Below are positions 1-64,000 of a stretch of 64,000 nt of DNA, piece after piece. Each line of letters starts with the position of its first letter. Positions within the stretch are counted from its first letter, which is position 1. The notes under the pieces were generated by a model. It did not search any database, was not told where the DNA came from, and saw nothing but the letters and a program-made list of their open reading frames with translations. The stretch is taken from the NCBI RefSeq assembly GCF_002904165.1, contig NZ_CVTD020000015.1, positions 248,001-312,000 of the forward strand. The letters run 5' to 3'. The DNA comes from Herbinix hemicellulosilytica. Its GTDB lineage: Bacteria; Bacillota; Clostridia; Lachnospirales; Lachnospiraceae. The position numbers and the translations under genes were made by a program.

Positions 1-908
1 AAACCGATATTTTTCATCTTTTCAAAAATCTGCTCCAAAACTTTTCGCTGTCTGGCCGTTCTTGCAAAATCGGTGCCTGCATAACGAATTCTGCTGTATC
101 CCAATGTCTGTTTGCCGTTAAGCAAATACTTTCCCGCAGCCGGAATCAAATCCTTATCTGTATCTTCATTTAAAAACATATTTATATTACGTATATTACT
201 GTTCAAAAAAGGGAGCTCTTCTTCAGTTACCTCTACGGTTACTCCCCCTAAAATATCAATAATCTCTAAAAAGGCAATGAAATCAACCGCCACATAGCCG
301 TCCAGCTTGATTTTGAAATTATTTTCTATTGTTTCTGTCAGAAGTTTGGCTCCTCCCAGGGCATAAGCAGCATTTAAACGGTTGCTCTTTTTACCCGGAA
401 TATTCAGATATATGTCTCTTAACAATGAAGTAAGTACTATCTCTTTATTCTTTTTGCTGACGGACAGAACCATCATGGCATCTGAACGGCCGCGGTCATC
501 CGGATCCCTTGAATCGCTGCCTATCAGCAGTACGTTAAATACATTCTTATCTTTCATAACCGGTATATCTGCTATTTTTTCGTATTCGGAAAGAAAATTT
601 AAATCCTCATCTGTTGAATCAGATACGTTATCCACATTAATGTCATCGATACTTAATTCATCCTGAAAGGCTTCCGATACTTGATTCTCTATCATATGCA
701 CGTTCTCATCAATATCAATATTGTCATTGTAATCTTCGGCATAGACATAATCGTCCTCTTGACTTCGGTCTATCACGTTCATCTTCCTGATGTAATTCCT
801 GATAACCATATAACCGATGAAAAAAACAGTTACAAAAAACGCAAAACCGGTACCCAAAGAAACCAGAACTGCTTTTTTAACTTTCAGCTTCCTCAACGTC
901 TTTTTCAT
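1..908 (-). CDS. LytR-CpsA-Psr (LCP) family cell-wall ligase, 3' end outside window
   Basis: About 302 codons are open from an ATG at 908-906 to the window edge, so the C-terminus is missing. A short basic cytoplasmic stretch precedes one membrane segment (about residues 13-33). An acidic linker rich in D, E and N follows. The LCP domain starts near residue 105 with FNVLLIGSDSRD, then GRSDAMMV and LTSLLRDIYLNIPG, and later the YSRIRYAGTDFARTARQ stretch; these D and R residues bind the polyprenyl pyrophosphate in the family. LCP proteins attach undecaprenyl-linked glycopolymers (teichoic acids, capsule) to peptidoglycan on the outer face of the membrane. A weak GGTGG lies 5 nt before the start. 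The large polysaccharide locus at the other end of the window is a possible substrate source, but that link is only an inference. Confidence 0.9.
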   Translation of the reverse strand, partial: MKKTLRKLKVKKAVLVSLGTGFAFFVTVFFIGYMVIRNYIRKMNVIDRSQEDDYVYAEDYNDNIDIDENVHMIENQVSEAFQDELSIDDINVDNVSDSTDEDLNFLSEYEKIADIPVMKDKNVFNVLLIGSDSRDPDDRGRSDAMMVLSVSKKNKEIVLTSLLRDIYLNIPGKKSNRLNAAYALGGAKLLTETIENNFKIKLDGYVAVDFIAFLEIIDILGGVTVEVTEEELPFLNSNIRNINMFLNEDTDKDLIPAAGKYLLNGKQTLGYSRIRYAGTDFARTARQRKVLEQIFEKMKNIG

Positions 909-1118
909 ATAACCACCATTATGCTTTATATATTGCCTGTAAAATTGTCATTATATATCCGTTTGCAAATCATTTTAAATTTCATTCATTAATCTTTATT
1001 CACAAGTATTAAAAATATAAAATAAGCTTTTATGGCCTGATTTATCCTCTCCCATATTTAACATAATTATTCACAAAAATATTTACCGATAAAATTAATA
1101 AACTCTAAAATAAAAAAA
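909..1118. other. AT-rich intergenic stretch between the LCP gene and the pnp terminator
   Basis: No ORF of convincing quality and no strong inverted repeat is seen. It must contain the LCP gene promoter. TATAAT-like strings occur, but none has a good -35 at 16-18 nt, so no promoter is called. Confidence 0.4.
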
Positions 1119-1135
1119 GCTGCCTAAATGGCAGC
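1119..1135 (-). terminator. Rho-independent terminator of pnp
   Basis: On the minus strand a 6-bp stem, GCTGCC/GGCAGC with a 5-nt loop, is followed directly by TTTTTTTA. It lies about 100 nt past the pnp stop. Confidence 0.8.
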
Positions 1136-1156
1136 ATAAATTAAATCGGAATATTT

Positions 1157-1199
1157 AAAGGATGAATTCATCCAAGTTACCAAGATAAACCCATCCTTT
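1157..1199 (-). other. Second inverted repeat in the pnp 3' UTR
   Basis: AAAGGATG (1157-1164) pairs with CATCCTTT (1192-1199). The left arm overlaps a perfect 14-nt palindrome, GGATGAATTCATCC (1160-1173), so two alternative folds are possible. It lies between the pnp stop and the terminator. No U-tract follows, so it is more likely a 3' UTR structure than a terminator. Confidence 0.45.
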
Positions 1200-1234
1200 G
1201 CAGTATACTTATTTTATTGTAAAACTATTATATC

Positions 1235-3319
1235 TTACAGGTCTTTCATACTGAAGGACACTCTTCCCATCTTGTCAGGACCCAGGCAAACAACTTTTAC
1301 CCTGTCTCCTAAGGTAAGGATGTCTTCAACATGACGAACCCTCTGCTTTGACATCTTGGAAATATGAAGGAGGCCTTCCTTACCGGGCGCAAACTCTAAG
1401 AATGCACCGAATTCTTTTATGCTGATAACTTTACCTTCGTAAATCTTGCCTTCTTCAAAATCACTTACAATTGTCTGTATCATCTGTGCAGCCCTGTCGA
1501 TGCTGTCCTTATCCTGTCCGCAAATGGATACGGCACCGTCATCGGTTATATCAATCTTAACTCCGGTCTGTTCGATGATGGCATTGATGGTCTTGCCTCT
1601 CTGTCCGACAACATCACCGATCTTGGCAGGATCAATCTTAATCTGAATAATCTTCGGTGAATAAGGGCCGACTTCGGGTCTGGGTTTGGATATAACCGGA
1701 GCCATTACTTCATCTATAATATGAATTCTTGCTTCTCTTGCTCTATAAATGGCTTTTTCTACAATTTCCCTTGTAAGGCCGTGGATCTTGATATCCATCT
1801 GTATTGCCGTAATACCTTTATGGGTTCCGGCCACCTTAAAGTCCATATCACCGAAGAAATCCTCAAGCCCTTGTATGTCTGTAAGCAGTACATAATCGTC
1901 ATCGGTTTCACCGGTAACCAGTCCTACGGATATACCGGCAACCATGGCCTTAATGGGTACGCCGGCAGCCATAAGGGACAGGGTTGAAGCACATACACTG
2001 GCTTGGGAAGTGGATCCGTTTGACTCCAATACTTCCGATACCGTACGGATAGCATAAGGGAATTCTTCTTCGGAAGGAAGTACCGGAACCAAAGCTTTTT
2101 CAGCCAAAGCACCGTGACCTATTTCCCTTCTTCCGGGACCTCTAGAAGGCTTAGTCTCACCGACGGAATATGAAGGGAAATTATAATGGTGCATATATCT
2201 TTTAACCGTTTCATTTTCATCTATACCGTCAAGCCTTTGGGTTTCAGCCAAAGCGCCCAGGGTTGTAACAGTCAAAACCTGAGTCTGACCGCGGGTAAAC
2301 ATACCCGAGCCGTGAGTTCTTGGAAGAATATCAATTTCGGCAGAAAGCTTTCTCATTTCATCCAATTTACGGCCGTCCGGGCGTTTTTTGTCCTTTAATA
2401 TCATCTTTCTTACGGTCTTTTTCTGGAACTTATAAACCGCATCGTTTATAAACGGAACCCAATCGGGATGATCCGTTTCATAACGTTCAGTAAGTTTTTC
2501 AACTATAGCTTTGATATTTTCTTCCCTGACCTGTTTTTCGTCGGTAAATACAGCTTCTTCCATAGCCTCGGGGGTTATGAAATTAACCATATCCTCATAC
2601 ATTTCGTCAGGTACTTTAAATCTTTCATATTCATGCTTGGGCTTGCCGCACTCTGCCACAATCTTATCTATAAATTCAATTATTTTCTTATTAATTTCAT
2701 GGGCGGCATAAATAGCCTCAATCATTTTATCTTCCTGGATCTCATTGGCACCTGCTTCTATCATTATGACTTTATCCCTGGTAGATGCAACGGTAAGGGC
2801 CAAATCTGACTTTTCCCTTTGTGCTGATGTCGGATTAAATACCAGTTCTCCGTCGACCATACCTACCATGGTAGCAGCTACCGGTCCGTTAAAAGGTATA
2901 TCGGAAATACAGGTGGCTATAGATGAACCCAGCATAGCCGTAAGTTCCGGCGAGCAATCTTGGTCAACGCAAAGTACCAGGTTATCGATAGTAACGTCGT
3001 TCCTGTAATCATCCGGAAACAAAGGCCTCATAGGCCTGTCAATGGCGCGGGATGCCAATATGGCATTTTCTGAAGGCTTACCTTCCCTCTTAATAAATCC
3101 GCCGGGAATTTTTCCTACGGCATATAACTTTTCTTCATATTCGACACTTAACGGAAAGAAATCTATTCCTTCTCTGGGCTTATCCGATGCCGTTGCTGTT
3201 GACAATACTACCGTATCACCATAATGCATCAAAGCTGCTCCGTTTGCCTGGGCGGCCATTCTGCCTATATCAACTCTAAGTGTCCTGCCGCACAGTTCCA
3301 TTGTGTAACTTTTGTACAT
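1235..3319 (-). CDS. pnp: Polyribonucleotide nucleotidyltransferase (PNPase)
   Basis: The protein has 694 residues, a normal length. It carries out phosphorolytic 3'-5' RNA degradation in the cytoplasm as a trimeric ring. Domains in order: first RNase PH fold (about 10-140, with YAVGKIPGGFIKREG), helical linker (about 145-225), second RNase PH fold (about 320-460), KH (about 550-610, with VGQRGKTI) and S1 (about 620-690, with GKVISIKEFGAFLE). The catalytic half is intact: SNGSTSQASVC for phosphate binding and FFGDMDFKVAGT with the metal-binding aspartates. The start is supported by GGAGA upstream (AAAGGAGAGCTAAAGT then ATG). It has its own promoter and a long hairpin leader. In many Firmicutes pnp directly follows rpsO; here a MATE transporter gene lies between them. 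Confidence 0.98.
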   Translation of the reverse strand: MYKSYTMELCGRTLRVDIGRMAAQANGAALMHYGDTVVLSTATASDKPREGIDFFPLSVEYEEKLYAVGKIPGGFIKREGKPSENAILASRAIDRPMRPLFPDDYRNDVTIDNLVLCVDQDCSPELTAMLGSSIATCISDIPFNGPVAATMVGMVDGELVFNPTSAQREKSDLALTVASTRDKVIMIEAGANEIQEDKMIEAIYAAHEINKKIIEFIDKIVAECGKPKHEYERFKVPDEMYEDMVNFITPEAMEEAVFTDEKQVREENIKAIVEKLTERYETDHPDWVPFINDAVYKFQKKTVRKMILKDKKRPDGRKLDEMRKLSAEIDILPRTHGSGMFTRGQTQVLTVTTLGALAETQRLDGIDENETVKRYMHHYNFPSYSVGETKPSRGPGRREIGHGALAEKALVPVLPSEEEFPYAIRTVSEVLESNGSTSQASVCASTLSLMAAGVPIKAMVAGISVGLVTGETDDDYVLLTDIQGLEDFFGDMDFKVAGTHKGITAIQMDIKIHGLTREIVEKAIYRAREARIHIIDEVMAPVISKPRPEVGPYSPKIIQIKIDPAKIGDVVGQRGKTINAIIEQTGVKIDITDDGAVSICGQDKDSIDRAAQMIQTIVSDFEEGKIYEGKVISIKEFGAFLEFAPGKEGLLHISKMSKQRVRHVEDILTLGDRVKVVCLGPDKMGRVSFSMKDL

Positions 3320-3352
3320 ACTTTAGCTCTCCTTTTCCTAATTTAATTTGCA

Positions 3353-3450
3353 GAGCCGTAAGGCACCGAAACGACTGAAAAACCTACCGATTTGTAAAAT
3401 CCAATAATCAATAGGCTTTTCAGTAGTCTCGGGTTGTCCTTAAACGGCTC
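3353..3450 (-). promoter_or_regulatory. Long hairpin leader of pnp mRNA
   Basis: The arms pair almost throughout. GAGCCGT pairs with ACGGCTC at the base, then AAGG with CCTT, CCGAGAC with GTTTCGG, ACTGAAAA with TTTTCAGT, CCTA with TAGG, and TTGAT with ATCGG near the loop. The structure begins within about 15 nt of the predicted transcription start and ends about 33 nt before the pnp start codon. No U-run follows, so it is not a simple terminator. In E. coli the pnp leader hairpin is cut by RNase III and PNPase then represses its own message. A similar autoregulatory role here is inference. Confidence 0.7.
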
Positions 3451-3460
3451 TAACTCTATT

Positions 3461-3492
3461 ATTATATCATTATTATTTCCGATTTGCTACAA
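3461..3492 (-). promoter_or_regulatory. Putative pnp promoter
   Basis: On the minus strand TGATATAAT gives a perfect -10 (3461-3466) with an extended TGn. The best -35-like string, TTGTAG (3487-3492), is 20 nt away, longer than ideal, so the extended -10 probably dominates. Confidence 0.6.
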
Positions 3493-3547
3493 TAAATTTC
3501 CTATGTTTCAATATTATATATATTTTTATTAAAAACTTTCTACCTAT

Positions 3548-3602
3548 AATAATGCTCCTTCTTGCGAAAGTTATACTGCATATGCGCAAGAGGAGCATTA
3601 TT
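3548..3602 (-). terminator. Stem-loop downstream of the MATE gene, possible terminator
   Basis: A 12-nt arm ending in AATGCTCCT pairs perfectly with AGGAGCATT on the other side, and CTTGCG pairs with CGCAAG after a one-base bulge. The loop is 18 nt. On the minus strand the stem is followed by ATAGGTAGAAAGTTTTT rather than an immediate U-tract, so termination is only possible. The rest of 3320-3689 holds the pnp promoter and leader and no gene. Confidence 0.5.
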
Positions 3603-3689
3603 AATCAACTTTATAACATAGTGCCAACAATTCAATTCATCTACTGCAAATTACTAAAAACAAAGCCTTAGTGCAAATAAATATAGATC

Positions 3690-5087
3690 CTAAGCCACTA
3701 TATTTTTTAGCCACTTTTTCTGCCTATACCTTATATAACTGAAGATCAGCTTATACACTTCTTCAATCATAATCATGGCATATACGATGTATATAGGAAG
3801 TTTAAATACCAGTCCTCCCAATACAGCCATTGGAATTCCCACCAGATAAACACTGGTTACGTCAAGAAATAATGATGCTTTGGTATCTCCTCCGCTTCTT
3901 AGTATCGCCACAATAAAAAGGGAGTTTAACATCCTGACCGGCATGTATAAGGCAAAAACTGTTATGCAGAGTATAACATATTCAAAAACCTCATCCGATA
4001 CATCAAAAATCGAAGCAACAGGAATTCTTGCCATAAGTACAATTATAGCTCCGACAATTGATAATAAGAACATCATAACTATATAATTTTTTGCGTGTTC
4101 CTCTGCCTTGTCAAGTTCATTGGAGCCCAGTTCGTTTCCAAGCAATACCGCAGAAGCATTACAAATGCCAAAAAATAATACCAAGGCTACCTGCTCAACT
4201 GTATTTGTAATAGTAATGGCTGCAGTTGCCGCATCTCCCATCCTACCGTATACCAGAGAATACATGGTAACACCAAATCCCCACATAAACTCATTGGCAA
4301 TTACGGGAGAGGCGGTGCGAATATACTTGGTAAGAAAGAGTTTATTAAGAAACGGTTCACCCGTTTCTTTATGTTTGTTATACTTTTGGTGAATAAAATC
4401 ACCCAGTTTTCCGTCACCGGTTTTATGGGAATAAACTAGTATTAATAATGCTGCGCATTCTACGATTCTTGCGATAACCGTAGCTAAAGCCGCTCCTGCC
4501 ACACCCATCCTGGGAAAGCCAAAATTCCCAAATATAAGGCAATAATTAAAAAATACATTCACCATGATGGATATGCCTGTTATAATAACCGGCAGCTTAA
4601 CATAATTCATACTCCTTAAGACTGATACGAACGCCACGGAAATCGCGACTAAAGGATAGCTGAATACGATTATAACAAGATATTTCCTACCTTCCTGAAT
4701 CGTTCCGGCTAGAGGAGTAAATATTCTCATAACAAACTCTGGAAAGAAAAAGCCCGGAATGACAAACAGAAGCGATCCGCCGACTCCTATTAATATGGCG
4801 ATACGCAAAACCCGTTTAATATTTAAAAGTTCACCCTTTCCCCAATATTGGGAGGCCAATATTCCTGAGCCGCTGCTAATTCCGAAAGTCAGCAAAGCAA
4901 ATATAAAGAAATATTTGTTGGCAAGTCCTACGGCTGCTATGCTGGTTTCACCGAGTTTACCTATCATTAAGGTATCAACCAGATTAACCAGGTTATTCAA
5001 CAGATTTTGCAGTACAATCGGTATGGTAAGTGCAAATGTCTTTTTTAAAAATTCCTTATCTTTCAGTATAATTTTTAGTCTTTTCAT
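3690..5087 (-). CDS. MATE family multidrug efflux transporter
   Basis: This is a 465-residue polytopic membrane protein with about 12 hydrophobic segments in two similar halves, typical of MATE carriers (NorM/DinF type). Family features include the N-terminal LTIPIVLQNLLNNLVNLVDTLMIG and GISSGSGILASQYWGKG. Members export cationic drugs or metabolites in exchange for Na+ or H+; the substrate cannot be read from sequence. The start is supported by AAAGAGG six nucleotides upstream. It stands alone between rpsO and pnp with an rpsO terminator before it and a stem-loop after it, which suggests an independent unit inserted into an otherwise conserved gene pair. A TATAAT lies near 5115 but a -35 is not clear. 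Confidence 0.9.
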   Translation of the reverse strand: MKRLKIILKDKEFLKKTFALTIPIVLQNLLNNLVNLVDTLMIGKLGETSIAAVGLANKYFFIFALLTFGISSGSGILASQYWGKGELLNIKRVLRIAILIGVGGSLLFVIPGFFFPEFVMRIFTPLAGTIQEGRKYLVIIVFSYPLVAISVAFVSVLRSMNYVKLPVIITGISIMVNVFFNYCLIFGNFGFPRMGVAGAALATVIARIVECAALLILVYSHKTGDGKLGDFIHQKYNKHKETGEPFLNKLFLTKYIRTASPVIANEFMWGFGVTMYSLVYGRMGDAATAAITITNTVEQVALVLFFGICNASAVLLGNELGSNELDKAEEHAKNYIVMMFLLSIVGAIIVLMARIPVASIFDVSDEVFEYVILCITVFALYMPVRMLNSLFIVAILRSGGDTKASLFLDVTSVYLVGIPMAVLGGLVFKLPIYIVYAMIMIEEVYKLIFSYIRYRQKKWLKNIVA

Positions 5088-5253
5088 AATGCCTCTTTAC
5101 GTAAATTTCAATATTATAGTTTAGTTTTCCAATTAGATATAGTTTATTTTGTCATTTAAATATTTAGACAAATATCTTTGCATCTAATATACCTGTCAAA
5201 TCTTTAAAAGACTGACAAACAGGTACATTTATTACTTCAAATAATGTTGAATA

Positions 5254-5291
5254 AAAAACTGCTCCATAAATTTTGCAAAGGAGCAGTTTTT
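5254..5291 (-). terminator. Rho-independent terminator of rpsO
   Basis: On the minus strand AAAACTGCTCC pairs with GGAGCAGTTTT across a 13-nt loop, followed by a T-run (TTTTTTATTC). It sits right after the rpsO stop. Confidence 0.88.
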
Positions 5292-5298
5292 GATTTAA

Positions 5299-5565
5299 TT
5301 ACTTTCTTAAATTTAAACGCTCAATCAGTTCACGATAGGACTCAATGTTTGTTCTCTTAAGGTACTCAAGAAGTCCTCTTCTTTGACCAACCATCTTAAG
5401 AAGTCCTCTTCTGGAATGATGGTCTTTCTTATTATTCTTCAGGTGCTCAGTTAACTGATTAATTCTTTCTGTTAACAATGCAATCTGTACCTCGGGTGAA
5501 CCTGTGTCTTGAGGAGTCCTTCCGTACTCTTTAATAATTTCAGCTTTTCTTTCTTTGCTAAGCAT
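5299..5565 (-). CDS. rpsO: 30S ribosomal protein S15
   Basis: The 88 residues are the standard length. S15 is a primary 16S rRNA binder in the platform of the small subunit. The sequence has the family pattern: [22 protein letters not shown], then [25 protein letters not shown], with the basic residues that contact the rRNA three-way junction. The ribosome binding site AAAGGAGG lies 8 nt before the ATG. It is monocistronic here, with its own promoter and terminator. S15 commonly represses its own translation through a structured leader. The 5' UTR (5570-5655) can form a small CCAAT/ATTGG hairpin, but I cannot match it to a known S15 leader class. Confidence 0.98.
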
Positions 5566-5658
5566 ATCTTTTCCTCCTTTAATAATTTAAACACCAAATA
5601 CCAAGAAAAGGCCGGAGTTTCCCAATTTCCGAGTATTGGCTGGTTAACCACAACAGCT

Positions 5659-5687
5659 ATAATATCATAATAATTTCATGTTTTCAA
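5659..5687 (-). promoter_or_regulatory. Promoter of rpsO
   Basis: -35 TTGAAA (5682-5687), 17-nt spacer, -10 TATTAT (5659-5664) preceded by TGA, an extended -10. It lies about 95 nt upstream of the rpsO start. Confidence 0.8.
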
Positions 5688-5721
5688 CTACAAATTTATT
5701 TTAATTTAGATAATTTTTCCC

Positions 5722-6471
5722 TTATTTTAGCTTTGTCCCGCACGACCCGCAATAAATTGCATCATTTTCATTGACTCTTCCACATCTTGTACAAACAGTA
5801 CCCTGATTTTCCGTATTTGTCATATGAACCTTATCATTTTCCTTTAGGTCTTCCATAGATTCAGGGGCCTGTATAGACTGTGCCGATATCTGATCTGACG
5901 GTGCTTGTTCGTAAGGCTGCGAAGTCTGTGATTGCATATGAGTAGTACTACCGTTATTCTGTCTGCCAAAGGGCGGACGGGAATATGTATTTTTAGACTG
6001 TGCTTCGCCGAGAATATTTGATATTATCCCTATTTTAACATCTTTTCCGATCAGGGTCATGATTATGCATATGACATAGACGGCTGTAACAGCCGCATCA
6101 ACAAGAAACGATAACAGCAATATTATAAAAATAGGGAAAAAAACAGGCGCACTTCTAAAATAATTGAACGAATAGAAGAAATTTTCAATCTTTATATTGT
6201 CCAGTCCTCCGTTAAATAAAGACGCAAATGATGTAATCAAATTAATCACAAAGTAAATAAGTTGAAACAGAATTGCAAAGACATATGAGTGTTTTACCGC
6301 ATTCTTTACTTTGTCGTCAAAATTTAAAGTAAATACCGTCGCAGCAAATATCAAGGCAATAATAAGCGTACCGGACATATTTTTAGATAAAAAATATCCT
6401 ATCAGATAAGCGAATACAACCAGGATAGTAACCGGTATGCCTAAGTTCTTCTTTTCACGAAGTTTTTCCAT
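5722..6471 (-). CDS. Membrane protein with C-terminal zinc ribbon, function unknown
   Basis: I do not recognise a named family. The 249 residues contain about five hydrophobic segments in the first 150, then a polar linker rich in Q, S and P (about 155-220). The last 24 residues form a zinc ribbon (CTRCGRVNENDAIYCGSCG), two CxxC knuckles. The architecture, a membrane domain with a small cytosolic zinc ribbon at the end, is common among uncharacterised Firmicutes proteins. It lies between ribF and rpsO but has its own promoter. AAGGA lies about 10 nt before the ATG. No substrate or partner can be proposed. Confidence 0.8.
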   Translation of the reverse strand: MEKLREKKNLGIPVTILVVFAYLIGYFLSKNMSGTLIIALIFAATVFTLNFDDKVKNAVKHSYVFAILFQLIYFVINLITSFASLFNGGLDNIKIENFFYSFNYFRSAPVFFPIFIILLLSFLVDAAVTAVYVICIIMTLIGKDVKIGIISNILGEAQSKNTYSRPPFGRQNNGSTTHMQSQTSQPYEQAPSDQISAQSIQAPESMEDLKENDKVHMTNTENQGTVCTRCGRVNENDAIYCGSCGTKLK

Positions 6472-6501
6472 AACAATTACATCCTTCCCGTATTTTTCTA
6501 T

Positions 6502-6531
6502 ATATTACCATATAGTCCGGTTTTTAGTCAA
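6502..6531 (-). promoter_or_regulatory. Promoter of the zinc-ribbon membrane protein gene
   Basis: -35 TTGACT (6526-6531), 18-nt spacer, -10 TAATAT (6502-6507). It lies immediately after the ribF stop codon. Confidence 0.65.
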
Positions 6532-6536
6532 TTAAT

Positions 6537-7454
6537 CTAAATACCGAAATACTTTTTTCCCAAATCCAAATCTTCTGCCATTCTGTGCTTTAACTCATCT
6601 AAACTTCCGAATTTGATTTCCGGCCTTATATATTTAAGAAACTCGACCGAAACCTCCTGCCCGTATAGATTCATGTTAAAATCATAGATATATGTTTCTA
6701 TACCCACCGGTTCTTCGTTGCCGACAGTAGGTTTAACACCTATATTGGTCATACCGGGATAGGCTTTGCCATCTATAATTGTCCGGGAAATATATACACC
6801 CCTTGGCGGAAGAAGTTTGTTTGCCGGAGGTATAAGATTAATCGTTGGCATTCCCAAAGTTCTTCCGATTTTCTTTCCGTGAAGTACCCTTCCGAATACG
6901 GAATAGGGGGCTCCAAGCATGGCATTTACCGCTTCAATATTTCCTTTTTCCAGTTCATTTCTGATAACCGAACTGCTTATAACCTTATCCTTCCATGTTT
7001 TCTTCTCAAAGGTAATAACTTTAAAGCCATAGATATCCTCCATGGCTTTGAGCATATTTACGTCTCCTCTTCGCTCCCGTCCAAATCTGAAATCATTTCC
7101 TACAACAATTACTTTTGCATCCAGTTTTTGGACCAGAATATCCTTTACAAAATCCTCCGGTTCAAGGCTCTTTGTATAAAATGTAAAAGGATAGGATATC
7201 AATATATCCAAACCGTATTTTTCAAGCTTTGCCTTCTTTTCCTCTTCCGTATAAATCAATTTAATCTCATTATCGGAAATTACATTATGGGGATGATACA
7301 AAAAAGTAAACATCACAGAAGTCATCCCCAGTTTTTTCTGAGACAAAACCTCATTAATCAGCATTTGGTGTCCCAGATGGAGTCCGTCGAATTTACCCAA
7401 TGTTACTGCGCTGTTATTAATATAAAATTCTGTTTTTCCCGCTATATATTTCAT
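6537..7454 (-). CDS. ribF: Bifunctional riboflavin kinase / FMN adenylyltransferase
   Basis: The 305-residue protein makes FMN and then FAD from riboflavin and ATP. The N-terminal adenylyltransferase domain carries GKFDGLHLGH (HxGH at 26-29) and FVVGNDFRFG-type sequence near residue 115. The C-terminal kinase domain has GRTLGMPTINL and GVYISRTIIDG, followed by the conserved ETYIYDF. GGAGG lies 5 nt before the ATG. It is the last gene of the rimP-nusA-infB operon, 18 nt after truB, and is followed at once by the promoter of the next gene. Confidence 0.96.
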   Translation of the reverse strand: MKYIAGKTEFYINNSAVTLGKFDGLHLGHQMLINEVLSQKKLGMTSVMFTFLYHPHNVISDNEIKLIYTEEEKKAKLEKYGLDILISYPFTFYTKSLEPEDFVKDILVQKLDAKVIVVGNDFRFGRERRGDVNMLKAMEDIYGFKVITFEKKTWKDKVISSSVIRNELEKGNIEAVNAMLGAPYSVFGRVLHGKKIGRTLGMPTINLIPPANKLLPPRGVYISRTIIDGKAYPGMTNIGVKPTVGNEEPVGIETYIYDFNMNLYGQEVSVEFLKYIRPEIKFGSLDELKHRMAEDLDLGKKYFGI

Positions 7455-7472
7455 TAAATCCTCCGGTAGTAA

Positions 7473-8384
7473 TTATAAAAACATTTTATAAGCGACAAAC
7501 TTGCTCAAATCAGCATCAAAACGATAAATACCGACAAAAACTCCCCTTGAATCATAAACCCGAACCAAAGCTCCCCCACTTATAGTATCCTGATCAGATA
7601 AGAAGTCCAGATTTCTTTTAAAAAAGGCATTGCCATTGTAAACGAGCTTATCGTATTTGCTGCTCATAACCGCTTTTGGGTATGACGAAAAAATCTCATC
7701 TACAGAAACAATATGTCCGCCGATAGTACCGCTGCGGACATATTCTTCCACTTCACTTAAATATAATGACCCGGAAATATCAAAATTACCGACTCTGGTA
7801 CGCAGCAGGGTTTTCATAACTCCTCCGCATCCCAAAATTTCCCCGATATCATGAAGCAATGTCCTGATATAGGTTCCTTTACCGCAATCAACCCTAAGCC
7901 TTACCTCATGTTCATCCGGGTCAAATTTGAGAATTTCTATATTATAAATCATTACCTTCCGGGAGCTTCTTTCTATTTCTTTACCCTGCCTTGCCAGTTC
8001 ATAAAGTTTTTTTCCGTTAACCTTTACGGCAGAATACATGGGCGGTATCTGGTCATAGCCTCCGATAAACCTTTCAACCGCTTCTTTTATCTGTTGTAAA
8101 TCCACATTCACGGAAGCTTCTTTTAAAACATTTCCCGTCATATCCTGGGTATCGGTTACTATACCTAGTTTCATAACCGCTTCATATGTTTTGTCTTTAT
8201 CTACGATTAAATCAACGACTTTTGTAGCTTTGCCTATACATACGGGAAGGACACCTTCCGCTTCAGGATCCAAGGTGCCCGTGTGTCCGATTTTTTTTAT
8301 TTTTAATATACCTCTCATTTTTGCCACAACATCATGAGAGGTATATCCTTTTTCTTTATATATATTAATAATTCCGTCAATCAA
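7473..8384 (-). CDS. truB: tRNA pseudouridine-55 synthase
   Basis: The 303-residue enzyme isomerises U55 in the T-loop of tRNAs. The catalytic aspartate is D39 in GHTGTLDPEAEGVLP. Other family landmarks are IPPMYSAVKVNGKKLYELARQG, the RVDCGKGTYIRTL motif, and a C-terminal PUA-like part. The start codon is TTG, the only start that gives the canonical N-terminus (DGIINIYKEKGYTSHD). GGGG lies 9 nt upstream. The gap to the upstream gene nrnA is 14 nt, so the two are co-transcribed. Confidence 0.96.
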   Translation of the reverse strand: MIDGIINIYKEKGYTSHDVVAKMRGILKIKKIGHTGTLDPEAEGVLPVCIGKATKVVDLIVDKDKTYEAVMKLGIVTDTQDMTGNVLKEASVNVDLQQIKEAVERFIGGYDQIPPMYSAVKVNGKKLYELARQGKEIERSSRKVMIYNIEILKFDPDEHEVRLRVDCGKGTYIRTLLHDIGEILGCGGVMKTLLRTRVGNFDISGSLYLSEVEEYVRSGTIGGHIVSVDEIFSSYPKAVMSSKYDKLVYNGNAFFKRNLDFLSDQDTISGGALVRVYDSRGVFVGIYRFDADLSKFVAYKMFL

Positions 8385-8398
8385 TTTTATCTGCCCCT

Positions 8399-9388
8399 TT
8401 AAAGAGCATTTCCTGCCCTTAACTGTTCTTCAATATGAGGAGTCAGAGTGTTTATTATGTCCTGAACGGTACCTGCCATTGTGCAGCCGGCAGCTTTAAT
8501 ATGTCCACCTCCGCCAAAATAATAGGCAATCTTGCTGACGTCCACAATACTGTTTGATCTTAAACTTACCTTATGTTCATTCTCATTGGTTTCATATATA
8601 AATATGGCCACTTCACAGCCTTTTGCGGTACGCAGCTGATCGATTATCCCGTTTAGGTCTCCAAAGCTTGCCCCGTAAAAATCGAGCACTTTACGCTCAA
8701 TACTTGATACGATCACCTTACCGCCCAAAAGAACCTGGCTTTCCATAAGGCATCTGCCCATTATCTGAAGCTGCATATAAGTCTTCTGGATAAAGGTTTC
8801 ATCGATCAGTCTGGTAAAATCTATACCTTTTCTGATAAGGCCTGCCGCAATCTCCATAGTTTTATCCGAGGTACTGCTGTTTTTAAACATACCGGTATCG
8901 TGGACTATACCTATATAAAGACTTTTGGCAATATCCTTTGTTATTCTGCTATTGTCCATCAGATTATATAAAACTTCACAGGTGGATGAAGCATCTGCCA
9001 CCACATGGTTTATATCGGCAAAGAAAACATTTGTAATATGGTGATCAATACAAATCCTTTTCTTTGCCGATTCAAAATACTTAATGGCAAAACCTAAGCG
9101 GTCGGGACTGCTGCTATCCAGAGAAATAAACACATCATATACCTCATCGTTATCACTGGTATGTCTTATGTGTTCCGTACCGGAAAGGATATTAAACTCC
9201 TCACCAAAAGGCTCGAGATATACATCAACACGCTCAAGTCCAAGCTCTTTTCGGCATTCATTCAAGTACATATACAATGCCGTACATGAGCCTATACAAT
9301 CTCCGTCCGGCCTGATATGGCCGGCTATTGCAACCTTTTTAGAATTTAACAATGCATCTTCGATATTTTTATTCGTAAAAATACTCAT
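8399..9388 (-). CDS. nrnA: Bifunctional oligoribonuclease / pAp phosphatase
   Basis: This is a 329-residue DHH/DHHA1 phosphoesterase. It degrades nanoRNAs to mononucleotides and dephosphorylates 3'-phosphoadenosine 5'-phosphate. Metal-binding motifs are present: GHIRPDGD (23-30), DSSSPDRLG, CIDHHITN and HDTGMFKNSSTS. The DHHA1 domain ends with FGGGGHIKAAGC. AAAGGA lies 7 nt before the ATG. Its place between rbfA and truB is usual in Clostridia, where it stands in the operon that also ends RNA processing genes. Confidence 0.95.
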   Translation of the reverse strand: MSIFTNKNIEDALLNSKKVAIAGHIRPDGDCIGSCTALYMYLNECRKELGLERVDVYLEPFGEEFNILSGTEHIRHTSDNDEVYDVFISLDSSSPDRLGFAIKYFESAKKRICIDHHITNVFFADINHVVADASSTCEVLYNLMDNSRITKDIAKSLYIGIVHDTGMFKNSSTSDKTMEIAAGLIRKGIDFTRLIDETFIQKTYMQLQIMGRCLMESQVLLGGKVIVSSIERKVLDFYGASFGDLNGIIDQLRTAKGCEVAIFIYETNENEHKVSLRSNSIVDVSKIAYYFGGGGHIKAAGCTMAGTVQDIINTLTPHIEEQLRAGNAL

Positions 9389-9475
9389 TTTAATATCCTT
9401 TCAGCCTGAAATACTTTTATCGGTAACGCATTTTAGTCAGTGTCATCTTTATATCTTTCTTTTGTCATGTAATTA

Positions 9476-9907
9476 TTATTCATCTTCCGCCACATCATCG
9501 TCCGCTATATCTTCATCTGTTTCATCAATGTCCACTTCTTTTGCATTCTGTGATGATTGAGCACTAACTTTATCAATTAATCTTGAAATATTAATACCAT
9601 ATTCAATGGAGTTGTCTATGATAAAGATAAGCTCCGGTGTATTACGTAAGTTTAAGTTTTTAGCCAGTTGGCCGCGCATGAAGGATGCCGCACTTTTAAG
9701 GCCCTGATAAGTATCGTTTTTGGCTTTCTCGTCACCCATAACGCTTATATATACTTTTGCAGTCTTTAAATCCGGAGCCACTTCCACATCAACCACTGAG
9801 GTCATCGGGTGAATCCTCGGATCTTTTATTTCCCTGCTGATTAAATTGCTCAGCTCTCTTTTTACCTCACCGTTTATTCTGGTGTTTTTGATGCTGTTCT
9901 TCCTCAT
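9476..9907 (-). CDS. rbfA: Ribosome-binding factor A
   Basis: RbfA is a KH-like 30S maturation factor that binds near the 16S 5' helix. The 143-residue product contains RINGEVKRELSNLISREIKDPRI, DVEVAPDLKTAKVYISVMG and FIIDNSIEYGINISRLID. It ends in a strongly acidic tail (IDETDEDIADDDVAEDE), longer than in many homologues. An ATG four codons upstream (9919) is also possible, but GGGTGA sits at better spacing before the ATG at 9907. No ylxP gene separates it from infB, unlike B. subtilis. Confidence 0.95.
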   Translation of the reverse strand: MRKNSIKNTRINGEVKRELSNLISREIKDPRIHPMTSVVDVEVAPDLKTAKVYISVMGDEKAKNDTYQGLKSAASFMRGQLAKNLNLRNTPELIFIIDNSIEYGINISRLIDKVSAQSSQNAKEVDIDETDEDIADDDVAEDE

Positions 9908-9955
9908 ACTATCACCCATACCTTTCTAACCAGTAGCTTATCCGGTATACCCATT

Positions 9956-12900
9956 TTATCTGGGTACCTCTGTTATAACATAGAATTCAACCTGGTCGCC
10001 AACTCTTATATCATTGTATCTTTCAAATACCAGTCCACATTCGTATCCGGCAGCAACTTCTTTTACGTCATCCTGGAATCTCTTTAAGGATGCCAGGCTG
10101 CCGTCATATACCAGAATGTTGTCTCTGTAAATACGGGCCTTGCTGCTTCTTGTGATCTTGCCGTCAAGAACGTAAGAACCGGCAATGGTACCGATACCGG
10201 ATGCTTTGAATGTCTGACGGACTTCGGCATGGCCGATAACCTGTTCCTCAAATACGGGATCAAGCAAGCCTTTGATAGCGGCTTCAACATCGTTAATGGC
10301 ATTGTATATAACCTTGTAAAGTTTTATCTCTACTTTCTCCTGTTCAGCTCTTTCTTTTGCAATATTGTCGGGTTTTACGTTAAATCCGATTATAATGGCG
10401 TTGGATGTACTTGCAAGAATGACGTCGGATTCGTTAATTGCGCCTACACCGCCATGGATTACCCGTACTGCAACCTCTTCATTGCTGAGCTTAACCAGGC
10501 TTTGCTTTAATGCCTCAACGGATCCCTGAACATCGGCCTTAATAATTAAGTTAAGGTCTTTAATATTACCGGCCTGAATCTGAGAGAACAAACCGTCCAG
10601 GGTTATCTTTGATTTAGTTTCAGCAACCAGTTTTTCCTTACTTTGAGCAATATATACTTCTGCTATATGTCTTGCTTCTTTTTCTGTGTCTGTTACTACA
10701 AATATCTCACCCACATCGGGAACGGAATTTAAACCCAATATCTCGACAGGTGTAGAAGGAGTTGCTTCTTTGACTTTTCTTCCGTTCTCATCTATCATGG
10801 CACGGACCTTACCGTATGAAGATCCGACGGCAATGTTATCCCCTACACGTAAAGTACCTTTCTGGACGAGGATGGTTGCCACAGGTCCTCTACCTTTATC
10901 AAGCTGTGCCTCAATAACCAGACCTCTTGCCTTGCGGTTGGGATTTGCTTTAAGCTCCTCAATTTCTGCCGTAAGCAAAATCATTTCAAGCAGCTGGTCT
11001 ATTCCTTCTTTGGTATGGGCCGATACGGGAACCATGATGGTATCTCCGCCCCAATCTTCGGCAATAAGATTATATTCGGTAAGTTCCTGTTTTACTCTTT
11101 CAATATTGGCACTGGGCTTATCGATTTTATTAATAGCCACAATTATCTGTACACCGGCTGCCTTTGCATGGCTGATAGCCTCAACTGTCTGAGGCATAAC
11201 ACCGTCATCGGCTGCAACTACCAGAATCGCAATATCGGTTGCCTGAGCTCCTCTCATACGCATGGATGTAAATGCCTCATGACCGGGAGTATCAAGGAAA
11301 GTAATTTTTTCTCCGTTAATCTCAACCGTGTAGGCACCGATATGCTGAGTAATTCCTCCTGCTTCCTTTGCTGTCACATTGGTTTGTCTTATGGCATCAA
11401 GAAGGGATGTTTTACCGTGGTCAACGTGGCCCATAACACAAACTACCGGAGGTCGTTTTACCAAAGTGGAAGGATCGTCCTCCTGGTCTTTAAGAAGTTC
11501 TTCCAATTCATTAACCTTTACTTCTTTTTCCGCTATAATGTCATACTCTAAGGCAATCTCCTCGGCTTCTTCAAAGGTTATTTCCTGATTGATGGTAACA
11601 ACCTTTCCTTCCAGGAATAACTTCTTAATCAAAGCCGAACTGGGTACTTTCATTTTTTCGGCCAGTTCTTTGATAGTCACTACCTCAGGTAAAGAAATAA
11701 CTTTGATTTCTTCTTTCTTTTCTTCTACCGGCTTAGGTTTAATGAATTGTCCCTTCTTAATTTTATTTAAAATAATATCCTCTTCATCAAATTGTGGCCC
11801 TTTTTCCCTGTACTTATCTTTGACGTTTCTGTCCCTGTTTTTCTTGCTACTGAAGTCGTTTCTTTCAGCTACTTTTTGATCCAGCATCTGTTGGTCAAAA
11901 TCCTTTCTGTCATTTGTTCTTCCTGAACTTGATCCTTTTATATTATTTGTACCTTTTTGCATATTTTCGTCTTTAGAATATTTTTGATAATCTTTTCCTT
12001 GACCTTTCTGCTGTCCCTGCGGCTTATCCGCTTTTGAATGGACAGAAGTTTTTTGCTCATCCTTATAGGGCTTTTGATTCTTGGATGTACCCGGCTGCCC
12101 CTTCGGTTGTTGTGCCTGTTGTTTAGCATGACCTGATTGCTGGCTTCTTGACTGATTTGCTCCAGATGCTTTTGCCGAAGTTTGACCGGATTGCTTTTGA
12201 GCAGGCTGTCCTTGGGAAGCCCCTACAGGCGCCTGACCTTTTTGCTGCTGGTTTTGGGCCTGGCCTTTTTGAGTCTGATCTTTTTGAGCCTGAACTTTCT
12301 GTGCCTGGCCTTTTTGAGCCTGATTCTTTTGCTGTTGGGTTTTTTGTGCCTTATTTTGCTGCCCGGCTATATTTGCATTATTTGCAGCCCCTGCAGAGCC
12401 GTTTGTATTGCCCGAAGTACTTGCAGCAGCTGCTAAAGTACTTGTCGTATTATTTGAAACCGCAGAACCTGCGGTACCGGCAGCATTAGTTATATTATCG
12501 GTACCTGAAGTACTTGCGTTGCCGGCAGTATTTGAGGTACCGGATACACTTGCATTGTTTGCAACATTAGCCGAACTTACAGCAGCTTCCTGCTGTGTTT
12601 TTGCCGCAGCCGTCGTCTGCGGTCTTGCTGGAACGTTAGGCCTTACCCCCACTGCAGGACTTCCCTGGGAAGCAACCGGTATTCCCTGTCCTCTGGCTCC
12701 GGGCCCTTGCGACCTTGCAGGACTGACCGCCTGAGGTCTTGCCGGAACATTAGGTCTTACACCTGAAGTTAAGGGTTGAACCGGTATTCCCTGTCTTGTC
12801 TGCATGGGTCTTTGACCTGCAACTTCCATATGGGCGGCATTACCTTGTGCTTCTTTCGCTAGTGACAGCTCCTGACCTAATTCACTTTTATGACTTGCAG

Positions 12901-13120
12901 TACGCACCACGTTATCTGCAGGAGGTTCGGAAGTTTTGGTTACCGAAGAAATAAAATGCTCCTTAACAGCCTTCACTTCATGGTCCTCAAGATTACTGCT
13001 GTGAGTTTTCTTAACCCCCAGGCTCTGTTCAAGAAAGTTCAATATATCTTTACTCTCGATATTACCATGAGTTTCTTCATTTATTAAATTTTTTAATTCA
13101 AATACTCTCATTTTCGCCAT
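9956..13120 (-). CDS. infB: Translation initiation factor IF-2
   Basis: IF-2 is the GTPase that places fMet-tRNA on the 30S subunit. The protein has 1054 residues from the ATG at 13120, which has GGAGGT 7 nt upstream and gives [10 protein letters not shown]; a GTG at 13144 would extend it by eight residues but lacks a ribosome binding site. A short IF2_N domain is followed by a very long low-complexity region (about 55-440) rich in Q, K, G, A, S and N, with QKGQAQ-type repeats. A second IF2_N domain comes next. The G domain starts near residue 563 ([23 protein letters not shown]), followed by domains II to IV ending [15 protein letters not shown]. Confidence 0.97.
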
Positions 13121-13143
13121 ACTTACTACCTCCGTTAATCTCA

Positions 13144-13458
13144 CTACATCTTTTTAAGTTCCTTCTCAATCGCGTCTGCCAAGCCTTTATCAAGTACTGC
13201 CAAAGAAGCACGAAATTCCTTTCCCATTGCGTGACCTAGATCATCTTTGGTTCCGAAAAAATATATAGGAACACTATAATAAATGCACATGTCTCTAAAT
13301 CTTTTCTTGGTATTGTCAGATGCATCTTCAGCTACTATGACTAAGGCTGCCTTGTATTCTTTCACCGCCTTTTCAGTTAGAAATTCACCGCTTACTATGT
13401 TGTTGGATTTTGTAGCAATGCCTAACAGGCTAAGTACTTTTCTTTGTGTCGGATTCAA
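13144..13458 (-). CDS. ylxQ: L7Ae-family ribosomal protein (YlxQ-like)
   Basis: This small RNA-binding protein has an L7Ae/L30e/S12e fold and probably binds kink-turns. It contains [20 protein letters not shown], the core [17 protein letters not shown] and the [25 protein letters not shown] segment. I place the start at TTG 13458 (104 residues), 10 nt after AAAAGGAG. A longer frame opens at 13488 but its start has no ribosome binding site and its extra residues are unlike the family. The gene overlaps ylxR by 29 nt, suggesting translational coupling. Confidence 0.9.
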
Positions 13459-13717
13459 GTGATACCAACTCCTTTTCCAGGTTGGCAAGCAATTCTTTGG
13501 GTATCTCCACCTTTAGTGATCGTTCCAAACCCTTTGACTTTATTGCTTTCTTCAAACAATCGACCGAACAGCATATATATGCTCCCCTGCCGTTTTTCTT
13601 TCCGGTAGTATCAACAATAATGTCTTCTTCGGGAGTTCTCAATATGCGGATCAGTTCTTTCTTTGGCTTAGATACACCGCATCCTGTGCATAATCTCATC
13701 GGTATTTTCTTTGCCAC
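13430..13717 (-). CDS. ylxR: YlxR family RNA-binding protein (DUF448; RnpM-type)
   Basis: The 95-residue protein carries the hallmark RLCTGCGVSKPKKELIRILR and GRGAYICCSVDCLKKAIK. In B. subtilis this protein has been described as a modulator of RNase P; the role here is by homology. The start is GTG, since no in-frame ATG gives the conserved N-terminus (AKKIPMRLCTGC). It follows nusA by 14 nt and overlaps ylxQ, in the standard order nusA-ylxR-ylxQ-infB. Confidence 0.93.
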   Translation of the reverse strand: MAKKIPMRLCTGCGVSKPKKELIRILRTPEEDIIVDTTGKKNGRGAYICCSVDCLKKAIKSKGLERSLKVEIPKELLANLEKELVSLESDTKKST

Positions 13718-13731
13718 TATCTATCACATCC

Positions 13732-14778
13732 TTAATTTCCCATAACCTGGGATTCGCTCTTAATATCGATCTTATATCCCGTAAGTTTTGCAGCCAGTCT
13801 GGCATTCTGTCCTTCTTTACCGATAGCCAAGGAAAGCTGATAATCGGGAACGATAACCCTTGCACTTTTTTCTTCTTCATTAACATGAACGGATACTACC
13901 TTGGCAGGGCTTAAGGCATTCTCTATAAGCTTAGCCGGATCGTCACTCCAATTTATAATATCAATTTTCTCATCTCTCAGTTCATAAACAATGGCATTTA
14001 CCCTTGCTCCGTTAACACCTACACAGGCTCCGACCGCATCTACATTGGGATCATTGCTCCATACGGCTATTTTAGTCCTGGAACCGGCTTCACGGGCAAT
14101 AGCTTTAATCTCCACAGTACCGTCCTGAATTTCTGCAACTTCCGCTTCAAATAAACGCTTAACCAGTTCGGGGTGAGTCCTGGAAACCAAAATACGAGGT
14201 CCCTTCGGTGTGTCCTTAACTTCAAGGACATACAGCTTGATACGTTCCGTAGGATGGAAAACCTCACCCTTAACCTGTTCATTTTCATTAAGCATAGCAT
14301 CAACTTTTCCAAGATTTATGCTTATATTATTGCCTACATACCGTTGCACGATACCGGTTACGATATCTCTTTCCTTTGTTACATACTGTTCATACAGAAC
14401 TTTTCTTTCTTCTTCACGAATCTTTTGAACGACAACCTGTTTTGCTTTCTGCGCCGCAATCCTGCCGAAATTCTTCGGAGTCACTTCAATATTTACTGTA
14501 TCTCCGACGTTAAGAGTGACATCCTTCTTTCTTGCCTCTGCCAGGCTGATTTGCGTAACGGGGTCTGTAACTTGTTCTACAACTTGTTTCATGGCATAAA
14601 CATTTACCACACCGGTTTCACGGTCAATATTAACTTTAATATTATCTGCTCTGCCAAAATTATTTTTGCATGCTGCAACCAGCGAATTCTCAAGGGCTTC
14701 CAAAATAACTTCCTTTTTAATATCCTTTTCTTTCTCAAGCTGGTTCAGTGCTTCAATCAGTTCCCTGTTCGCATCCAT
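13732..14778 (-). CDS. nusA: Transcription termination/antitermination protein NusA
   Basis: NusA binds RNA polymerase and nascent RNA to control pausing and termination. The 348-residue form is the Gram-positive type, which lacks the C-terminal acidic repeats of E. coli NusA. Domains: N-terminal polymerase-binding domain (about 1-130), S1 (about 135-200, GIVQRYVGNNISINLG), then two KH domains (DAVGACVGVNGARVNAI and LAIGKEGQNARLAAKLTG). GGGAG lies 10 nt before the ATG. The gap to rimP is 40 nt. Confidence 0.97.
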   Translation of the reverse strand: MDANRELIEALNQLEKEKDIKKEVILEALENSLVAACKNNFGRADNIKVNIDRETGVVNVYAMKQVVEQVTDPVTQISLAEARKKDVTLNVGDTVNIEVTPKNFGRIAAQKAKQVVVQKIREEERKVLYEQYVTKERDIVTGIVQRYVGNNISINLGKVDAMLNENEQVKGEVFHPTERIKLYVLEVKDTPKGPRILVSRTHPELVKRLFEAEVAEIQDGTVEIKAIAREAGSRTKIAVWSNDPNVDAVGACVGVNGARVNAIVYELRDEKIDIINWSDDPAKLIENALSPAKVVSVHVNEEEKSARVIVPDYQLSLAIGKEGQNARLAAKLTGYKIDIKSESQVMGN

Positions 14779-14818
14779 TTTCAGACTTCTCCCTTCATAT
14801 TATAAAGCAATTATATAT

Positions 14819-15286
14819 TTAAAAATCAATAGTCAGACGGACCACAGCAATATCTTTTCTCGGAATTTCCATTTCAGTCTGATCGTCAATCTGAATTTTA
14901 ATAACATTGGCATCATAACCTTTTAAGATGCCCACCCATTCCTTTTTCTTGTCAATAGGCTTATAGAGCTTAATTTCTACTTCCTCACCGATGCTTTTAT
15001 CAAAATGTTTATCTTTTTTAAGCTGTCTTCCGAGTCCCGGTGAGCTTACTTCAAGCACATATGAATCGGGTATAAAATCTTCTTCGTCGAGCAAATCGCT
15101 AAGCTTCCTGCTCACCAACTCACAATCGTCAATGGTTATGCCGCCTTCCTTGTCAATATAGACTCGCAGATACCAGTTGCCGCCTTCTTTGACATATTCC
15201 ACATCATACAATGTAAAATTGTTTTCTGCCAAGATAGGCTCCAGTAATTTTTCTGTTTTTTTCTCGTATACTTCGCGGTTTGCCAA
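14819..15286 (-). CDS. rimP: Ribosome maturation factor RimP
   Basis: The 155-residue 30S assembly factor has an N-terminal alpha/beta domain (FTLYDVEYVKEGGNWYLRVYIDKEGGITIDDCE, then YVLEVSSPGLGRQLK) and a C-terminal SH3-like domain. The start is TTG at 15286; the nearby ATG at 15291 is in another frame and would give an unrelated short product. It is the first gene of the nusA-infB operon, preceded by a clear promoter and a stable hairpin in the leader. Confidence 0.95.
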   Translation of the reverse strand: MANREVYEKKTEKLLEPILAENNFTLYDVEYVKEGGNWYLRVYIDKEGGITIDDCELVSRKLSDLLDEEDFIPDSYVLEVSSPGLGRQLKKDKHFDKSIGEEVEIKLYKPIDKKKEWVGILKGYDANVIKIQIDDQTEMEIPRKDIAVVRLTIDF

Positions 15287-15374
15287 CTCATTCCCTGCCT
15301 TTCAAAAATCAGATTATTTATTGTATAAAAATAATCATCCTTCTTATAGAAATTACCTTGTTTACAAAATACAA

Positions 15375-15394
15375 GAGTGGACTTGCGTCCACTC
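15375..15394 (-). promoter_or_regulatory. GNRA-capped hairpin in the rimP leader
   Basis: A perfect 8-bp stem, GAGTGGAC/GTCCACTC, closes a GCAA tetraloop on the minus strand. It is followed by TTGTATTTTG, a loose U-rich stretch. It lies about 30 nt after the promoter and 90 nt before rimP, so it could act as an attenuator or an mRNA 5' stabiliser. Confidence 0.6.
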
Positions 15395-15425
15395 CCAATT
15401 AGTCTTACCATTTAGTACTGTTGAT

Positions 15426-15454
15426 ATTATAACAAACAAAGCCAATATTTGCAA
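15426..15454 (-). promoter_or_regulatory. Promoter of the rimP-nusA-infB operon
   Basis: -35 TTGCAA (15449-15454), 17-nt spacer, perfect -10 TATAAT (15426-15431). Confidence 0.85.
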
Positions 15455-15504
15455 GTGTTATTTTATTTATATTTAAACATCTTAACCTTGCCAAATCTTT
15501 GATT

Positions 15505-16275
15505 TTAATAAAACTGATTATAGGAATTCATCTGGCTTAAAAATTCTTTTGTCCTTTGGTTTACAGAATTGCCAAAAATTTCTTGAGGTGTTCCCTGCTC
15601 AACAATAAATCCCTTATCCATAAATATAACCCGGTCTGATACTTCTTTTGCAAATGCCATCTCATGGGTTACTATAACCATTGTCATCTTTTCCTTGGCT
15701 AAATTCTTTATAACCTTAAGAATTTCTCCCGTAAGTTCCGGATCCAATGCAGAAGTCGGCTCATCAAAGAAAAGGATTTTGGGATTTAAGGCCAAGGCCC
15801 TGGCTATGGCTATTCTTTGCTGCTGCCCACCGGAAAGTTCGCAAGGATACGCATGGGATTTGTCAGCCAGGTTCATCTTATAAAGAAGCTCCATGGCAAT
15901 CTTTGTGGCTTCATCTTTGCTTCTTTTAAGAACAACAATTTGTGGATCAATTATATTTTTCAAAACCGAATAATGGGGAAAGAGATTAAAATTCTGAAAC
16001 ACCAGACCAACTTTTAGCTGGATTTCGTGCAAAGTATTTGTATCGGCATAAACTGTTTTTCCGTCTTTTGTATCAACCATAACCTTGCCGTCAATCTCTA
16101 TCTTTCCGCTGTCCACTCTTTCAAGCTGTGTAAGACAGCGAAGCAAAGTGGATTTGCCAGACCCTGAGGGTCCTATTATAGAAACCACTTCCCCCTCTTT
16201 AACTTCCAGAGATATATTTTCAAGCACATTTACATCATCAAATTTCTTTTTTATATTATAAGCCTTAACAAGCAT
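15505..16275 (-). CDS. Amino acid ABC transporter, ATP-binding protein (PAAT family)
   Basis: The 256-residue ATPase energises uptake of polar amino acids with the neighbouring permease and binding protein. Walker A is GPSGSGKST (35-43), the Q-loop is FQNFNLFPH, the signature LSGGQQQR, Walker [13 protein letters not shown], and the switch histidine lies in VTHEM. The closest family style is GlnQ/HisP/TcyC. GGAGG lies 6 nt before the ATG. It follows the permease by 36 nt and is last in the unit, just upstream of the rimP promoter. Confidence 0.94.
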
Positions 16276-16311
16276 TTATATCCTCCGAAAAAATAAATAA
16301 TAACAGCAGCC

Positions 16312-16971
16312 TTATATTTTATAATAATCAAATTTCTTTTCTATTAACTTAAAGGCAAACTCAACCGCCGTATTCATAACCAGATAAAATAAGGCGGCTA
16401 TCATTACAGGTATTGCCGAAAAGTATTTTGACCCTGCCTTGGATGCCACATCGAATATTTCACTTACCGAAATTACCTGGGCCAGGGCGGTATCTTTAAC
16501 CAAAGTCATAAACTCATTGCCGGTAGCCGGAATAACATTTTTAACAACCTGTGGGAGAATAATCCTCATAAACGTCTGAAGTCTGCTGTAGCCCAGCACT
16601 TTTGCCGCTTCGTACTGGCCTTTCGGTATCGCAGCAATACCTCCTCTGAAAATTTCACCAAAATATGCCGCATAGTTTATTACAAATGCTACTATGCAGG
16701 CCGTAAACCGTTCAAAGCCCTTACCGAATATGTAAAACGGACCGTACATGAAAAAGAACAGCTGTAACATAAGGGGTGTACCCCGGAATATAAGCTGGTA
16801 TATCCTTGTGGGCAGGCTGATTATCTTAAAACGGCTTCTTCTTGCCAGGGCAACCAGAAAACCTAAGGGTACAGAAAACAATATGGTAAGAAAAAAAATC
16901 TTTAGTACAGTACCTGTTGCGGCAAACATATTTTTTAATATTAAATCTATAGGTATATTATCGATTTTCAT
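16312..16971 (-). CDS. Amino acid ABC transporter, permease (HisM/GlnP family)
   Basis: This is a 219-residue membrane protein with about five transmembrane segments. The ATPase-contacting EAA loop is GQYEAAKVLGYSRLQTFMRIILPQ-like, at about residues 118-140. Only one permease gene is present, so the complex probably contains a homodimer. AAAGG lies 9 nt before the ATG. The gene has its own promoter, which carries the same element as the binding-protein promoter. Confidence 0.93.
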   Translation of the reverse strand: MKIDNIPIDLILKNMFAATGTVLKIFFLTILFSVPLGFLVALARRSRFKIISLPTRIYQLIFRGTPLMLQLFFFMYGPFYIFGKGFERFTACIVAFVINYAAYFGEIFRGGIAAIPKGQYEAAKVLGYSRLQTFMRIILPQVVKNVIPATGNEFMTLVKDTALAQVISVSEIFDVASKAGSKYFSAIPVMIAALFYLVMNTAVEFAFKLIEKKFDYYKI

Positions 16972-16993
16972 AGCAGGTAACCTTTCTTTTTAA

Positions 16994-17036
16994 ATTAGCA
17001 CTTTACCATATTACCATAATGATGTGCCATTTTCAA
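16994..17036 (-). promoter_or_regulatory. Promoter and shared element of the permease-ATPase unit
   Basis: -35 TTGAAA (17031-17036), 17-nt spacer, -10 TAATAT (17008-17013). The plus-strand string attagcactttaccata (16994-17010) covers the start-proximal region and recurs exactly at 18273-18289 in the binding-protein promoter, at the same position relative to the -10. It is a candidate operator for a common regulator. Confidence 0.7.
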
Positions 17037-17196
17037 TCTTATTTTAATTCCTTTATTTTCTAAATTTTTTATTAACATTAAATACAATATATTGACAAAA
17101 TATATAAAATACATCATACTATATATATCCCCATATATTGAAACTTTTCGACATTAATTATCGCTGACACTTTTAATCTCGAAATTTTCTCACATT

Positions 17197-17262
17197 AGTA
17201 AGAAGGTTTCACCACACCATATGTACTTATGTACTTCAAGGTATGTGTGAAACCTTCTTACT
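17197..17262 (-). other. Long stem-loop downstream of the binding-protein gene
   Basis: A perfect 16-bp stem (17197-17212 with 17247-17262) is extended by partial pairing inside. It starts about 60 nt after the binding-protein stop. No U-run follows on either strand, which argues against a classic terminator and for an mRNA 3' stabilising structure. The rest of 16972-17323 holds the permease promoter and no gene. Confidence 0.65.
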
Positions 17263-17323
17263 TTAGATTGCTTTACAAAATAATTGGTTATCGGAAGGAT
17301 GTTTTATCGCTTAATATATACTT

Positions 17324-18232
17324 CTATTCAATAATTGTTATATCTGACCCGAACCATTTTGTAGAAATTCTTTCTACGGTTCCGTCTGCCTTCAGTTCTC
17401 TTAATGCATTATTAATAGCCTCTGCCAGGGCTTCTTCACCTTTTCTGAAACCGATCGCATATTTTTCAGCAACCAAGGTGTCTTTCAGAACAACAAAATC
17501 TTTGCCTGCTTCATTAATCATATAAGCTGCAACTACTGAATCCATAAGAACCGCATCGGAATTGCCGGTCTCAAGGTCCATAAGTGCAGTTACATAATCT
17601 TTAAAGCTGGAATTGATTTCTCCGAGAGATTCCCTGAACTCTGAATTTTCTTCCATATATAAAGCTTCTTCGGCAGATGATCTGCCCTGGACCGCAAGCC
17701 TCTTTCCCGCCATATCTTCTTTGGTATTTATGCCGCTGTCTTTTTTAACAACTATCGCAATGGCATTTTCCATATACGGTATAGATAAGGTCAGGCTTTC
17801 CATTCTTTCTGGCGTAACAGAAAAACCGTTCCAGATACAGTCAATATTTTTGGTATTTAACTCATGTTCTTTAGCCTCCCAGTCAATCGGCTGCAATACC
17901 AGCTCAACCCCGAGCTTTTCACATACGGCTTTGGCCATATCTATGTCAAAACCTACGATTTCACCTGAATCATCCCGAAATCCCATCGGAGGAAAAGCAT
18001 CATCAAGCCCCAGTATCAGCTTGCCCCTGCTTTTTATATACTCCAATGAGTTATCACTTTGATCTTCCCCCTGCTTCTTTAGATCCTCGTCTTGCCCCTG
18101 TTCTTGATTATTATTATTGGCCGTATCTTCTACCACCTGATCCGATGTCGTATTCTTTTCTTTTTTTGCACAGGCAGCAAAAGCGATTGCCAGTAAAATT
18201 GCTGTCATAAAAATAAATAACCTTTTTTTCAT
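17324..18232 (-). CDS. Amino acid ABC transporter substrate-binding lipoprotein
   Basis: The 302-residue protein has a lipoprotein signal (lipobox FAAC, lipidated Cys at 21) and then an acidic, N/Q-rich linker. The mature family-3 binding domain follows (about 65-300): LILGLDDAFPPMGFRDDSGEIVGFDIDMAKAVCEKLG is the typical ligand-site start, and LAVQGRSSAEEALY and FRKGEEALAEAINNALRELK follow. It captures an amino acid outside the membrane for the adjacent permease. The ligand is not predictable with confidence. GGAGG lies upstream. It is transcribed from its own promoter and followed by a long stem-loop. Confidence 0.93.
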   Translation of the reverse strand: MKKRLFIFMTAILLAIAFAACAKKEKNTTSDQVVEDTANNNNQEQGQDEDLKKQGEDQSDNSLEYIKSRGKLILGLDDAFPPMGFRDDSGEIVGFDIDMAKAVCEKLGVELVLQPIDWEAKEHELNTKNIDCIWNGFSVTPERMESLTLSIPYMENAIAIVVKKDSGINTKEDMAGKRLAVQGRSSAEEALYMEENSEFRESLGEINSSFKDYVTALMDLETGNSDAVLMDSVVAAYMINEAGKDFVVLKDTLVAEKYAIGFRKGEEALAEAINNALRELKADGTVERISTKWFGSDITIIE

Positions 18233-18272
18233 AACTTTCCTCCCTATATACTTGCATTAAGCATTTTAGTTT

Positions 18273-18315
18273 ATTAGCACTTTACCATACTACCACAACA
18301 ACGTACATTATGCAA
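18273..18315 (-). promoter_or_regulatory. Promoter and shared element of the binding-protein gene
   Basis: -35 TTGCAT (18310-18315), 17-nt spacer, -10 TAGTAT (18287-18292). The 17-nt string at 18273-18289 is identical to that at 16994-17010. Confidence 0.7.
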
Positions 18316-18375
18316 GAAAAAAATAGATTGTCGCATAATTCTATCCAAATTACTATTTGGTTTACACACCGTAAA

Positions 18376-18455
18376 AAGAACATCTAACTAATTTTGTGCG
18401 TCATAGTCGGACTTATTAGTACGCCAATGACGCACAAAACACGCTAGATGTTCTT
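18376..18455 (-). terminator. Terminator of the wzz-chemoreceptor unit
   Basis: On the minus strand AAGAACATCTA pairs with TAGATGTTCTT, and an inner stem TTTTGTGCGTCAT pairs with ATGACGCACAAAA across a 23-nt loop. TTTTTAC follows. This is much longer than a minimal terminator. Confidence 0.72.
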
Positions 18456-18530
18456 CTAATGGTGTATTACAATTATATCTATTTCCTTTTTATAATATAA
18501 TTTTTAGAAAACCCCATAAATATTTATAAT

Positions 18531-20348
18531 TTATTCCACTTTAAATTCCTTAACAAGATTATTCAGGTCGTTAACCATCTCATATAATTGAGATATGCTT
18601 TCGCTTATATCAATGATTGTAGCTGACTGTTCCTCGGCAGCTGCGGAGATTTCCTGAATATTGGCTGAGTTTTCCTGTGCCCTCTCTGAAATATGTCCAA
18701 GCATTTCAAGTATTTCGTCTTTCTTTTGATTAATTATTCGGTTATGATCAACAATGACTTTGATTTCCTCTATCAATGCCTGCAGTCCGTCCGAAATCAA
18801 TCCTATAATTTCTTCTGTTTTTTCTACCGACCGATTAATCCTATCCACACCGGACCTGTTCTTTGATATGAAATTAACAACTGCGGCGGTCTGTTCCTGA
18901 ACCTGCCCGATTTTTTCATGTATATCGTTTACGGCATGGGAGGTCTCGTTGGCAAGTTTACGGATTTCCTCGGCAACGACTGCAAAGCCCAATCCGTTTT
19001 CTCCGGCCCTGGAAGCTTCAATGCTGGCATTTAAAGCAAGCAAGTTGGTCTGCTTTGCTATGTTTGATATAATGTCCGAAATCTTACCTATATCGACTGA
19101 ATATTCTTTCATTTTACTTACAAGTCTTTCGATAACTGCGGTATTTTCGTTATTCTCCAAGGCAGCATCTTTTAATTCTCTTACAGATTTTAAACCAAGT
19201 TCCTTAAGTTTAATATTTTTTTCGACTACGCTGCCTATTTTATTGCTTGCTTCTGCAGTTTCCTTAATATTTTCCCCGAGAAGAATAACCTTATCCACTC
19301 CTTCTGCCGTTTCCCTGGACTGTTCGTCAGTCTGCATTGCCATCTGGGATATGGCACCTGTAACTTCCGATGTGGATTTGGACACATACCCATAAGATTC
19401 TTTTAACTTAGCCGCATATTTGTTCAACCTTTCTCCTGACGTTACAATCATTTTTACAATCCGATTTAAACTGTCAACGAGACTGTTGACGCTGTCTCCC
19501 AAAAGCTTCATTTCATCTTCGGTTTTTATATGTATTTTGTCAACGGTCAAATCTCCCTCAGACACTTCGGATAATTTTTGGGAAATCGTTTTTATAGGAT
19601 CAATAATTCTTCCGGTAATCTTTAGGCTTAATAATAAAGCGGCTGCCAAAACTATAACTATACCGATTAAATTGTAGGTCATTATGATATTTGACCCTCT
19701 TGCCAGCTCCTTGTCATAAATGACCGCACTGACAATCCAGTCCCAGTAAGGAAAATACATGGAATATACAAGCTTGCTGTCAGTTATAAGGCTGACATCT
19801 TCATCCAGGGCGTAATGAGTGGTTCCGCCGCCGGATTTTGCTTGTTTTATAATCTCATGTATTATGTATCTTCCGTCATGGGATTTTAAGTCATAAATAT
19901 TGTCTGACAAGAATGGATGGTAAATAACATTGCCTTCCGAATCAATAACAAATAAATATCCCGATTCGCCTAAATCAATTGAATGCTGAGCATATATACT
20001 GTTAGCGGTAGCCGCACTGGTGGCATCATTTGCCTCAGTGGTCGCTCCTGATACTCCGTCAATAGAAGTCTTGGTCAGATCCCCAATGGATGAAAGTGAC
20101 AGCATTTTAGCTTCTTCCTCTGTCATCCAATTCGATTCATCCAAAGTATAACGGTAATTCCTGTTAATCTCCACCATGGTTGCTTCAACAGCATTTTTTA
20201 AAATAATGAGATTGGAACGGTTTAGTTCCCTTTTGGAAATAATGTAATTTACAACTGATATTCCTAATAACGATGTAACAACCGTTACAGATATCAAAAC
20301 ATAAATTTTCTTCCTTATACTATCCATCTTCAATATCTTCAATAGCAA
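18531..20348 (-). CDS. Methyl-accepting chemotaxis protein with extracellular Cache domain
   Basis: The chemoreceptor is about 605 residues. TM1 is near residues 16-38, an extracellular sensor follows (GESGYLFVIDSEGNVIYHP, YFPYWDWIVSAVIYDKE), TM2 is near 225-245, then HAMP and a long coiled-coil signalling domain. The hairpin tip is intact: NLLALNASIEASRAGENG then GFAVVAEEIRKLAN, where CheA and CheW bind. The WDWIVSAVIYD pattern is typical of single-Cache sensors for small organic ligands. The frame opens at TTG 20354, but AGGAG sits directly on it, so TTG 20348 fits better. It lies about 20 nt after a wzz-like gene, an unusual pairing that links chemosensing to a polysaccharide protein. Confidence 0.93.
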   Translation of the reverse strand: MLLKILKMDSIRKKIYVLISVTVVTSLLGISVVNYIISKRELNRSNLIILKNAVEATMVEINRNYRYTLDESNWMTEEEAKMLSLSSIGDLTKTSIDGVSGATTEANDATSAATANSIYAQHSIDLGESGYLFVIDSEGNVIYHPFLSDNIYDLKSHDGRYIIHEIIKQAKSGGGTTHYALDEDVSLITDSKLVYSMYFPYWDWIVSAVIYDKELARGSNIIMTYNLIGIVIVLAAALLLSLKITGRIIDPIKTISQKLSEVSEGDLTVDKIHIKTEDEMKLLGDSVNSLVDSLNRIVKMIVTSGERLNKYAAKLKESYGYVSKSTSEVTGAISQMAMQTDEQSRETAEGVDKVILLGENIKETAEASNKIGSVVEKNIKLKELGLKSVRELKDAALENNENTAVIERLVSKMKEYSVDIGKISDIISNIAKQTNLLALNASIEASRAGENGLGFAVVAEEIRKLANETSHAVNDIHEKIGQVQEQTAAVVNFISKNRSGVDRINRSVEKTEEIIGLISDGLQALIEEIKVIVDHNRIINQKKDEILEMLGHISERAQENSANIQEISAAAEEQSATIIDISESISQLYEMVNDLNNLVKEFKVE

Positions 20349-20373
20349 ATTCAACTCCTATCTTTTGTCATTT

Positions 20374-21414
20374 TTACTGCATGTCCTTTTTAAACCAAAA
20401 TTCCCTTATCAGTGCTGCAAGCACAGATACCATCGCCCCCAGTACAGCACCGATTAATATATTTCTAAAGTTATTCGGGCTGCTTTTTCTGCTGGGAGCT
20501 ACAGGCTCGGATACTAAATATATATTACTTGTTGTAACCCTAACTATCTTATTGCTTATTTCATTAAACTCTCCCGTATTATAATATGCTTCAATTTCAG
20601 CTTTCTTTGCTTTAAGCTCATCAAGATAAGTATTATACAGGTCAATGTTGCTTTCAATAGTATTAATGGTCTGTTTAATATCAATAATGTCCTGCTCAAG
20701 AGCAGTATAATTCGGGTTAATGATATTTTCCATAATAACTATATTACTGATTTTATCTGCGGATTTTATACTGTCGATAGCTTCTTTCTGGTTTATTGTC
20801 ATCGGAGTACTTGCTAAAAGTTCAGTGTATTTTTCCAAAAGTGCTTTGTTTGACTTAAGTTCCACATTCAAAGAACTTACCTGAACCGAGTAATAATCAA
20901 TAAAGTACTCTACTGCTCCTTTAGCCGTAAGTACATCAACAAACTCAATATAATTGTTATATAATACTTCGGCTAAAAGCTTTGCTTCCTGCGGATTATT
21001 TGCCGCTACCCGGATAACAAAACTGTTTTGGCCTGCATTATTATTGTTGGTCTGAACAATTGAAATTCTGTCTCTTAAAGATTCGATTGAAATTTCGTTT
21101 GTATCATAACCCATATCTTCTATAGTATTTTTTAAAATCTCAGAACTCGTTATCAGGTTTATATATTGTTCATTAGTAGAAATAGGCAAAAGAAAATCTC
21201 CGTATTTCGTCTGGTATGTTTCCGGCATATTAATGATTATGTCAAGTCTTGCATGATAAACCGGCTTCAGGATAAATATGCTGAAAATGCCTGAAATCAT
21301 CGCAGCCGCTAATGTGAATATTATTATTAAAACCTTCTGCTTCCATAAGGCCATAAAAAGGTCCTGCAAACTGATTTCTTCATAAAAATCCTGAGAGTAA
21401 TTATTGTTGCTCAT
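20374..21414 (-). CDS. Wzz/CapA-type polysaccharide chain-length protein (copy 1)
   Basis: The 346-residue membrane protein has TM1 near 28-50, a long extracytoplasmic coiled region and TM2 near 318-338. A proline-rich SEPVAPSRKSSPNN precedes TM2, the hallmark of polysaccharide co-polymerases. Such proteins set polymer length with Wzy or activate a BY-kinase. No BY-kinase gene is next to it. It is a close paralogue of the gene at 38062-39096 (ISTNEQYINLITSSEIL against ITTNEQYINLITSSEIL). ATG 21414 has AGGAG 6 nt upstream, better than the TTG at 21420. It is co-transcribed with the chemoreceptor. Confidence 0.9.
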   Translation of the reverse strand: MSNNNYSQDFYEEISLQDLFMALWKQKVLIIIFTLAAAMISGIFSIFILKPVYHARLDIIINMPETYQTKYGDFLLPISTNEQYINLITSSEILKNTIEDMGYDTNEISIESLRDRISIVQTNNNNAGQNSFVIRVAANNPQEAKLLAEVLYNNYIEFVDVLTAKGAVEYFIDYYSVQVSSLNVELKSNKALLEKYTELLASTPMTINQKEAIDSIKSADKISNIVIMENIINPNYTALEQDIIDIKQTINTIESNIDLYNTYLDELKAKKAEIEAYYNTGEFNEISNKIVRVTTSNIYLVSEPVAPSRKSSPNNFRNILIGAVLGAMVSVLAALIREFWFKKDMQ

Positions 21415-21435
21415 AACCAACTCCTGCTTTTTTAT

Positions 21436-21491
21436 ATTAGAGCAATTTGCTCTAATTAGATTATTATATCATTCGATTTTAATTATAGCAA
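21436..21491 (-). promoter_or_regulatory. Promoter of wzz copy 1 with palindromic site at the start
   Basis: -35 TTGCTA (21486-21491), 17-nt spacer, -10 TATAAT (21463-21468) with extended TGA. A perfect 21-nt inverted repeat, ATTAGAGCAA/TTGCTCTAAT around one base (21436-21456), begins 7 nt after the -10. It could be an operator at the transcription start or a small 5' hairpin. Elsewhere in 21415-21819 there is a weak 8-bp inverted repeat (21531-21562) and no gene. Confidence 0.68.
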
Positions 21492-21819
21492 TAAACTATT
21501 ATACCGGTCATACTGGAAACATACTCCTATAGTTCAGATATAAAAATTAAACCAAGGAGTATTATCTGTAATGATTTAAAAGGTACTTTGTCTCTTAAGA
21601 CTAAGCATTATTTTTTATATATGTAATTTTACTACAATATTTGTAAATTGCATATATCAAATTTTATTTTAAATACTTCCAAGGCAGTAAAATTTTATGT
21701 CAAAGAAGCAAATAGTGCCATTTCCCTAATTGGTTGTATAATTTATACACCTTACATTATGTCAAATATATGTTATACTTTTATAATAAGACATTCATTG
21801 GATTTTATGGCTTGCTGTA

Positions 21820-22449
21820 TTGGGGGATAATACGGCACTTACTATAATAATTATGGGATTTTTCTCTCTTGTTTTTGCCTTACGTGTTCTAAAGAACAAA
21901 TATAACCTGCTTTTTATTATAATGGTTATAGGCATGACTATATCTCTTTTTACCATAATTTCCGAGATTTACAGAAGCAGCAACTATCTGGTGCCTTCTT
22001 CCTTTGTATATCGCGGAATTGAGTATAATCTTTTTTTGCTTTTTAGCGGACGACTTTCAAAAATATCCCTTTCTAACCTTCAAATAATCCGAAATATCGG
22101 TATCATTACTTATCTGACAGCTATAATGCTTTTTGCCAATACATTTAACAAAAACATTCTGACAAAAAATCAGAAAATAAAACCGGTTCTTCAAATTCTA
22201 CAATATACTATACTGGCTAGTTACATTATTATATATTTTATTTTTTATCATCCGGATACGGCTTTTGCCATATACCTGATTGATAATAAACTAAAAATCC
22301 AGGGAACTAATGAATTATGGGAAAGCTTTATCATTAATCTTGATAACGCAATGAATATTATAGCATTCCTTTATATGTTATATCCTATAGGATTGCTTAT
22401 AAGGAATTTTTTCAAAAATAAAATATCTTTTTTTCAAAACAGCTTATAG
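21820..22449 (+). pseudogene. Sensor histidine kinase, N-terminal membrane part (frameshifted)
   Basis: The frame encodes about 209 residues of very hydrophobic sequence with five or six membrane segments, then stops at TAG 22447-22449. The stop follows a seven-T run (22428-22434). Reading the run with one extra T, or with a -1 slip, passes into the open frame that continues ...SKQLIGLAASLSLINTIFYFIFF, completing another membrane segment. I therefore read this and the next entry as one kinase gene of about 520 residues. The start is uncertain: TTG 21820 has no good ribosome binding site. It is divergent from the wzz-chemoreceptor unit. Confidence 0.7.
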
Positions 22450-22463
22450 GCTTAGCGGCCAGT

Positions 22464-23393
22464 TTGTCCCTCATAAATACGATATTTTATTTCATCTTTT
22501 TTACCGGAACATTCCGCACCTCGGTGCATGACGTATTCCAATACGCTTTCTGGCGGTATAAACTGGAAGTCATTGTTCCCAGATACTATGCCACTGTCCT
22601 TCCGCCGCTGGCTTTTATAATTTTGCTTGCCATTTTGCTTATTGCCTATAAATTTAAAACAGACAATATGTTTAACTGGTTCAAAGAAAGGGCGATTAAA
22701 AAAAGCCTAACCTTGCTGAACAATAATCTGAAAGATGTTTTGCACTCGGACAAAAATATTATGTTTAACATAAAAATTCTGTCCGAAAAAGCTCTTGCAA
22801 GCTACGGAACCGCGGAAGGCAAAGCCCAGCTTGAAAAAATACTTTCTTTATCAAACAACCATATGGAGTCAATCGCGAAAGCATTAAACAACATAAAAGA
22901 TTTAAAAGTCAGTACAATCCACAACAATTTGATAGATGCTATTGAATCTGCGATAAATGAAGTAAATATACCGGATTATATAGAGATAATCAAAATTTAT
23001 CATGATACCGAAGTATACGGCAATTTTGACATGTATCATATGAAACAGGCCTTAATCAACCTAATTACTAATTCACTGGATGCCATATACTCCAAAAATG
23101 TAGAAAAAGGCATAATACGAATAACCGTTAACTCCAGTATTGAGTGGATATATCTTTCAATCCGTGACAACGGTTGCGGTATTCCCAGAAAATATATTAA
23201 AAAAATATTTAATCCCTATTTCTCCACAAAATCAAAGCAGAATAACTGGGGTATAGGTTTATCATATGTATTCAGGGTAATCACCGCCCATTACGGTCAT
23301 ATGAGGATAAAAAGCAAAAAAGACGAATATACAAATGTTGAAATTCTTTTACCAAGAAGTAAATCTTTTGGAGGTCAATATGGAGAAGATTAA
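22464..23393 (+). CDS. Sensor histidine kinase, C-terminal part with HATPase domain (frameshifted)
   Basis: This frame gives 309 residues from a TTG at 22464 but is open from 22422, just before the T7 run. It contains two further membrane segments, a helical region with a possible phosphoacceptor histidine (VLHSDKNIMFNIK), and an HATPase_c domain. That domain has an N-box (ALINLITNSLDAI), G1 (IRDNGCGIP), F-box (IFNPYFSTK) and G2 (WGIGLSYV). No ribosome binding site precedes 22464, so independent translation is unlikely. The end overlaps the regulator gene by 14 nt, as in a co-translated two-component system. Confidence 0.8.
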   Translation: MSLINTIFYFIFFTGTFRTSVHDVFQYAFWRYKLEVIVPRYYATVLPPLAFIILLAILLIAYKFKTDNMFNWFKERAIKKSLTLLNNNLKDVLHSDKNIMFNIKILSEKALASYGTAEGKAQLEKILSLSNNHMESIAKALNNIKDLKVSTIHNNLIDAIESAINEVNIPDYIEIIKIYHDTEVYGNFDMYHMKQALINLITNSLDAIYSKNVEKGIIRITVNSSIEWIYLSIRDNGCGIPRKYIKKIFNPYFSTKSKQNNWGIGLSYVFRVITAHYGHMRIKSKKDEYTNVEILLPRSKSFGGQYGED

Positions 23394-24066
23394 GCTGTTA
23401 ATCGTAGATGATATGGAAGACATTCGGGAATATTTTAAAATGATACTTTCAAGAGAGCCTGATATAGAAATAAGCGGCCTTGCAACCTCGGGAATTGAAG
23501 CTATTCAAAAAGCTAAGGAATTAAAGCCGGATGTCATACTTATGGATATCCAGATGGAAACAAGAACTGCCGGAATAAATGCTACCAAAATAATTAAGAA
23601 TAATAATCCGGACACCAAAATAATTATTTTGACAATTCATGAAGAAGACGAATATATATTCCAGGCATACTGCGCCGGTGTTATGGATTATATTGTAAAG
23701 ACCGATTCTATCTCACAGATTCTTAATTCCATACGTACCGTTTATGCAAATAAGCTGATGCTCCGGCCCGGAGTGGCGAATAAAATAATCGAAGAGTTTA
23801 CAAGACTTAAAACTCAACGATCCAGCTTAATATATGTTCTTAATATCCTGTCCAAACTGACAAACAGTGAATATGAAATACTCAAATCCTTCTTCGAAGG
23901 CGGTACATACAAATCCATAGCCGAAGAAAGATACGTATCCATAGCGACCGTAAAGAGTCAGGTAAACAGTATACTTAAAAAATTTGAAATGAAAAGTATG
24001 AAAGAAGTCATAAAACTTCTTAAGCAAATTAACTTCTCAGAGTTTCTGAACAGGACCGTAATTTAA
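23380..24066 (+). CDS. Response regulator, NarL/LuxR type
   Basis: The 228-residue protein starts at ATG 23380, with GGAGG 5 nt upstream; a longer frame from 23335 lies inside the kinase gene and has no such site. The receiver domain (1-120) has the acidic pair in LLIVDDMED, the phosphoacceptor aspartate in VILMDIQ and the conserved lysine in YIVKTDS. The C-terminus is a LuxR-type helix-turn-helix (LTNSEYEILKSF, YKSIAEERYVSIATVKSQVNSIL). The partner kinase is upstream. Its targets may include the divergent wzz-chemoreceptor unit; this is inference from position. Confidence 0.93.
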   Translation: MEKIKLLIVDDMEDIREYFKMILSREPDIEISGLATSGIEAIQKAKELKPDVILMDIQMETRTAGINATKIIKNNNPDTKIIILTIHEEDEYIFQAYCAGVMDYIVKTDSISQILNSIRTVYANKLMLRPGVANKIIEEFTRLKTQRSSLIYVLNILSKLTNSEYEILKSFFEGGTYKSIAEERYVSIATVKSQVNSILKKFEMKSMKEVIKLLKQINFSEFLNRTVI

Positions 24067-24339
24067 ATTGCATAATAGACCCTGTATTTTTACCATACGG
24101 CAATTTATAAGCATATAAAAAAGCACTAAAAACTTTTTATATTTTTCAATAAGGCTTAAATATTCATCCATAAAAACCTAATTTTCGGTAAAATTAAAAA
24201 GATTTTTAATTATGTTAAGCATATAATTTTAATACCGTTAAGCAACATAGCAAAGCAAAAACTATTGATTAATCAGCTAAATATTTATCTTTAATTCAGG
24301 CACCGTTACATTTAGATTCATGTTATTTAATAAATAATT
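24067..24339. other. Intergenic region after the two-component system
   Basis: AT-rich, with no supported gene, promoter or repeat. The convergent terminator lies at its right end. Confidence 0.4.
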
Positions 24340-24389
24340 GGGTATACAGATCCAGCCGGAATTAAATTTCCGATTGTATCTATATACCC
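24340..24389. terminator. Bidirectional terminator between convergent genes
   Basis: GGGTATACAGAT pairs with ATCTATATACCC, with an inner CGGAA/TTCCG stem. TTAATTTTTA follows on the plus strand and AATTATTTATT on the minus strand. It serves the regulator gene (plus) and the dehydrogenase gene (minus). Confidence 0.72.
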
Positions 24390-24396
24390 TTAATTT

Positions 24397-25356
24397 TTAC
24401 AGCATGGTATTGATCTGCTTTCCTTCAAGCCATGCATATATATTTTCAAAAGCTATTTTTGCCCTTCTTATCATTGATTCTTTGGTGGCATATGCAACGT
24501 GCGGGGTAAGCAAGGTATTGTCTGTGGTGACAAGCACATGGTCTGTAGGCAATGGAGGCTCGATTTCAAACACATCTATGGCAGCACCTTTAATTTTTCT
24601 CTCCTTTAATGCCAAAGCGGTCGCTTCGATATCAATAACCGGGCCTCTTGCACAGTTAATAAGCAGAGCAGTCGGTTTCATCAAAGCCAGCCTTTCCTTA
24701 TTGATTAAGTTTTTGGTTTCTTCCATTAAAGGAACATGAAGGGTAACGATATCACTTTCCTTTAATAGTTCTTCCAGGGCTACATACTTAATTCCCAAAG
24801 CCTCGCCCTCTTTTCTTACGGTTACGTCATACCCCAGCAGCCTGCAGCCGAAGGCTTTAAGAAGTTCAGCTACTTTAAGTCCGATTTTTCCTGTTCCTAC
24901 TATACCTACCGTCTTACCTGCCAGTTCCGATCCCATCAGGCCTTCGGAAGCCATAGTCTTGCCCTGCCTTACGGCTACATTGCATTCCACAATATTGCGA
25001 AGTTTGCTTATAATCATTCCGATAACCAGCTCAGCCACAGCCTGGTCGCTGTAACCGGCGCAGTTAGATATTTTTATGCCCTTATTTATACAAGCATTTT
25101 TATCGATATGGTCTATTCCGGTAAAGGCAACGGATATAAATTTTAGCTTGTCTGCCGCTTCTATAACTTCTCCCGGCAAAGGGTTGTTGGCGATAATAAT
25201 GGCATCTGCCCCCTGAACTCTCCTTTTTAATTCTTCGGTATCTTTGGTTACGTTATCATATATCACAAACTCGTGATTTTGCTCCTTAATAGGCCGTGAT
25301 AACTCCTCAATAATTTCACTGTTTACGTTTAACGGTTCCAATAATGCAATCTTCAT
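24397..25356 (-). CDS. D-isomer-specific 2-hydroxyacid dehydrogenase (copy 1)
   Basis: The 319-residue NAD-dependent oxidoreductase interconverts 2-oxo acids and D-2-hydroxy acids. It has a nucleotide-binding GTGKIGLKVAELLKAFG, the substrate-binding arginine in NCARGPVID, the glutamate in IDVFEIEPP and the catalytic histidine in LLTPHVAYAT. ATG 25356 has AGGAGG 7 nt upstream; an ATG 11 codons further up lacks one. It is the last gene of the catabolic locus and is separated from the FAD oxidoreductase gene by about 200 nt, so it may be expressed partly on its own. Confidence 0.9.
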   Translation of the reverse strand: MKIALLEPLNVNSEIIEELSRPIKEQNHEFVIYDNVTKDTEELKRRVQGADAIIIANNPLPGEVIEAADKLKFISVAFTGIDHIDKNACINKGIKISNCAGYSDQAVAELVIGMIISKLRNIVECNVAVRQGKTMASEGLMGSELAGKTVGIVGTGKIGLKVAELLKAFGCRLLGYDVTVRKEGEALGIKYVALEELLKESDIVTLHVPLMEETKNLINKERLALMKPTALLINCARGPVIDIEATALALKERKIKGAAIDVFEIEPPLPTDHVLVTTDNTLLTPHVAYATKESMIRRAKIAFENIYAWLEGKQINTML

Positions 25357-25554
25357 ATTTATACCTCCTATAATCAAAAAAATTATCATTAAAGTATAAA
25401 ATAACCTTGTTACTCAAATCCGGTTTTATTACCTTTACAGATTAGCCCCGGATATTTATATAAATATATGTAAATCTGCACCCATAATCCGTATGTTGTG
25501 TACATAATTAGCCGTAAACTAAGCCTTAAAACCGTATACATAAGGCATTCAAAA

Positions 25555-26907
25555 TCAAATCGGCAGTTTAACACCCTGCTCTTTTAACACAGACTGAAGT
25601 TTTTTTACGTCAATATTCTTAGGCGATATTTCCTCTGTACAGGCAATTCCTGCTGCCGTTCCGGCTGCCTGACCCGTAAGCATGCAGGCTGAAATCCCTC
25701 TTATGCTGCTTTCTGCCACATGGTCGGTACTGATACACCTTCCGGCTACAAGAAGATTGCCAATATCTACGGGCAGCAGACACCGGTACGGAATAGTATA
25801 ACTTCTGTTATCGGTAATAGGCTCATAGATATGGCCTTTATATCCTCCGCCTTCAAGCTTTCCGTCACCGTCCATATTTCCGTCCGGCGACAGCATATCA
25901 TAAAACCTCGGATAAACCGCTATTGCATCGTCAAACACCTTTTGGGCTTCAATGTCGTCTTTGGTAAGTTTATACAAGCCCTTTATTCTTCTGCTGTCCC
26001 TGAAACCGATTTCCGGAGCTATGGACGCTATCTCAATATTTTCAAATTCCTTATAATTTTTCTTTGCATACTCATAAAACTCCATAATATACTGCCTGCA
26101 CTTTATTTCCCCTTGAGTAAGCCCGTCAATATCCGTAGGGTCAATCATATATTCGCAGGGATAATTTACGTAAGAAACCATACCTGCCGGTGTCAGACGA
26201 CCGAAAGGCAAATCCTGGCGTTTGCAGCTAAGTCCGGTCTTTCCCGCCCTGTAATCCTCATGAAATTTCTTTCCTATTCTTTTTAGGCCGTCACCGTTTT
26301 CCGTAAGAGCTTTTACGTCTGCTCCCACAATCCTGAAATTTAAGGTGCCGGGCTGGCAATAACCGTCCTTATCCCTTCCCTGTTCAAACGGTACACCGGC
26401 ACTGTAAGCCACGTCACCGTCTCCGGTACAGTCTATAACAACCTTGGCTTTTACGGCTACCGGGCCTTTTTTGCTTTGTATTATTACACACTCAATTTTG
26501 CCGTCTTTTACAATCACATCATTAACAAAGGAATGAAATCTTATATCAACCCCTTCGCCAAGCAAAAATTCATCCAAAAATACCTTAAGATATTCGCTGC
26601 TGAACCGATGGGGTGAATTTTCTCTTATATCATGGGAATTTCCAAACCTTTCCCTGTACTTTTTTTCTATTTCAGCGTATATTCCGTTGGCCTTAAAATT
26701 GGTGCCGTGAAGGAAATGATTGCAGGTTTCAACATAGCATCCCGTAATATTGCCACCGAGAAAGCCCCTCTTTTCAAGCAGCATCACGCTTTTGCCGCTT
26801 CTTGCTGCGGCAACAGCCGCACCGATTCCTGCCGGGCCCCCTCCAACAACAAGGATATCCACTTCTTTTTTTACTTCTACATCTTTTGCCTTAATTGTAT
26901 ATTTCAT
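25555..26907 (-). CDS. FAD-dependent oxidoreductase (FAD_oxidored family)
   Basis: The 450-residue protein has a classic N-terminal Rossmann FAD site, VDILVVGGGPAGIGAAVAAARSG, followed by LLEKRGFLGG. A second FAD-contacting motif is VVIDCTGDGDVAYSAGVPFE, and the C-terminus has LLVAGRCISTDHVAESSIRG and GQAAGTAAGIA, typical of this family. Members oxidise or reduce small organic molecules, and many sit in sugar or cyclitol loci with unknown substrates. No signal peptide is present, so it is cytosolic. GGAGG lies 7 nt before the ATG. The gap to the binding-protein gene is 18 nt. Confidence 0.9.
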   Translation of the reverse strand: MKYTIKAKDVEVKKEVDILVVGGGPAGIGAAVAAARSGKSVMLLEKRGFLGGNITGCYVETCNHFLHGTNFKANGIYAEIEKKYRERFGNSHDIRENSPHRFSSEYLKVFLDEFLLGEGVDIRFHSFVNDVIVKDGKIECVIIQSKKGPVAVKAKVVIDCTGDGDVAYSAGVPFEQGRDKDGYCQPGTLNFRIVGADVKALTENGDGLKRIGKKFHEDYRAGKTGLSCKRQDLPFGRLTPAGMVSYVNYPCEYMIDPTDIDGLTQGEIKCRQYIMEFYEYAKKNYKEFENIEIASIAPEIGFRDSRRIKGLYKLTKDDIEAQKVFDDAIAVYPRFYDMLSPDGNMDGDGKLEGGGYKGHIYEPITDNRSYTIPYRCLLPVDIGNLLVAGRCISTDHVAESSIRGISACMLTGQAAGTAAGIACTEEISPKNIDVKKLQSVLKEQGVKLPI

Positions 26908-26925
26908 CGGTTATCCTCCAATACA

Positions 26926-28341
26926 TTATTTATCCCTTTTAAAATTACTGATTATTTCTGCAGGTTGTCTGTATTCGTCCCGAACTGTTTGGGGAAGCTT
27001 TTTAAATGCTTCATTGTAACGCTTATCTAAGTCTTCTAGGACTTCTTCCACGGACATATCATCATAGACTCCTGCAAAAATATCTGAAATAGTCTGCCTG
27101 TATAAAGTCCCGTCAACCCTAATTATGTTTTCCGGTGTAGGAAGCATAAGCACCTTGTCAGGTATATTGGCAAAGTCGGAAAAACCCTTTAATGCCGGTT
27201 TGCTCTTTGCCATATCAATTGCCTCCTGACGGAAAGGTATATAAAGGGATTGGGAATACATCTGGGCTGCATTCTCATCGGAATAAAAGAACTTTAATAC
27301 TTCCATAGTTTTCTTCGGTTTATCGTAAGCCGAAACACTGATCCCAAGCAAAGATGTGGCATCGGCAAACTCTTTAAATGCCGGCTCGTCCTCTGTAAAT
27401 GAAGGGACCGGTATTACAGACCAATTAATATTTGCGGGAAACTGATCGTTATAAACACTGGTGTCAAAACTGGCCCCGGGTATCATACCTACCCTTCCCT
27501 CGGCAAACTGGGCTCTTGCGGCATCCGCATCCAGGTTTTCAAATCCGGGAAAGACACTGTTATCGTCAATCATTCCTTTTACCGCCTTAATAACCGGGGC
27601 AAAAGCCGAAAAATCAAATTCCATAGTTTCATAGTTAAATCCCACATGGCCTACATTTACACCGTTGGGCCTGATAAGATAGGTACTTATCATCCAGTCT
27701 GACTTAAGCCCCAATATCCAGCCATACGCTTTGCCGTCACTTGCCTCGGTTATCCGCCTGGCAGCTTCCCTGACCTCATCCCAAGTTTTAGGGTAACGGT
27801 CTATTCCTGCTTTTTTAAATAAATCCTCGTTTATGATAAATTTGTAAGTAGTCAAATTATATGGCAGGGTATATACCTTTCCGTTAAAAATATGCTGATT
27901 ATTGATAAGATAATTGCCATAACTTTCTGCCAGTTCCTGTCCTCCGGGAAGATCAGTAATAGGTACCATATAGCCCGCACTGATAAAATCGGGTACCAAA
28001 ACCATTGTGGGCCTAAACAGTTCCGGGGCAGTTCCTGCAGCCATAGCCTCTTTTATGACATCCTGATACTCCGAGCCGAATACCGTATATTCAATCTCAA
28101 TACCCAGTTCTCTCCCTTTCGTCCTGTTAAACTCTTCAATCTGTTTAAGCCTCAGTTCCTTCTCATGGGCATTATCGGACCATACACGGATCTTTTCCGT
28201 AGTAACCTTTTTTGTCTGGTTATTGCCTTCCGTATCACCATAAGGAGGATTGCCTGTATCTTTGCCTGCACAGCCTGCAAGGCCGAATACAAAGCACAGT
28301 AAAACCCCTAAAATAAATATCCTTACACCGGTATGTTTCAT
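26926..28341 (-). CDS. Extracellular solute-binding lipoprotein, family 1 (second copy in locus)
   Basis: The 471-residue carbohydrate-binding lipoprotein has lipobox LAGC (Cys 24). The mature part begins IRVWSDNAHEKELRLKQIEEFN, clearly paralogous to the binding protein at 36316-37788 (ITVWSDNAHEKELRDKQIAEFN). Both share LPYNLTTYKFIINEDLF-type and DAARAQFAEGRVGMIPGASFD-type blocks. No permease genes lie next to it, so it probably feeds the single permease pair at 34350-36119, giving the importer two receptors of different affinity or specificity. GGAGG lies 5 nt before the ATG. Confidence 0.93.
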   Translation of the reverse strand: MKHTGVRIFILGVLLCFVFGLAGCAGKDTGNPPYGDTEGNNQTKKVTTEKIRVWSDNAHEKELRLKQIEEFNRTKGRELGIEIEYTVFGSEYQDVIKEAMAAGTAPELFRPTMVLVPDFISAGYMVPITDLPGGQELAESYGNYLINNQHIFNGKVYTLPYNLTTYKFIINEDLFKKAGIDRYPKTWDEVREAARRITEASDGKAYGWILGLKSDWMISTYLIRPNGVNVGHVGFNYETMEFDFSAFAPVIKAVKGMIDDNSVFPGFENLDADAARAQFAEGRVGMIPGASFDTSVYNDQFPANINWSVIPVPSFTEDEPAFKEFADATSLLGISVSAYDKPKKTMEVLKFFYSDENAAQMYSQSLYIPFRQEAIDMAKSKPALKGFSDFANIPDKVLMLPTPENIIRVDGTLYRQTISDIFAGVYDDMSVEEVLEDLDKRYNEAFKKLPQTVRDEYRQPAEIISNFKRDK

Positions 28342-28365
28342 CTTATCCTCCTACAGTTAAGAAAC

Positions 28366-29346
28366 TTAAATAAGCATCTCTGCTATTTTAATAATAACAG
28401 GAACGGTAACAATCGATAAAAGAGTTGTAACCGCAAATATCTCCGCAGCCAGTACCGCATTTTTATTGAATTTAATTGCAAACAGTGTTCCTATAGCCGC
28501 CGTCGGTACTGCTGACATTAAAATAGCTGTTATTTTAACCGTTTCATTAATCGGCAGCCAAAAAAACATCATGACAGAAATAAGGGGTACAACCAATAGC
28601 CTTATTAAACTAATATAATATATCCTCAAATTTTTGGTAAATAGTTTTACAATATTGGATTTTCCAATGGTTACTCCCGCAATCAGCATGGCAAAAGGCG
28701 TATTCAGGTTTGCTATGTGGCCCAGTGCCTGATATACAACGTCCGGGACCCTAATCTGAAAGATAAAGCAAATAAGGCCGACAGCAATCCCAATAATTGT
28801 AGGATTTATCAGCTTTTTGAAGAAATCCTTAAAATTTAAGTTCTTTTCTCCGGACATCATCATTACGCCATGGGTCCATGACAAAATATGAAAAACAGTA
28901 AATGCAGCGGTAACATAAAATACACCTTCGCTTCCGAAAATCCCGTTCACCAAAGGTATTCCCATAAATCCTACATTGGCATATATGGCTGCAAAACGTT
29001 CAACTTCTACATTTTCCGCATCAACATATTTTTTTATACGGATTTTGTCCAAGACAATAACTTGCTTTCTTTTTTTCCTGATAAGGATATAAGAAGCAAG
29101 AATACCTACAATATGTACCGCAAAAGACATCAGCAAGGAAATAAGCAAACCCTCAAGAAGTTCTTTACTGAAATCTCTTTGGTAAGATACAAAAATTACT
29201 ATGGGATTAACCAGCATCAATAATATATTTGACAGCTTACTGTTGGTAGTATCGTCAATCAGTTTGGTTTTGTAGCAGATAACACCGATTAGAATTATTA
29301 TAAATATAATAAGAATTTGATTTACCAGTATACCTGAAAAAGACAT
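28366..29346 (-). CDS. AEC family transporter (auxin efflux carrier type)
   Basis: The 326-residue protein has about ten membrane segments in two halves. The family pattern is visible: an N-terminal LVNQILIIFIIILIGVICYKTKLID, LSNILLMLVNPIVIFVSYQ, a polar central loop, then NTPFAMLIAGVTIGK. AEC carriers move organic anions such as malate or lactate across the membrane. In this locus it could export an acid product of the pathway or import an acid substrate; which is not known. AGGAG lies upstream. Confidence 0.88.
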   Translation of the reverse strand: MSFSGILVNQILIIFIIILIGVICYKTKLIDDTTNSKLSNILLMLVNPIVIFVSYQRDFSKELLEGLLISLLMSFAVHIVGILASYILIRKKRKQVIVLDKIRIKKYVDAENVEVERFAAIYANVGFMGIPLVNGIFGSEGVFYVTAAFTVFHILSWTHGVMMMSGEKNLNFKDFFKKLINPTIIGIAVGLICFIFQIRVPDVVYQALGHIANLNTPFAMLIAGVTIGKSNIVKLFTKNLRIYYISLIRLLVVPLISVMMFFWLPINETVKITAILMSAVPTAAIGTLFAIKFNKNAVLAAEIFAVTTLLSIVTVPVIIKIAEMLI

Positions 29347-29359
29347 AAAACACTCCTGT

Positions 29360-30319
29360 TTACCTTATAGTATTAATTGGATTTCCTTCAATAAAAGCCT
29401 TGAGATTTTTAACAACAATGTTCATAAGCCTTTGTCTTGTTTCCTTGGGAGCCCAGGCAATATGGGGCGTAATTATTATATTGGGCGCAGAAAGCAGCGG
29501 ATTGTCCTCTTTTATCGGCTCTACCGACACAACATCAACTGCGGCTGCAGCCACTTTTCCGCTTATTAAGGCATCCCTCAAATCTTCTTCTACAATAAGG
29601 GGGCCCCTGGCGGTATTTAAAATTATAACCCCGTCTTTCATTTTGCTTATGGAGTCTTTGTTTATAATGCCCTTGGTTTCAGGAAATAGAGGGCAATGCA
29701 GGGATATAACATCGGATTCTCTTATAAGTTCGTCAAAAGAGACCTGCCTTCCTATATCCTTAATGTCTTCCTCCTTTATGGGGCTGCGGTTATAGGCAAG
29801 AATATTCATACCGAGGGCTTTTGCAATTCTTGCCGTCCCCTGCCCGATCTTTCCGTAACCTATAATCCCCATAGTTTTTCCCGCAAGTTCGATTAAAGGA
29901 TATTTCCAATAGCAAAAGTCCGGGGACTTGGACCAGTCACCGTTTCTAACCGAAGCCCAATGCTCTCCGATATGATGGCATAATTCCAATAACAGGGCTA
30001 TGGTAAACTGGCTTACGGCATCGGTCCCGTATGCCGGAACATTGGTTACTACTATATTCCTTTTATTCGCAGCCGCCACATCAACCACGTTGTAGCCGGT
30101 GGCCAATACGCCTATATACTTTACTTTCGGACACATTGACAGGATTTCGTCCGTTATTACTGTTTTATTGGTAAACACAATTTCCGCATCTTTCATTCTT
30201 TCCACAACAAGATCCTGGGGAGTCCTGTCGTAAACCGTCAAGTCCCCCATTTTTTCCAACTCCTCCCAGCTAAGGTCGCCGGGATTTAATGTATATCCGT
30301 CAAGGACAACCATTTTCAT
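29360..30319 (-). CDS. D-isomer-specific 2-hydroxyacid dehydrogenase (copy 2)
   Basis: This 319-residue enzyme resembles hydroxypyruvate or glycerate dehydrogenases (MVVLDGYTLNPGDLSW at the N-terminus). It has the NAD site GYGKIGQGTARIAKALG, the arginine in LNTARGPLI, the glutamate in VDVVSVEPI and the histidine in ITPHIAWAP. It is only distantly related to copy 1, so the two probably act on different 2-oxo acids. ATG 30319 has AAGGGA 9 nt upstream; the ATG at 30328 abuts the ribosome binding site. Confidence 0.92.
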   Translation of the reverse strand: MKMVVLDGYTLNPGDLSWEELEKMGDLTVYDRTPQDLVVERMKDAEIVFTNKTVITDEILSMCPKVKYIGVLATGYNVVDVAAANKRNIVVTNVPAYGTDAVSQFTIALLLELCHHIGEHWASVRNGDWSKSPDFCYWKYPLIELAGKTMGIIGYGKIGQGTARIAKALGMNILAYNRSPIKEEDIKDIGRQVSFDELIRESDVISLHCPLFPETKGIINKDSISKMKDGVIILNTARGPLIVEEDLRDALISGKVAAAAVDVVSVEPIKEDNPLLSAPNIIITPHIAWAPKETRQRLMNIVVKNLKAFIEGNPINTIR

Positions 30320-30402
30320 AACATTCATTCCCTTCTGCCTATAATCCGTAATATCAGACTGCCAGCGTTTTGCTCTTGCCGCTTATTTTACTTATCAAAT
30401 AT

Positions 30403-31305
30403 TTAGTCATCCAACAGTGCCCATGCCCGGTTTATTACCCTCTTTGTATTGGCAAGAATAATATCTGCATCTTCACCGGGTCTTGGTGTTACCTCCAATG
30501 AAAGTACATATGGATTATCCGGCCTGAAAAAGCCTTCTTCTTTCAGGACCTTAAAGAACTCCAAAAGCTCCGGAGTATCATTAGCCGAATTGGGATACCC
30601 GAATCTGGGGTGGAGGTCACCGTATGCGTCACAGCCGGGCTTAACAACGGCATTTCCTATATGCAAATGGGTAATATAAGGCCTTAATGTCCTTATAACA
30701 TCACTGATGGTTTCGTATGTGGTAGGTATATGGGACAAGTCTACCAGCAAGCCAAAATTGCTGCAGCTTTTTCTTACGTCTGCCGCAAATTCTGCCGCAT
30801 AAGGGGCAGGGCCGATTAAGGCAGCCTTATCCATATCATAGTCAAAAACCTCAAGTTCAACCGTCATACCCTTCGTTGCAGCATATTTACATACATTAAC
30901 GGTAGTCTTTAACAACTGCTTATAAGCCTCGTCTTTTGTTTCTTCCTTCCATTTGCCGGCAAGAAACGCAATGCCTTTTGCTCCAAGATAAAAAGCTTCA
31001 TCAACAGCCTCCAATAAAGTAGCTTCAGCTTTCTTACGCCCTTCTTCGTCTGTATCATTGGGATTAAGGCCGGTTGATAACAAACGCGGCTGGGCTCCGT
31101 AACATACCTTGATATGGGACTGTTCAAGCAAATCTTTCGTCTGCTTGCGGAGTTCGTCATCCTTAATCTGTGTAATCTCTATGGCATCAAAATAATCGTC
31201 TTTAAGTATCCTTTTTAAAGAATCTATATAATCATAATGTGCAGGCGGATAGCTCATCCAGAGAATAGTCCCAACCTTAAAATATTTATGTATACTTTCT
31301 TTCAT
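30403..31305 (-). CDS. Sugar phosphate isomerase/epimerase (xylose-isomerase-like TIM barrel)
   Basis: The 300-residue protein belongs to the AP_endonuc_2 superfamily. Metal ligands are likely E151-region VELEVFDYD, the DLSHIPTTYE segment, HLHIGN, and the C-terminal SLEVTPRPGED. Family members isomerise or epimerise keto sugars, inosose or hydroxypyruvate. The neighbouring 2-hydroxyacid dehydrogenase makes a small oxo-acid or keto-sugar product plausible. AAAGGAG lies about 10 nt before the ATG. It is separated from the upstream gene by 230 nt that holds a candidate promoter. Confidence 0.85.
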   Translation of the reverse strand: MKESIHKYFKVGTILWMSYPPAHYDYIDSLKRILKDDYFDAIEITQIKDDELRKQTKDLLEQSHIKVCYGAQPRLLSTGLNPNDTDEEGRKKAEATLLEAVDEAFYLGAKGIAFLAGKWKEETKDEAYKQLLKTTVNVCKYAATKGMTVELEVFDYDMDKAALIGPAPYAAEFAADVRKSCSNFGLLVDLSHIPTTYETISDVIRTLRPYITHLHIGNAVVKPGCDAYGDLHPRFGYPNSANDTPELLEFFKVLKEEGFFRPDNPYVLSLEVTPRPGEDADIILANTKRVINRAWALLDD

Positions 31306-31442
31306 ATATCTGAAGCTCCTTTCATAATCGACATTAATCGTAGTAATAACTATATAATACTACCATGGTATACTTGCTGCAACATAATAAAAGCCATTGA
31401 CAATTTATATGCTGTAGCAAAAAATACCTAAATTTATGCCAT

Positions 31443-31462
31443 ATTATATGCCTGAACAGGCA
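31443..31462 (-). promoter_or_regulatory. Candidate internal promoter with palindrome between the -35 and -10
   Basis: On the minus strand the perfect 14-nt palindrome TGCCTGTTCAGGCA (31449-31462) is directly followed by TATAAT (31443-31448). TTGGCA lies 15 nt before the -10, shorter than ideal. A dimeric regulator bound here would block the promoter of the isomerase and downstream genes. Confidence 0.45.
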
Positions 31463-31535
31463 ATGCCAAATTACATAAAAACTACAAAAGTACAGTAAAA
31501 AATTCATTATAGTATCTGCTATTAATATAGGTAAA

Positions 31536-33587
31536 TTACGGATTTTCGGCATGAAGAATATCAAGAAGCACCAGCTTGTCAAACCTTTGCAGGTCCACAA
31601 AGCTAAGCAGCCTTCCAAGAAGCTGGGGCTTATACATGGATTTTGATTTGGCAGAATATTTAAGCCAGTTCTCTGCTGCCCTTTCAAGCATATTCTTTGC
31701 ATCCAATCTGTATTTTTCAATATTTTTGTACCGGTATAAGCACAGATAAACCGCAGCTTTCAGCTTGGCAGCATAATAATGTCCCAAATAGCCCAGAGCT
31801 TCTATATCATCAAGAGTATATAAAAGTTCATTGTTGTCGGTTATTCCTGCCCTCAATTTTAGAACGCCGTTGATTGCATTTTCGGCATGATTATAAATAT
31901 TGTCAGCGACAGAAAGGGGGGATATTTTTTCAGTCGTCTTGCCTTCAGCAATTAACCGGCAGTACTCATTTACACTATGTATATTTTCTCCGGGCATTAC
32001 GGGACAATTTATAAACTCATTGATATCCGCAAAGATTAGTTTGTCCTTTTCAAAATCATACATACATGATCCTTCCGGATACCACTGAAAATCAAAATCA
32101 TGCCAATGGACCCTGTTTAATTCGGGCACAATTTCAGAGGCTTCCTTCCATGTCCCGTACAGCTCTTTAGCTTCGATGTTACTTATATTAAAGTGACTGC
32201 TTAATTCATCCGTAAAATACCCGTCCGCAAGATCAATACGATATGAAAGAAGACCCCAAATGCGTATCATATACCACATCTTGGCTATAAACAGAGGATT
32301 AGAAGTATCTCTTAAGTCCAAATAGTCCCTGCCCCAGGTAAATCCGTCCGCTCCCATATAAAATCCCGTCATTATATCAACCGGCATGTTTTTAAGGTAC
32401 TCTCTTGCAAATTCGGGATTACCCCATCGGTACATATAAAAGTCATCGTTTCTGACTGTCAGCCAGAGTTTATGATTATTCCTTCTGATTTTTAGAAAAT
32501 CATCGATAAAAGCCGGCCTGATGCTGGAATACATATGGGCCTGGGAATATTTAAAACTGATTTCAAAATTGCACGGAAAATCATTAAATTCGGTTACGAT
32601 ATGTTCATATCCCGCATAATGCAGCCTGTGGATGAATCTGAACTCTCTGTCCGGATGAACGGCTATATAATCCCTGACCGCTTTGCCGTAAGTATCCGCA
32701 AGGAATTTTATATCCCTTTCATCCCTTTTCATATTTTCTCCGGCGGTTACCCCGATACCGGAAAGCAGAGGATATGTATCCATAAGATCGTACACGGAAT
32801 GGTATATATAATCTTTTGTCACAGGATTGTCCATATCACAGGTTATTCCGTAAGGATTGTTTTCTGTTCCGTAAACGAAGAGATTCCATGTAAATAAAAA
32901 TATCTTAATACAACGGTTATGGGCATATTCCATAACGGATTTCCAGAATTCTATTTTTTCTTCAATGGACATTTTCTTTACGGTAACTAAGCTTTCTTCC
33001 ATATCGTCATCATACATACGAAGCCCCGCAAGATCCGTCTTTATTGGCCTTAGGGATACTTTGACATCGTCAAGGGCCACTTTTGGGTATTTTTTGGTCC
33101 GTACAAGGGAAGGAAATGGGGATAAAGACCATAAAGACAAAACATTATATCTGTCCATGGCCATTCTGTCCAGGAATTCGGTCCAAAAACCGAAATCCCA
33201 CATATTTTCAATATTATAAAATGCAGAATCGGATGCATCGGAATAACTTGGTGTCCTTGCATCAAGCGGGATATTAAATTTAATACCCCGCATTTTAATA
33301 TAGGGTGTAACCTTAAGGTCCTGCAAATTTATAAGGCCTTTTTTATGTATAATATCCCGGCTAAGGTCCAGTATGCCGTACATAAAACCAGCATCGTCAC
33401 CGGCTTTTATAAGTACCGAACCGTTATGCAGCTTTCGTTCATACCCTTGAGCTTCTATGCCGTCATCATTCATAAGTTTTAGGTCAAATTCGAAGGAAAG
33501 CTCCTTCTCTTTAAGTTCCGCTTGTAGCCTATCTAAAGCCCACCTAATCGGTTCGGTAATCGTAATATTTGAAATTATCTTAATCAT
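31536..33587 (-). CDS. Putative cytosolic glycoside hydrolase (GH20/GH67/GH115-like fold)
   Basis: I cannot assign this 683-residue protein to a named family. The N-terminal 120 residues look like the alpha/beta domain that precedes the barrel in GH20, GH67 and GH115 enzymes (VLIKAGDDAGFMYGILDLSRDI). A barrel-like region follows (about 125-470), with TWNLFVYGTENNPYG, LLSGIGVTAGENM, FIHRLHYAGYEHIV and TGFYMGADGFTWGRDY; acidic residues in the latter blocks are candidate catalysts. The last 200 residues are helical. There is no signal peptide, so it would act on imported material. It overlaps the RraA-like gene by 4 nt. An alpha-glucuronidase-type or hexosaminidase-type activity is possible but unproven. 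Confidence 0.65.
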   Translation of the reverse strand: MIKIISNITITEPIRWALDRLQAELKEKELSFEFDLKLMNDDGIEAQGYERKLHNGSVLIKAGDDAGFMYGILDLSRDIIHKKGLINLQDLKVTPYIKMRGIKFNIPLDARTPSYSDASDSAFYNIENMWDFGFWTEFLDRMAMDRYNVLSLWSLSPFPSLVRTKKYPKVALDDVKVSLRPIKTDLAGLRMYDDDMEESLVTVKKMSIEEKIEFWKSVMEYAHNRCIKIFLFTWNLFVYGTENNPYGITCDMDNPVTKDYIYHSVYDLMDTYPLLSGIGVTAGENMKRDERDIKFLADTYGKAVRDYIAVHPDREFRFIHRLHYAGYEHIVTEFNDFPCNFEISFKYSQAHMYSSIRPAFIDDFLKIRRNNHKLWLTVRNDDFYMYRWGNPEFAREYLKNMPVDIMTGFYMGADGFTWGRDYLDLRDTSNPLFIAKMWYMIRIWGLLSYRIDLADGYFTDELSSHFNISNIEAKELYGTWKEASEIVPELNRVHWHDFDFQWYPEGSCMYDFEKDKLIFADINEFINCPVMPGENIHSVNEYCRLIAEGKTTEKISPLSVADNIYNHAENAINGVLKLRAGITDNNELLYTLDDIEALGYLGHYYAAKLKAAVYLCLYRYKNIEKYRLDAKNMLERAAENWLKYSAKSKSMYKPQLLGRLLSFVDLQRFDKLVLLDILHAENP

Positions 33588-34291
33588 TTGCTTAATCTCT
33601 CCAGGGTTTCATCCGGCTTAAAGCCCAGGGCTTTGTAGTGATCGCTTCTTGTTTTAATATCTTCTTCAAGCTGCAGTTTTGCAAACTTGATTACATCTTC
33701 CGCCACTTCTCTGGGGATTACCAATACTCCGTCATCGTCAGCGCATATAACGTCACCGGGCTTTACGGTTACCCCTGCGCAGTTAATAACTTCTCCGACA
33801 GTTCCGCCCTGTACGCGGCCGTATGAGTGGGTAAAGGTTCTTCTGGTGCAGAATACGGGAGCATTCTCCAGATTGGTCTCATAAGAATCCCTGCAACCGC
33901 CGTCAATAACAACCCCTTCAATACCGCGGCGCATCATGTTCATGGCAATCTCCGAGCCCCAAAGTCCGCCGCGTATACCGTCCATATCTATAACAACAAC
34001 CATGTCTTTGGAATTTTCTTCTGTAATGGTATCCACAAAGCTATAAATATTATTACATTCTCTTGAAAGCTCTTCTTTCCATTCTTCAACGGTTTTGCAT
34101 TCTTTGACCTTGCCCTGTTTCGGATATAATTTAACGGTATGGGCAAATCCTTTAAACTCAATACCAGGGCGTAAAGGCCTCATTCTTTCATCCATAGTCC
34201 CAACATCCACAAGTCCCAAAGCATCCATAGCATCGGATAAGTCTGCACATCTGTACTTTCTAAGTTCTTTAATTAATTCTTCATTTGTCAT
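33584..34291 (-). CDS. RraA-like protein (HMG aldolase / oxaloacetate decarboxylase family)
   Basis: The 235-residue protein contains CADLSDAMDALG and the nucleotide-like fold core VVIDGGCRDS with a preceding GGLWGSEIAMNMMRRGIEG, where the D and R residues bind metal and substrate in class II pyruvate aldolases of this superfamily. Although named after the RNase E inhibitor RraA, members in catabolic loci usually cleave or decarboxylate 4-carboxy-2-oxo acids. AAAGGA lies about 10 nt before the ATG. The overlap with the hydrolase gene shows tight coupling. Confidence 0.85.
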   Translation of the reverse strand: MTNEELIKELRKYRCADLSDAMDALGLVDVGTMDERMRPLRPGIEFKGFAHTVKLYPKQGKVKECKTVEEWKEELSRECNNIYSFVDTITEENSKDMVVVIDMDGIRGGLWGSEIAMNMMRRGIEGVVIDGGCRDSYETNLENAPVFCTRRTFTHSYGRVQGGTVGEVINCAGVTVKPGDVICADDDGVLVIPREVAEDVIKFAKLQLEEDIKTRSDHYKALGFKPDETLERLSK

Positions 34292-34349
34292 ATGACATCA
34301 TCCTTTCAAATTTAATTTTACTTATCTGTAATTTTTATATTTTCAAAAA

Positions 34350-35201
34350 TCAGCCTTTTACCGCTCCGGCCGTAAGTCCTTTAATAAAATAGCGGTTAAA
34401 TATAACATAAACTACAATCATCGGGATAATGGCTATAGAAGTACCCGCAAGCATCAGATTCCAAGAAGAAGCCGCAGCTCCCGTACCTTTTAAGTTCATA
34501 ATACCTACAACTAAAGGCATGCGCTTAGGGTTTGACAAGGTAAATACCATAGGCATAAGATAATCGTTCCATGCAAATCTGAACTCCAAAATTGCTAAAG
34601 TTGCAATAAGAGGCTTTAACAGCGGAAAAATAATGCTTCTGTATATTCTAAAGAAAGTACATCCGTCCACCTTTGCCGATTCATCAATTTCCGGAGAAAT
34701 CGTCCGAATATAAGATCTGGTTACAAATAAGTTGGTAACGTTCAGACCGAAAACACGGATGATTATTACACCCCATAAGGATTTGTTTATCCCGAAAAAT
34801 TTTGCGGTCATAAGCTGGGGATATAAAGTAAGGCTTCCCAAAGAAACAAACATTGAAGATACAACCATGGCAAATAAAAAGTTTTTTAACCTAAAATTAC
34901 CCCTTTCAAACACATATCCTGCTATCGTACTGGTAAATATTGTTCCTACAACAACAAAGAACGATAAAAAGATACTGTTGAAAGTATATTGCTTAAAATT
35001 GGCCAGTTTCCAGGCCTGAACATAGTTGTCTGTAATAAATTTTTCAGGTATCAAACGGCCGCTGTTTGCAAGAAGTTCCATATTGCTTTTAAATGAACCC
35101 ATAAATGTATAAAATAACGGAAATACAGTGAATATGAATACAATCAGAAGTAGCAGATATATAATTGTATTCCCAAGAATCTTCTTATATTTGTAATGCA
35201 T
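34350..35201 (-). CDS. Carbohydrate ABC transporter permease (MalG type)
   Basis: The 283-residue protein has six membrane segments. The EAA loop contains ESAKVDGCTFFRIYRSIIFPLLKP-like sequence (about 185-210), which docks the ATPase. The C-terminus ends in FIKGLTAGAVKG, typical of MalG/UgpE proteins. It is 12 nt after its partner permease. No ATPase gene is in the locus, so a shared MsmX-type ATPase encoded elsewhere is expected. Confidence 0.93.
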   Translation of the reverse strand: MHYKYKKILGNTIIYLLLLIVFIFTVFPLFYTFMGSFKSNMELLANSGRLIPEKFITDNYVQAWKLANFKQYTFNSIFLSFFVVVGTIFTSTIAGYVFERGNFRLKNFLFAMVVSSMFVSLGSLTLYPQLMTAKFFGINKSLWGVIIIRVFGLNVTNLFVTRSYIRTISPEIDESAKVDGCTFFRIYRSIIFPLLKPLIATLAILEFRFAWNDYLMPMVFTLSNPKRMPLVVGIMNLKGTGAAASSWNLMLAGTSIAIIPMIVVYVIFNRYFIKGLTAGAVKG

Positions 35202-35213
35202 AAGAACCTCCGA

Positions 35214-36119
35214 TTAATAACTGTTGCCCAGCTTTTTACTGGATTTCATATAAATAAGTGAAATCATGGCAAGCACTACTGCCGTAACCAGTGCCATACA
35301 GGAAGCATAACCGACTTCTATCGTCCTTCCGTCATATCCGAAGAAATATTTGAATACATAAGTCATAACAACTTCCGTCTTACCGCCGGGCTGACCGTTT
35401 GTAGTAGACAGGATTAAATCCGACATCTTTAAGCTTCCCACTATAGCATTTAAAAGTACAACCTGGAAAGTAGGCCCAATCATAGGCAAGGTAATTTTGA
35501 AAAACCTTTGAACAGGATTAACTCCGTCAAGATCGGCACATTCATACAGTTCCTGCGGAACACTCTGCAGGGCCATCAAGAAAAATACCATATTGATACC
35601 GAAATTATTCCATACAGATGCCAGTCCTATGACAAACATGGCGCTACCCTTATAACTGAACCAACTGATTGGCCTTTCAATAAGGCCTATATTTTGCAGC
35701 ATACCGTTGACAATACCGTTAAAAGACGCAAACATCAGGGAGTATATAAGACCTGCAATTGCCGCGCTTATAACTGTGGGCATAAACAAAACCGTACGAA
35801 AAAACCCGGTTCCTTTCCTTCCCTTATTAAGCAATACTGCAAGCAGCAAAGCCAAAGGTATCTCGACTGCAAGCTTTCCGAAAGACAAGATAATAGTATT
35901 TAATAGCGAATTCCAGTAAGTTTTATCCCTGGTAAATACCCTTACGAAGTTTTCAAAACCAATAAATGTATCCTTGATACCGTTGGAATCATAAAATGCA
36001 TAACGTAAAATATATATGATAGGAAAATAAGTAAAAAGAACGAATCCTATCAGCATCGGAGACAGCATAAGAACTGCCTGTGTCGAATCTTTTTTAAACC
36101 AATTTGTTTTACTTTTCAC
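35214..36119 (-). CDS. Carbohydrate ABC transporter permease (MalF/UgpA type)
   Basis: The 301-residue partner permease begins with a soluble basic stretch and has six membrane segments (ALLMLSPMLIGFVLF-like first segment). The EAA loop is ELYECADLDGVNPVQRFFKITLP. A TTG at 36125 opens the frame, but GTG 36119 has better spacing from AAAGGA. It follows the binding-protein gene after a 190-nt gap that contains a long stem-loop and no clear promoter, so it is probably transcribed by read-through at a lower level. Confidence 0.93.
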   Translation of the reverse strand: MKSKTNWFKKDSTQAVLMLSPMLIGFVLFTYFPIIYILRYAFYDSNGIKDTFIGFENFVRVFTRDKTYWNSLLNTIILSFGKLAVEIPLALLLAVLLNKGRKGTGFFRTVLFMPTVISAAIAGLIYSLMFASFNGIVNGMLQNIGLIERPISWFSYKGSAMFVIGLASVWNNFGINMVFFLMALQSVPQELYECADLDGVNPVQRFFKITLPMIGPTFQVVLLNAIVGSLKMSDLILSTTNGQPGGKTEVVMTYVFKYFFGYDGRTIEVGYASCMALVTAVVLAMISLIYMKSSKKLGNSY

Positions 36120-36170
36120 CGGCAATCTTCCTTTATTTCAACTTTGTCATACTTTTTTATTTACTAATTA

Positions 36171-36259
36171 AAGCTGCCTCTGTATCATTTATTCACTTAT
36201 CTTTACTTTAGATGGGGGTAGGTTTTATATGGGGGAATTTCAGATACATGAGGCAGCTT
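36171..36259 (-). other. Long stem-loop between binding-protein and permease genes
   Basis: AAGCTGCCTC-TGTATC (36171-36186) pairs with GATACATGAGGCAGCTT (36243-36259), 16 bp with one bulge, across a 56-nt loop. No U-tract follows. It starts about 55 nt after the binding-protein stop, the same arrangement as at 17197-17262. Confidence 0.65.
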
Positions 36260-36315
36260 AAATATTTAATTAATATAAGATTATATATTTCTTATATAGG
36301 CTATAGTAATGAGAA

Positions 36316-37788
36316 CTAATTGCTTCTTTCAACAGTTACGCCTTCCGGCAGCCTGTAAAGTTCCACCAATGCCGGGTCAACCTGTTGAAGCGCAGCATTA
36401 TATTTGGCATCGATTTCTGCCATAATCGATTCCACATCGTTTAAGGCAGGATCTGTCCAAATCTTTGCAATTGCATCACGGTATGTATCACCCTCAAACT
36501 TGATTAAAGTATCGGGTACGGGAGCCATTGTAAAGATTTCATCAAAGTTTGCAAAAGCAGAGAAATTCTTCATGCTGGGCTCTTTAGTGGCAAGAGCAAT
36601 TGCCTCTTTTCTTACCGGAATATATAATCCTTCTTCATACATTTCAGCCGCATTTTTATCATCATAGAAGAATTCCAGTACCTTAAGAACCTTTTCGGGA
36701 TGTTCAAGGGCCCTCTTACCTACGCAAAGGAGGTTGGTAGGATTACCGAAAGCTTTATATTTAGGCTCTTGTCCGTCAAAAGTAGGAATATCTATAACTG
36801 CCCAGTCAATTTCTGCAGGGAATTGAGTGTTATATACAGCTACGTCGAAGCTTGCCGCACCCAACATACCTATTGTTCCTGCTGAGAATTGAGCTCTTAG
36901 CATATCGGCATCCATAGTTTCATATCCCGGAATTACACTGCCTTCTGCTACCATTTCATCAATGGCTTTAATTAACGGAACATAGTCAGAATATGCAAAT
37001 TGCATCTTCTCATAGTCAAATCCGTAATGACCTATGTTCTGGCCTGCCGGCATGGTATAGAAAGAAGAAATGGTCCAAAGTGCACTGGGTGCTATACCAA
37101 AACCGTAAGCCTTTCCACCGGATTTCTCAGTTATTATTTTTGCTACTCTTTTTACATCGTCCCATGTCTTGGGATAATCGGCTTCGGTAAGTCCGCATGC
37201 AGCAAATAAGTCTTTGTTTATTACAAATCCGTACGTAGTAAGGTTATAAGGAAGGGTATAAGTCTTTCCGTTAAATACATGAGCCTGATTAGCTACCAAA
37301 TCTTTATATTTGCTAAGCAGTTGTTCACTGCCTGGCAAGTCCTCAATAGCTACAAGATAATCTGCGTCAACAAAATCCTGCATCCATTTTGAGTCGGATC
37401 TGAAAAGATCAGGAGCTTCGCCTGCCTGAGCAGCAATCTTTATTGTGTCGGTATAATTGCTGCCGTAGACAGTATACTCAATGTAAATCCCCAGTTCCTT
37501 ACCGATTGTTTCGTTAAACTCTGCGATCTGCTTATCTCTCAATTCTTTCTCATGAGCATTGTCAGACCAAACCGTAATGGTTTCCATGACAACTTCTTCA
37601 TTAGCTTCTACTTTACTCTCCTCATTCTTGGAAGAAGTATCATCATTTTTCTGCTCAGTTTTATTACCGGTGTTGGTATTTGCAGGGTTGCTCTCAGATT
37701 TTGAGCATGCCGCAAATAAACCGGAAATCATAAGCAGCGCTAAAACTAATGCCATAAATTTTTGAGCTTTAAGTTTTTTGCTTTTCAT
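36316..37788 (-). CDS. Extracellular solute-binding lipoprotein, family 1 (first gene of locus)
   Basis: The 490-residue carbohydrate receptor has lipobox FAAC (Cys about 24 from this start), then an N/T/E-rich linker and the binding domain (ITVWSDNAHEKELRDKQIAEFN, LPYNLTTYGFVINKDLFAACGL). It is the promoter-proximal gene of the catabolic locus and the presumed main receptor for permeases 34350-36119. ATG 37788 is preceded by GGAGGG; the ATG at 37800 overlaps that site. An AT-rich upstream region contains TTGACA at about 37853-37858 but no well-spaced -10. Confidence 0.94.
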   Translation of the reverse strand: MKSKKLKAQKFMALVLALLMISGLFAACSKSESNPANTNTGNKTEQKNDDTSSKNEESKVEANEEVVMETITVWSDNAHEKELRDKQIAEFNETIGKELGIYIEYTVYGSNYTDTIKIAAQAGEAPDLFRSDSKWMQDFVDADYLVAIEDLPGSEQLLSKYKDLVANQAHVFNGKTYTLPYNLTTYGFVINKDLFAACGLTEADYPKTWDDVKRVAKIITEKSGGKAYGFGIAPSALWTISSFYTMPAGQNIGHYGFDYEKMQFAYSDYVPLIKAIDEMVAEGSVIPGYETMDADMLRAQFSAGTIGMLGAASFDVAVYNTQFPAEIDWAVIDIPTFDGQEPKYKAFGNPTNLLCVGKRALEHPEKVLKVLEFFYDDKNAAEMYEEGLYIPVRKEAIALATKEPSMKNFSAFANFDEIFTMAPVPDTLIKFEGDTYRDAIAKIWTDPALNDVESIMAEIDAKYNAALQQVDPALVELYRLPEGVTVERSN

Positions 37789-37953
37789 AAATCCCTCCAT
37801 AAATTAGATAAAATTGATATAGAACTTACCGACAATTCAATTATATATATAAAATGTCAATAAGTAAGATAGATTTTTTATGCAACTTGTATAGGGATTT
37901 TCCCATTTAACTCTAAAAAAGTTTGATAAAATATAGAACTTTTACACAAAAAA

Positions 37954-38006
37954 ATAAGCCGCATAACTTTTGCCTTATAATAAATGGCAAAATATATGCA
38001 GCTTAT
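37954..38006 (-). terminator. Rho-independent terminator of wzz copy 2
   Basis: On the minus strand ATAAGCTGCATATATTTTGCC pairs with GGCAAAAGTTATGCGGCTTAT with minor mismatches, followed by TTTTTTTG. It separates the polysaccharide locus from the catabolic locus. Confidence 0.82.
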
Positions 38007-38061
38007 CGTGTAATCAGCTATTGATATTATAAAGTTTTAATAATTATAAATATTGCTTTTT

Positions 38062-39096
38062 CTATTTTGATGTAAACCAAAATTCCTTTATAAATACTAC
38101 AACCACTGCAACCATGCCTCCCAGCACTGCCCCTATTAAAACATTCCTCATATTGTTCGGGCTTGATTTTCGGCTGGGTACAATAGGTTCTGACGGCAAA
38201 TATATATTGGTCTTTGCTATACTTTTAAATTCGTCATTTAGCACATCCCAGTTACCGTTTGATTTATAATCAGCTATTTTTTCTTTTACCGCATTCAGCT
38301 CATCCAGATACTGATTATAAACCGCCATATTATTTTCAATATTATTAATCGTTTGCTTATTTTCAATAATATTGCTCTCTATCTTGGTATAGTTCGGATT
38401 AATTATATTTTCAAGGATAACATAATCGCTGACGCCAGGATTATTATATAATTCTGACATAGCTTCTTTTTGATTTATAGTCTGGGGTGTCTGTGCCAGC
38501 AGGGCTTCGTTTTTGGCTAAGGTCTCCTTGGTTGTATTCAATGTAACTTCTAAAGAAGCCAAATCAACACTATATTTATTTATGTAATAATCCACAGCCC
38601 CTTCAACTGTCATCAGATCTATAAACTCATAATAATTATTAAATAACGCCTGAGCCAGTTCTTTGGCTTCCTGCGGATTGTCTGACGCAACTTTTATAAA
38701 GAAGCTATTTTGCTTGACATTTGCCTTGGTTTCAGGAATTTCAACAGTGATTCTGTCCCTCAATGATTCTATTGTCATATCCTCATAACCCATATCTATG
38801 ATGGTATGGGCTAAGATCTCAGAACTGGTAATTAAATTAATATACTGCTCGTTTGTAGTTATGGGTAAGGTATATCCTCCGTATTTTGTTAGGTATTTTT
38901 CCGGCATATTAATAATTATATTTAGCCTGGAATGATATACCGGTTTTATAAAAAATACACTGATTACACCGGTAAGAATTGCCGAAATTAAAGTGATGCA
39001 AATGATTAAAATTTTCTTTTTCCAAAAAACCATGAATAATTCTCTTAAGTCAATCTCGTCTGTCATCATTTGTTCTGTGTTATGTATTTCATCCAT
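38062..39096 (-). CDS. Wzz/CapA-type polysaccharide chain-length protein (copy 2)
   Basis: The 344-residue paralogue of the protein at 20374-21414 has the same layout: TM1 near 28-50, a coiled extracytoplasmic region, SEPIVPSRKSSPNN and TM2 near the end. It lies directly downstream of the polysaccharide locus but has its own promoter and terminator. It is the likely chain-length partner of the Wzy polymerase of this locus, which is disrupted here. No BY-kinase or phosphatase gene accompanies it. AGGAGA lies about 10 nt before the ATG. Confidence 0.9.
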   Translation of the reverse strand: MDEIHNTEQMMTDEIDLRELFMVFWKKKILIICITLISAILTGVISVFFIKPVYHSRLNIIINMPEKYLTKYGGYTLPITTNEQYINLITSSEILAHTIIDMGYEDMTIESLRDRITVEIPETKANVKQNSFFIKVASDNPQEAKELAQALFNNYYEFIDLMTVEGAVDYYINKYSVDLASLEVTLNTTKETLAKNEALLAQTPQTINQKEAMSELYNNPGVSDYVILENIINPNYTKIESNIIENKQTINNIENNMAVYNQYLDELNAVKEKIADYKSNGNWDVLNDEFKSIAKTNIYLPSEPIVPSRKSSPNNMRNVLIGAVLGGMVAVVVVFIKEFWFTSK

Positions 39097-39129
39097 AGTA
39101 ATTAATCTCCTTTATTTATTCCAAGGACT

Positions 39130-39158
39130 AGTATACAGGCAACAAGAATATTTTTCAA
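39130..39158 (-). promoter_or_regulatory. Promoter of wzz copy 2
   Basis: -35 TTGAAA (39153-39158), 17-nt spacer, -10 TATACT (39130-39135), just after the ugd stop. Confidence 0.8.
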
Positions 39159-39201
39159 GTCTAATAGATAATTTAAGGCAAAATTACTAAAATAAGATAT
39201 A

Positions 39202-40368
39202 TTAATCCCTCTGATACAGGTCCCTGGTATATACTTTATCCAATACATCCTTTAAATCATCTGACATACGGTTAGCTATTATAATATCACTTTGTTTCTT
39301 AAACTCATCCAAATCCCTTATAACCTTTGAATTAAAGAAACTGTCCTCTTTCATAGCCGGCTCATATACAATTACTTCTATGCCTTTTGCTTTAATTCTT
39401 TTCATTACACCCTGAACTGATGATTCTCTGAAATTATCCGAATTGGTTTTCATCGTCAGACGATATACACCCACCGTCTTCGGATTTTTCTTAATAATCA
39501 TATCGGCTATATGATCTTTTCTGGTGCGGTTGGCATCTACAATAGCCTGGATAAGATTATTTGGAACATCCGCATAATTTGCTAAAAGCTGTTTTGTATC
39601 CTTAGGAAGGCAATACCCTCCGTAACCGAAGGAAGGATTGTTATAATGATTCCCTATACGGGGATCTAAGCAAACCCCTTCAATAATCTGTTTTGTGTCA
39701 AGTCCTCTTACTTCCGCATATGTATCCAGCTCATTGAAAAAGGCAACCCGCATGGCAAGATATGTATTGGCAAAAAGCTTTATAGCCTCTGCTTCTGTCG
39801 GATTTGTATATAAAACAGGAACATCTTTCTTTATAGCGCCTTCAAGCAGTAAATTTGCAAAGACTTCCGCCCTTTTGGATTGCTCTCCCACAACTATTCT
39901 TGAAGGATAAAGATTGTCGTATAAAGCTTTTCCTTCTCTTAAAAATTCCGGCGAGAAAATGATATTGTCGGTTTCAAACATCTTTTTTACTTTTTCCGTA
40001 TAACCGACCGGTACGGTAGATTTGATTACCATAACTGCATCCGGATTAATGGAAAGAACATTGGCTATTACTGCCTCAACAGATCTGGTATTAAAATAGT
40101 TCTTTTCAGGATCGTAGTTGGTAGGTGTTGCAATGATGACATATTCTGCATCTTTATATGCCAAATAGTTATCTGTGGTGGCGGTAAGGTTTAAGTTTTT
40201 GTGTGCAAGATATTCCTCAATCTCATTATCTATAATAGGTGAACGGCGGTTATTGATCGTATCAACTTTTTCTTGTAGTACATCCACTACTGTTACTTCG
40301 TTATGTTGTGCTAGTAAGACAGCATTGGACAGGCCAACGTATCCAGCTCCTGCGACTGCGAGTTTCAT
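39202..40368 (-). CDS. ugd: UDP-glucose 6-dehydrogenase
   Basis: The 388-residue enzyme oxidises UDP-glucose to UDP-glucuronate with two NAD+. The NAD site is GAGYVG (7-12). The central domain carries [15 protein letters not shown], and the catalytic cysteine lies in [13 protein letters not shown] near residue 252. This shorter form is common in Gram-positive capsule loci. With the next gene upstream it would supply UDP-GlcA and UDP-GalA. GGAGG lies 9 nt before the ATG. A GDP-mannose dehydrogenase is the alternative, but YxNTLF-type features and the neighbour favour UDP-glucose. Confidence 0.92.
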
Positions 40369-40456
40369 TGTACGACTCCTCCAAAATCTTGATTAATTTT
40401 ATATCTGCTATATTGCTGTATATAGTTTTATAATTTTTCATGGGAATAATCTTATA

Positions 40457-41476
40457 CTACTTTACATTATAATATTTTACATACCAATCAGTAAACCTTT
40501 GCAATCCTTCCTCAATAGAGGTCTTAGGCCTAAATCCTACCGTCACATGTAATCTGTCGGTAGATGCATAAGTTGCAGGTACGTCTCCGGCTTTTATAGG
40601 CTCAAATATTTTCTCGAAAACAACTTTCCTGCCCAAAGAATTACTAAGTGCATTTTCTAAAGCATTAATAAATGACATAAGTTTAATCGGGCAATTATTG
40701 CCTATATTATAAATCTTGTGGGCGGCGCTGTCATCGGTTGCTGCAGGTGGTTTATCAATTAACCTTATAATGCCTTCCACAATATCATCTATATATGTGA
40801 AATCACGATAAAGGTCATGCTCAAAATCTCCGTTATTAAATATCTTTATAGGCTCTCCTCTAAAGTATTTATCAGTAAAACTGAAATATGCCATATCCGG
40901 CCTTCCCATAGGTCCGTAAACGGTAAAAAATCTAAGTCCTGAAGCGGGTATTTTGTAAAGATGACTGTACGTATGAGCCATCAGTTCATTGGATTTTTTT
41001 GTTGCGGCATATAAAGATACAGGATTATCAACAAAATCGGTTTCTTCAAACGGCACTTTTTTATTTGAACCGTAAACCGAGCTTGAAGATGCATATATCA
41101 GATGTTCCACGGGATAATAACGGCAAGCTTCAAGTATATTAAAGAAACCTATTATATTACTATGCATATATACATCTGGATTCTCTATTGAATATCGTAC
41201 ACCGGCTTGTGCAGCAAGATTTATTACTACGTTTGGCTTGTACCCTTTAAAAACGTTAAAAATCTTTTCCTTATCTGCAATATCTTCTTTAATAAATGTA
41301 AAATAATCATACGACTGTAAATTTTTTAGTCGATCATACTTAAGATTAATATCGTAATAATCATTAATATTATCTATACCTATTACACGACATCCCTGTT
41401 CTAGAAGTCTTTTTGATAGGAAATACCCGATAAATCCTGCTGCTCCAGTTATTAAAATAATATCATTGTAAACCAT
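40457..41476 (-). CDS. UDP-glucuronate 4-epimerase (extended SDR)
   Basis: The 339-residue protein has the NAD site ITGAAGFIGYFLSKRLLEQG, then IDNINDYYDINLKYDRL, a segment characteristic of UDP-GlcA 4-epimerases. The catalytic YxxxK is YAATKKSNE, and RFFTVYGPMGRPDMA follows. It would convert UDP-GlcA from the adjacent dehydrogenase into UDP-GalA for the polymer. GAGG lies 5-6 nt before the ATG. The gene is less AT-rich than its upstream neighbours. Confidence 0.9.
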   Translation of the reverse strand: MVYNDIILITGAAGFIGYFLSKRLLEQGCRVIGIDNINDYYDINLKYDRLKNLQSYDYFTFIKEDIADKEKIFNVFKGYKPNVVINLAAQAGVRYSIENPDVYMHSNIIGFFNILEACRYYPVEHLIYASSSSVYGSNKKVPFEETDFVDNPVSLYAATKKSNELMAHTYSHLYKIPASGLRFFTVYGPMGRPDMAYFSFTDKYFRGEPIKIFNNGDFEHDLYRDFTYIDDIVEGIIRLIDKPPAATDDSAAHKIYNIGNNCPIKLMSFINALENALSNSLGRKVVFEKIFEPIKAGDVPATYASTDRLHVTVGFRPKTSIEEGLQRFTDWYVKYYNVK

Positions 41477-41549
41477 TTTTACCTCACTAATATTATTAAA
41501 AATAAAAATTGTAATACATAATGCTGATATAAAACTAACTAATGTAATA

Positions 41550-42545
41550 CTAGTTGTTATTATTAATGTTTTTGAAGTGATCTAAATGAAACATTTTAGT
41601 CCAGATATTTTGTTGTATCTTTCTATCATTAACCCCAGTTCTTATATAAGTTATAGAATAATTTTCTGGTATTTTTCTTATTGCTACTCGATAAGGTGAA
41701 ACTGATTCTATCTTATATTCATAATCTTCAAATATGAAGTCTAAGTTATCAAATTTATATTGAACACGCTTTTCTGGTAATTTATTAGTTTGCGATGTAT
41801 AAACATGATATAAAATATAAGTTTTTCCATTCTCGTCAAAATCAAAATTTTCAGTAGCAATCCAATATAATTTATCTTCATAAAAATAAACGTACATACC
41901 TATATCTTTCTTATAAAAGCATAATTGTCCATTTATAAAAACTTCTTTTATCAACTCTGACTCTATATTTAAAATAGGATAGTCAAAATCATTAGGATTA
42001 TAAGCATACAACGTATTATTTAATATAAATCGATTCGATGAAACCGTTTTTCTTACTTTAATATTATCAGATGAATTATTTACATCTTTATAGTCTATAT
42101 TAATTAAAATTTCATAAACATTATCCCTTTTTAATTTTTTTTCTTTAGTTGTTGCAACAAAACCTGAATTCGTAAAATCATACTCGCATTCAAAATATGA
42201 ATTTACATCATTTCTATTCATCTGCTCTACTTCAAGCCAAATTTCTTCATTATTTTCTATATTCTTTAGAAATACAGAAATTTCATTTTGTAAAGTATTT
42301 TTACCCAAAATAAATGCATAACCTTGTATAATTATTCTATCATTTTCGTTAACTACACTTTCTATTGAATTTATAAGATTAATATTATTTTCAATTGTAT
42401 ACTCTCTAAATTTTTTTATCTCAATTTTTTTATTAAATACATAAAATGTAAATATTATTATTAAACTCAAAACAATGCATACAATCAATTGCATAATAAA
42501 GCTAGTATGTATTTTATTAATAGTAAATTTAATATATTTTTTCAT
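41550..42545 (-). CDS. Unknown membrane-anchored protein of the polysaccharide locus
   Basis: I do not recognise this 331-residue protein. It has one membrane segment (about 17-38) after a short basic stretch, so most of it should be extracytoplasmic. The outer part begins INLINSIESVVNENDRIIIQGYAF, a beta-rich module resembling domains seen beside polysaccharide enzymes, and ends with a second beta-rich part. The gene is very AT-rich compared with the housekeeping genes, which suggests acquisition with the variable part of the locus. AAGGAG lies 6 nt before the ATG. A polymer-modifying or binding role is a guess. Confidence 0.6.
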   Translation of the reverse strand: MKKYIKFTINKIHTSFIMQLIVCIVLSLIIIFTFYVFNKKIEIKKFREYTIENNINLINSIESVVNENDRIIIQGYAFILGKNTLQNEISVFLKNIENNEEIWLEVEQMNRNDVNSYFECEYDFTNSGFVATTKEKKLKRDNVYEILINIDYKDVNNSSDNIKVRKTVSSNRFILNNTLYAYNPNDFDYPILNIESELIKEVFINGQLCFYKKDIGMYVYFYEDKLYWIATENFDFDENGKTYILYHVYTSQTNKLPEKRVQYKFDNLDFIFEDYEYKIESVSPYRVAIRKIPENYSITYIRTGVNDRKIQQNIWTKMFHLDHFKNINNNN

Positions 42546-42576
42546 ATATATCTCCTTATCCTATAAAATAATTTAT

Positions 42577-43344
42577 TTAATCTCTATATAAAAATTTTTT
42601 TATAATTTTTTTCCCTTTTATAAATATATTTCTACATTTTTTATATATATAAATTAAAACTCTTTTTACCTTCTTACTATTCCATTTAAAAAGTAAATTA
42701 ATAACAGGATAACGAGGTGTATTATATTTTCCATTTTTAAAATGCATTCTTATAACAGGTATTTCAATATTTCCATACTTATAATACAAATAGGATGCTC
42801 TATGTTGCCCATCTCTTATAGTATTTTGAAAATTAAAAAAAACCAAATATTGATTATTTAAAGGATAATTATATTTATCAATAGAAAATTTTATTTTTTC
42901 TAATCGATCAATATTAGTTTCTCCAATCATATTTTCTTGTTTATAATTTAAAAGTTCATTATTATCTCCATTTAATGCTTTTACAACACGTGAATATTTT
43001 AATGATTTTATTACTGGCATGCCTAAAAAATTTTTTGTTTCAACTAATATATCTTCTAATTTTATTTTTGAATATTCAATCTTTTCCAAATCCAATAAAA
43101 ATTGGCTTATTTCTGATAAAAATATAGGGTCAAAATTAGATGCATTAAAACCTTCTACATTAATTAATTCATTTAAAACATTAATTAACACTTTGTTTAA
43201 ATTTAATAACTCATCTATAGTTAAATCTACTCTAAAATCATCAAGATGTATATGAATTGCTTCTCCAATATTATCTTCAATTCTGATAATTTTTCCACTA
43301 GTTAATTTTTTTTCGGCTAGGTACACAACCCCTGGATTACTCAT
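42577..43344 (-). CDS. ParB/sulfiredoxin-like protein with N-terminal IHIH domain
   Basis: The 255-residue protein combines two visible parts. Residues about 10-65 (EAIHIHLDDFRVDLTIDELLNLNKVLINVLNEL) resemble the whole 72-residue protein at 44013-44231. Residues about 165-205 hold FNFQNTIRDGQHRASYLYYKYG, the DGxHR motif of the ParB N-terminal fold, which in other families works as a nuclease, CTPase or small-molecule kinase. The C-terminus is very basic and could bind membrane or polymer. The gene is very AT-rich. AAAGGAG lies 7 nt before the ATG. A phosphotransfer to a glycan precursor is conceivable but untested. Confidence 0.6.
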   Translation of the reverse strand: MSNPGVVYLAEKKLTSGKIIRIEDNIGEAIHIHLDDFRVDLTIDELLNLNKVLINVLNELINVEGFNASNFDPIFLSEISQFLLDLEKIEYSKIKLEDILVETKNFLGMPVIKSLKYSRVVKALNGDNNELLNYKQENMIGETNIDRLEKIKFSIDKYNYPLNNQYLVFFNFQNTIRDGQHRASYLYYKYGNIEIPVIRMHFKNGKYNTPRYPVINLLFKWNSKKVKRVLIYIYKKCRNIFIKGKKIIKKFLYRD

Positions 43345-43362
43345 TTTAAATCTCCTTTTACA

Positions 43363-44016
43363 TTAATAATCTTTAAATTGAATATAACTTTTAATTATTA
43401 ATTCATATTTATGTGATTTTAACAAATCAAGTAAATATGGAGTAAATTTAAAGAAAATTAATTCTAATTTCTGTTTAATATTATCAATTTTGGTAAAGCC
43501 TAACAATCTATCTATTTCATTTACGTAACCATCTTCAAATTTTTTCTTATCAAAAACACATCTTGTTAATAAATGTATTAATTGATCTTCATCTGACATC
43601 TCATACCAATTATAAATATTATTAATTTTTCTATTTATCCAAACACTATCATTTATTTTTTGATCAATGGGAATCCATTCTCTTCTATTTAAACTTCTAC
43701 ATGATAATTGATAACAGATATCTAAATTTATATTATTTTTGGTGAACATTTCAAATTTGTCCATATTATATAAGAAAATAAAATCTAATCCATTATCCAA
43801 AGGATGTTTAATTTTTTTCCATCCATTATTTTTAAGAAGATTATGTAATTTTTCTTTACTTGATGGATGTACTAAAATATCAATATCTTTATTTGCTTTA
43901 AAATTATTAGGTAACTCATTATTAATATTTCTTAATAAAACATATTTTACTTTATTATTATTTAACATCTCAAAAATTCTAAGAATATCACTAGAATTTA
44001 CATACAAATTTATCAC
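43363..44016 (-). CDS. Nucleotidyltransferase-like protein
   Basis: The 217-residue protein resembles uncharacterised nucleotidyltransferases: VKYVLLRNINNELP, then KDIDILVHPSSKEKLHNLLKNNGW, where the DID pair would bind metal. The following LDFIFLYNMDKFEMFTKNNINLDICY supplies another acidic residue. Such proteins transfer a nucleotide or sugar phosphate; partners are unknown. The GTG at 44016 abuts GAGGAG, so a TTG at 44007 is an equally good start. The 5' end overlaps the 72-residue protein gene by 4 nt, so the two are translationally coupled. Confidence 0.65.
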   Translation of the reverse strand: MINLYVNSSDILRIFEMLNNNKVKYVLLRNINNELPNNFKANKDIDILVHPSSKEKLHNLLKNNGWKKIKHPLDNGLDFIFLYNMDKFEMFTKNNINLDICYQLSCRSLNRREWIPIDQKINDSVWINRKINNIYNWYEMSDEDQLIHLLTRCVFDKKKFEDGYVNEIDRLLGFTKIDNIKQKLELIFFKFTPYLLDLLKSHKYELIIKSYIQFKDY

Positions 44017-44231
44017 TCCTCAATATTCTTCATACTTTTCATTTTATTTACAGCTTTATTAATTAGTGCTGCAAATTCTATAAACTCAGTTTCACTAAAA
44101 TTATACCTAATACGATTATTTTGAATATGAATATATCTCGGACCATTTTTAAATGTTGCTTTATTTAACTCTATTATTAAATTACAATCTCCAATTTTAA
44201 TTTCTTGTAAATTTTTTATTTTTTCGCCCAT
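44013..44231 (-). CDS. Small IHI-domain protein
   Basis: The 72-residue protein consists of one module (GPRYIHIQNNRIRYNFSETEFIEFAALINKAVNKM). It recurs as the N-terminal part of the 255-residue protein two genes downstream. No function is known to me. GAGG lies 6 nt before the ATG. It overlaps the end of wzx by 16 nt and the next gene by 4 nt, so it belongs to a compact translational block. The gene would only be transcribed past the IS element upstream. Confidence 0.6.
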   Translation of the reverse strand: MGEKIKNLQEIKIGDCNLIIELNKATFKNGPRYIHIQNNRIRYNFSETEFIEFAALINKAVNKMKSMKNIEE

Positions 44232-44608
44232 AATACACCTCTAAAAAAAGAATAAATTTCATTTTTAAACATAATACAAAAAATACCGATATTCAAAAAT
44301 AATACCAATAAATTACCACATAAATTTATTTTATTATAAAATATTGAATAAATTATAAAAGAGCATAATGGTATTATAAAATATAAATAACTAATTTTTA
44401 AATTAATATATTTCTTTAATAATAAAATACGTATTAATACTGATATTGAAAACCCTAAAGTTAGTGAAAAACTTGCTCCATTTACTCCATAAGGTCTAAT
44501 TAATAAATGACATAACAGTACATTAACTATAGCACCAGCCATAGTCGAAGTAAATACATGCTTTGTTAGCATTATACTACCGAAAATACTACCCAAAAAA
44601 CCATTTAA
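44216..44608 (-). pseudogene. wzx: wzx flippase, C-terminal fragment (cut by IS copy 1)
   Basis: About 129 residues beginning LNGFLGSIFGSIMLTKHVF, with four membrane segments, form the end of a Wzx-type lipid-linked oligosaccharide flippase. Joining it to 46056-47057 with one TAA target duplication removed gives ...TISVLNGFLGSIFG... in one frame and a protein of about 463 residues, the usual Wzx length. The ORF extends about 20 nt into the IS but has no function of its own. Confidence 0.9.
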
Positions 44609-44706
44609 TATAATGCCCCCCATTGTCAAGACAATTTTTCAGCTTTTCTAAGTTAGATTCTCCTTTCTTTAAATTTCTATATTTTACATTTATTTACTAT
44701 GTCTGA

Positions 44707-44800
44707 GGATGTCAAGGGCGAGCGTAAGCGAGTTCATCTTGACCCTTGACATCCAATACACATACATCATTTTTCTTTCCGGTCTGTCATGACAGACCGG
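44707..44800 (-). repeat. Hairpin pair in the noncoding tail of the IS
   Basis: Two inverted repeats lie between orfB and the IS end. GGATGTCAAGGG (44707-44718) pairs with CCCTTGACATCC (44743-44754). A perfect 22-nt palindrome lies at 44779-44800 (half-site CCGGTCTGTCA). The same pair occurs in copies 2 and 3. They may stop transcription into or out of the element. Confidence 0.8.
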
Positions 44801-44844
44801 CTGCCTTCCGGCGAGGACGGGGTTTGGGGCAGAGCCCCAAGGTT

Positions 44845-45792
44845 TTATACGACTGCCTGAAACTGTTTGTAAACCCCGAAATAATACTCTGCTGGCGTTT
44901 TGTAGTCTAACGACTGATGAGGTCTCCGGTTGTTATAATATTCAACATAATCCCTGGTAATCTGCCGGAGTTGGTGCCCTGTTTCGCAATCCTCAAGATA
45001 AAGCTTTTCCCACTTGTAAGATCGAAAGAAGCGCTCTATCCTTTGGTTATCCAGTGCTCTTCCTTTCCCATCCATTGAAATTTTTATATTGTTACTTTTT
45101 AGTAAGTTTATGTAATCATCACTGGTAAACTGTGAACCTTGGTCACTGTTCATAATTTCAGGTTTCCCGTACCGTTTGATCGCCTTTTTTATTGCCTCTA
45201 ATACAAATGTCCTTTCCAAAGTATTTGATAACTCAAATCCAACAATATACCGGGAATACCAGTCTATAATGGCTACCATGTACATAAAACCACGTTTCAT
45301 CCGGCAGTATGTTATGTCTATAGACCATACCTGGTTTGGATGATCAATATTCAAGCCTCTCAGCAAATACGGATACAAATACTTGCCATGCAGACGTTTG
45401 CTAAGATTAGGTCCAGGACAGAAACCATGGATCCCCATTTCCCTCATGTAACGCCGGGTTCGCTTTCGATTGATATGAATGTGATAATCCCGGTTCAGGA
45501 TATTCGTCATCCTGCGGTAGCCATACTCCGGATGAGCCGTGTAAATCTCATCAATAATACGCTTAATCAGGTATTCCTCATCATTTACTGGAACCGGCTT
45601 GTAGTAAAGGCTTGTACGGTTAATTCCCAACAGTTCGGCTTGCTTTGTGATGCTCAGTTTCTTTTCTTCTCTGTCAATCATCTTCATGCGGTCTTCACGG
45701 GACTTAGAGTCGGCCAGATTTTTTTTTAAGCCAGGCAACCTCATATGAAAGTTGTCCAATTTGCTTAAACAGTTCGTCCTTCTCCTTTTCAT
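44845..45792 (-). CDS. IS3-family transposase orfB (DDE domain), copy 1
   Basis: The frame has 315 codons. The productive part starts at about residue 25 (KKNLADSKSRED), reached by -1 frameshifting from orfA. It contains an HTH-like segment (LLGINRTSLYY), HTH_21 (YGYRRMTNILNRDY) and the rve integrase core with catalytic D in WSIDITY, D in NSDQGSQF and E in DNQRIERFFRS. The ORF is intact, so the copy is probably active. Its own upstream ATG lies inside orfA. Confidence 0.93.
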   Translation of the reverse strand: MKRRRTNCLSKLDNFHMRLPGLKKNLADSKSREDRMKMIDREEKKLSITKQAELLGINRTSLYYKPVPVNDEEYLIKRIIDEIYTAHPEYGYRRMTNILNRDYHIHINRKRTRRYMREMGIHGFCPGPNLSKRLHGKYLYPYLLRGLNIDHPNQVWSIDITYCRMKRGFMYMVAIIDWYSRYIVGFELSNTLERTFVLEAIKKAIKRYGKPEIMNSDQGSQFTSDDYINLLKSNNIKISMDGKGRALDNQRIERFFRSYKWEKLYLEDCETGHQLRQITRDYVEYYNNRRPHQSLDYKTPAEYYFGVYKQFQAVV

Positions 45793-45997
45793 ACGACTGT
45801 TTGACCTTCTCTACTTCATCAGTTTCCTTGCTGAAAACTCTGCCTGCATTGCTTATGAATTCTGCCTTCCAGCGACTTAGCTGGTTCGGATGTATTTCAT
45901 ATTCGGCAGCAATCTCATTCAGCGTTCTTTCTTCCCTTAAGACCTCAATCACTATTTTTGCTTTTTCTTCCGGTGTAAAATTTCTTCTCTTTTCCAT
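45704..45997 (-). CDS. IS3-family transposase orfA, copy 1
   Basis: The 97-residue DNA-binding protein has an HTH_Tnp_1 domain (RRNFTPEEKAKIVIEVLRE, LNEIAAEYEIHPNQLSRWK) followed by a leucine-zipper-like coiled coil (about 65-92). The end reads LKKKSGRL after the A9 slip site. The frameshift product OrfAB would have about 384 residues. Confidence 0.93.
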   Translation of the reverse strand: MEKRRNFTPEEKAKIVIEVLREERTLNEIAAEYEIHPNQLSRWKAEFISNAGRVFSKETDEVEKVKQSYEKEKDELFKQIGQLSYEVAWLKKKSGRL

Positions 45998-46055
45998 AGT
46001 TCCATTCTAACTTATTTTGGCCGTTTTGTCTGTCTTAATTTCTGGTATCATTATA

Positions 46056-47057
46056 TAATACACTAATAGTTATAGCTATAATACTTAATGGTATGTAATT
46101 AATTGCTTGATAATATTTCTCATCTACAACATAAGGAAACGCAAACCAGATAAATGCTATAAGTCCAATAGAAATTGGTGTTAATACTTTTATATAATTT
46201 CTTATAGCTTTACCAAATATTACACCTTTTTCCATGTTTGATCCTTTAATAGAAAATGCCATTTCCTGCCAAGCATATAAAAAACTTGTAGATACAAATG
46301 TCAAAATCATAGAAAATTTATTCGTAATAGCATACAAGCCATTCTGATGTAATCCTAATATATTTGTTACTGCTACTTTATTATAACTTGATAAAAACCA
46401 TACTCCTATATAATTTATACTTAATGGTAGAGCAAAGGCAAAAATTTTTTTTATTAATGAAATATTTATATTAATTAGTTTAAAATTCTTAAATAATTTC
46501 ATATTTAATTCTAAAATCAAAATTTGAATAATACTCGCAATTATATATGATAAAAAAAGTGAAGCATAGCCATAATTTAATACCTTTATGAAAATTACAT
46601 TAAATAAACCAGTAAATAAAGTTCCTATTACTCCACTTAATGCAAATAATCTACTCTTTGATAGACCTCTAGCAATATAGCTCATATATTGAACTATAGC
46701 ACTAAGTAAACCGTATAAAAATACTATAAATGCATTATCTATATTAACTATTAATGAAATTAACCAAAAACCAATTGTATATATTGTTGAAGAAATAATA
46801 AATATACACAAGCTATTATCAATAACTTTTTTATAATCTGTCTGCTCATAAATAAATCTTAAAGTAGCTCCACCTATATCCAAAAATATTATTAAAATTC
46901 CAATATTTAAGTATGTTATGATTATATCATAAGTCCCATAATCAGTTGGATTTAAATACTTAGTGTATAAAGGAACCAAAACAAGAGAAATCACTTTTGA
47001 TAAAGTATTCCCTAAAAAATATATTCCAGTTGATTTAAATAATTTTTTTAAATTCAT
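46056..47057 (-). pseudogene. wzx: wzx flippase, N-terminal fragment (cut by IS copy 1)
   Basis: The first 334 residues of a polysaccharide flippase begin FKSTGIYFLGNTLSKVISLVLVPLYTKYLNP, the typical Wzx/RfbX N-terminus, with about ten membrane segments. The frame runs six codons into the IS (YNDTRN) and stops. Wzx normally flips undecaprenyl-linked repeat units across the membrane. With the last segments missing, activity is unlikely. The gene is very AT-rich. Confidence 0.92.
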
Positions 47058-47075
47058 AGTCTATTCATTCCATTT

Positions 47076-48287
47076 CTACATATTATCTAGTATTCTTTCC
47101 AAGTCATTTTTCAATGTTGCAAAATCATGATTTTTTATTGATTGCAAGTAATTTTGCTTAACGATTTCTGTAGTATCTATTTCCCCTAATATTATTTTAT
47201 TTATTTTATTTGCAAGTTCAATATAATCCTTGTTTTTAAAAGTTATTGCCGTAATCCCATTTTTAGCAAATTCAGAAGTCTCAATAAAATCAGTTATTAA
47301 AATTGGTATTTTAGATATTCCCGCTTCGTATATTGGTCTTGATTGATGGGGTTTTGTTGATGGAAAAACCACTAAATCACAAGCTTTATAATATACTTCT
47401 GGATTTTTAGTTCTTTCTTTAAAAATAACTTTTTCTTTTAGATTATCTTTTTGATATATTTTATAAACAACATACTTTATATCTTTTTTTAATAATAGTC
47501 TTATTTTATCTTTAATGTTTTTATAATCTTTAAATCTTGGATGAATTAGACTATCAGTGTCATTTATAAATATAAGTTTTGCTGATTCATTAACATATTT
47601 CATTGCTTTCATAATTATATGAGCACCTTTTAATTTAGACATTCCGCCTAAATATAATACATATTTATAATTAGTATCTAAATTTAATTTTTTAATAGCT
47701 TCATCCTTCGATATACTAGTAAAAGAAGATACTTCAACTCTATCATATATCACTTCAGTTATAGCAGATATTTTTCCAGTTTCTTTTAAATCGTTTTTAG
47801 AAATAAATACAACTTTATCAAACCACTTAGATAATCCTAACTTAATAATTTTACTTCTTAAACCAATTAAGCCTTTTTGGTATGTTTCTCTATGAAAACA
47901 AATACTTTTAAGATTTAATTTTTTTATAATTCTGCCTAACCAAAATAAAGTCATTGAATTTATAATGACTATATCTGGTTTAGTATTTTTTATATAATTT
48001 TCCATAACTCTATAATCTTTAAGTATTTCTATAATATTTTTTAATGTTTTTATTGATAATGCGTGTTCAATACCACCATTATAATGATTAAAGATTTTTG
48101 GAGAATTTCTTAATGGAATTACTTCACAATCCTCATTTTTAAGGATTTCTATCATTTCACACGGATTATCTGGACATAATACAATTACTTTATATTTCTG
48201 CTTATCAATTGACTTAATTATATGTAATAAACTAACACCAGCTCCTCCTATTATCCCAGAATGATGAATAATTAATAGTCTTTTCAT
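47076..48287 (-). CDS. Glycosyltransferase family 4
   Basis: The 403-residue GT-B protein starts with LLIIHHSGIIGGAGVSLLHIIKSI, the acceptor-side glycine loop. In the C-terminal half it has VLYLGGMSKLKGAHIIMKAMKYV and the PVYYKACDLVVFPSTKPHQSRPIYEAG-like donor-binding motif with a conserved glutamate (about 320-335). It would add one sugar of the repeat unit on the cytoplasmic face. Donor and linkage cannot be told. GAGG lies about 12 nt before the ATG. It is 18 nt upstream of wzx. Confidence 0.88.
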   Translation of the reverse strand: MKRLLIIHHSGIIGGAGVSLLHIIKSIDKQKYKVIVLCPDNPCEMIEILKNEDCEVIPLRNSPKIFNHYNGGIEHALSIKTLKNIIEILKDYRVMENYIKNTKPDIVIINSMTLFWLGRIIKKLNLKSICFHRETYQKGLIGLRSKIIKLGLSKWFDKVVFISKNDLKETGKISAITEVIYDRVEVSSFTSISKDEAIKKLNLDTNYKYVLYLGGMSKLKGAHIIMKAMKYVNESAKLIFINDTDSLIHPRFKDYKNIKDKIRLLLKKDIKYVVYKIYQKDNLKEKVIFKERTKNPEVYYKACDLVVFPSTKPHQSRPIYEAGISKIPILITDFIETSEFAKNGITAITFKNKDYIELANKINKIILGEIDTTEIVKQNYLQSIKNHDFATLKNDLERILDNM

Positions 48288-48326
48288 ATCGAAATCGTCC
48301 TCTCATAATACAAGAGTTAAATCTTT

Positions 48327-49454
48327 TTAAAATCTACCCCAAACAAAACGATTTATATAATCAGTATAAGATATTATAATTCTTAAAACTTTATCTGATA
48401 CATTAGGAATGTTATAATCCTTAACAAGTCTTATAGTTCCTTTCTCTTGAGTTTCCAATACTTTCAATCCTTGAAGAATTCTTTCTTTTTTAAGCCCAAC
48501 CATCATTACAATGGCTTCTTCCATAGCTTCTGGTCTTTCATGGGCCTGTCTTATATTTAATGCTTTAAGTCCAAGTATAGATGCTTCTTCACTTATTGTT
48601 CCACTATCACTTAAAACAGCTTTTGCATTAATCTGCAGCTTGACATAATCATTAAAACCAAGAGGTTTTAAAGTTTTTATAAGAGGATTTAATTGGACTC
48701 CTTTAGCTTCAATCATTTTTCTTGTCCTCGGGTGAGTACTGAATATTAAAGGTAATTGATATATCTCTGCTACCGTATTAAGGCTATCAATTAAATCATT
48801 AAAATTAACTTCAGAGTTAATATTTTCTTCTCGATGTGCTGAAACTACAAAATATTTACCTACTTCAAGACCTAATCTTTCGAGAACATCTGATTTTTCT
48901 ATGTCTTCTCTTCTTGAATTTAGTACCTCATACATAGGACTTCCGGTCTTAATTATCCTGTCTGCCGGAATTCCTTCACTAATTAAATAATCTCTTGCAA
49001 TATCACTATATGTAAGGTTAATGTCAGCAATATGATCAACTATTTTTCTGTTAGTCTCCTCAGGGACTCTCTGATCAAAGCATCTGTTGCCTGCTTCCAT
49101 ATGAAAGATAGGAATATGTCTTCTCTTTGCAGCAATGGCACACAAACAACTATTTGTGTCTCCCAACACAAGAAATGCATCCGGTTTTACTTCATCCATT
49201 ATTGGATCGATTTTTATCAGAATATTTCCTATGGTTTCAACTGCCGTACCCGTAGCAGCGTTAAGGAAATAATCAGGTTTTCTAAGCTTTAAATCTTTAA
49301 AAAATATTTCATTTAATTCATAATCATAATTCTGTCCTGTATGAACAAGTATATGTTCAACTGCTTCTGACTCATCCAATTTGTTAATTACAGCAGAAAG
49401 TCTTATAATTTCCGGTCTTGTTCCCACAACAGTCATTACCTTTAATTTTTTCAT
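48327..49454 (-). CDS. capG: UDP-N-acetylglucosamine 2-epimerase, CapG/FnlC type
   Basis: The 375-residue non-hydrolysing epimerase has the family signatures VGTRPEIIRLSAVI, VHTGQNYDYELNEIFF, DTNSCLCAIAAKRR, FHMEAGNRCFDQRVPEETNR, SAHREENIN and LSDSGTISEEA. Because it directly follows capE and capF, it most likely performs the last step to UDP-L-FucNAc rather than making UDP-ManNAc. GGAGG lies 8 nt before the ATG, and the gap to capF is 3 nt. Confidence 0.92.
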   Translation of the reverse strand: MKKLKVMTVVGTRPEIIRLSAVINKLDESEAVEHILVHTGQNYDYELNEIFFKDLKLRKPDYFLNAATGTAVETIGNILIKIDPIMDEVKPDAFLVLGDTNSCLCAIAAKRRHIPIFHMEAGNRCFDQRVPEETNRKIVDHIADINLTYSDIARDYLISEGIPADRIIKTGSPMYEVLNSRREDIEKSDVLERLGLEVGKYFVVSAHREENINSEVNFNDLIDSLNTVAEIYQLPLIFSTHPRTRKMIEAKGVQLNPLIKTLKPLGFNDYVKLQINAKAVLSDSGTISEEASILGLKALNIRQAHERPEAMEEAIVMMVGLKKERILQGLKVLETQEKGTIRLVKDYNIPNVSDKVLRIIISYTDYINRFVWGRF

Positions 49455-49457
49455 AAG

Positions 49458-50567
49458 TTAAACCTCCATATAGTAAGTATCCGGCTTTTCCGGATCAAAT
49501 GGTTCATTGGCCCACATAATTGTAACCATATCCGTATCACCTAAATTTTCAATATTATGAGTGTATCCTGTCGGTATATCAATAATTTGCAGCTTATCTC
49601 CACTTACATAATATTCTATTACTTCATCTGAATCAATTTTTCTGAAACGTATAACTCCTTTACCGCTTACTACAAGGAACTTCTCAATTTTAGTATGATG
49701 CCAGTGATTACCTTTTGTTATACCGGGTTTAGATATATTAACCGAAACCTGTCCTCTGTCAGGTGTTCTGATAAACTCAGTAAATGACCCTCTGTTATCA
49801 ATATTCATTTTCAGTTCATAACCGAATTTATCTTCCGGCAAATAACTCAGATAAGTACTATATAGTTTTTTTGTAAAATCATCAGACATATCAGGTATTG
49901 ACAATTCTTCCCTGCTTTTTTTAAAAGAATATAATAATCGTACGATTTCTCCCAGCGAAACTCTATATACTATCGGAACTTCACAAAAATAACCTTTTCT
50001 GTTTTCTTTCCCTTCGAGAGCATTTATTAATTCATTCACAACATCATCTATATATACTAAACTAAGTACAACATTGGGATCATTTACTGTAATAGGCAGA
50101 TCACGGGCGATATTGTAGCAAAACGTAGCAATTGCACTGTTATAGTTGGGTCTGCACCATTTACCGAATACATTAGGAAATCTATATATTAATATTTTAG
50201 CCCCTGTCTCCTTGCTATAATTTATAAGTATATCTTCACCTGCTTTCTTACTTTTCCCATACAGGTTATCCAGTTCTGCCTGAATGGATGAAGATATCAT
50301 TATCGGACAGTTGTTTTTATGATTTTTTAGAATATCCAGAAGAGTTGATATAAAACCGGCATTCCCTTTCATATAATCATCCTGATCCTTAGGCCGGTTT
50401 ATCCCAGCAAGATGAAAGATAAAATCAGCTTCCCTGCAGTATTCCTCTAATTCATAAATATCCGAATCAATATCGTATTCATATATATCCGTATACTTTC
50501 TGTTTTTTAGTTCAGCTACAAGATTTTTGCCTATAAACCCTTTTGCTCCTGTTACAAGTATTTTCAT
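49458..50567 (-). CDS. capF: CapF/FnlB-type UDP-sugar reductase with C-terminal cupin
   Basis: The 369-residue bifunctional enzyme has an N-terminal NAD(P) SDR domain (ILVTGAKGFIGKNLVAELK, HLAGINRP, SYK-type active site YGKSKKAGE). Its C-terminal cupin has GNHWHHTKIEKFLVVSGKG and metal-binding histidines. It acts in the second step of UDP-L-FucNAc synthesis, as S. aureus CapF does: epimerisation then reduction of the keto sugar. ATG 50567 gives the canonical N-terminus; the frame opens 9 codons earlier without a ribosome binding site. Confidence 0.92.
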   Translation of the reverse strand: MKILVTGAKGFIGKNLVAELKNRKYTDIYEYDIDSDIYELEEYCREADFIFHLAGINRPKDQDDYMKGNAGFISTLLDILKNHKNNCPIMISSSIQAELDNLYGKSKKAGEDILINYSKETGAKILIYRFPNVFGKWCRPNYNSAIATFCYNIARDLPITVNDPNVVLSLVYIDDVVNELINALEGKENRKGYFCEVPIVYRVSLGEIVRLLYSFKKSREELSIPDMSDDFTKKLYSTYLSYLPEDKFGYELKMNIDNRGSFTEFIRTPDRGQVSVNISKPGITKGNHWHHTKIEKFLVVSGKGVIRFRKIDSDEVIEYYVSGDKLQIIDIPTGYTHNIENLGDTDMVTIMWANEPFDPEKPDTYYMEV

Positions 50568-50590
50568 ATCCCATGTCTGCCTTTCATAGT

Positions 50591-51631
50591 TCATTTAATG
50601 TAGAAGTTATTTTTTGAGTTATATGCTTCTAGTTCATTTCTTACATATTCAAGTGATAAAAGTTTTTCTTTAATCTGCTCAACGTTTAACCTTTCGGTAT
50701 TATCAGAATTATATTCCACATCTATTGATAATTTTTCAGATCCTTCAACAAAATACTTATCGTAATTTAAGTCTCTTTTATCTGCGGGTACTCTGAAGAA
50801 ATTACCCATATCCACAGCCTTAATATATTCTTCTTTTGTAAGAAGTGTTTCGTATCTCTTTTCCCCGTGACGGGTACCTATAATTTTTATTTCATTATCA
50901 GCATTAAACAGTTCTTTTATTGCTTGTGCAAGATCTCCTATTGTTGAAGCAGGTGCCTTTTGAACAATAATATCACCTGTTTCAGCGTTTTCAAACGCAT
51001 ATACTACAAGTTCCACTGCTTCTTCTAAACTCATTAAAAACCGTGTCATATTCGGATTGGTCACGGTTAATGGTTGTCCATTCTTTATTTGCTCTATAAA
51101 TAATGGAATAACAGACCCTCTTGAGGCCATGACATTACCATATCTTGTTCCGCAAATAAGAGTTTTATCCGGATCAACAGTTTTTGACTTAGCTATAAAC
51201 ACTTTTTCCATCATTGCTTTTGAAATTCCCATGGCATTTATGGGATAAGCAGCCTTATCCGTAGAAAGACATACAACTTTCCTTACACCGTACTCAATAG
51301 CTGCAGTTAACACATTATCTGTACCTATAATATTGGTTTTAACTGCTTCTAACGGGAAAAACTCACATGAAGGGACCTGTTTAAGAGCTGCAGCATGAAA
51401 TATATAATCAACTCCGTGCATGGCATTTTTTACCGACTGAATATCTCTTACATCCCCTATATAAAACTTTAGCTTATCATTTTTATAAAATCTTCTCATG
51501 TCATCCTGTTTTTTCTCATCACGAGAAAATATACGAATTTCTTTTATATGCGTACTTAAAAATCTTTTAGTTACAGCATTACCAAATGAACCAGTACCTC
51601 CGGTTATTAATAAAACTTTATTATCAAACAT
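50591..51631 (-). CDS. capE: CapE/FnlA-type UDP-GlcNAc 4,6-dehydratase/5-epimerase
   Basis: The 346-residue SDR starts the UDP-L-FucNAc pathway from UDP-GlcNAc. It has the NAD site ITGGTGSFGNAVTKRFL, IFHAAALKQVPSCEFFP, and VCLSTDKAAYPINAMGISKAMME, where the usual YxxxK tyrosine is replaced by methionine as in CapE. C-terminal CxxT-type FnlA features follow. ATG 51631 is 5 nt after GGAGG; the ATG at 51643 overlaps it. It overlaps the end of wzy by 8 nt. Confidence 0.93.
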   Translation of the reverse strand: MFDNKVLLITGGTGSFGNAVTKRFLSTHIKEIRIFSRDEKKQDDMRRFYKNDKLKFYIGDVRDIQSVKNAMHGVDYIFHAAALKQVPSCEFFPLEAVKTNIIGTDNVLTAAIEYGVRKVVCLSTDKAAYPINAMGISKAMMEKVFIAKSKTVDPDKTLICGTRYGNVMASRGSVIPLFIEQIKNGQPLTVTNPNMTRFLMSLEEAVELVVYAFENAETGDIIVQKAPASTIGDLAQAIKELFNADNEIKIIGTRHGEKRYETLLTKEEYIKAVDMGNFFRVPADKRDLNYDKYFVEGSEKLSIDVEYNSDNTERLNVEQIKEKLLSLEYVRNELEAYNSKNNFYIK

Positions 51632-52238
51632 TTTTTCCTCCATTATATAATAAATTATATTGATTTTTATTTATACTTAAATATTGCTTATAATTGCTAA
51701 ATCCATAAGCAAATAATACATTTGTTATAAGACTAAATGAAAGATTTGATCCAATAAATAATACATTATATAATATAAATATTATAAATGAATTAAATAA
51801 ATTTCGTCCTATTAACTTACAAAGTTTACATATTCCTATCATCCATAAAATTATAAATATCAAACCATATTGTGCTAATTGAATTAATAGTGTATTAGTA
51901 TTATGTTCAGTATAAAATCCAAGTATTTGGTATGCTAAAGGAGCAAAATTATATTCAACATTTGATAAACCAACTCCCCAAATAGGTGATTCCATAAAAA
52001 GTCTTAAATTAACCAGAATAGAAGCTATTCTAGCACTAGTTGAATTTCTTGTACTATCAAACAATTTGCCAAAAACAGAACCGTACCCTTCTTTAAATAA
52101 TAAGTCTGTAAAAAGGCTTAAATAAGTAAATGAAAGAATAAATATCATTATAAAAGCAATCTTTATATTCCTATCACTTCTAAAATTACTTTTCTTATTT
52201 GCATATAAAAAAATAATAAACATTAAAGCTATATATCC
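51624..52238 (-). pseudogene. wzy: wzy polymerase, C-terminal fragment (cut by IS copy 2)
   Basis: About 203 residues begin YIALMFIIFLYANKK, with a large extracytoplasmic loop (LRLFMESPIWGVGLSNVEYNF, TEHNTNTLLIQLAQYG) typical of O-antigen polymerases and ligases, then membrane segments. Joined to 53686-54369 with one TCC duplication removed, the frame reads ...FSTTGYIALMF..., giving an intact polymerase of about 431 residues. Confidence 0.9.
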
Positions 52239-52296
52239 TATAATGATACCAGAAATTAAGACAGACAAAACGGCCAAAATAAGTTAGAATGGAACT

Positions 52297-52590
52297 ATGG
52301 AAAAGAGAAGAAATTTTACACCGGAAGAAAAAGCAAAAATAGTGATTGAGGTCTTAAGGGAAGAAAGAACGCTGAATGAGATTGCTGCCGAATATGAAAT
52401 ACATCCGAACCAGCTAAGTCGCTGGAAGGCAGAATTCATAAGCAATGCAGGCAGAGTTTTCAGCAAGGAAACTGATGAAGTAGAGAAGGTCAAACAGTCG
52501 TATGAAAAGGAGAAGGACGAACTGTTTAAGCAAATTGGACAACTTTCATATGAGGTTGCCTGGCTTAAAAAAAAATCTGGCCGACTCTAA
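52297..52590 (+). CDS. IS3-family transposase orfA, copy 2
   Basis: Identical in sequence to the copy 1 orfA product. The start ATG is 58 nt from the IS tip. Here it is transcribed against the polysaccharide locus. Confidence 0.93.
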   Translation: MEKRRNFTPEEKAKIVIEVLREERTLNEIAAEYEIHPNQLSRWKAEFISNAGRVFSKETDEVEKVKQSYEKEKDELFKQIGQLSYEVAWLKKKSGRL

Positions 52591-53449
52591 GTCCCGTGAA
52601 GACCGCATGAAGATGATTGACAGAGAAGAAAAGAAACTGAGCATCACAAAGCAAGCCGAACTGTTGGGAATTAACCGTACAAGCCTTTACTACAAGCCGG
52701 TTCCAGTAAATGATGAGGAATACCTGATTAAGCGTATTATTGATGAGATTTACACGGCTCATCCGGAGTATGGCTACCGCAGGATGACGAATATCCTGAA
52801 CCGGGATTATCACATTCATATCAATCGAAAGCGAACCCGGCGTTACATGAGGGAAATGGGGATCCATGGTTTCTGTCCTGGACCTAATCTTAGCAAACGT
52901 CTGCATGGCAAGTATTTGTATCCGTATTTGCTGAGAGGCTTGAATATTGATCATCCAAACCAGGTATGGTCTATAGACATAACATACTGCCGGATGAAAC
53001 GTGGTTTTATGTACATGGTAGCCATTATAGACTGGTATTCCCGGTATATTGTTGGATTTGAGTTATCAAATACTTTGGAAAGGACATTTGTATTAGAGGC
53101 AATAAAAAAGGCGATCAAACGGTACGGGAAACCTGAAATTATGAACAGTGACCAAGGTTCACAGTTTACCAGTGATGATTACATAAACTTACTAAAAAGT
53201 AACAATATAAAAATTTCAATGGATGGGAAAGGAAGAGCACTGGATAACCAAAGGATAGAGCGCTTCTTTCGATCTTACAAGTGGGAAAAGCTTTATCTTG
53301 AGGATTGCGAAACAGGGCACCAACTCCGGCAGATTACCAGGGATTATGTTGAATATTATAACAACCGGAGACCTCATCAGTCGTTAGACTACAAAACGCC
53401 AGCAGAGTATTATTTCGGGGTTTACAAACAGTTTCAGGCAGTCGTATAA
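52502..53449 (+). CDS. IS3-family transposase orfB, copy 2
   Basis: Identical to copy 1 orfB, with the D-D-E catalytic residues intact. It overlaps orfA by 89 nt and is expressed through the A9 slip. Confidence 0.93.
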   Translation: MKRRRTNCLSKLDNFHMRLPGLKKNLADSKSREDRMKMIDREEKKLSITKQAELLGINRTSLYYKPVPVNDEEYLIKRIIDEIYTAHPEYGYRRMTNILNRDYHIHINRKRTRRYMREMGIHGFCPGPNLSKRLHGKYLYPYLLRGLNIDHPNQVWSIDITYCRMKRGFMYMVAIIDWYSRYIVGFELSNTLERTFVLEAIKKAIKRYGKPEIMNSDQGSQFTSDDYINLLKSNNIKISMDGKGRALDNQRIERFFRSYKWEKLYLEDCETGHQLRQITRDYVEYYNNRRPHQSLDYKTPAEYYFGVYKQFQAVV

Positions 53450-53685
53450 AACCTTGGGGCTCTGCCCCAAACCCCGTCCTCGCCGGAAGGCAGCCGGTCT
53501 GTCATGACAGACCGGAAAGAAAAATGATGTATGTGTATTGGATGTCAAGGGTCAAGATGAACTCGCTTACGCTCGCCCTTGACATCCTCAGACATAGTAA
53601 ATAAATGTAAAATATAGAAATTTAAAGAAAGGAGAATCTAACTTAGAAAAGCTGAAAAATTGTCTTGACAATGGGGGGCATTATA

Positions 53686-54369
53686 TCCAGTTGTCGAAAA
53701 TGTTGTTAATAATGCTATTAAATAAATAATTTGTGTTTTTAATTTAGGATTATGAATAATAAACATTTGAAATAAAAGAGCAACAATTAAGTATAATTGA
53801 AATACTCCCGGTTCCCTAAATAAACCGTAATTTCTATGAAATCCTCCATGATTTACACTAATATTAGTTAATAGTAAAGTGTAAAAAGCATTATTGGCGC
53901 TATTATATATAATAGGCAAATACTTTAATATTTGACTAAAACTAATAGATATAAAATAACCAATTAATGAAAATACAGCAAGTACTTCCATTATTTTATC
54001 ATATAATATAGCAAATCTATGTAATGGTATTTTTAATGATAAAAACATACCAATAACTAAAATACCACATCTATAAAAATAGCCAAATCTGAAATCATTA
54101 TTAATCAAACTTGTAAACATTATTAAAATTGATAAAGTTATTGTGATAAAAAATAAATTAGTATTTACTTTTTTCTTTTTTATCAAATAGTTTAATATAA
54201 GATAAAAAAATAATAAAATAATTATACAGTACTTAATTTTTATAAATTGAGTGTTTTTATTTGTACCAAATAAAATAGTATCATCTGATATTACTATAGT
54301 AATTAAAACAATTAATAAATCAATATAATCTTTTAATTTATTTTTTACATTAAAATTAACTGATTCCAC
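53686..54369 (-). pseudogene. wzy: wzy polymerase, N-terminal fragment (cut by IS copy 2)
   Basis: The first 228 residues (GTG start, GGGTGA 6 nt upstream) hold six or seven membrane segments of an O-antigen-polymerase-like protein. The segment ends HGGFHRNYGLFREPGVFQLY, a loop rich in conserved R, H and E that is typical of Wzy-type enzymes. The frame runs 15 codons into the IS and stops. Wzy links flipped repeat units into polymer outside the membrane. Confidence 0.9.
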
Positions 54370-54382
54370 AGTTCTTCACCCA

Positions 54383-55609
54383 TCATAATTTGCGTAATAA
54401 ATCGTATAGTTTACTGCCTTGAACTATATTATTCTTTTTATCTATAACAAATTTTTTTGCATCATTACCCTGCTTTTCTAAATAAGTTTCGGGTTTACTT
54501 AAAATGCTAATTATAGCATTTGCTATACCCTCAGGTGTTTCTATATCTATAAAATTTAAAAATGGATAATAATCTTTAGGTATACCCGCTAATTTTGTAG
54601 TTAATACTGGCGTACCCGTACTCATGTATTCAATCGTCTTAGAAGGAAAAGAGTATTTTGTATATTCTTCATTTGAAGGTCTTGGATTAATCAATAAATC
54701 AGCTTCTGTTTCTTTTTGAATTATTGTTTCTAAACTAACAAGACCATAGTATTTTACATTCTTAGGTAATTCACCCCTTTGCATAAGTTTTTCAACATAT
54801 TCACCTTCACCGTATAAATGAATTTCAATATTTTTTTCAGCTAAATAAATAGCAGATTTAATTAATGATTCGATACCAAATTTTTTATGTAGTCCACCTG
54901 CATATACAACTACTTTTTTTGTTTTTTCCCTCTTACTTAACAAATCATTTTTTTCTATATTATGTGCTTCTACTAAACCCTCTATAATAATATAAGGCTT
55001 ATTTTTAATATTACATATCGAATTCATATACTCTGTTAAAAAAACATATCCATCAAATCCTGATATTATAAGATCAATTAATTTTCTCTTAATACAATTT
55101 TTAATTTTAAAAAAATTCGTACTTTCTTTTTTCTCTATTGTAGCCATATACTTTGGTATATCTGTTAATATTCCAATAGCTCTAATTTTTAATAACCTTG
55201 AAATTAATAAACCAGATAATGCAACATCATAAACTAATGGATCACATATTATATATGTATCTTTTCTTTTATTTTTATCTTTTAATATTTTAAAAGATAA
55301 TATAAAAGAATTAATCATGACCAAAATATTTTTAATAGCTGTAAAATTAACAAATCCCGGGTATAAAATTGTATGTTTATCAGTAATTTTTTCTTTAATC
55401 TTCTTAAATAATTTTTTTTCACAATTTACTTGAGCAACTGGCATTGATGTAACTTGTATTAGTTCATTTATATTTTTGTTTTGTAATAACCCTTTAACTA
55501 ATAGACCAAAATATTTTTGAGATGGATTTAATAAATCCCTTTTCTTTATCTTATTTAATTCATTATACATTTTATCAGAACAAGTATTTGAATATAAAAT
55601 AATTCTCAA
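54383..55609 (-). CDS. Glycosyltransferase family 4
   Basis: The 408-residue GT-B protein has VVVYAGGLHKKFGIESLIKSAIYL, IHLYGEGEYVEKL, VKYYGLVSLETIIQ, and the donor-site stretch ADLLINPRPSNEEYTKYSFPSKTIEYMSTGTPVL with its conserved glutamate. The N-terminal half is rich in K and I and may touch the membrane. The start is TTG with GAGG 10 nt upstream. It is 13 nt upstream of wzy. The sugar donor is unknown. The gene is very AT-rich. Confidence 0.87.
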   Translation of the reverse strand: MRIILYSNTCSDKMYNELNKIKKRDLLNPSQKYFGLLVKGLLQNKNINELIQVTSMPVAQVNCEKKLFKKIKEKITDKHTILYPGFVNFTAIKNILVMINSFILSFKILKDKNKRKDTYIICDPLVYDVALSGLLISRLLKIRAIGILTDIPKYMATIEKKESTNFFKIKNCIKRKLIDLIISGFDGYVFLTEYMNSICNIKNKPYIIIEGLVEAHNIEKNDLLSKREKTKKVVVYAGGLHKKFGIESLIKSAIYLAEKNIEIHLYGEGEYVEKLMQRGELPKNVKYYGLVSLETIIQKETEADLLINPRPSNEEYTKYSFPSKTIEYMSTGTPVLTTKLAGIPKDYYPFLNFIDIETPEGIANAIISILSKPETYLEKQGNDAKKFVIDKKNNIVQGSKLYDLLRKL

Positions 55610-55629
55610 ATTAATAACACCTCTATTAA

Positions 55630-56592
55630 CTATTTTAATTTAGATTTTAAATAAGACATAAATTTTAATCCTATAAAAAATTTATGTTTTATCATAAATA
55701 ACACAACTTTTTGATGAAATGCGAAATATTTAATATAATTATTCTTTGACCAATTAGGATATTTTCCGTTATATTTATTAATTTGGTATAATATATCATG
55801 GCGTTTTTTTTCTAGGGATATCAAAAGCATTATAGTAGAATATAACACTTCTTTTATAAAAATAGCCTCAACTTCATTAGGATATTGAAATTTCAGTTTT
55901 TCTTCAACAATGTTAAATGCTGAAACAGCATAAATGGTATTTTGATAATTTATATTATGTACAATAGATTCCTCATGTTTTACATAATAATAAAGAGGTT
56001 TTTTCAAATAAAATATTTCTTTGCTTGAAGATAAAGCCAATTTATTAAATACCATATCTTCGAATCTCTGTAACTGAGGAAACCTAATTCCATTTTGTTC
56101 GATATTTTCTCTTTTATATACTTTACAACATACACTCCCTGTAGAATTTGCTATAGCAGTTTTAATATCTACAAATCCTTCAGGTTGTTTAGGTATTGAT
56201 ACCCCATATTTCTTATTACTACCTTTTTGATGATAATAGTCAAAAATTACACAATCGCATTTATTTTTTTCAATGATTAAATTTATATCAAATAGGCAAT
56301 TCAAATCTATATAGTCATCACTATCTAAAAAGATAATATATTGACCTACTGCTTCTGATAAGCCTATATTTCTAGCTATTCCGGGTCCCATATTATTTCT
56401 AGATCTTAATACTTTAATATTTAAATTACTTGATTCTTTATATTTTATAATATTTTCATAAGACTTATCTGTAGAGCTATCATCAATAATTATAACCTCA
56501 AAGTCCTTAAAAATTTGATTTTCTAAGTTAAAAAAATAAGATTTCATCAAATGGAATGAATTAAAGACTGGTGTTATAATTGAAAATTTCAT
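55630..56592 (-). CDS. Glycosyltransferase family 2
   Basis: The 320-residue GT-A protein has FSIITPVFNS, VIIIDDSSTDKSYENI, NMGPGIARNIGLSEAVGQYIIFLDSDDYI (the DxD metal site), and CCKVYKRENI with RFEDMVFN acidic residues. It transfers a sugar from a nucleotide donor to the lipid-linked intermediate. ATG 56592 has GGAGG 5 nt upstream; the frame opens at 56604. It overlaps the propeller gene by 32 nt. Confidence 0.92.
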   Translation of the reverse strand: MKFSIITPVFNSFHLMKSYFFNLENQIFKDFEVIIIDDSSTDKSYENIIKYKESSNLNIKVLRSRNNMGPGIARNIGLSEAVGQYIIFLDSDDYIDLNCLFDINLIIEKNKCDCVIFDYYHQKGSNKKYGVSIPKQPEGFVDIKTAIANSTGSVCCKVYKRENIEQNGIRFPQLQRFEDMVFNKLALSSSKEIFYLKKPLYYYVKHEESIVHNINYQNTIYAVSAFNIVEEKLKFQYPNEVEAIFIKEVLYSTIMLLISLEKKRHDILYQINKYNGKYPNWSKNNYIKYFAFHQKVVLFMIKHKFFIGLKFMSYLKSKLK

Positions 56593-57850
56593 TTTTACCT
56601 CCATACGAGTCTAATGATATTGTATATAAACCTCGTTTTCCTTCAAAAACTGCATCAAAACATATTTTATTTCCAGCTCTATTCCATCTAGGATGTAAAT
56701 CACATCGTACCTCATTATCATATTTAAAAGGTACAAAAACTCTTGCTATTCTTTTAATATTATTCTCTTTAATAAGATAAATAGATGATAATCTAGATCT
56801 ATCAGGATAAGTATCTGTGACCACCATACTACCATCCGGCGAATAACTAGGATGCCCATCGGTTATTAGTTCTGGCCATAAATGCTGGAATTCTGTAGAT
56901 TTATCCTTCATTAGAAAATATCCATAACCTATATTTTTCTTATAAGCAAAAGCTAAAATTTCGATATTTGACTTCCAATAGCAATGGGAAACCATCTTAT
57001 CGTCACTTAAGTTAAATAAATCATTTCCATCAATATTGGCAACTATTAATCTAGTATATTTCTTATTATTTTTTATCCATCTATGTAATACCAAAAAGCG
57101 ATTTCCAGATGGATTTAACATTATATGATTTACTTTATGTTCAGCTCCGATCATATTATTTGATGTTTCAAAATTTACCAAATCAGTGTATTTTAATATA
57201 GGAGTAGATTCATTTGTATCTATGTCTATTTTCCAAATACATGGTTTATCAGGTATCTTTTCATTTGCTGTTATATCGGGTAAATTTGAATACCCATATC
57301 CCTTTCTTAGTCTATGTAATCTCGAAAAATCTAGTGTAAGAGCAAATTTACCGTTCATTGAAACACTATAGACAGGCATTGATAATACCTTTTCTTCTCC
57401 TGACTTTATGTTTATTATGACAGAGCAATAATTACCATCACGAAAATCATTAAATATTATATTTTCTGTAAAATCTGGACCTAACCATTGTAACATACAC
57501 CCTTGTTGAACATTCCAAGTTCTTGTTGTACCAATTACTTTTATTTCATTATTATTAAAAGTATCAATTAATATTATTTCTGCAGGATCATTTGGTGCAA
57601 CAGATTTTGTTGTGTCCTTAACTCTTAAACAAAGCATATATCTGTCAGATGCATCCCAAGGTGACTTATCATAATAACCAAAAAAATATTCATATCCATC
57701 ACTCGGTGTAACACTAATAATTTCACCTTCATACTTTATCTTAGGAGATAGTAAATACAAAGACCTTTGATAAACACGTTTTACCACTTTTTTTATAAAA
57801 GGATATTTTGATAAAGCTGTACTAATATAGTTTTCAATATTTTTTACCAT
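56561..57850 (-). CDS. Beta-propeller-like protein of the polysaccharide locus
   Basis: The 429-residue protein has a short basic N-terminus and then repeated blade-like units (YEYFFGYYDKSPWDASDRYMLCLRV, GHPSYSPDGSMVVTDTYPDRS, HPRWNRAGNKICFDAVFEGKRGLYTI), similar to WD40/TolB-type repeats. No signal peptide is visible, so it is probably cytoplasmic. Proteins of this type occur in polysaccharide gene clusters with no proven job; they could be lyase-like or binding propellers. GAGG lies 7 nt before the ATG. Confidence 0.7.
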   Translation of the reverse strand: MVKNIENYISTALSKYPFIKKVVKRVYQRSLYLLSPKIKYEGEIISVTPSDGYEYFFGYYDKSPWDASDRYMLCLRVKDTTKSVAPNDPAEIILIDTFNNNEIKVIGTTRTWNVQQGCMLQWLGPDFTENIIFNDFRDGNYCSVIINIKSGEEKVLSMPVYSVSMNGKFALTLDFSRLHRLRKGYGYSNLPDITANEKIPDKPCIWKIDIDTNESTPILKYTDLVNFETSNNMIGAEHKVNHIMLNPSGNRFLVLHRWIKNNKKYTRLIVANIDGNDLFNLSDDKMVSHCYWKSNIEILAFAYKKNIGYGYFLMKDKSTEFQHLWPELITDGHPSYSPDGSMVVTDTYPDRSRLSSIYLIKENNIKRIARVFVPFKYDNEVRCDLHPRWNRAGNKICFDAVFEGKRGLYTISLDSYGGKNEIFNYNTSL

Positions 57851-57865
57851 AATGATACCTCTAAA

Positions 57866-58181
57866 TTATGTCTTATACTTTTTTCGTAAATATTTATAAG
57901 AAATTAATTTAACTAAAGATTTTGGTGCTAAAAATAAAACAAGTTGACCTATAACTACATAGGCTAAATCTAATAAGTTACAGTGTCCTCTTCTCCATAT
58001 TTTATACTGAACATAAATATAACTTTTACAGTATGTCCAACTTTTTCTTCGTTTGATATTATCTTCATTTGACCTAAACAACACCAAAGATTTATCAATA
58101 TTGAGAGCATAGCATCCATTATTCAACATTCGTGAAAAAAGATCTAAATCTTGTTTTCTTTTCATTTTCCCATAACCACCA
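57866..58181 (-). pseudogene. Family 2 glycosyltransferase, C-terminal fragment (cut by IS copy 3)
   Basis: The piece GGYGKMKRKQDLDLFSRMLNNG and the following 80 residues form the end of a GT2 enzyme. The acidic QDLDLF block is the equivalent of the family's EDYDLW-type general base region. Rejoined to 59629-60149 with one CCA duplication removed, the frame reads ...VIRCGGYGKMKRKQDLDL..., about 277 residues in all. Confidence 0.9.
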
Positions 58182-58417
58182 TATAATGCCCCCCATTGTC
58201 AAGACAATTTTTCAGCTTTTCTAAGTTAGATTCTCCTTTCTTTAAATTTCTATATTTTACATTTATTTACTATGTCTGAGGATGTCAAGGGCGAGCGTAA
58301 GCGAGTTCATCTTGACCCTTGACATCCAATACACATACATCATTTTTCTTTCCGGTCTGTCATGACAGACCGGCTGCCTTCCGGCGAGGACGGGGTTTGG
58401 GGCAGAGCCCCAAGGTT

Positions 58418-59365
58418 TTATACGACTGCCTGAAACTGTTTGTAAACCCCGAAATAATACTCTGCTGGCGTTTTGTAGTCTAACGACTGATGAGGTCTCC
58501 GGTTGTTATAATATTCAACATAATCCCTGGTAATCTGCCGGAGTTGGTGCCCTGTTTCGCAATCCTCAAGATAAAGCTTTTCCCACTTGTAAGATCGAAA
58601 GAAGCGCTCTATCCTTTGGTTATCCAGTGCTCTTCCTTTCCCATCCATTGAAATTTTTATATTGTTACTTTTTAGTAAGTTTATGTAATCATCACTGGTA
58701 AACTGTGAACCTTGGTCACTGTTCATAATTTCAGGTTTCCCGTACCGTTTGATCGCCTTTTTTATTGCCTCTAATACAAATGTCCTTTCCAAAGTATTTG
58801 ATAACTCAAATCCAACAATATACCGGGAATACCAGTCTATAATGGCTACCATGTACATAAAACCACGTTTCATCCGGCAGTATGTTATGTCTATAGACCA
58901 TACCTGGTTTGGATGATCAATATTCAAGCCTCTCAGCAAATACGGATACAAATACTTGCCATGCAGACGTTTGCTAAGATTAGGTCCAGGACAGAAACCA
59001 TGGATCCCCATTTCCCTCATGTAACGCCGGGTTCGCTTTCGATTGATATGAATGTGATAATCCCGGTTCAGGATATTCGTCATCCTGCGGTAGCCATACT
59101 CCGGATGAGCCGTGTAAATCTCATCAATAATACGCTTAATCAGGTATTCCTCATCATTTACTGGAACCGGCTTGTAGTAAAGGCTTGTACGGTTAATTCC
59201 CAACAGTTCGGCTTGCTTTGTGATGCTCAGTTTCTTTTCTTCTCTGTCAATCATCTTCATGCGGTCTTCACGGGACTTAGAGTCGGCCAGATTTTTTTTT
59301 AAGCCAGGCAACCTCATATGAAAGTTGTCCAATTTGCTTAAACAGTTCGTCCTTCTCCTTTTCAT
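58418..59365 (-). CDS. IS3-family transposase orfB, copy 3
   Basis: Identical to the orfB products of copies 1 and 2; catalytic D-D-E residues are present. Confidence 0.93.
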   Translation of the reverse strand: MKRRRTNCLSKLDNFHMRLPGLKKNLADSKSREDRMKMIDREEKKLSITKQAELLGINRTSLYYKPVPVNDEEYLIKRIIDEIYTAHPEYGYRRMTNILNRDYHIHINRKRTRRYMREMGIHGFCPGPNLSKRLHGKYLYPYLLRGLNIDHPNQVWSIDITYCRMKRGFMYMVAIIDWYSRYIVGFELSNTLERTFVLEAIKKAIKRYGKPEIMNSDQGSQFTSDDYINLLKSNNIKISMDGKGRALDNQRIERFFRSYKWEKLYLEDCETGHQLRQITRDYVEYYNNRRPHQSLDYKTPAEYYFGVYKQFQAVV

Positions 59366-59570
59366 ACGACTGTTTGACCTTCTCTACTTCATCAGTTTCC
59401 TTGCTGAAAACTCTGCCTGCATTGCTTATGAATTCTGCCTTCCAGCGACTTAGCTGGTTCGGATGTATTTCATATTCGGCAGCAATCTCATTCAGCGTTC
59501 TTTCTTCCCTTAAGACCTCAATCACTATTTTTGCTTTTTCTTCCGGTGTAAAATTTCTTCTCTTTTCCAT
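59277..59570 (-). CDS. IS3-family transposase orfA, copy 3
   Basis: Identical to the orfA products of copies 1 and 2, with the HTH and coiled coil intact. Confidence 0.93.
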   Translation of the reverse strand: MEKRRNFTPEEKAKIVIEVLREERTLNEIAAEYEIHPNQLSRWKAEFISNAGRVFSKETDEVEKVKQSYEKEKDELFKQIGQLSYEVAWLKKKSGRL

Positions 59571-59628
59571 AGTTCCATTCTAACTTATTTTGGCCGTTTT
59601 GTCTGTCTTAATTTCTGGTATCATTATA

Positions 59629-60149
59629 CCACAACGAATAACATCCGATTTTTTAAACATTACTGTCGGATGATTAAATGGGCTTCTACGCTTAATAAAT
59701 TTGTGAATCTCATAATTTGAAGTCGGTACTATCCTAGAAGATATTACATTTTTAGGATCATCATAAAATTCATCAATCATAGTTCCTACAATACTTAACT
59801 TAGGGTTTTTAATAAACTCTTTAACTTGTATTTCACACCGTTCTGGCAACGAAATATCATCTGTATCCATCCTAGCAACTAGTTCATTTTTACAATATTT
59901 TAACCCTTCATCTAGAGCTTTTCCCAACCCTACGTTTTCTTTAAGAGGTACTATATTAAATAAGCCAGGATACTTGTATATGTAATGTTCAATTATATTT
60001 TCTAAATCTTTTGTTAATTCACCATCTTTTACAATGACAATTTCATCTGGTCTAAGTGTCTGATTAATCATACTTTCTATACTTTGAATAAAATATTCTG
60101 GTTTTTCTTTTTTATATATTGACATTAATACACTATATTTAAGTTGCAT
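59629..60149 (-). pseudogene. Family 2 glycosyltransferase, N-terminal fragment (cut by IS copy 3)
   Basis: About 173 residues begin YSVLMSIYKKEKPEYFIQSIESMINQ, with IVIVKDGELT, NVGLGKALDEGLKYCKNELVARMDTDDISLPER (DxD site) and FNHPTVMFKKSDVI. It resembles amylovoran/EPS GT2 enzymes. The frame continues 16 codons into the IS and stops. Without the C-terminal acidic block the enzyme is probably inactive. The 5' end overlaps the reductase gene by 25 nt. Confidence 0.92.
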
Positions 60150-61012
60150 TCATTTTCACACTCCGCAAAAACAATAGATTCTCTAAAACCTCTAATCCGA
60201 TAATTACCTTTATTATATTCACTCAAATTCATATCATATACCAAATTACCAAACACCTTATTAACTACATTTATTCCGTACATCATTTTTATAATCGGAT
60301 TAAATACTTTCGTTAATCTTATCTTCTTTCCATGAACCTCCGCTATCAACCTAACCATCTCGCTGGTTTTTACATATTCAGCATTTTGAGGAAAGAACAA
60401 TCCTCTTTCTTCATTATCTATCATCAATCTGATAAACTCACACAGATTGTCTATATGAAGCATACTCCGTTCATTTTCGATATCAGGAAATATAGGAAGT
60501 ATCTGTGCTGCTTTTGATAACTTTGGATAATTACCTTTAGACCCTTTGCCATAAATCATCGGTGGCCTAAGTATAACTATTTTAAAATTTTCATCCTCCA
60601 AAGCTTTTAATCCTATTTCTGCCTGAAGCTTGCTATCCCCATAAAAATTACTGGGAGAAGGGATAGTGTTTCTGTCAATTACTCTTTTTCCCTTGCTGCT
60701 GTCACCATAAACAATTATACTACTCATGAAAATGAACTGTTTTACACCTTCAGCTTTGGCTTTTTTAGCTGTTTCTATAGTTAAATCTCTGTTTACACGG
60801 TAATATAAATCTTTTAATTTCGGATCAGATGATACATGAGCTATACCGGCTACATGAAATACAACATCATAATAAGAAAAGTCCTTATCACGCCAGGAGC
60901 CGTCTTTCATATCCACTGTATCAACTTTATAACGGTCCGGATATTGTGATACCCACCGTTCAAAACTTGTCCCAATATAACTGTTAGCTCCCGTTATAAG
61001 AACTTTTTTCAT
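60125..61012 (-). CDS. NAD-dependent epimerase/4-ketoreductase of sugar nucleotides
   Basis: The 295-residue SDR has VLITGANSYIGTSFERWV, VVFHVAGIAH, MSSIIVYGD, the catalytic YGDSKLQAE (YxxxK) and LRPPMIYGKG. It resembles WbpK/WbpV-like reductases or epimerases that act after a WbpM-type dehydratase, which is encoded two genes upstream. It may make UDP-QuiNAc or UDP-D-FucNAc as the first sugar for the transferase next door; that is inference. It overlaps the sugar transferase gene by 4 nt. Confidence 0.85.
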   Translation of the reverse strand: MKKVLITGANSYIGTSFERWVSQYPDRYKVDTVDMKDGSWRDKDFSYYDVVFHVAGIAHVSSDPKLKDLYYRVNRDLTIETAKKAKAEGVKQFIFMSSIIVYGDSSKGKRVIDRNTIPSPSNFYGDSKLQAEIGLKALEDENFKIVILRPPMIYGKGSKGNYPKLSKAAQILPIFPDIENERSMLHIDNLCEFIRLMIDNEERGLFFPQNAEYVKTSEMVRLIAEVHGKKIRLTKVFNPIIKMMYGINVVNKVFGNLVYDMNLSEYNKGNYRIRGFRESIVFAECENECNLNIVY

Positions 61013-61647
61013 TCCGCTGTTCTCTCCCTATTTATAACATTCTTTTGCTTCTCTAAAGTACCGGTACCGCCTTCTACCACACCGTCACTCCTAAGTACCG
61101 ATATAATGGTCCCGAAGAAACATTTAATGTCCATTTTAAAACCTATATTTTTTACATATTCTCCGTCAAGCCTTGACTTTTCCTCAATGGACAGTTCATC
61201 TCTGCCATGAATTTGTGCCCAGCCTGTAAGCCCGGGTCTGATATTGTTGGCACCATATTTATCTCTTTCCTCAATTAAATCAAATTGATTCCATAAAGCA
61301 GGCCTGGGCCCTATAATACTCATATGACCTGCCAATATATTGAAAATCTGAGGAAGTTCATCAAGACTTGTCTTTCTTAAGAATTTTCCTACTCTGGTAA
61401 TCCATTGCTCGGGATTTTCAAGCAAATGAGTAGGTACATCTTTAGGCGTATCAATCCTCATGGTTCTGAATTTTAAAATATAAAAATGACTTTTATTTAT
61501 GCCTACCCGTTTCTGTTTGAAAAAGATAGGACCTTTTGAATCAAGCTTTATAGCAGCAATAATTATCAGAAACAACGGTAGCAGCAACACACATGCCAAT
61601 AATGAAAGAACTATATCAAGAATCCTTTTAATCTTTATATAAACCAT
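61009..61647 (-). CDS. Initiating sugar-phosphate transferase (monotopic PGT)
   Basis: The 212-residue small phosphoglycosyltransferase loads the first sugar phosphate onto undecaprenyl phosphate. It has a re-entrant N-terminal hydrophobic helix (ILDIVLSLLACVLLLPLFLIIIA), then GPIFFKQKRVG, FYILKFRTM, RKTSLDELPQIFNIL (catalytic D-E) and IIGPRPALW, GLTGWAQIHGRD. ATG 61647 is 5-6 nt after GAGGGA. The small form, without extra membrane segments, is the PglC/WecA-unrelated type often paired with N-acetylated di- or deoxy sugars. Confidence 0.93.
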   Translation of the reverse strand: MVYIKIKRILDIVLSLLACVLLLPLFLIIIAAIKLDSKGPIFFKQKRVGINKSHFYILKFRTMRIDTPKDVPTHLLENPEQWITRVGKFLRKTSLDELPQIFNILAGHMSIIGPRPALWNQFDLIEERDKYGANNIRPGLTGWAQIHGRDELSIEEKSRLDGEYVKNIGFKMDIKCFFGTIISVLRSDGVVEGGTGTLEKQKNVINRERTAE

Positions 61648-61700
61648 ACTATCCCTCATCTATCATGCTTGATATAACTGAAAAATCAAATATACAACTT

Positions 61701-63560
61701 CTACTTTTTATCATATTTATACGTCGGCACAATCTCTTTTACTTTCTTCCTTATAACATCCGGCTCCATAAAATTGATTTCTTTTAATTCTTCAAGCTGC
61801 CTTAAGAATTTCTCTTCGTCTATATCTATGGGTTTTCCTATAAATATAAGATTATTCGCTGTCGACTGCAAGCCTTCTTCGTCCATCAGAAGTTCTTCAT
61901 ACAGCTTCTCACCGGGACGAAGTCCAGTAAATTCTATCATTATATCCTCATAAGGCTTAAATCCTGATAACCTTATCAAATTTTCTGCAAGAGCAAGTAT
62001 CCTTACCGGCTCGCCCATATCAAGCACAAATATTTCCCCGCCCTTGGCAAAAGCACCTGCCTGAAGAACTAAGGATACGGCTTCCGGTATGGTCATAAAA
62101 TATCTGATTATATCAGGATGGGTTACTGTTACGGGGCCACCTTCTTTTATCTGCTTTTTAAACAGCGGAATTACGCTTCCGTTTGAGCCCAGTACGTTTC
62201 CGAATCTTACAGCAACGAACTCGGTCTTGGATCTCTTGTTATATGTTTGTATTATCATTTCACAGATTCGTTTGGATGCCCCCATTATGTTAGTCGGATT
62301 TACGGCTTTATCTGTAGAAATAAGTACAAATCTCTCAGTTCCGTAAAGGTCCGCTGCCTGAACAACATTAAGAGTACCCAGTACATTATTTTTTATGGCT
62401 TCACCCGGGCTGTCTTCCATCAAAGGCACATGTTTATGGGCAGCCGCATGAAATACTATCTGCGGCTTGTATGTTTTGAATATGTAATTCATTCTTGTAG
62501 CACTTCTTACGGAAGCTATTAATACAACCAAATCCAGTTCAGGATGGTGAGCCTTCAATTCCTGCTGTATTTCATAGGCATTGTTCTCATAGATGTCAAC
62601 TATTATAAGCTGTTTCGGCTTATGAGATGCCAACTGCCTGCAAAGCTCGCTTCCTATGGATCCGCCTCCTCCGGTTACCAGTATAACCTTATCCTTGACA
62701 TAATCCATTATTGAATCCAAATCAACTTTGATGCTGTCCCTGCCAAGCAAATCCTCCACTTCAACGTCCCTTAACTGGCTTACGCTTACTTCACCGTTCA
62801 TAAGTTGATACATACCGGGTAAGATTTTTAAGGAACAACTGGTCTGCTGGCATATCTCCACTATTTCGCGGATTGTTCTCTTTGAAACCGACGGCATGGC
62901 TATAATTATTTCATCTATATGATACAAATTTGCCGTTTCAACTATATCGTTTCTGGTTCCTACTACTTTTACGCCCTGGATGTAAGTACCCTGTTTTGAC
63001 GGTTCATCGTCTATTATACATTTAACATCGGTATTATGGATATGGTCACTGGTCCGTATCTCTCTTATTATAGCATTGGCAGCATTTCCACCGCCTATTA
63101 TCATTACATTTTTCACTGCGTTACTGTTTTTTACTAATCGCTTTAAATATCTGAAAAAACGGTATGCAAATCGGTTACCTAAAGTAAGAAAAAATAACAC
63201 ACCGCCGTACAGAAAATGATAGCTTCTTGGAACCGGAAGGCCCATTATTTGTAAACCTGCAAATTGCATGAGTGTCGACATCACACATGCGGCAGTTACA
63301 TTCTGCATCTCCACTATTCCGGCAAACTGCCATATACTGTGATAGAGCCTAAGTATGTAAAAAATTATCAAAGTGCATATCATATTAATAGGTAGATAAC
63401 GCCACAGTGATTCTACAAATCGCGTATCTACCTTCGAAAATGCCAAATCAAAACGAAGCAGTAATCCCAATGCACTTGATGCAATGATTACTGCCATGTC
63501 ACATAATATTAAACTCAATCTTCTTACAGCCAGTTTACTATCTATTATTTTTCTCGCCAT
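61701..63560 (-). CDS. Membrane-bound sugar-nucleotide 4,6-dehydratase (WbpM/CapD-like)
   Basis: The 619-residue protein has four N-terminal membrane segments (about 10-110), a CoA-binding-like Rossmann domain (VMIIGGGNAANAIIREI) and a C-terminal SDR domain. The SDR part has VTGGGGSIGSELCRQLASHKP, FHAAAHKHVPLMEDSPGEAI, LISTDKAVNPTNIMGASKRICEM, and RPGEKLYEELL. It converts UDP-GlcNAc to UDP-4-keto-6-deoxy-GlcNAc, feeding the reductase and transferase. AGGA lies 7 nt before the ATG. It shares the SDR style of capE but carries the membrane part. Confidence 0.94.
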   Translation of the reverse strand: MARKIIDSKLAVRRLSLILCDMAVIIASSALGLLLRFDLAFSKVDTRFVESLWRYLPINMICTLIIFYILRLYHSIWQFAGIVEMQNVTAACVMSTLMQFAGLQIMGLPVPRSYHFLYGGVLFFLTLGNRFAYRFFRYLKRLVKNSNAVKNVMIIGGGNAANAIIREIRTSDHIHNTDVKCIIDDEPSKQGTYIQGVKVVGTRNDIVETANLYHIDEIIIAMPSVSKRTIREIVEICQQTSCSLKILPGMYQLMNGEVSVSQLRDVEVEDLLGRDSIKVDLDSIMDYVKDKVILVTGGGGSIGSELCRQLASHKPKQLIIVDIYENNAYEIQQELKAHHPELDLVVLIASVRSATRMNYIFKTYKPQIVFHAAAHKHVPLMEDSPGEAIKNNVLGTLNVVQAADLYGTERFVLISTDKAVNPTNIMGASKRICEMIIQTYNKRSKTEFVAVRFGNVLGSNGSVIPLFKKQIKEGGPVTVTHPDIIRYFMTIPEAVSLVLQAGAFAKGGEIFVLDMGEPVRILALAENLIRLSGFKPYEDIMIEFTGLRPGEKLYEELLMDEEGLQSTANNLIFIGKPIDIDEEKFLRQLEELKEINFMEPDVIRKKVKEIVPTYKYDKK

Positions 63561-63569
63561 CGTATTTTC

Positions 63570-63806
63570 CTACTTTTTCATTTCTTGTTCGGTATAATAA
63601 TTGTCCATGTTATCTTTTATCAATTTCATTCTTTCGATAAATTTTTCTTTATATTTTAAGCGTTCCGCCATACTCATTTCTATGTAATCGACATAATCCA
63701 GATCACTTTTATATAATCTGGCACCACAATGGAAGCAAGTTGCATCAGGTTTTCTTGATACAATCCTGTAATTAAAACACTTTGGACATATAAAGATTCT
63801 TAGCAT
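63570..63806 (-). CDS. Small zinc-ribbon protein, first gene of the polysaccharide locus
   Basis: The 78-residue protein has two CxxC knuckles, CPKCFNYRIVSRKPDATCFHCG (counted as two parts: CPKC and CFHC), then a charged helical tail (SMAERLKYKEKFIERMKLIKD). I do not recognise a family. GGGAGG lies about 10 nt before the ATG. Being promoter-proximal, it could be a regulator or an RNA/DNA-binding accessory of the operon, but nothing proves this. Confidence 0.75.
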   Translation of the reverse strand: MLRIFICPKCFNYRIVSRKPDATCFHCGARLYKSDLDYVDYIEMSMAERLKYKEKFIERMKLIKDNMDNYYTEQEMKK

Positions 63807-63840
63807 ATAAATACTCCCTCCCTTTCTGTGGGTAGTATTT

Positions 63841-63869
63841 ATTATACTATTTAATTATTAGTATGTAAA
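63841..63869 (-). promoter_or_regulatory. Promoter of the polysaccharide locus
   Basis: -35 TTTACA (63864-63869), 17-nt spacer, perfect -10 TATAAT (63841-63846), 35 nt before the first start codon. No second comparable promoter was seen between it and wzz copy 2 at 39.1 kb. Confidence 0.85.
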
Positions 63870-64000
63870 CCCATATGTTTAATTTTATAATATTTTACCA
63901 ATTTAGGATGTATTCCCGATAAAAATATTTACTCTACTGTTAACCCTAACATTTCGTAGTATCCGTTTTATCAGCAAAACTTTTCTGGTACTCAAGTTTT

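Follow-up and report, generated by a model that had tools for sequence, protein, structure and literature searches.

The interrupted polysaccharide locus

In the window (the whole stretch of 64,000 nt from Herbinix hemicellulosilytica that was analysed), a polysaccharide locus carries three copies of one insertion sequence (IS), each of them inside a gene; the genes of the locus described in this section lie on the minus strand. A Wzx/Wzy-dependent set is present, comprising initiating transferase, glycosyltransferases, flippase and chain-length protein, together with a polymerase whose match stays below the cut-off. The low end of the locus is occupied by the gene for a Wzz-like chain-length protein (38062..39096; PF02706); further along lie a group-1 glycosyltransferase (47076..48287; PF00534), three nucleotide-sugar genes (48327..51643; Epimerase_2, a WbcJ-like reductase and an FnlA-like dehydratase), two more glycosyltransferases (54383..56604; PF00534 and PF00535) and an intact initiating sugar transferase (61009..61659; PF02397, 209 bits, profile positions 1-178 of 179). 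The nucleotide-sugar genes probably make UDP-L-FucNAc, a pathway deduced from sequence with WbcJ and FnlA scores under the respective NCBIfam cut-offs.

Copy 1 of the element (44609..46055, minus strand) lies inside the wzx flippase gene, between a first part of about 334 aa (46056..47057; PF01943, E 4.5e-12) and a last part of about 130 aa (44216..44608), an open frame which alone has no Pfam match; it is flanked by the target duplication TTA (44606-44608 and 46056-46058). Copy 2 (52239..53685, plus strand; TCC at 52236-52238 and 53686-53688) separates the two parts of a probable wzy polymerase gene. There, the last part (51624..52238, about 204 aa) matches Wzy_C (PF04932, E 1.9e-6) with 28.2 bits, under the Pfam cut-off of 31.7, and the first part (53686..54369, about 228 aa) is without a Pfam match; weak matches to the first part occur in three of 33 further genomes of the genus, two within frames of 432 and 426 aa and the third in a short frame that contains a stop. 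Copy 3 (58182..59628, minus strand; TGG at 58179-58181 and 59629-59631) lies inside a family-2 glycosyltransferase gene, with a first part of about 174 aa (59629..60149; PF00535, E 2.4e-24) and a last part of about 103 aa (57866..58181), an open frame recognized by eye. The parts of the split genes add up to approximately the length of their relatives.

The initial annotation had regarded the pathway as dead, which is supported by the splitting of the wzx, probable wzy and family-2 glycosyltransferase genes; the locus is very probably dead, and apart from these three genes it looks intact. Likewise, the statement that one pathway was struck and the neighbouring loci were spared holds, these three being the only copies in the window. 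The locus is strain-specific, since across the other 33 genomes of the genus the flippase finds no match closer than 35% identity; the four matches for initiating transferases genome-wide indicate that the genome probably contains several polysaccharide loci. The 2-kb flanks of copies 1-3 have GC contents of 0.22, 0.25 and 0.29, which 0, 0 and 0.3% of the windows in a sample (380 windows from 20 hand-picked stretches) equal in lowness. A search of the window's 38-64 kb against Rfam gave no match.

The inserted element

Judged by its sequence, the element is of an already known kind, the IS1447 group (IS120, IS3 family), of which nine copies are in print for H. hemicellulosilytica T3/55, the strain which the present genome fits. 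OrfA has 97 aa and a helix-turn-helix judged by eye; OrfB, encoded in the +1 frame and overlapping with OrfA, contains the rve/DDE integrase core of the IS3 family (PF00665, E 4.2e-26, plus PF13276). An A9T run at element position 329 is a predicted slippage site, which would join orfA to the +1 frame of orfB. The IS1447 (IS120) subgroup is defined by imperfect inverted repeats starting with 5'-TA, not TG, and IS1447 itself has 1447 bp (PMC6211511); here, both ends read TATAATG, thus sharing the 5'-TA start, and a target duplication of 3 bp, within the 3-4 bp of the subgroup, is found at all eight full copies in the genome. Transposition in this family follows a copy-and-paste route (PMC6211511). 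Over its full length, the DNA is 85% identical to 17 copies in G073, a closed genome consistent with Clostridium thermocellum ATCC 27405 and taken here to be of that species.

The initial annotation had reported equal lengths and identical translations for the three window copies; in fact the DNA itself, 1447 bp in each case, is identical letter for letter. Because each copy keeps its own matching duplication, perfect and different from the others, three separate transpositions must be assumed, and the combination of identical copies with private duplications supports the view that the insertions are recent. Exact identity may in part be an assembly effect; for sister genomes from the same study, short reads were assembled and the gaps closed in silico, and the method used for this genome may differ. 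Because copies 1 and 3 have the same orientation, a crossover between these direct repeats would remove about 13.6 kb. The pairs 1-2 and 2-3, as had been noted earlier, are in inverted orientation and could flip the DNA between them; however, as all three duplications match, no single inversion is fixed in the assembly, and rearrangement between copies is rejected for it.

Copies elsewhere in the genome and in relatives

A genome-wide count had been proposed in the initial annotation, and the copies turn out to be few: eight full ones and one end remnant (196 bp, 84%) in 3,036,611 bp. By eye, five of the eight lie inside genes (the three in the locus, one in a metF-like gene and one in a gene for a solute-binding protein), so tolerated insertions into genes are common in this strain. 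A strict target sequence is rejected, as the eight duplications differ (TTA, TCC, TGG, TAA, CAA, TAT, GCA, TAC); that a preference for AT-rich sequence accounts for all of the placement is unsupported, since two of the eight sites have a 100-bp GC content among the highest 14% of the sampled values. The remaining transposases that two Pfam models picked up (seven other rve and five Mutator hits) are all located outside the locus, which therefore finds no support as a general sink for IS, 12 elements giving little power. Among 60 other genomes of other species, the same insertions were seen in none of the up to six candidates scored in each, in a search which on the present genome listed six of the nine known copies and can thus miss some. 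Beyond a short motif, the 60 genomes gave one match (in G020), the element's first 125 bases at the start of a gene named CheR-like by eye; the plasmid and phage collections contained no near match.

Clustering of the group is also seen in G073, the genome that fits C. thermocellum. There, 15 of the 18 copies have another no more than 25 kb away, with 3.6 expected, and the clustered copies lie, by eye, away from recognizable polysaccharide pathways. Subsets of eight G073 copies contain a triple as tight as that in Herbinix in 26% of all cases, or in 14% when one of two copies lying 95 bp apart is dropped. Target duplications of 3-4 bp are present at 15 of the 17 complete copies. IS256-like copies of the same genome, two kinds pooled, are only weakly clustered (11 of 23, where 5.8 would be expected) and keep at least 120 kb away from the group of seven IS1447 copies, so that tolerance may be only a part of the cause of the clustering. 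Among the 17 complete copies, one single-base variant is shared by two copies of one cluster and a distant copy, and another by two copies far apart. For C. thermocellum DSM1313, clustering by locus tag in a published table has a P of 0.002 to 0.02; with two adjacent pairs collapsed this becomes 0.11 to 0.33 and is no longer significant, and the comparison made here rests on the closed G073 genome. As the IS1447 group is clustered in two hosts, several hits in one pathway alone are not evidence of selection there.

How the copies may have accumulated

It seems reasonably likely that a first hit made the AT-rich, strain-specific locus dispensable and that later hits were neutral, the locus acting as a sink; of the three alternatives offered by the initial annotation, decay following one initial event accounts best for the data. 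The IS1447-group element would have entered this accessory Wzx/Wzy-type locus three times by ordinary transposition, one insertion inactivating it first and the following ones being neutral, so that the locus collects copies; short-range hopping perhaps adds to the pile-up. The identity of the copies, their duplications, the broken genes, the non-uniform placement and the clustering in G073 are observed directly; the order of the hits, their neutrality and any local hopping are what we infer here. In a published model, regions of superfluous genes gather IS (PMC4369082, in the part available). By a less well supported prediction, copy 3 in the glycosyltransferase gene may have been the earliest hit, unless the locus had already fallen silent, because cells that lose flippase or polymerase while the initiating transferase still works should die or pay a cost: in the accessible part of a pneumococcal study, loss of the flippase kills the cells, and depletion of the initiating transferase rescues them (PMC8561386). 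The argument on order is weakened by Salmonella unable to complete a repeat unit, in which, according to an extract of the report, the lipid carrier is tied up too (PMC11784914); a glycosyltransferase hit next to an intact initiating transferase may thus have been costly as well.

The first loss may itself have been selected. That loss of the polymer was selected, a late-step hit (wzx/wzy) bringing, for instance, escape from phage while tying up the lipid carrier, and the glycosyltransferase hit then being selected as a suppressor, is rather unlikely, even with the precedents which the accessible parts of several reports provide: phage-resistant derivatives of Tetragenococcus halophilus with IS in cps genes, among which a wzy::IS derivative grew with a delay (PMC10269466), Klebsiella variants that lost the capsule when the cps locus was struck by a transposing IS, a deletion or a point mutation (PMC7590720), and the pneumococcal rescue described above. 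The initiating transferase, target of the pneumococcal suppressors, is intact in Herbinix, incomplete repeat units also bind up carrier, and the repeated selection for loss suggested initially is not needed to explain clustering, as the group is no less clustered in G073, off polysaccharide genes as judged by eye. Its ordered form, in which a favoured wzy/wzx hit was followed by relief of the carrier cost through the same element in the glycosyltransferase gene and a third hit was free, is unlikely; if true, the three copies would be the fossil of a selected, ordered cascade, with the element first as mutator and then as suppressor.

A preference of the element for sites near its donor, with the three copies derived from one another and gene function irrelevant, would account for clustering in two hosts and is reported for some other IS (PMC4369082, partial text), but the shared single-base variants of G073 do not sort by cluster, and as the whole explanation it is distinctly unlikely. 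Chance placement of a uniformly inserting element is very improbable: with spacing taken between insertion points and the elements removed, any three of eight copies fall within 10,679 bp with P 0.002, and for five of eight the next copy is no more than 25 kb away (P 0.005); yet the copies are only eight, the pattern was spotted post hoc, and the P for the tight triple rises to 0.02 or 0.16 if 30% or 10% of the genome tolerates insertion. Hardly credible is a surface switch operated by excision or inversion. Scarless excision of ISAba13 restores the Acinetobacter baumannii capsule at low frequency, so in the available part of that report single-copy switching exists (PMC9038732), and the inverted pairs are there; however, three separate precise excisions would be required of a copy-and-paste element, inversion between copies swaps halves of different genes and cannot rejoin them, and the matching duplications show no single inversion fixed, leaving the reversible mobility proposed earlier unsupported.

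Comparison with known systems

With decay after a first hit as the preferred reading, the locus would show how a surface-polymer locus dies in a thermophile from a biogas plant. The element resembles IS1447 (IS120) of C. thermocellum in its 1447 bp, 5'-TA ends, 3-bp duplications and cellulolytic host, and in the orfA/orfB arrangement with the A9T run at the same position (PMC6211511); it differs by about 15% in sequence and in occurring as eight copies without a single difference, of which three sit together in one polysaccharide locus. As far as the sources available in part tell, the polymer of Klebsiella, Tetragenococcus and Acinetobacter is lost or altered when an IS inserts into a cps gene of the capsule locus; those are single hits under known conditions, whereas here there are three by one IS, known from the genes alone. 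In Nostoc azollae, too, IS copies gather in regions of superfluous genes (PMC4369082, in the portion at hand), but that organism is a plant symbiont under genome reduction, whereas H. hemicellulosilytica is a biogas-plant isolate in which the rest of the locus looks intact.

Three insertions split genes of one polysaccharide pathway

Three IS1447-like elements of 1447 bp each lie within the Wzx/Wzy-type polysaccharide locus: copy 1 (44609-46055, minus strand, target duplication TTA) splits the flippase gene, copy 2 (52239-53685, plus strand, TCC) the probable polymerase gene, and copy 3 (58182-59628, minus strand, TGG) a family-2 glycosyltransferase gene. This agrees with the initial annotation, which had all three insertions in genes of a single pathway and the three copies equal in length with identical translations; the copies are identical letter for letter. 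The flippase and the glycosyltransferase are identified by matches to PF01943 and PF00535, respectively, the polymerase by a Wzy_C match that is confined to its last part and scores below the cut-off. Judged by the frames of relatives, the parts of all three broken genes sum to about full length: about 334 + 130 aa for the flippase versus 472-480 aa (five matches in four other genomes), about 228 + 204 aa for the polymerase versus 426 and 432 aa in two of the three other matching genomes (the third has a short frame containing a stop), and about 174 + 103 aa for the glycosyltransferase versus 284, 284 and 315 aa, these being three near-full-query matches of 28-30% identity among the best ten listed.

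The rest of the locus, which runs from the Wzz-like gene (38.1 kb) to the initiating transferase (61.7 kb), consists of genes with long open frames; Pfam scans of those at 41.6, 42.6 and 56.6 kb gave no family, or nothing beyond a weak repeat model. Two Wzz-like chain-length genes (20374-21420 and 38062-39096) lie about 17 kb apart; the Pfam scan covered the second, and their likeness was judged by eye. As three of its genes are broken (flippase, polymerase and one transferase), this locus very probably yields no polymer. The initiating transferase of the locus is intact, and three other matches to such transferases are found elsewhere in the genome. Across 33 further genomes of the genus, the top match to the flippase is 35% identical; the locus is strain-specific.

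The copies are also letter-identical to five more elsewhere in the genome, whose duplications are TAA, CAA, TAT, GCA and TAC; since each of the eight has its own perfect 3-bp duplication, each is a separate, simple insertion. Zero differences among them put the per-site divergence below about 0.0003, a figure to be read with caution, as exact identity of repeat interiors may partly be an assembly product; sister genomes from the same study are short-read assemblies with in silico gap closure (PMC5684752). The private duplications at the element ends are no such product. Elsewhere in the genome, two further copies break a metF-like gene (stretch L011, 8362-9041 and 10489-10678) and a solute-binding-protein gene (stretch L014, 7718-8724 and 10172-10439), both named by eye.

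The element

Both ends start TATAATG. The 97-aa orfA overlaps orfB (a 315-aa frame), the latter in frame +1, with an A9T run at element position 329. The element thus agrees in ends, orfA/orfB layout and A9T run with IS1447 (IS120) of Clostridium thermocellum, for which the available part of the description gives TA-type ends, overlapping orfA/orfB with a +1 frame and an A9T run (PMC6211511); nine IS1447-group copies are reported there for Herbinix hemicellulosilytica DSM 29228. TTGACA stands at the right end and TATAAT at the left; in a circularised element with a 3-bp spacer, 18 bp would separate them, a distance compatible with a junction promoter. In IS3-family elements, circle-junction promoters have a role.

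A 22-base hairpin-like motif, TTGGGGCTCTGCCCCAAACCCC, lies directly 3′ of orfB in each copy (44819-44840, minus; 53454-53475, plus; 58392-58413, minus). It also turns up outside the element elsewhere in the order (e.g., stretches L019, L029 with two copies, L018, L020 and L022), and an Rfam search of 38-64 kb, motif included, matched no family. In another species of the genus (G020, stretch L017, 1501-1625), a match of 100% identity to the element's first 125 bases, cut by the contig end, lies where a CheR-like gene (by eye) begins; recent interspecies exchange of the element is possible.

Clustering of the copies

The initial annotation had allowed that clustering could be chance if the IS were very numerous; the genome-wide count (35 contigs, 3,036,611 bp) is eight full copies plus a remnant of one end (196 bp, 84% identical). 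Under uniform insertion, any three of eight copies fall within 10,679 bp with P 0.002, and five of eight have a neighbour within 25 kb with P 0.005; for the triple, P is 0.007, 0.02, 0.045 or 0.16 if half, 30%, 20% or 10% of the genome tolerates insertion. The locus is AT-rich: GC in the 2-kb flanks of its three sites is 0.22, 0.25 and 0.29, values equally low being found in 0, 0 and 0.3% of 380 windows from 20 hand-chosen stretches on six contigs, which are not a random draw. GC is 36.8% in a 400-kb sample of the genome, and ordinary at the 2-kb scale at the five other sites.

In the closed comparison genome G073 (single contig, 3,843,301 bp; inferred to be C. thermocellum ATCC 27405), 17 complete IS1447 copies and one split copy were found; the published account also gives 18 for that strain (PMC6211511). 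Fifteen of the 18 have a neighbour within 25 kb versus 3.6 expected (0 of 20,000 simulations as high). One group of seven spans about 34 kb and one of four about 36 kb, with two pairs besides (stretches L167-L172), a stronger clustering than that in the window. Duplications of 3-4 bp at 15 of the 17 complete copies indicate mostly separate insertions. Read by eye, the six stretches showed no polysaccharide pathway; what they hold is a recombinase, further transposases, and genes of transporter, radical-SAM and hypothetical kinds. Clustering is less marked for the IS256-like copies of G073 (two kinds taken together: 11 of 23 versus 5.8 expected, P 0.04; Fisher P 0.025 against IS1447); they occur near the smaller IS1447 groups, but all are more than 120 kb away from the group of seven. 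Among all possible sets of eight drawn from the 18 copies, 26% contain three copies as close together as ours; the share is 14% when one member of a pair separated by 95 bp is omitted. Clustering is therefore not special to the polysaccharide locus, and multiple insertion in one place is a habit of the IS1447 group. Among the papers listed in a literature search, none has a title or abstract opening that describes this clustering or the locus.

Possible switching, or probable decay after a first insertion

A reversibly mobile element and a switchable surface had also been proposed. Precise excision of ISAba13 from a capsule gene is documented at low frequency in the available part of one report (PMC9038732), so a single insertion could revert; a switch, however, would need three separate excisions. 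Copies 1-2 and 2-3 do lie on opposite strands and could invert as proposed, but either inversion would join halves that belong to different genes. A deletion of about 13.6 kb is another possible outcome, copies 1 and 3 being direct repeats. Neither excision, inversion nor deletion between copies is seen in the assembly, and a reversible switch is unlikely.

As to the order of events, the sources in the parts available state that depleting the flippase kills Streptococcus pneumoniae, an effect relieved by depleting the initiating transferase (PMC8561386), and that a Tetragenococcus wzy::IS derivative is delayed in growth (PMC10269466). With the initiating transferase intact here, the glycosyltransferase insertion may have come before those in wzx and wzy, or the locus may already have been silent when they occurred; this order is a prediction rather than a result. 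Since lipid carrier is likewise tied up in Salmonella strains that leave the repeat unit unfinished, according to the available text (PMC11784914), the argument would be valid only if the broken glycosyltransferase acts early.

Decay after a first insertion, likewise raised initially, is consistent with a model for Nostoc azollae, which, in the available part of its source, has regions of superfluous genes accumulating IS copies and proposes local hopping of some IS (PMC4369082); the clustering in G073 adds that such grouping is a habit of the element group. On this reading, the most likely one, a strain-specific locus would first have lost one gene, three more matches to initiating transferases being present in the genome, and would then have tolerated further insertions.
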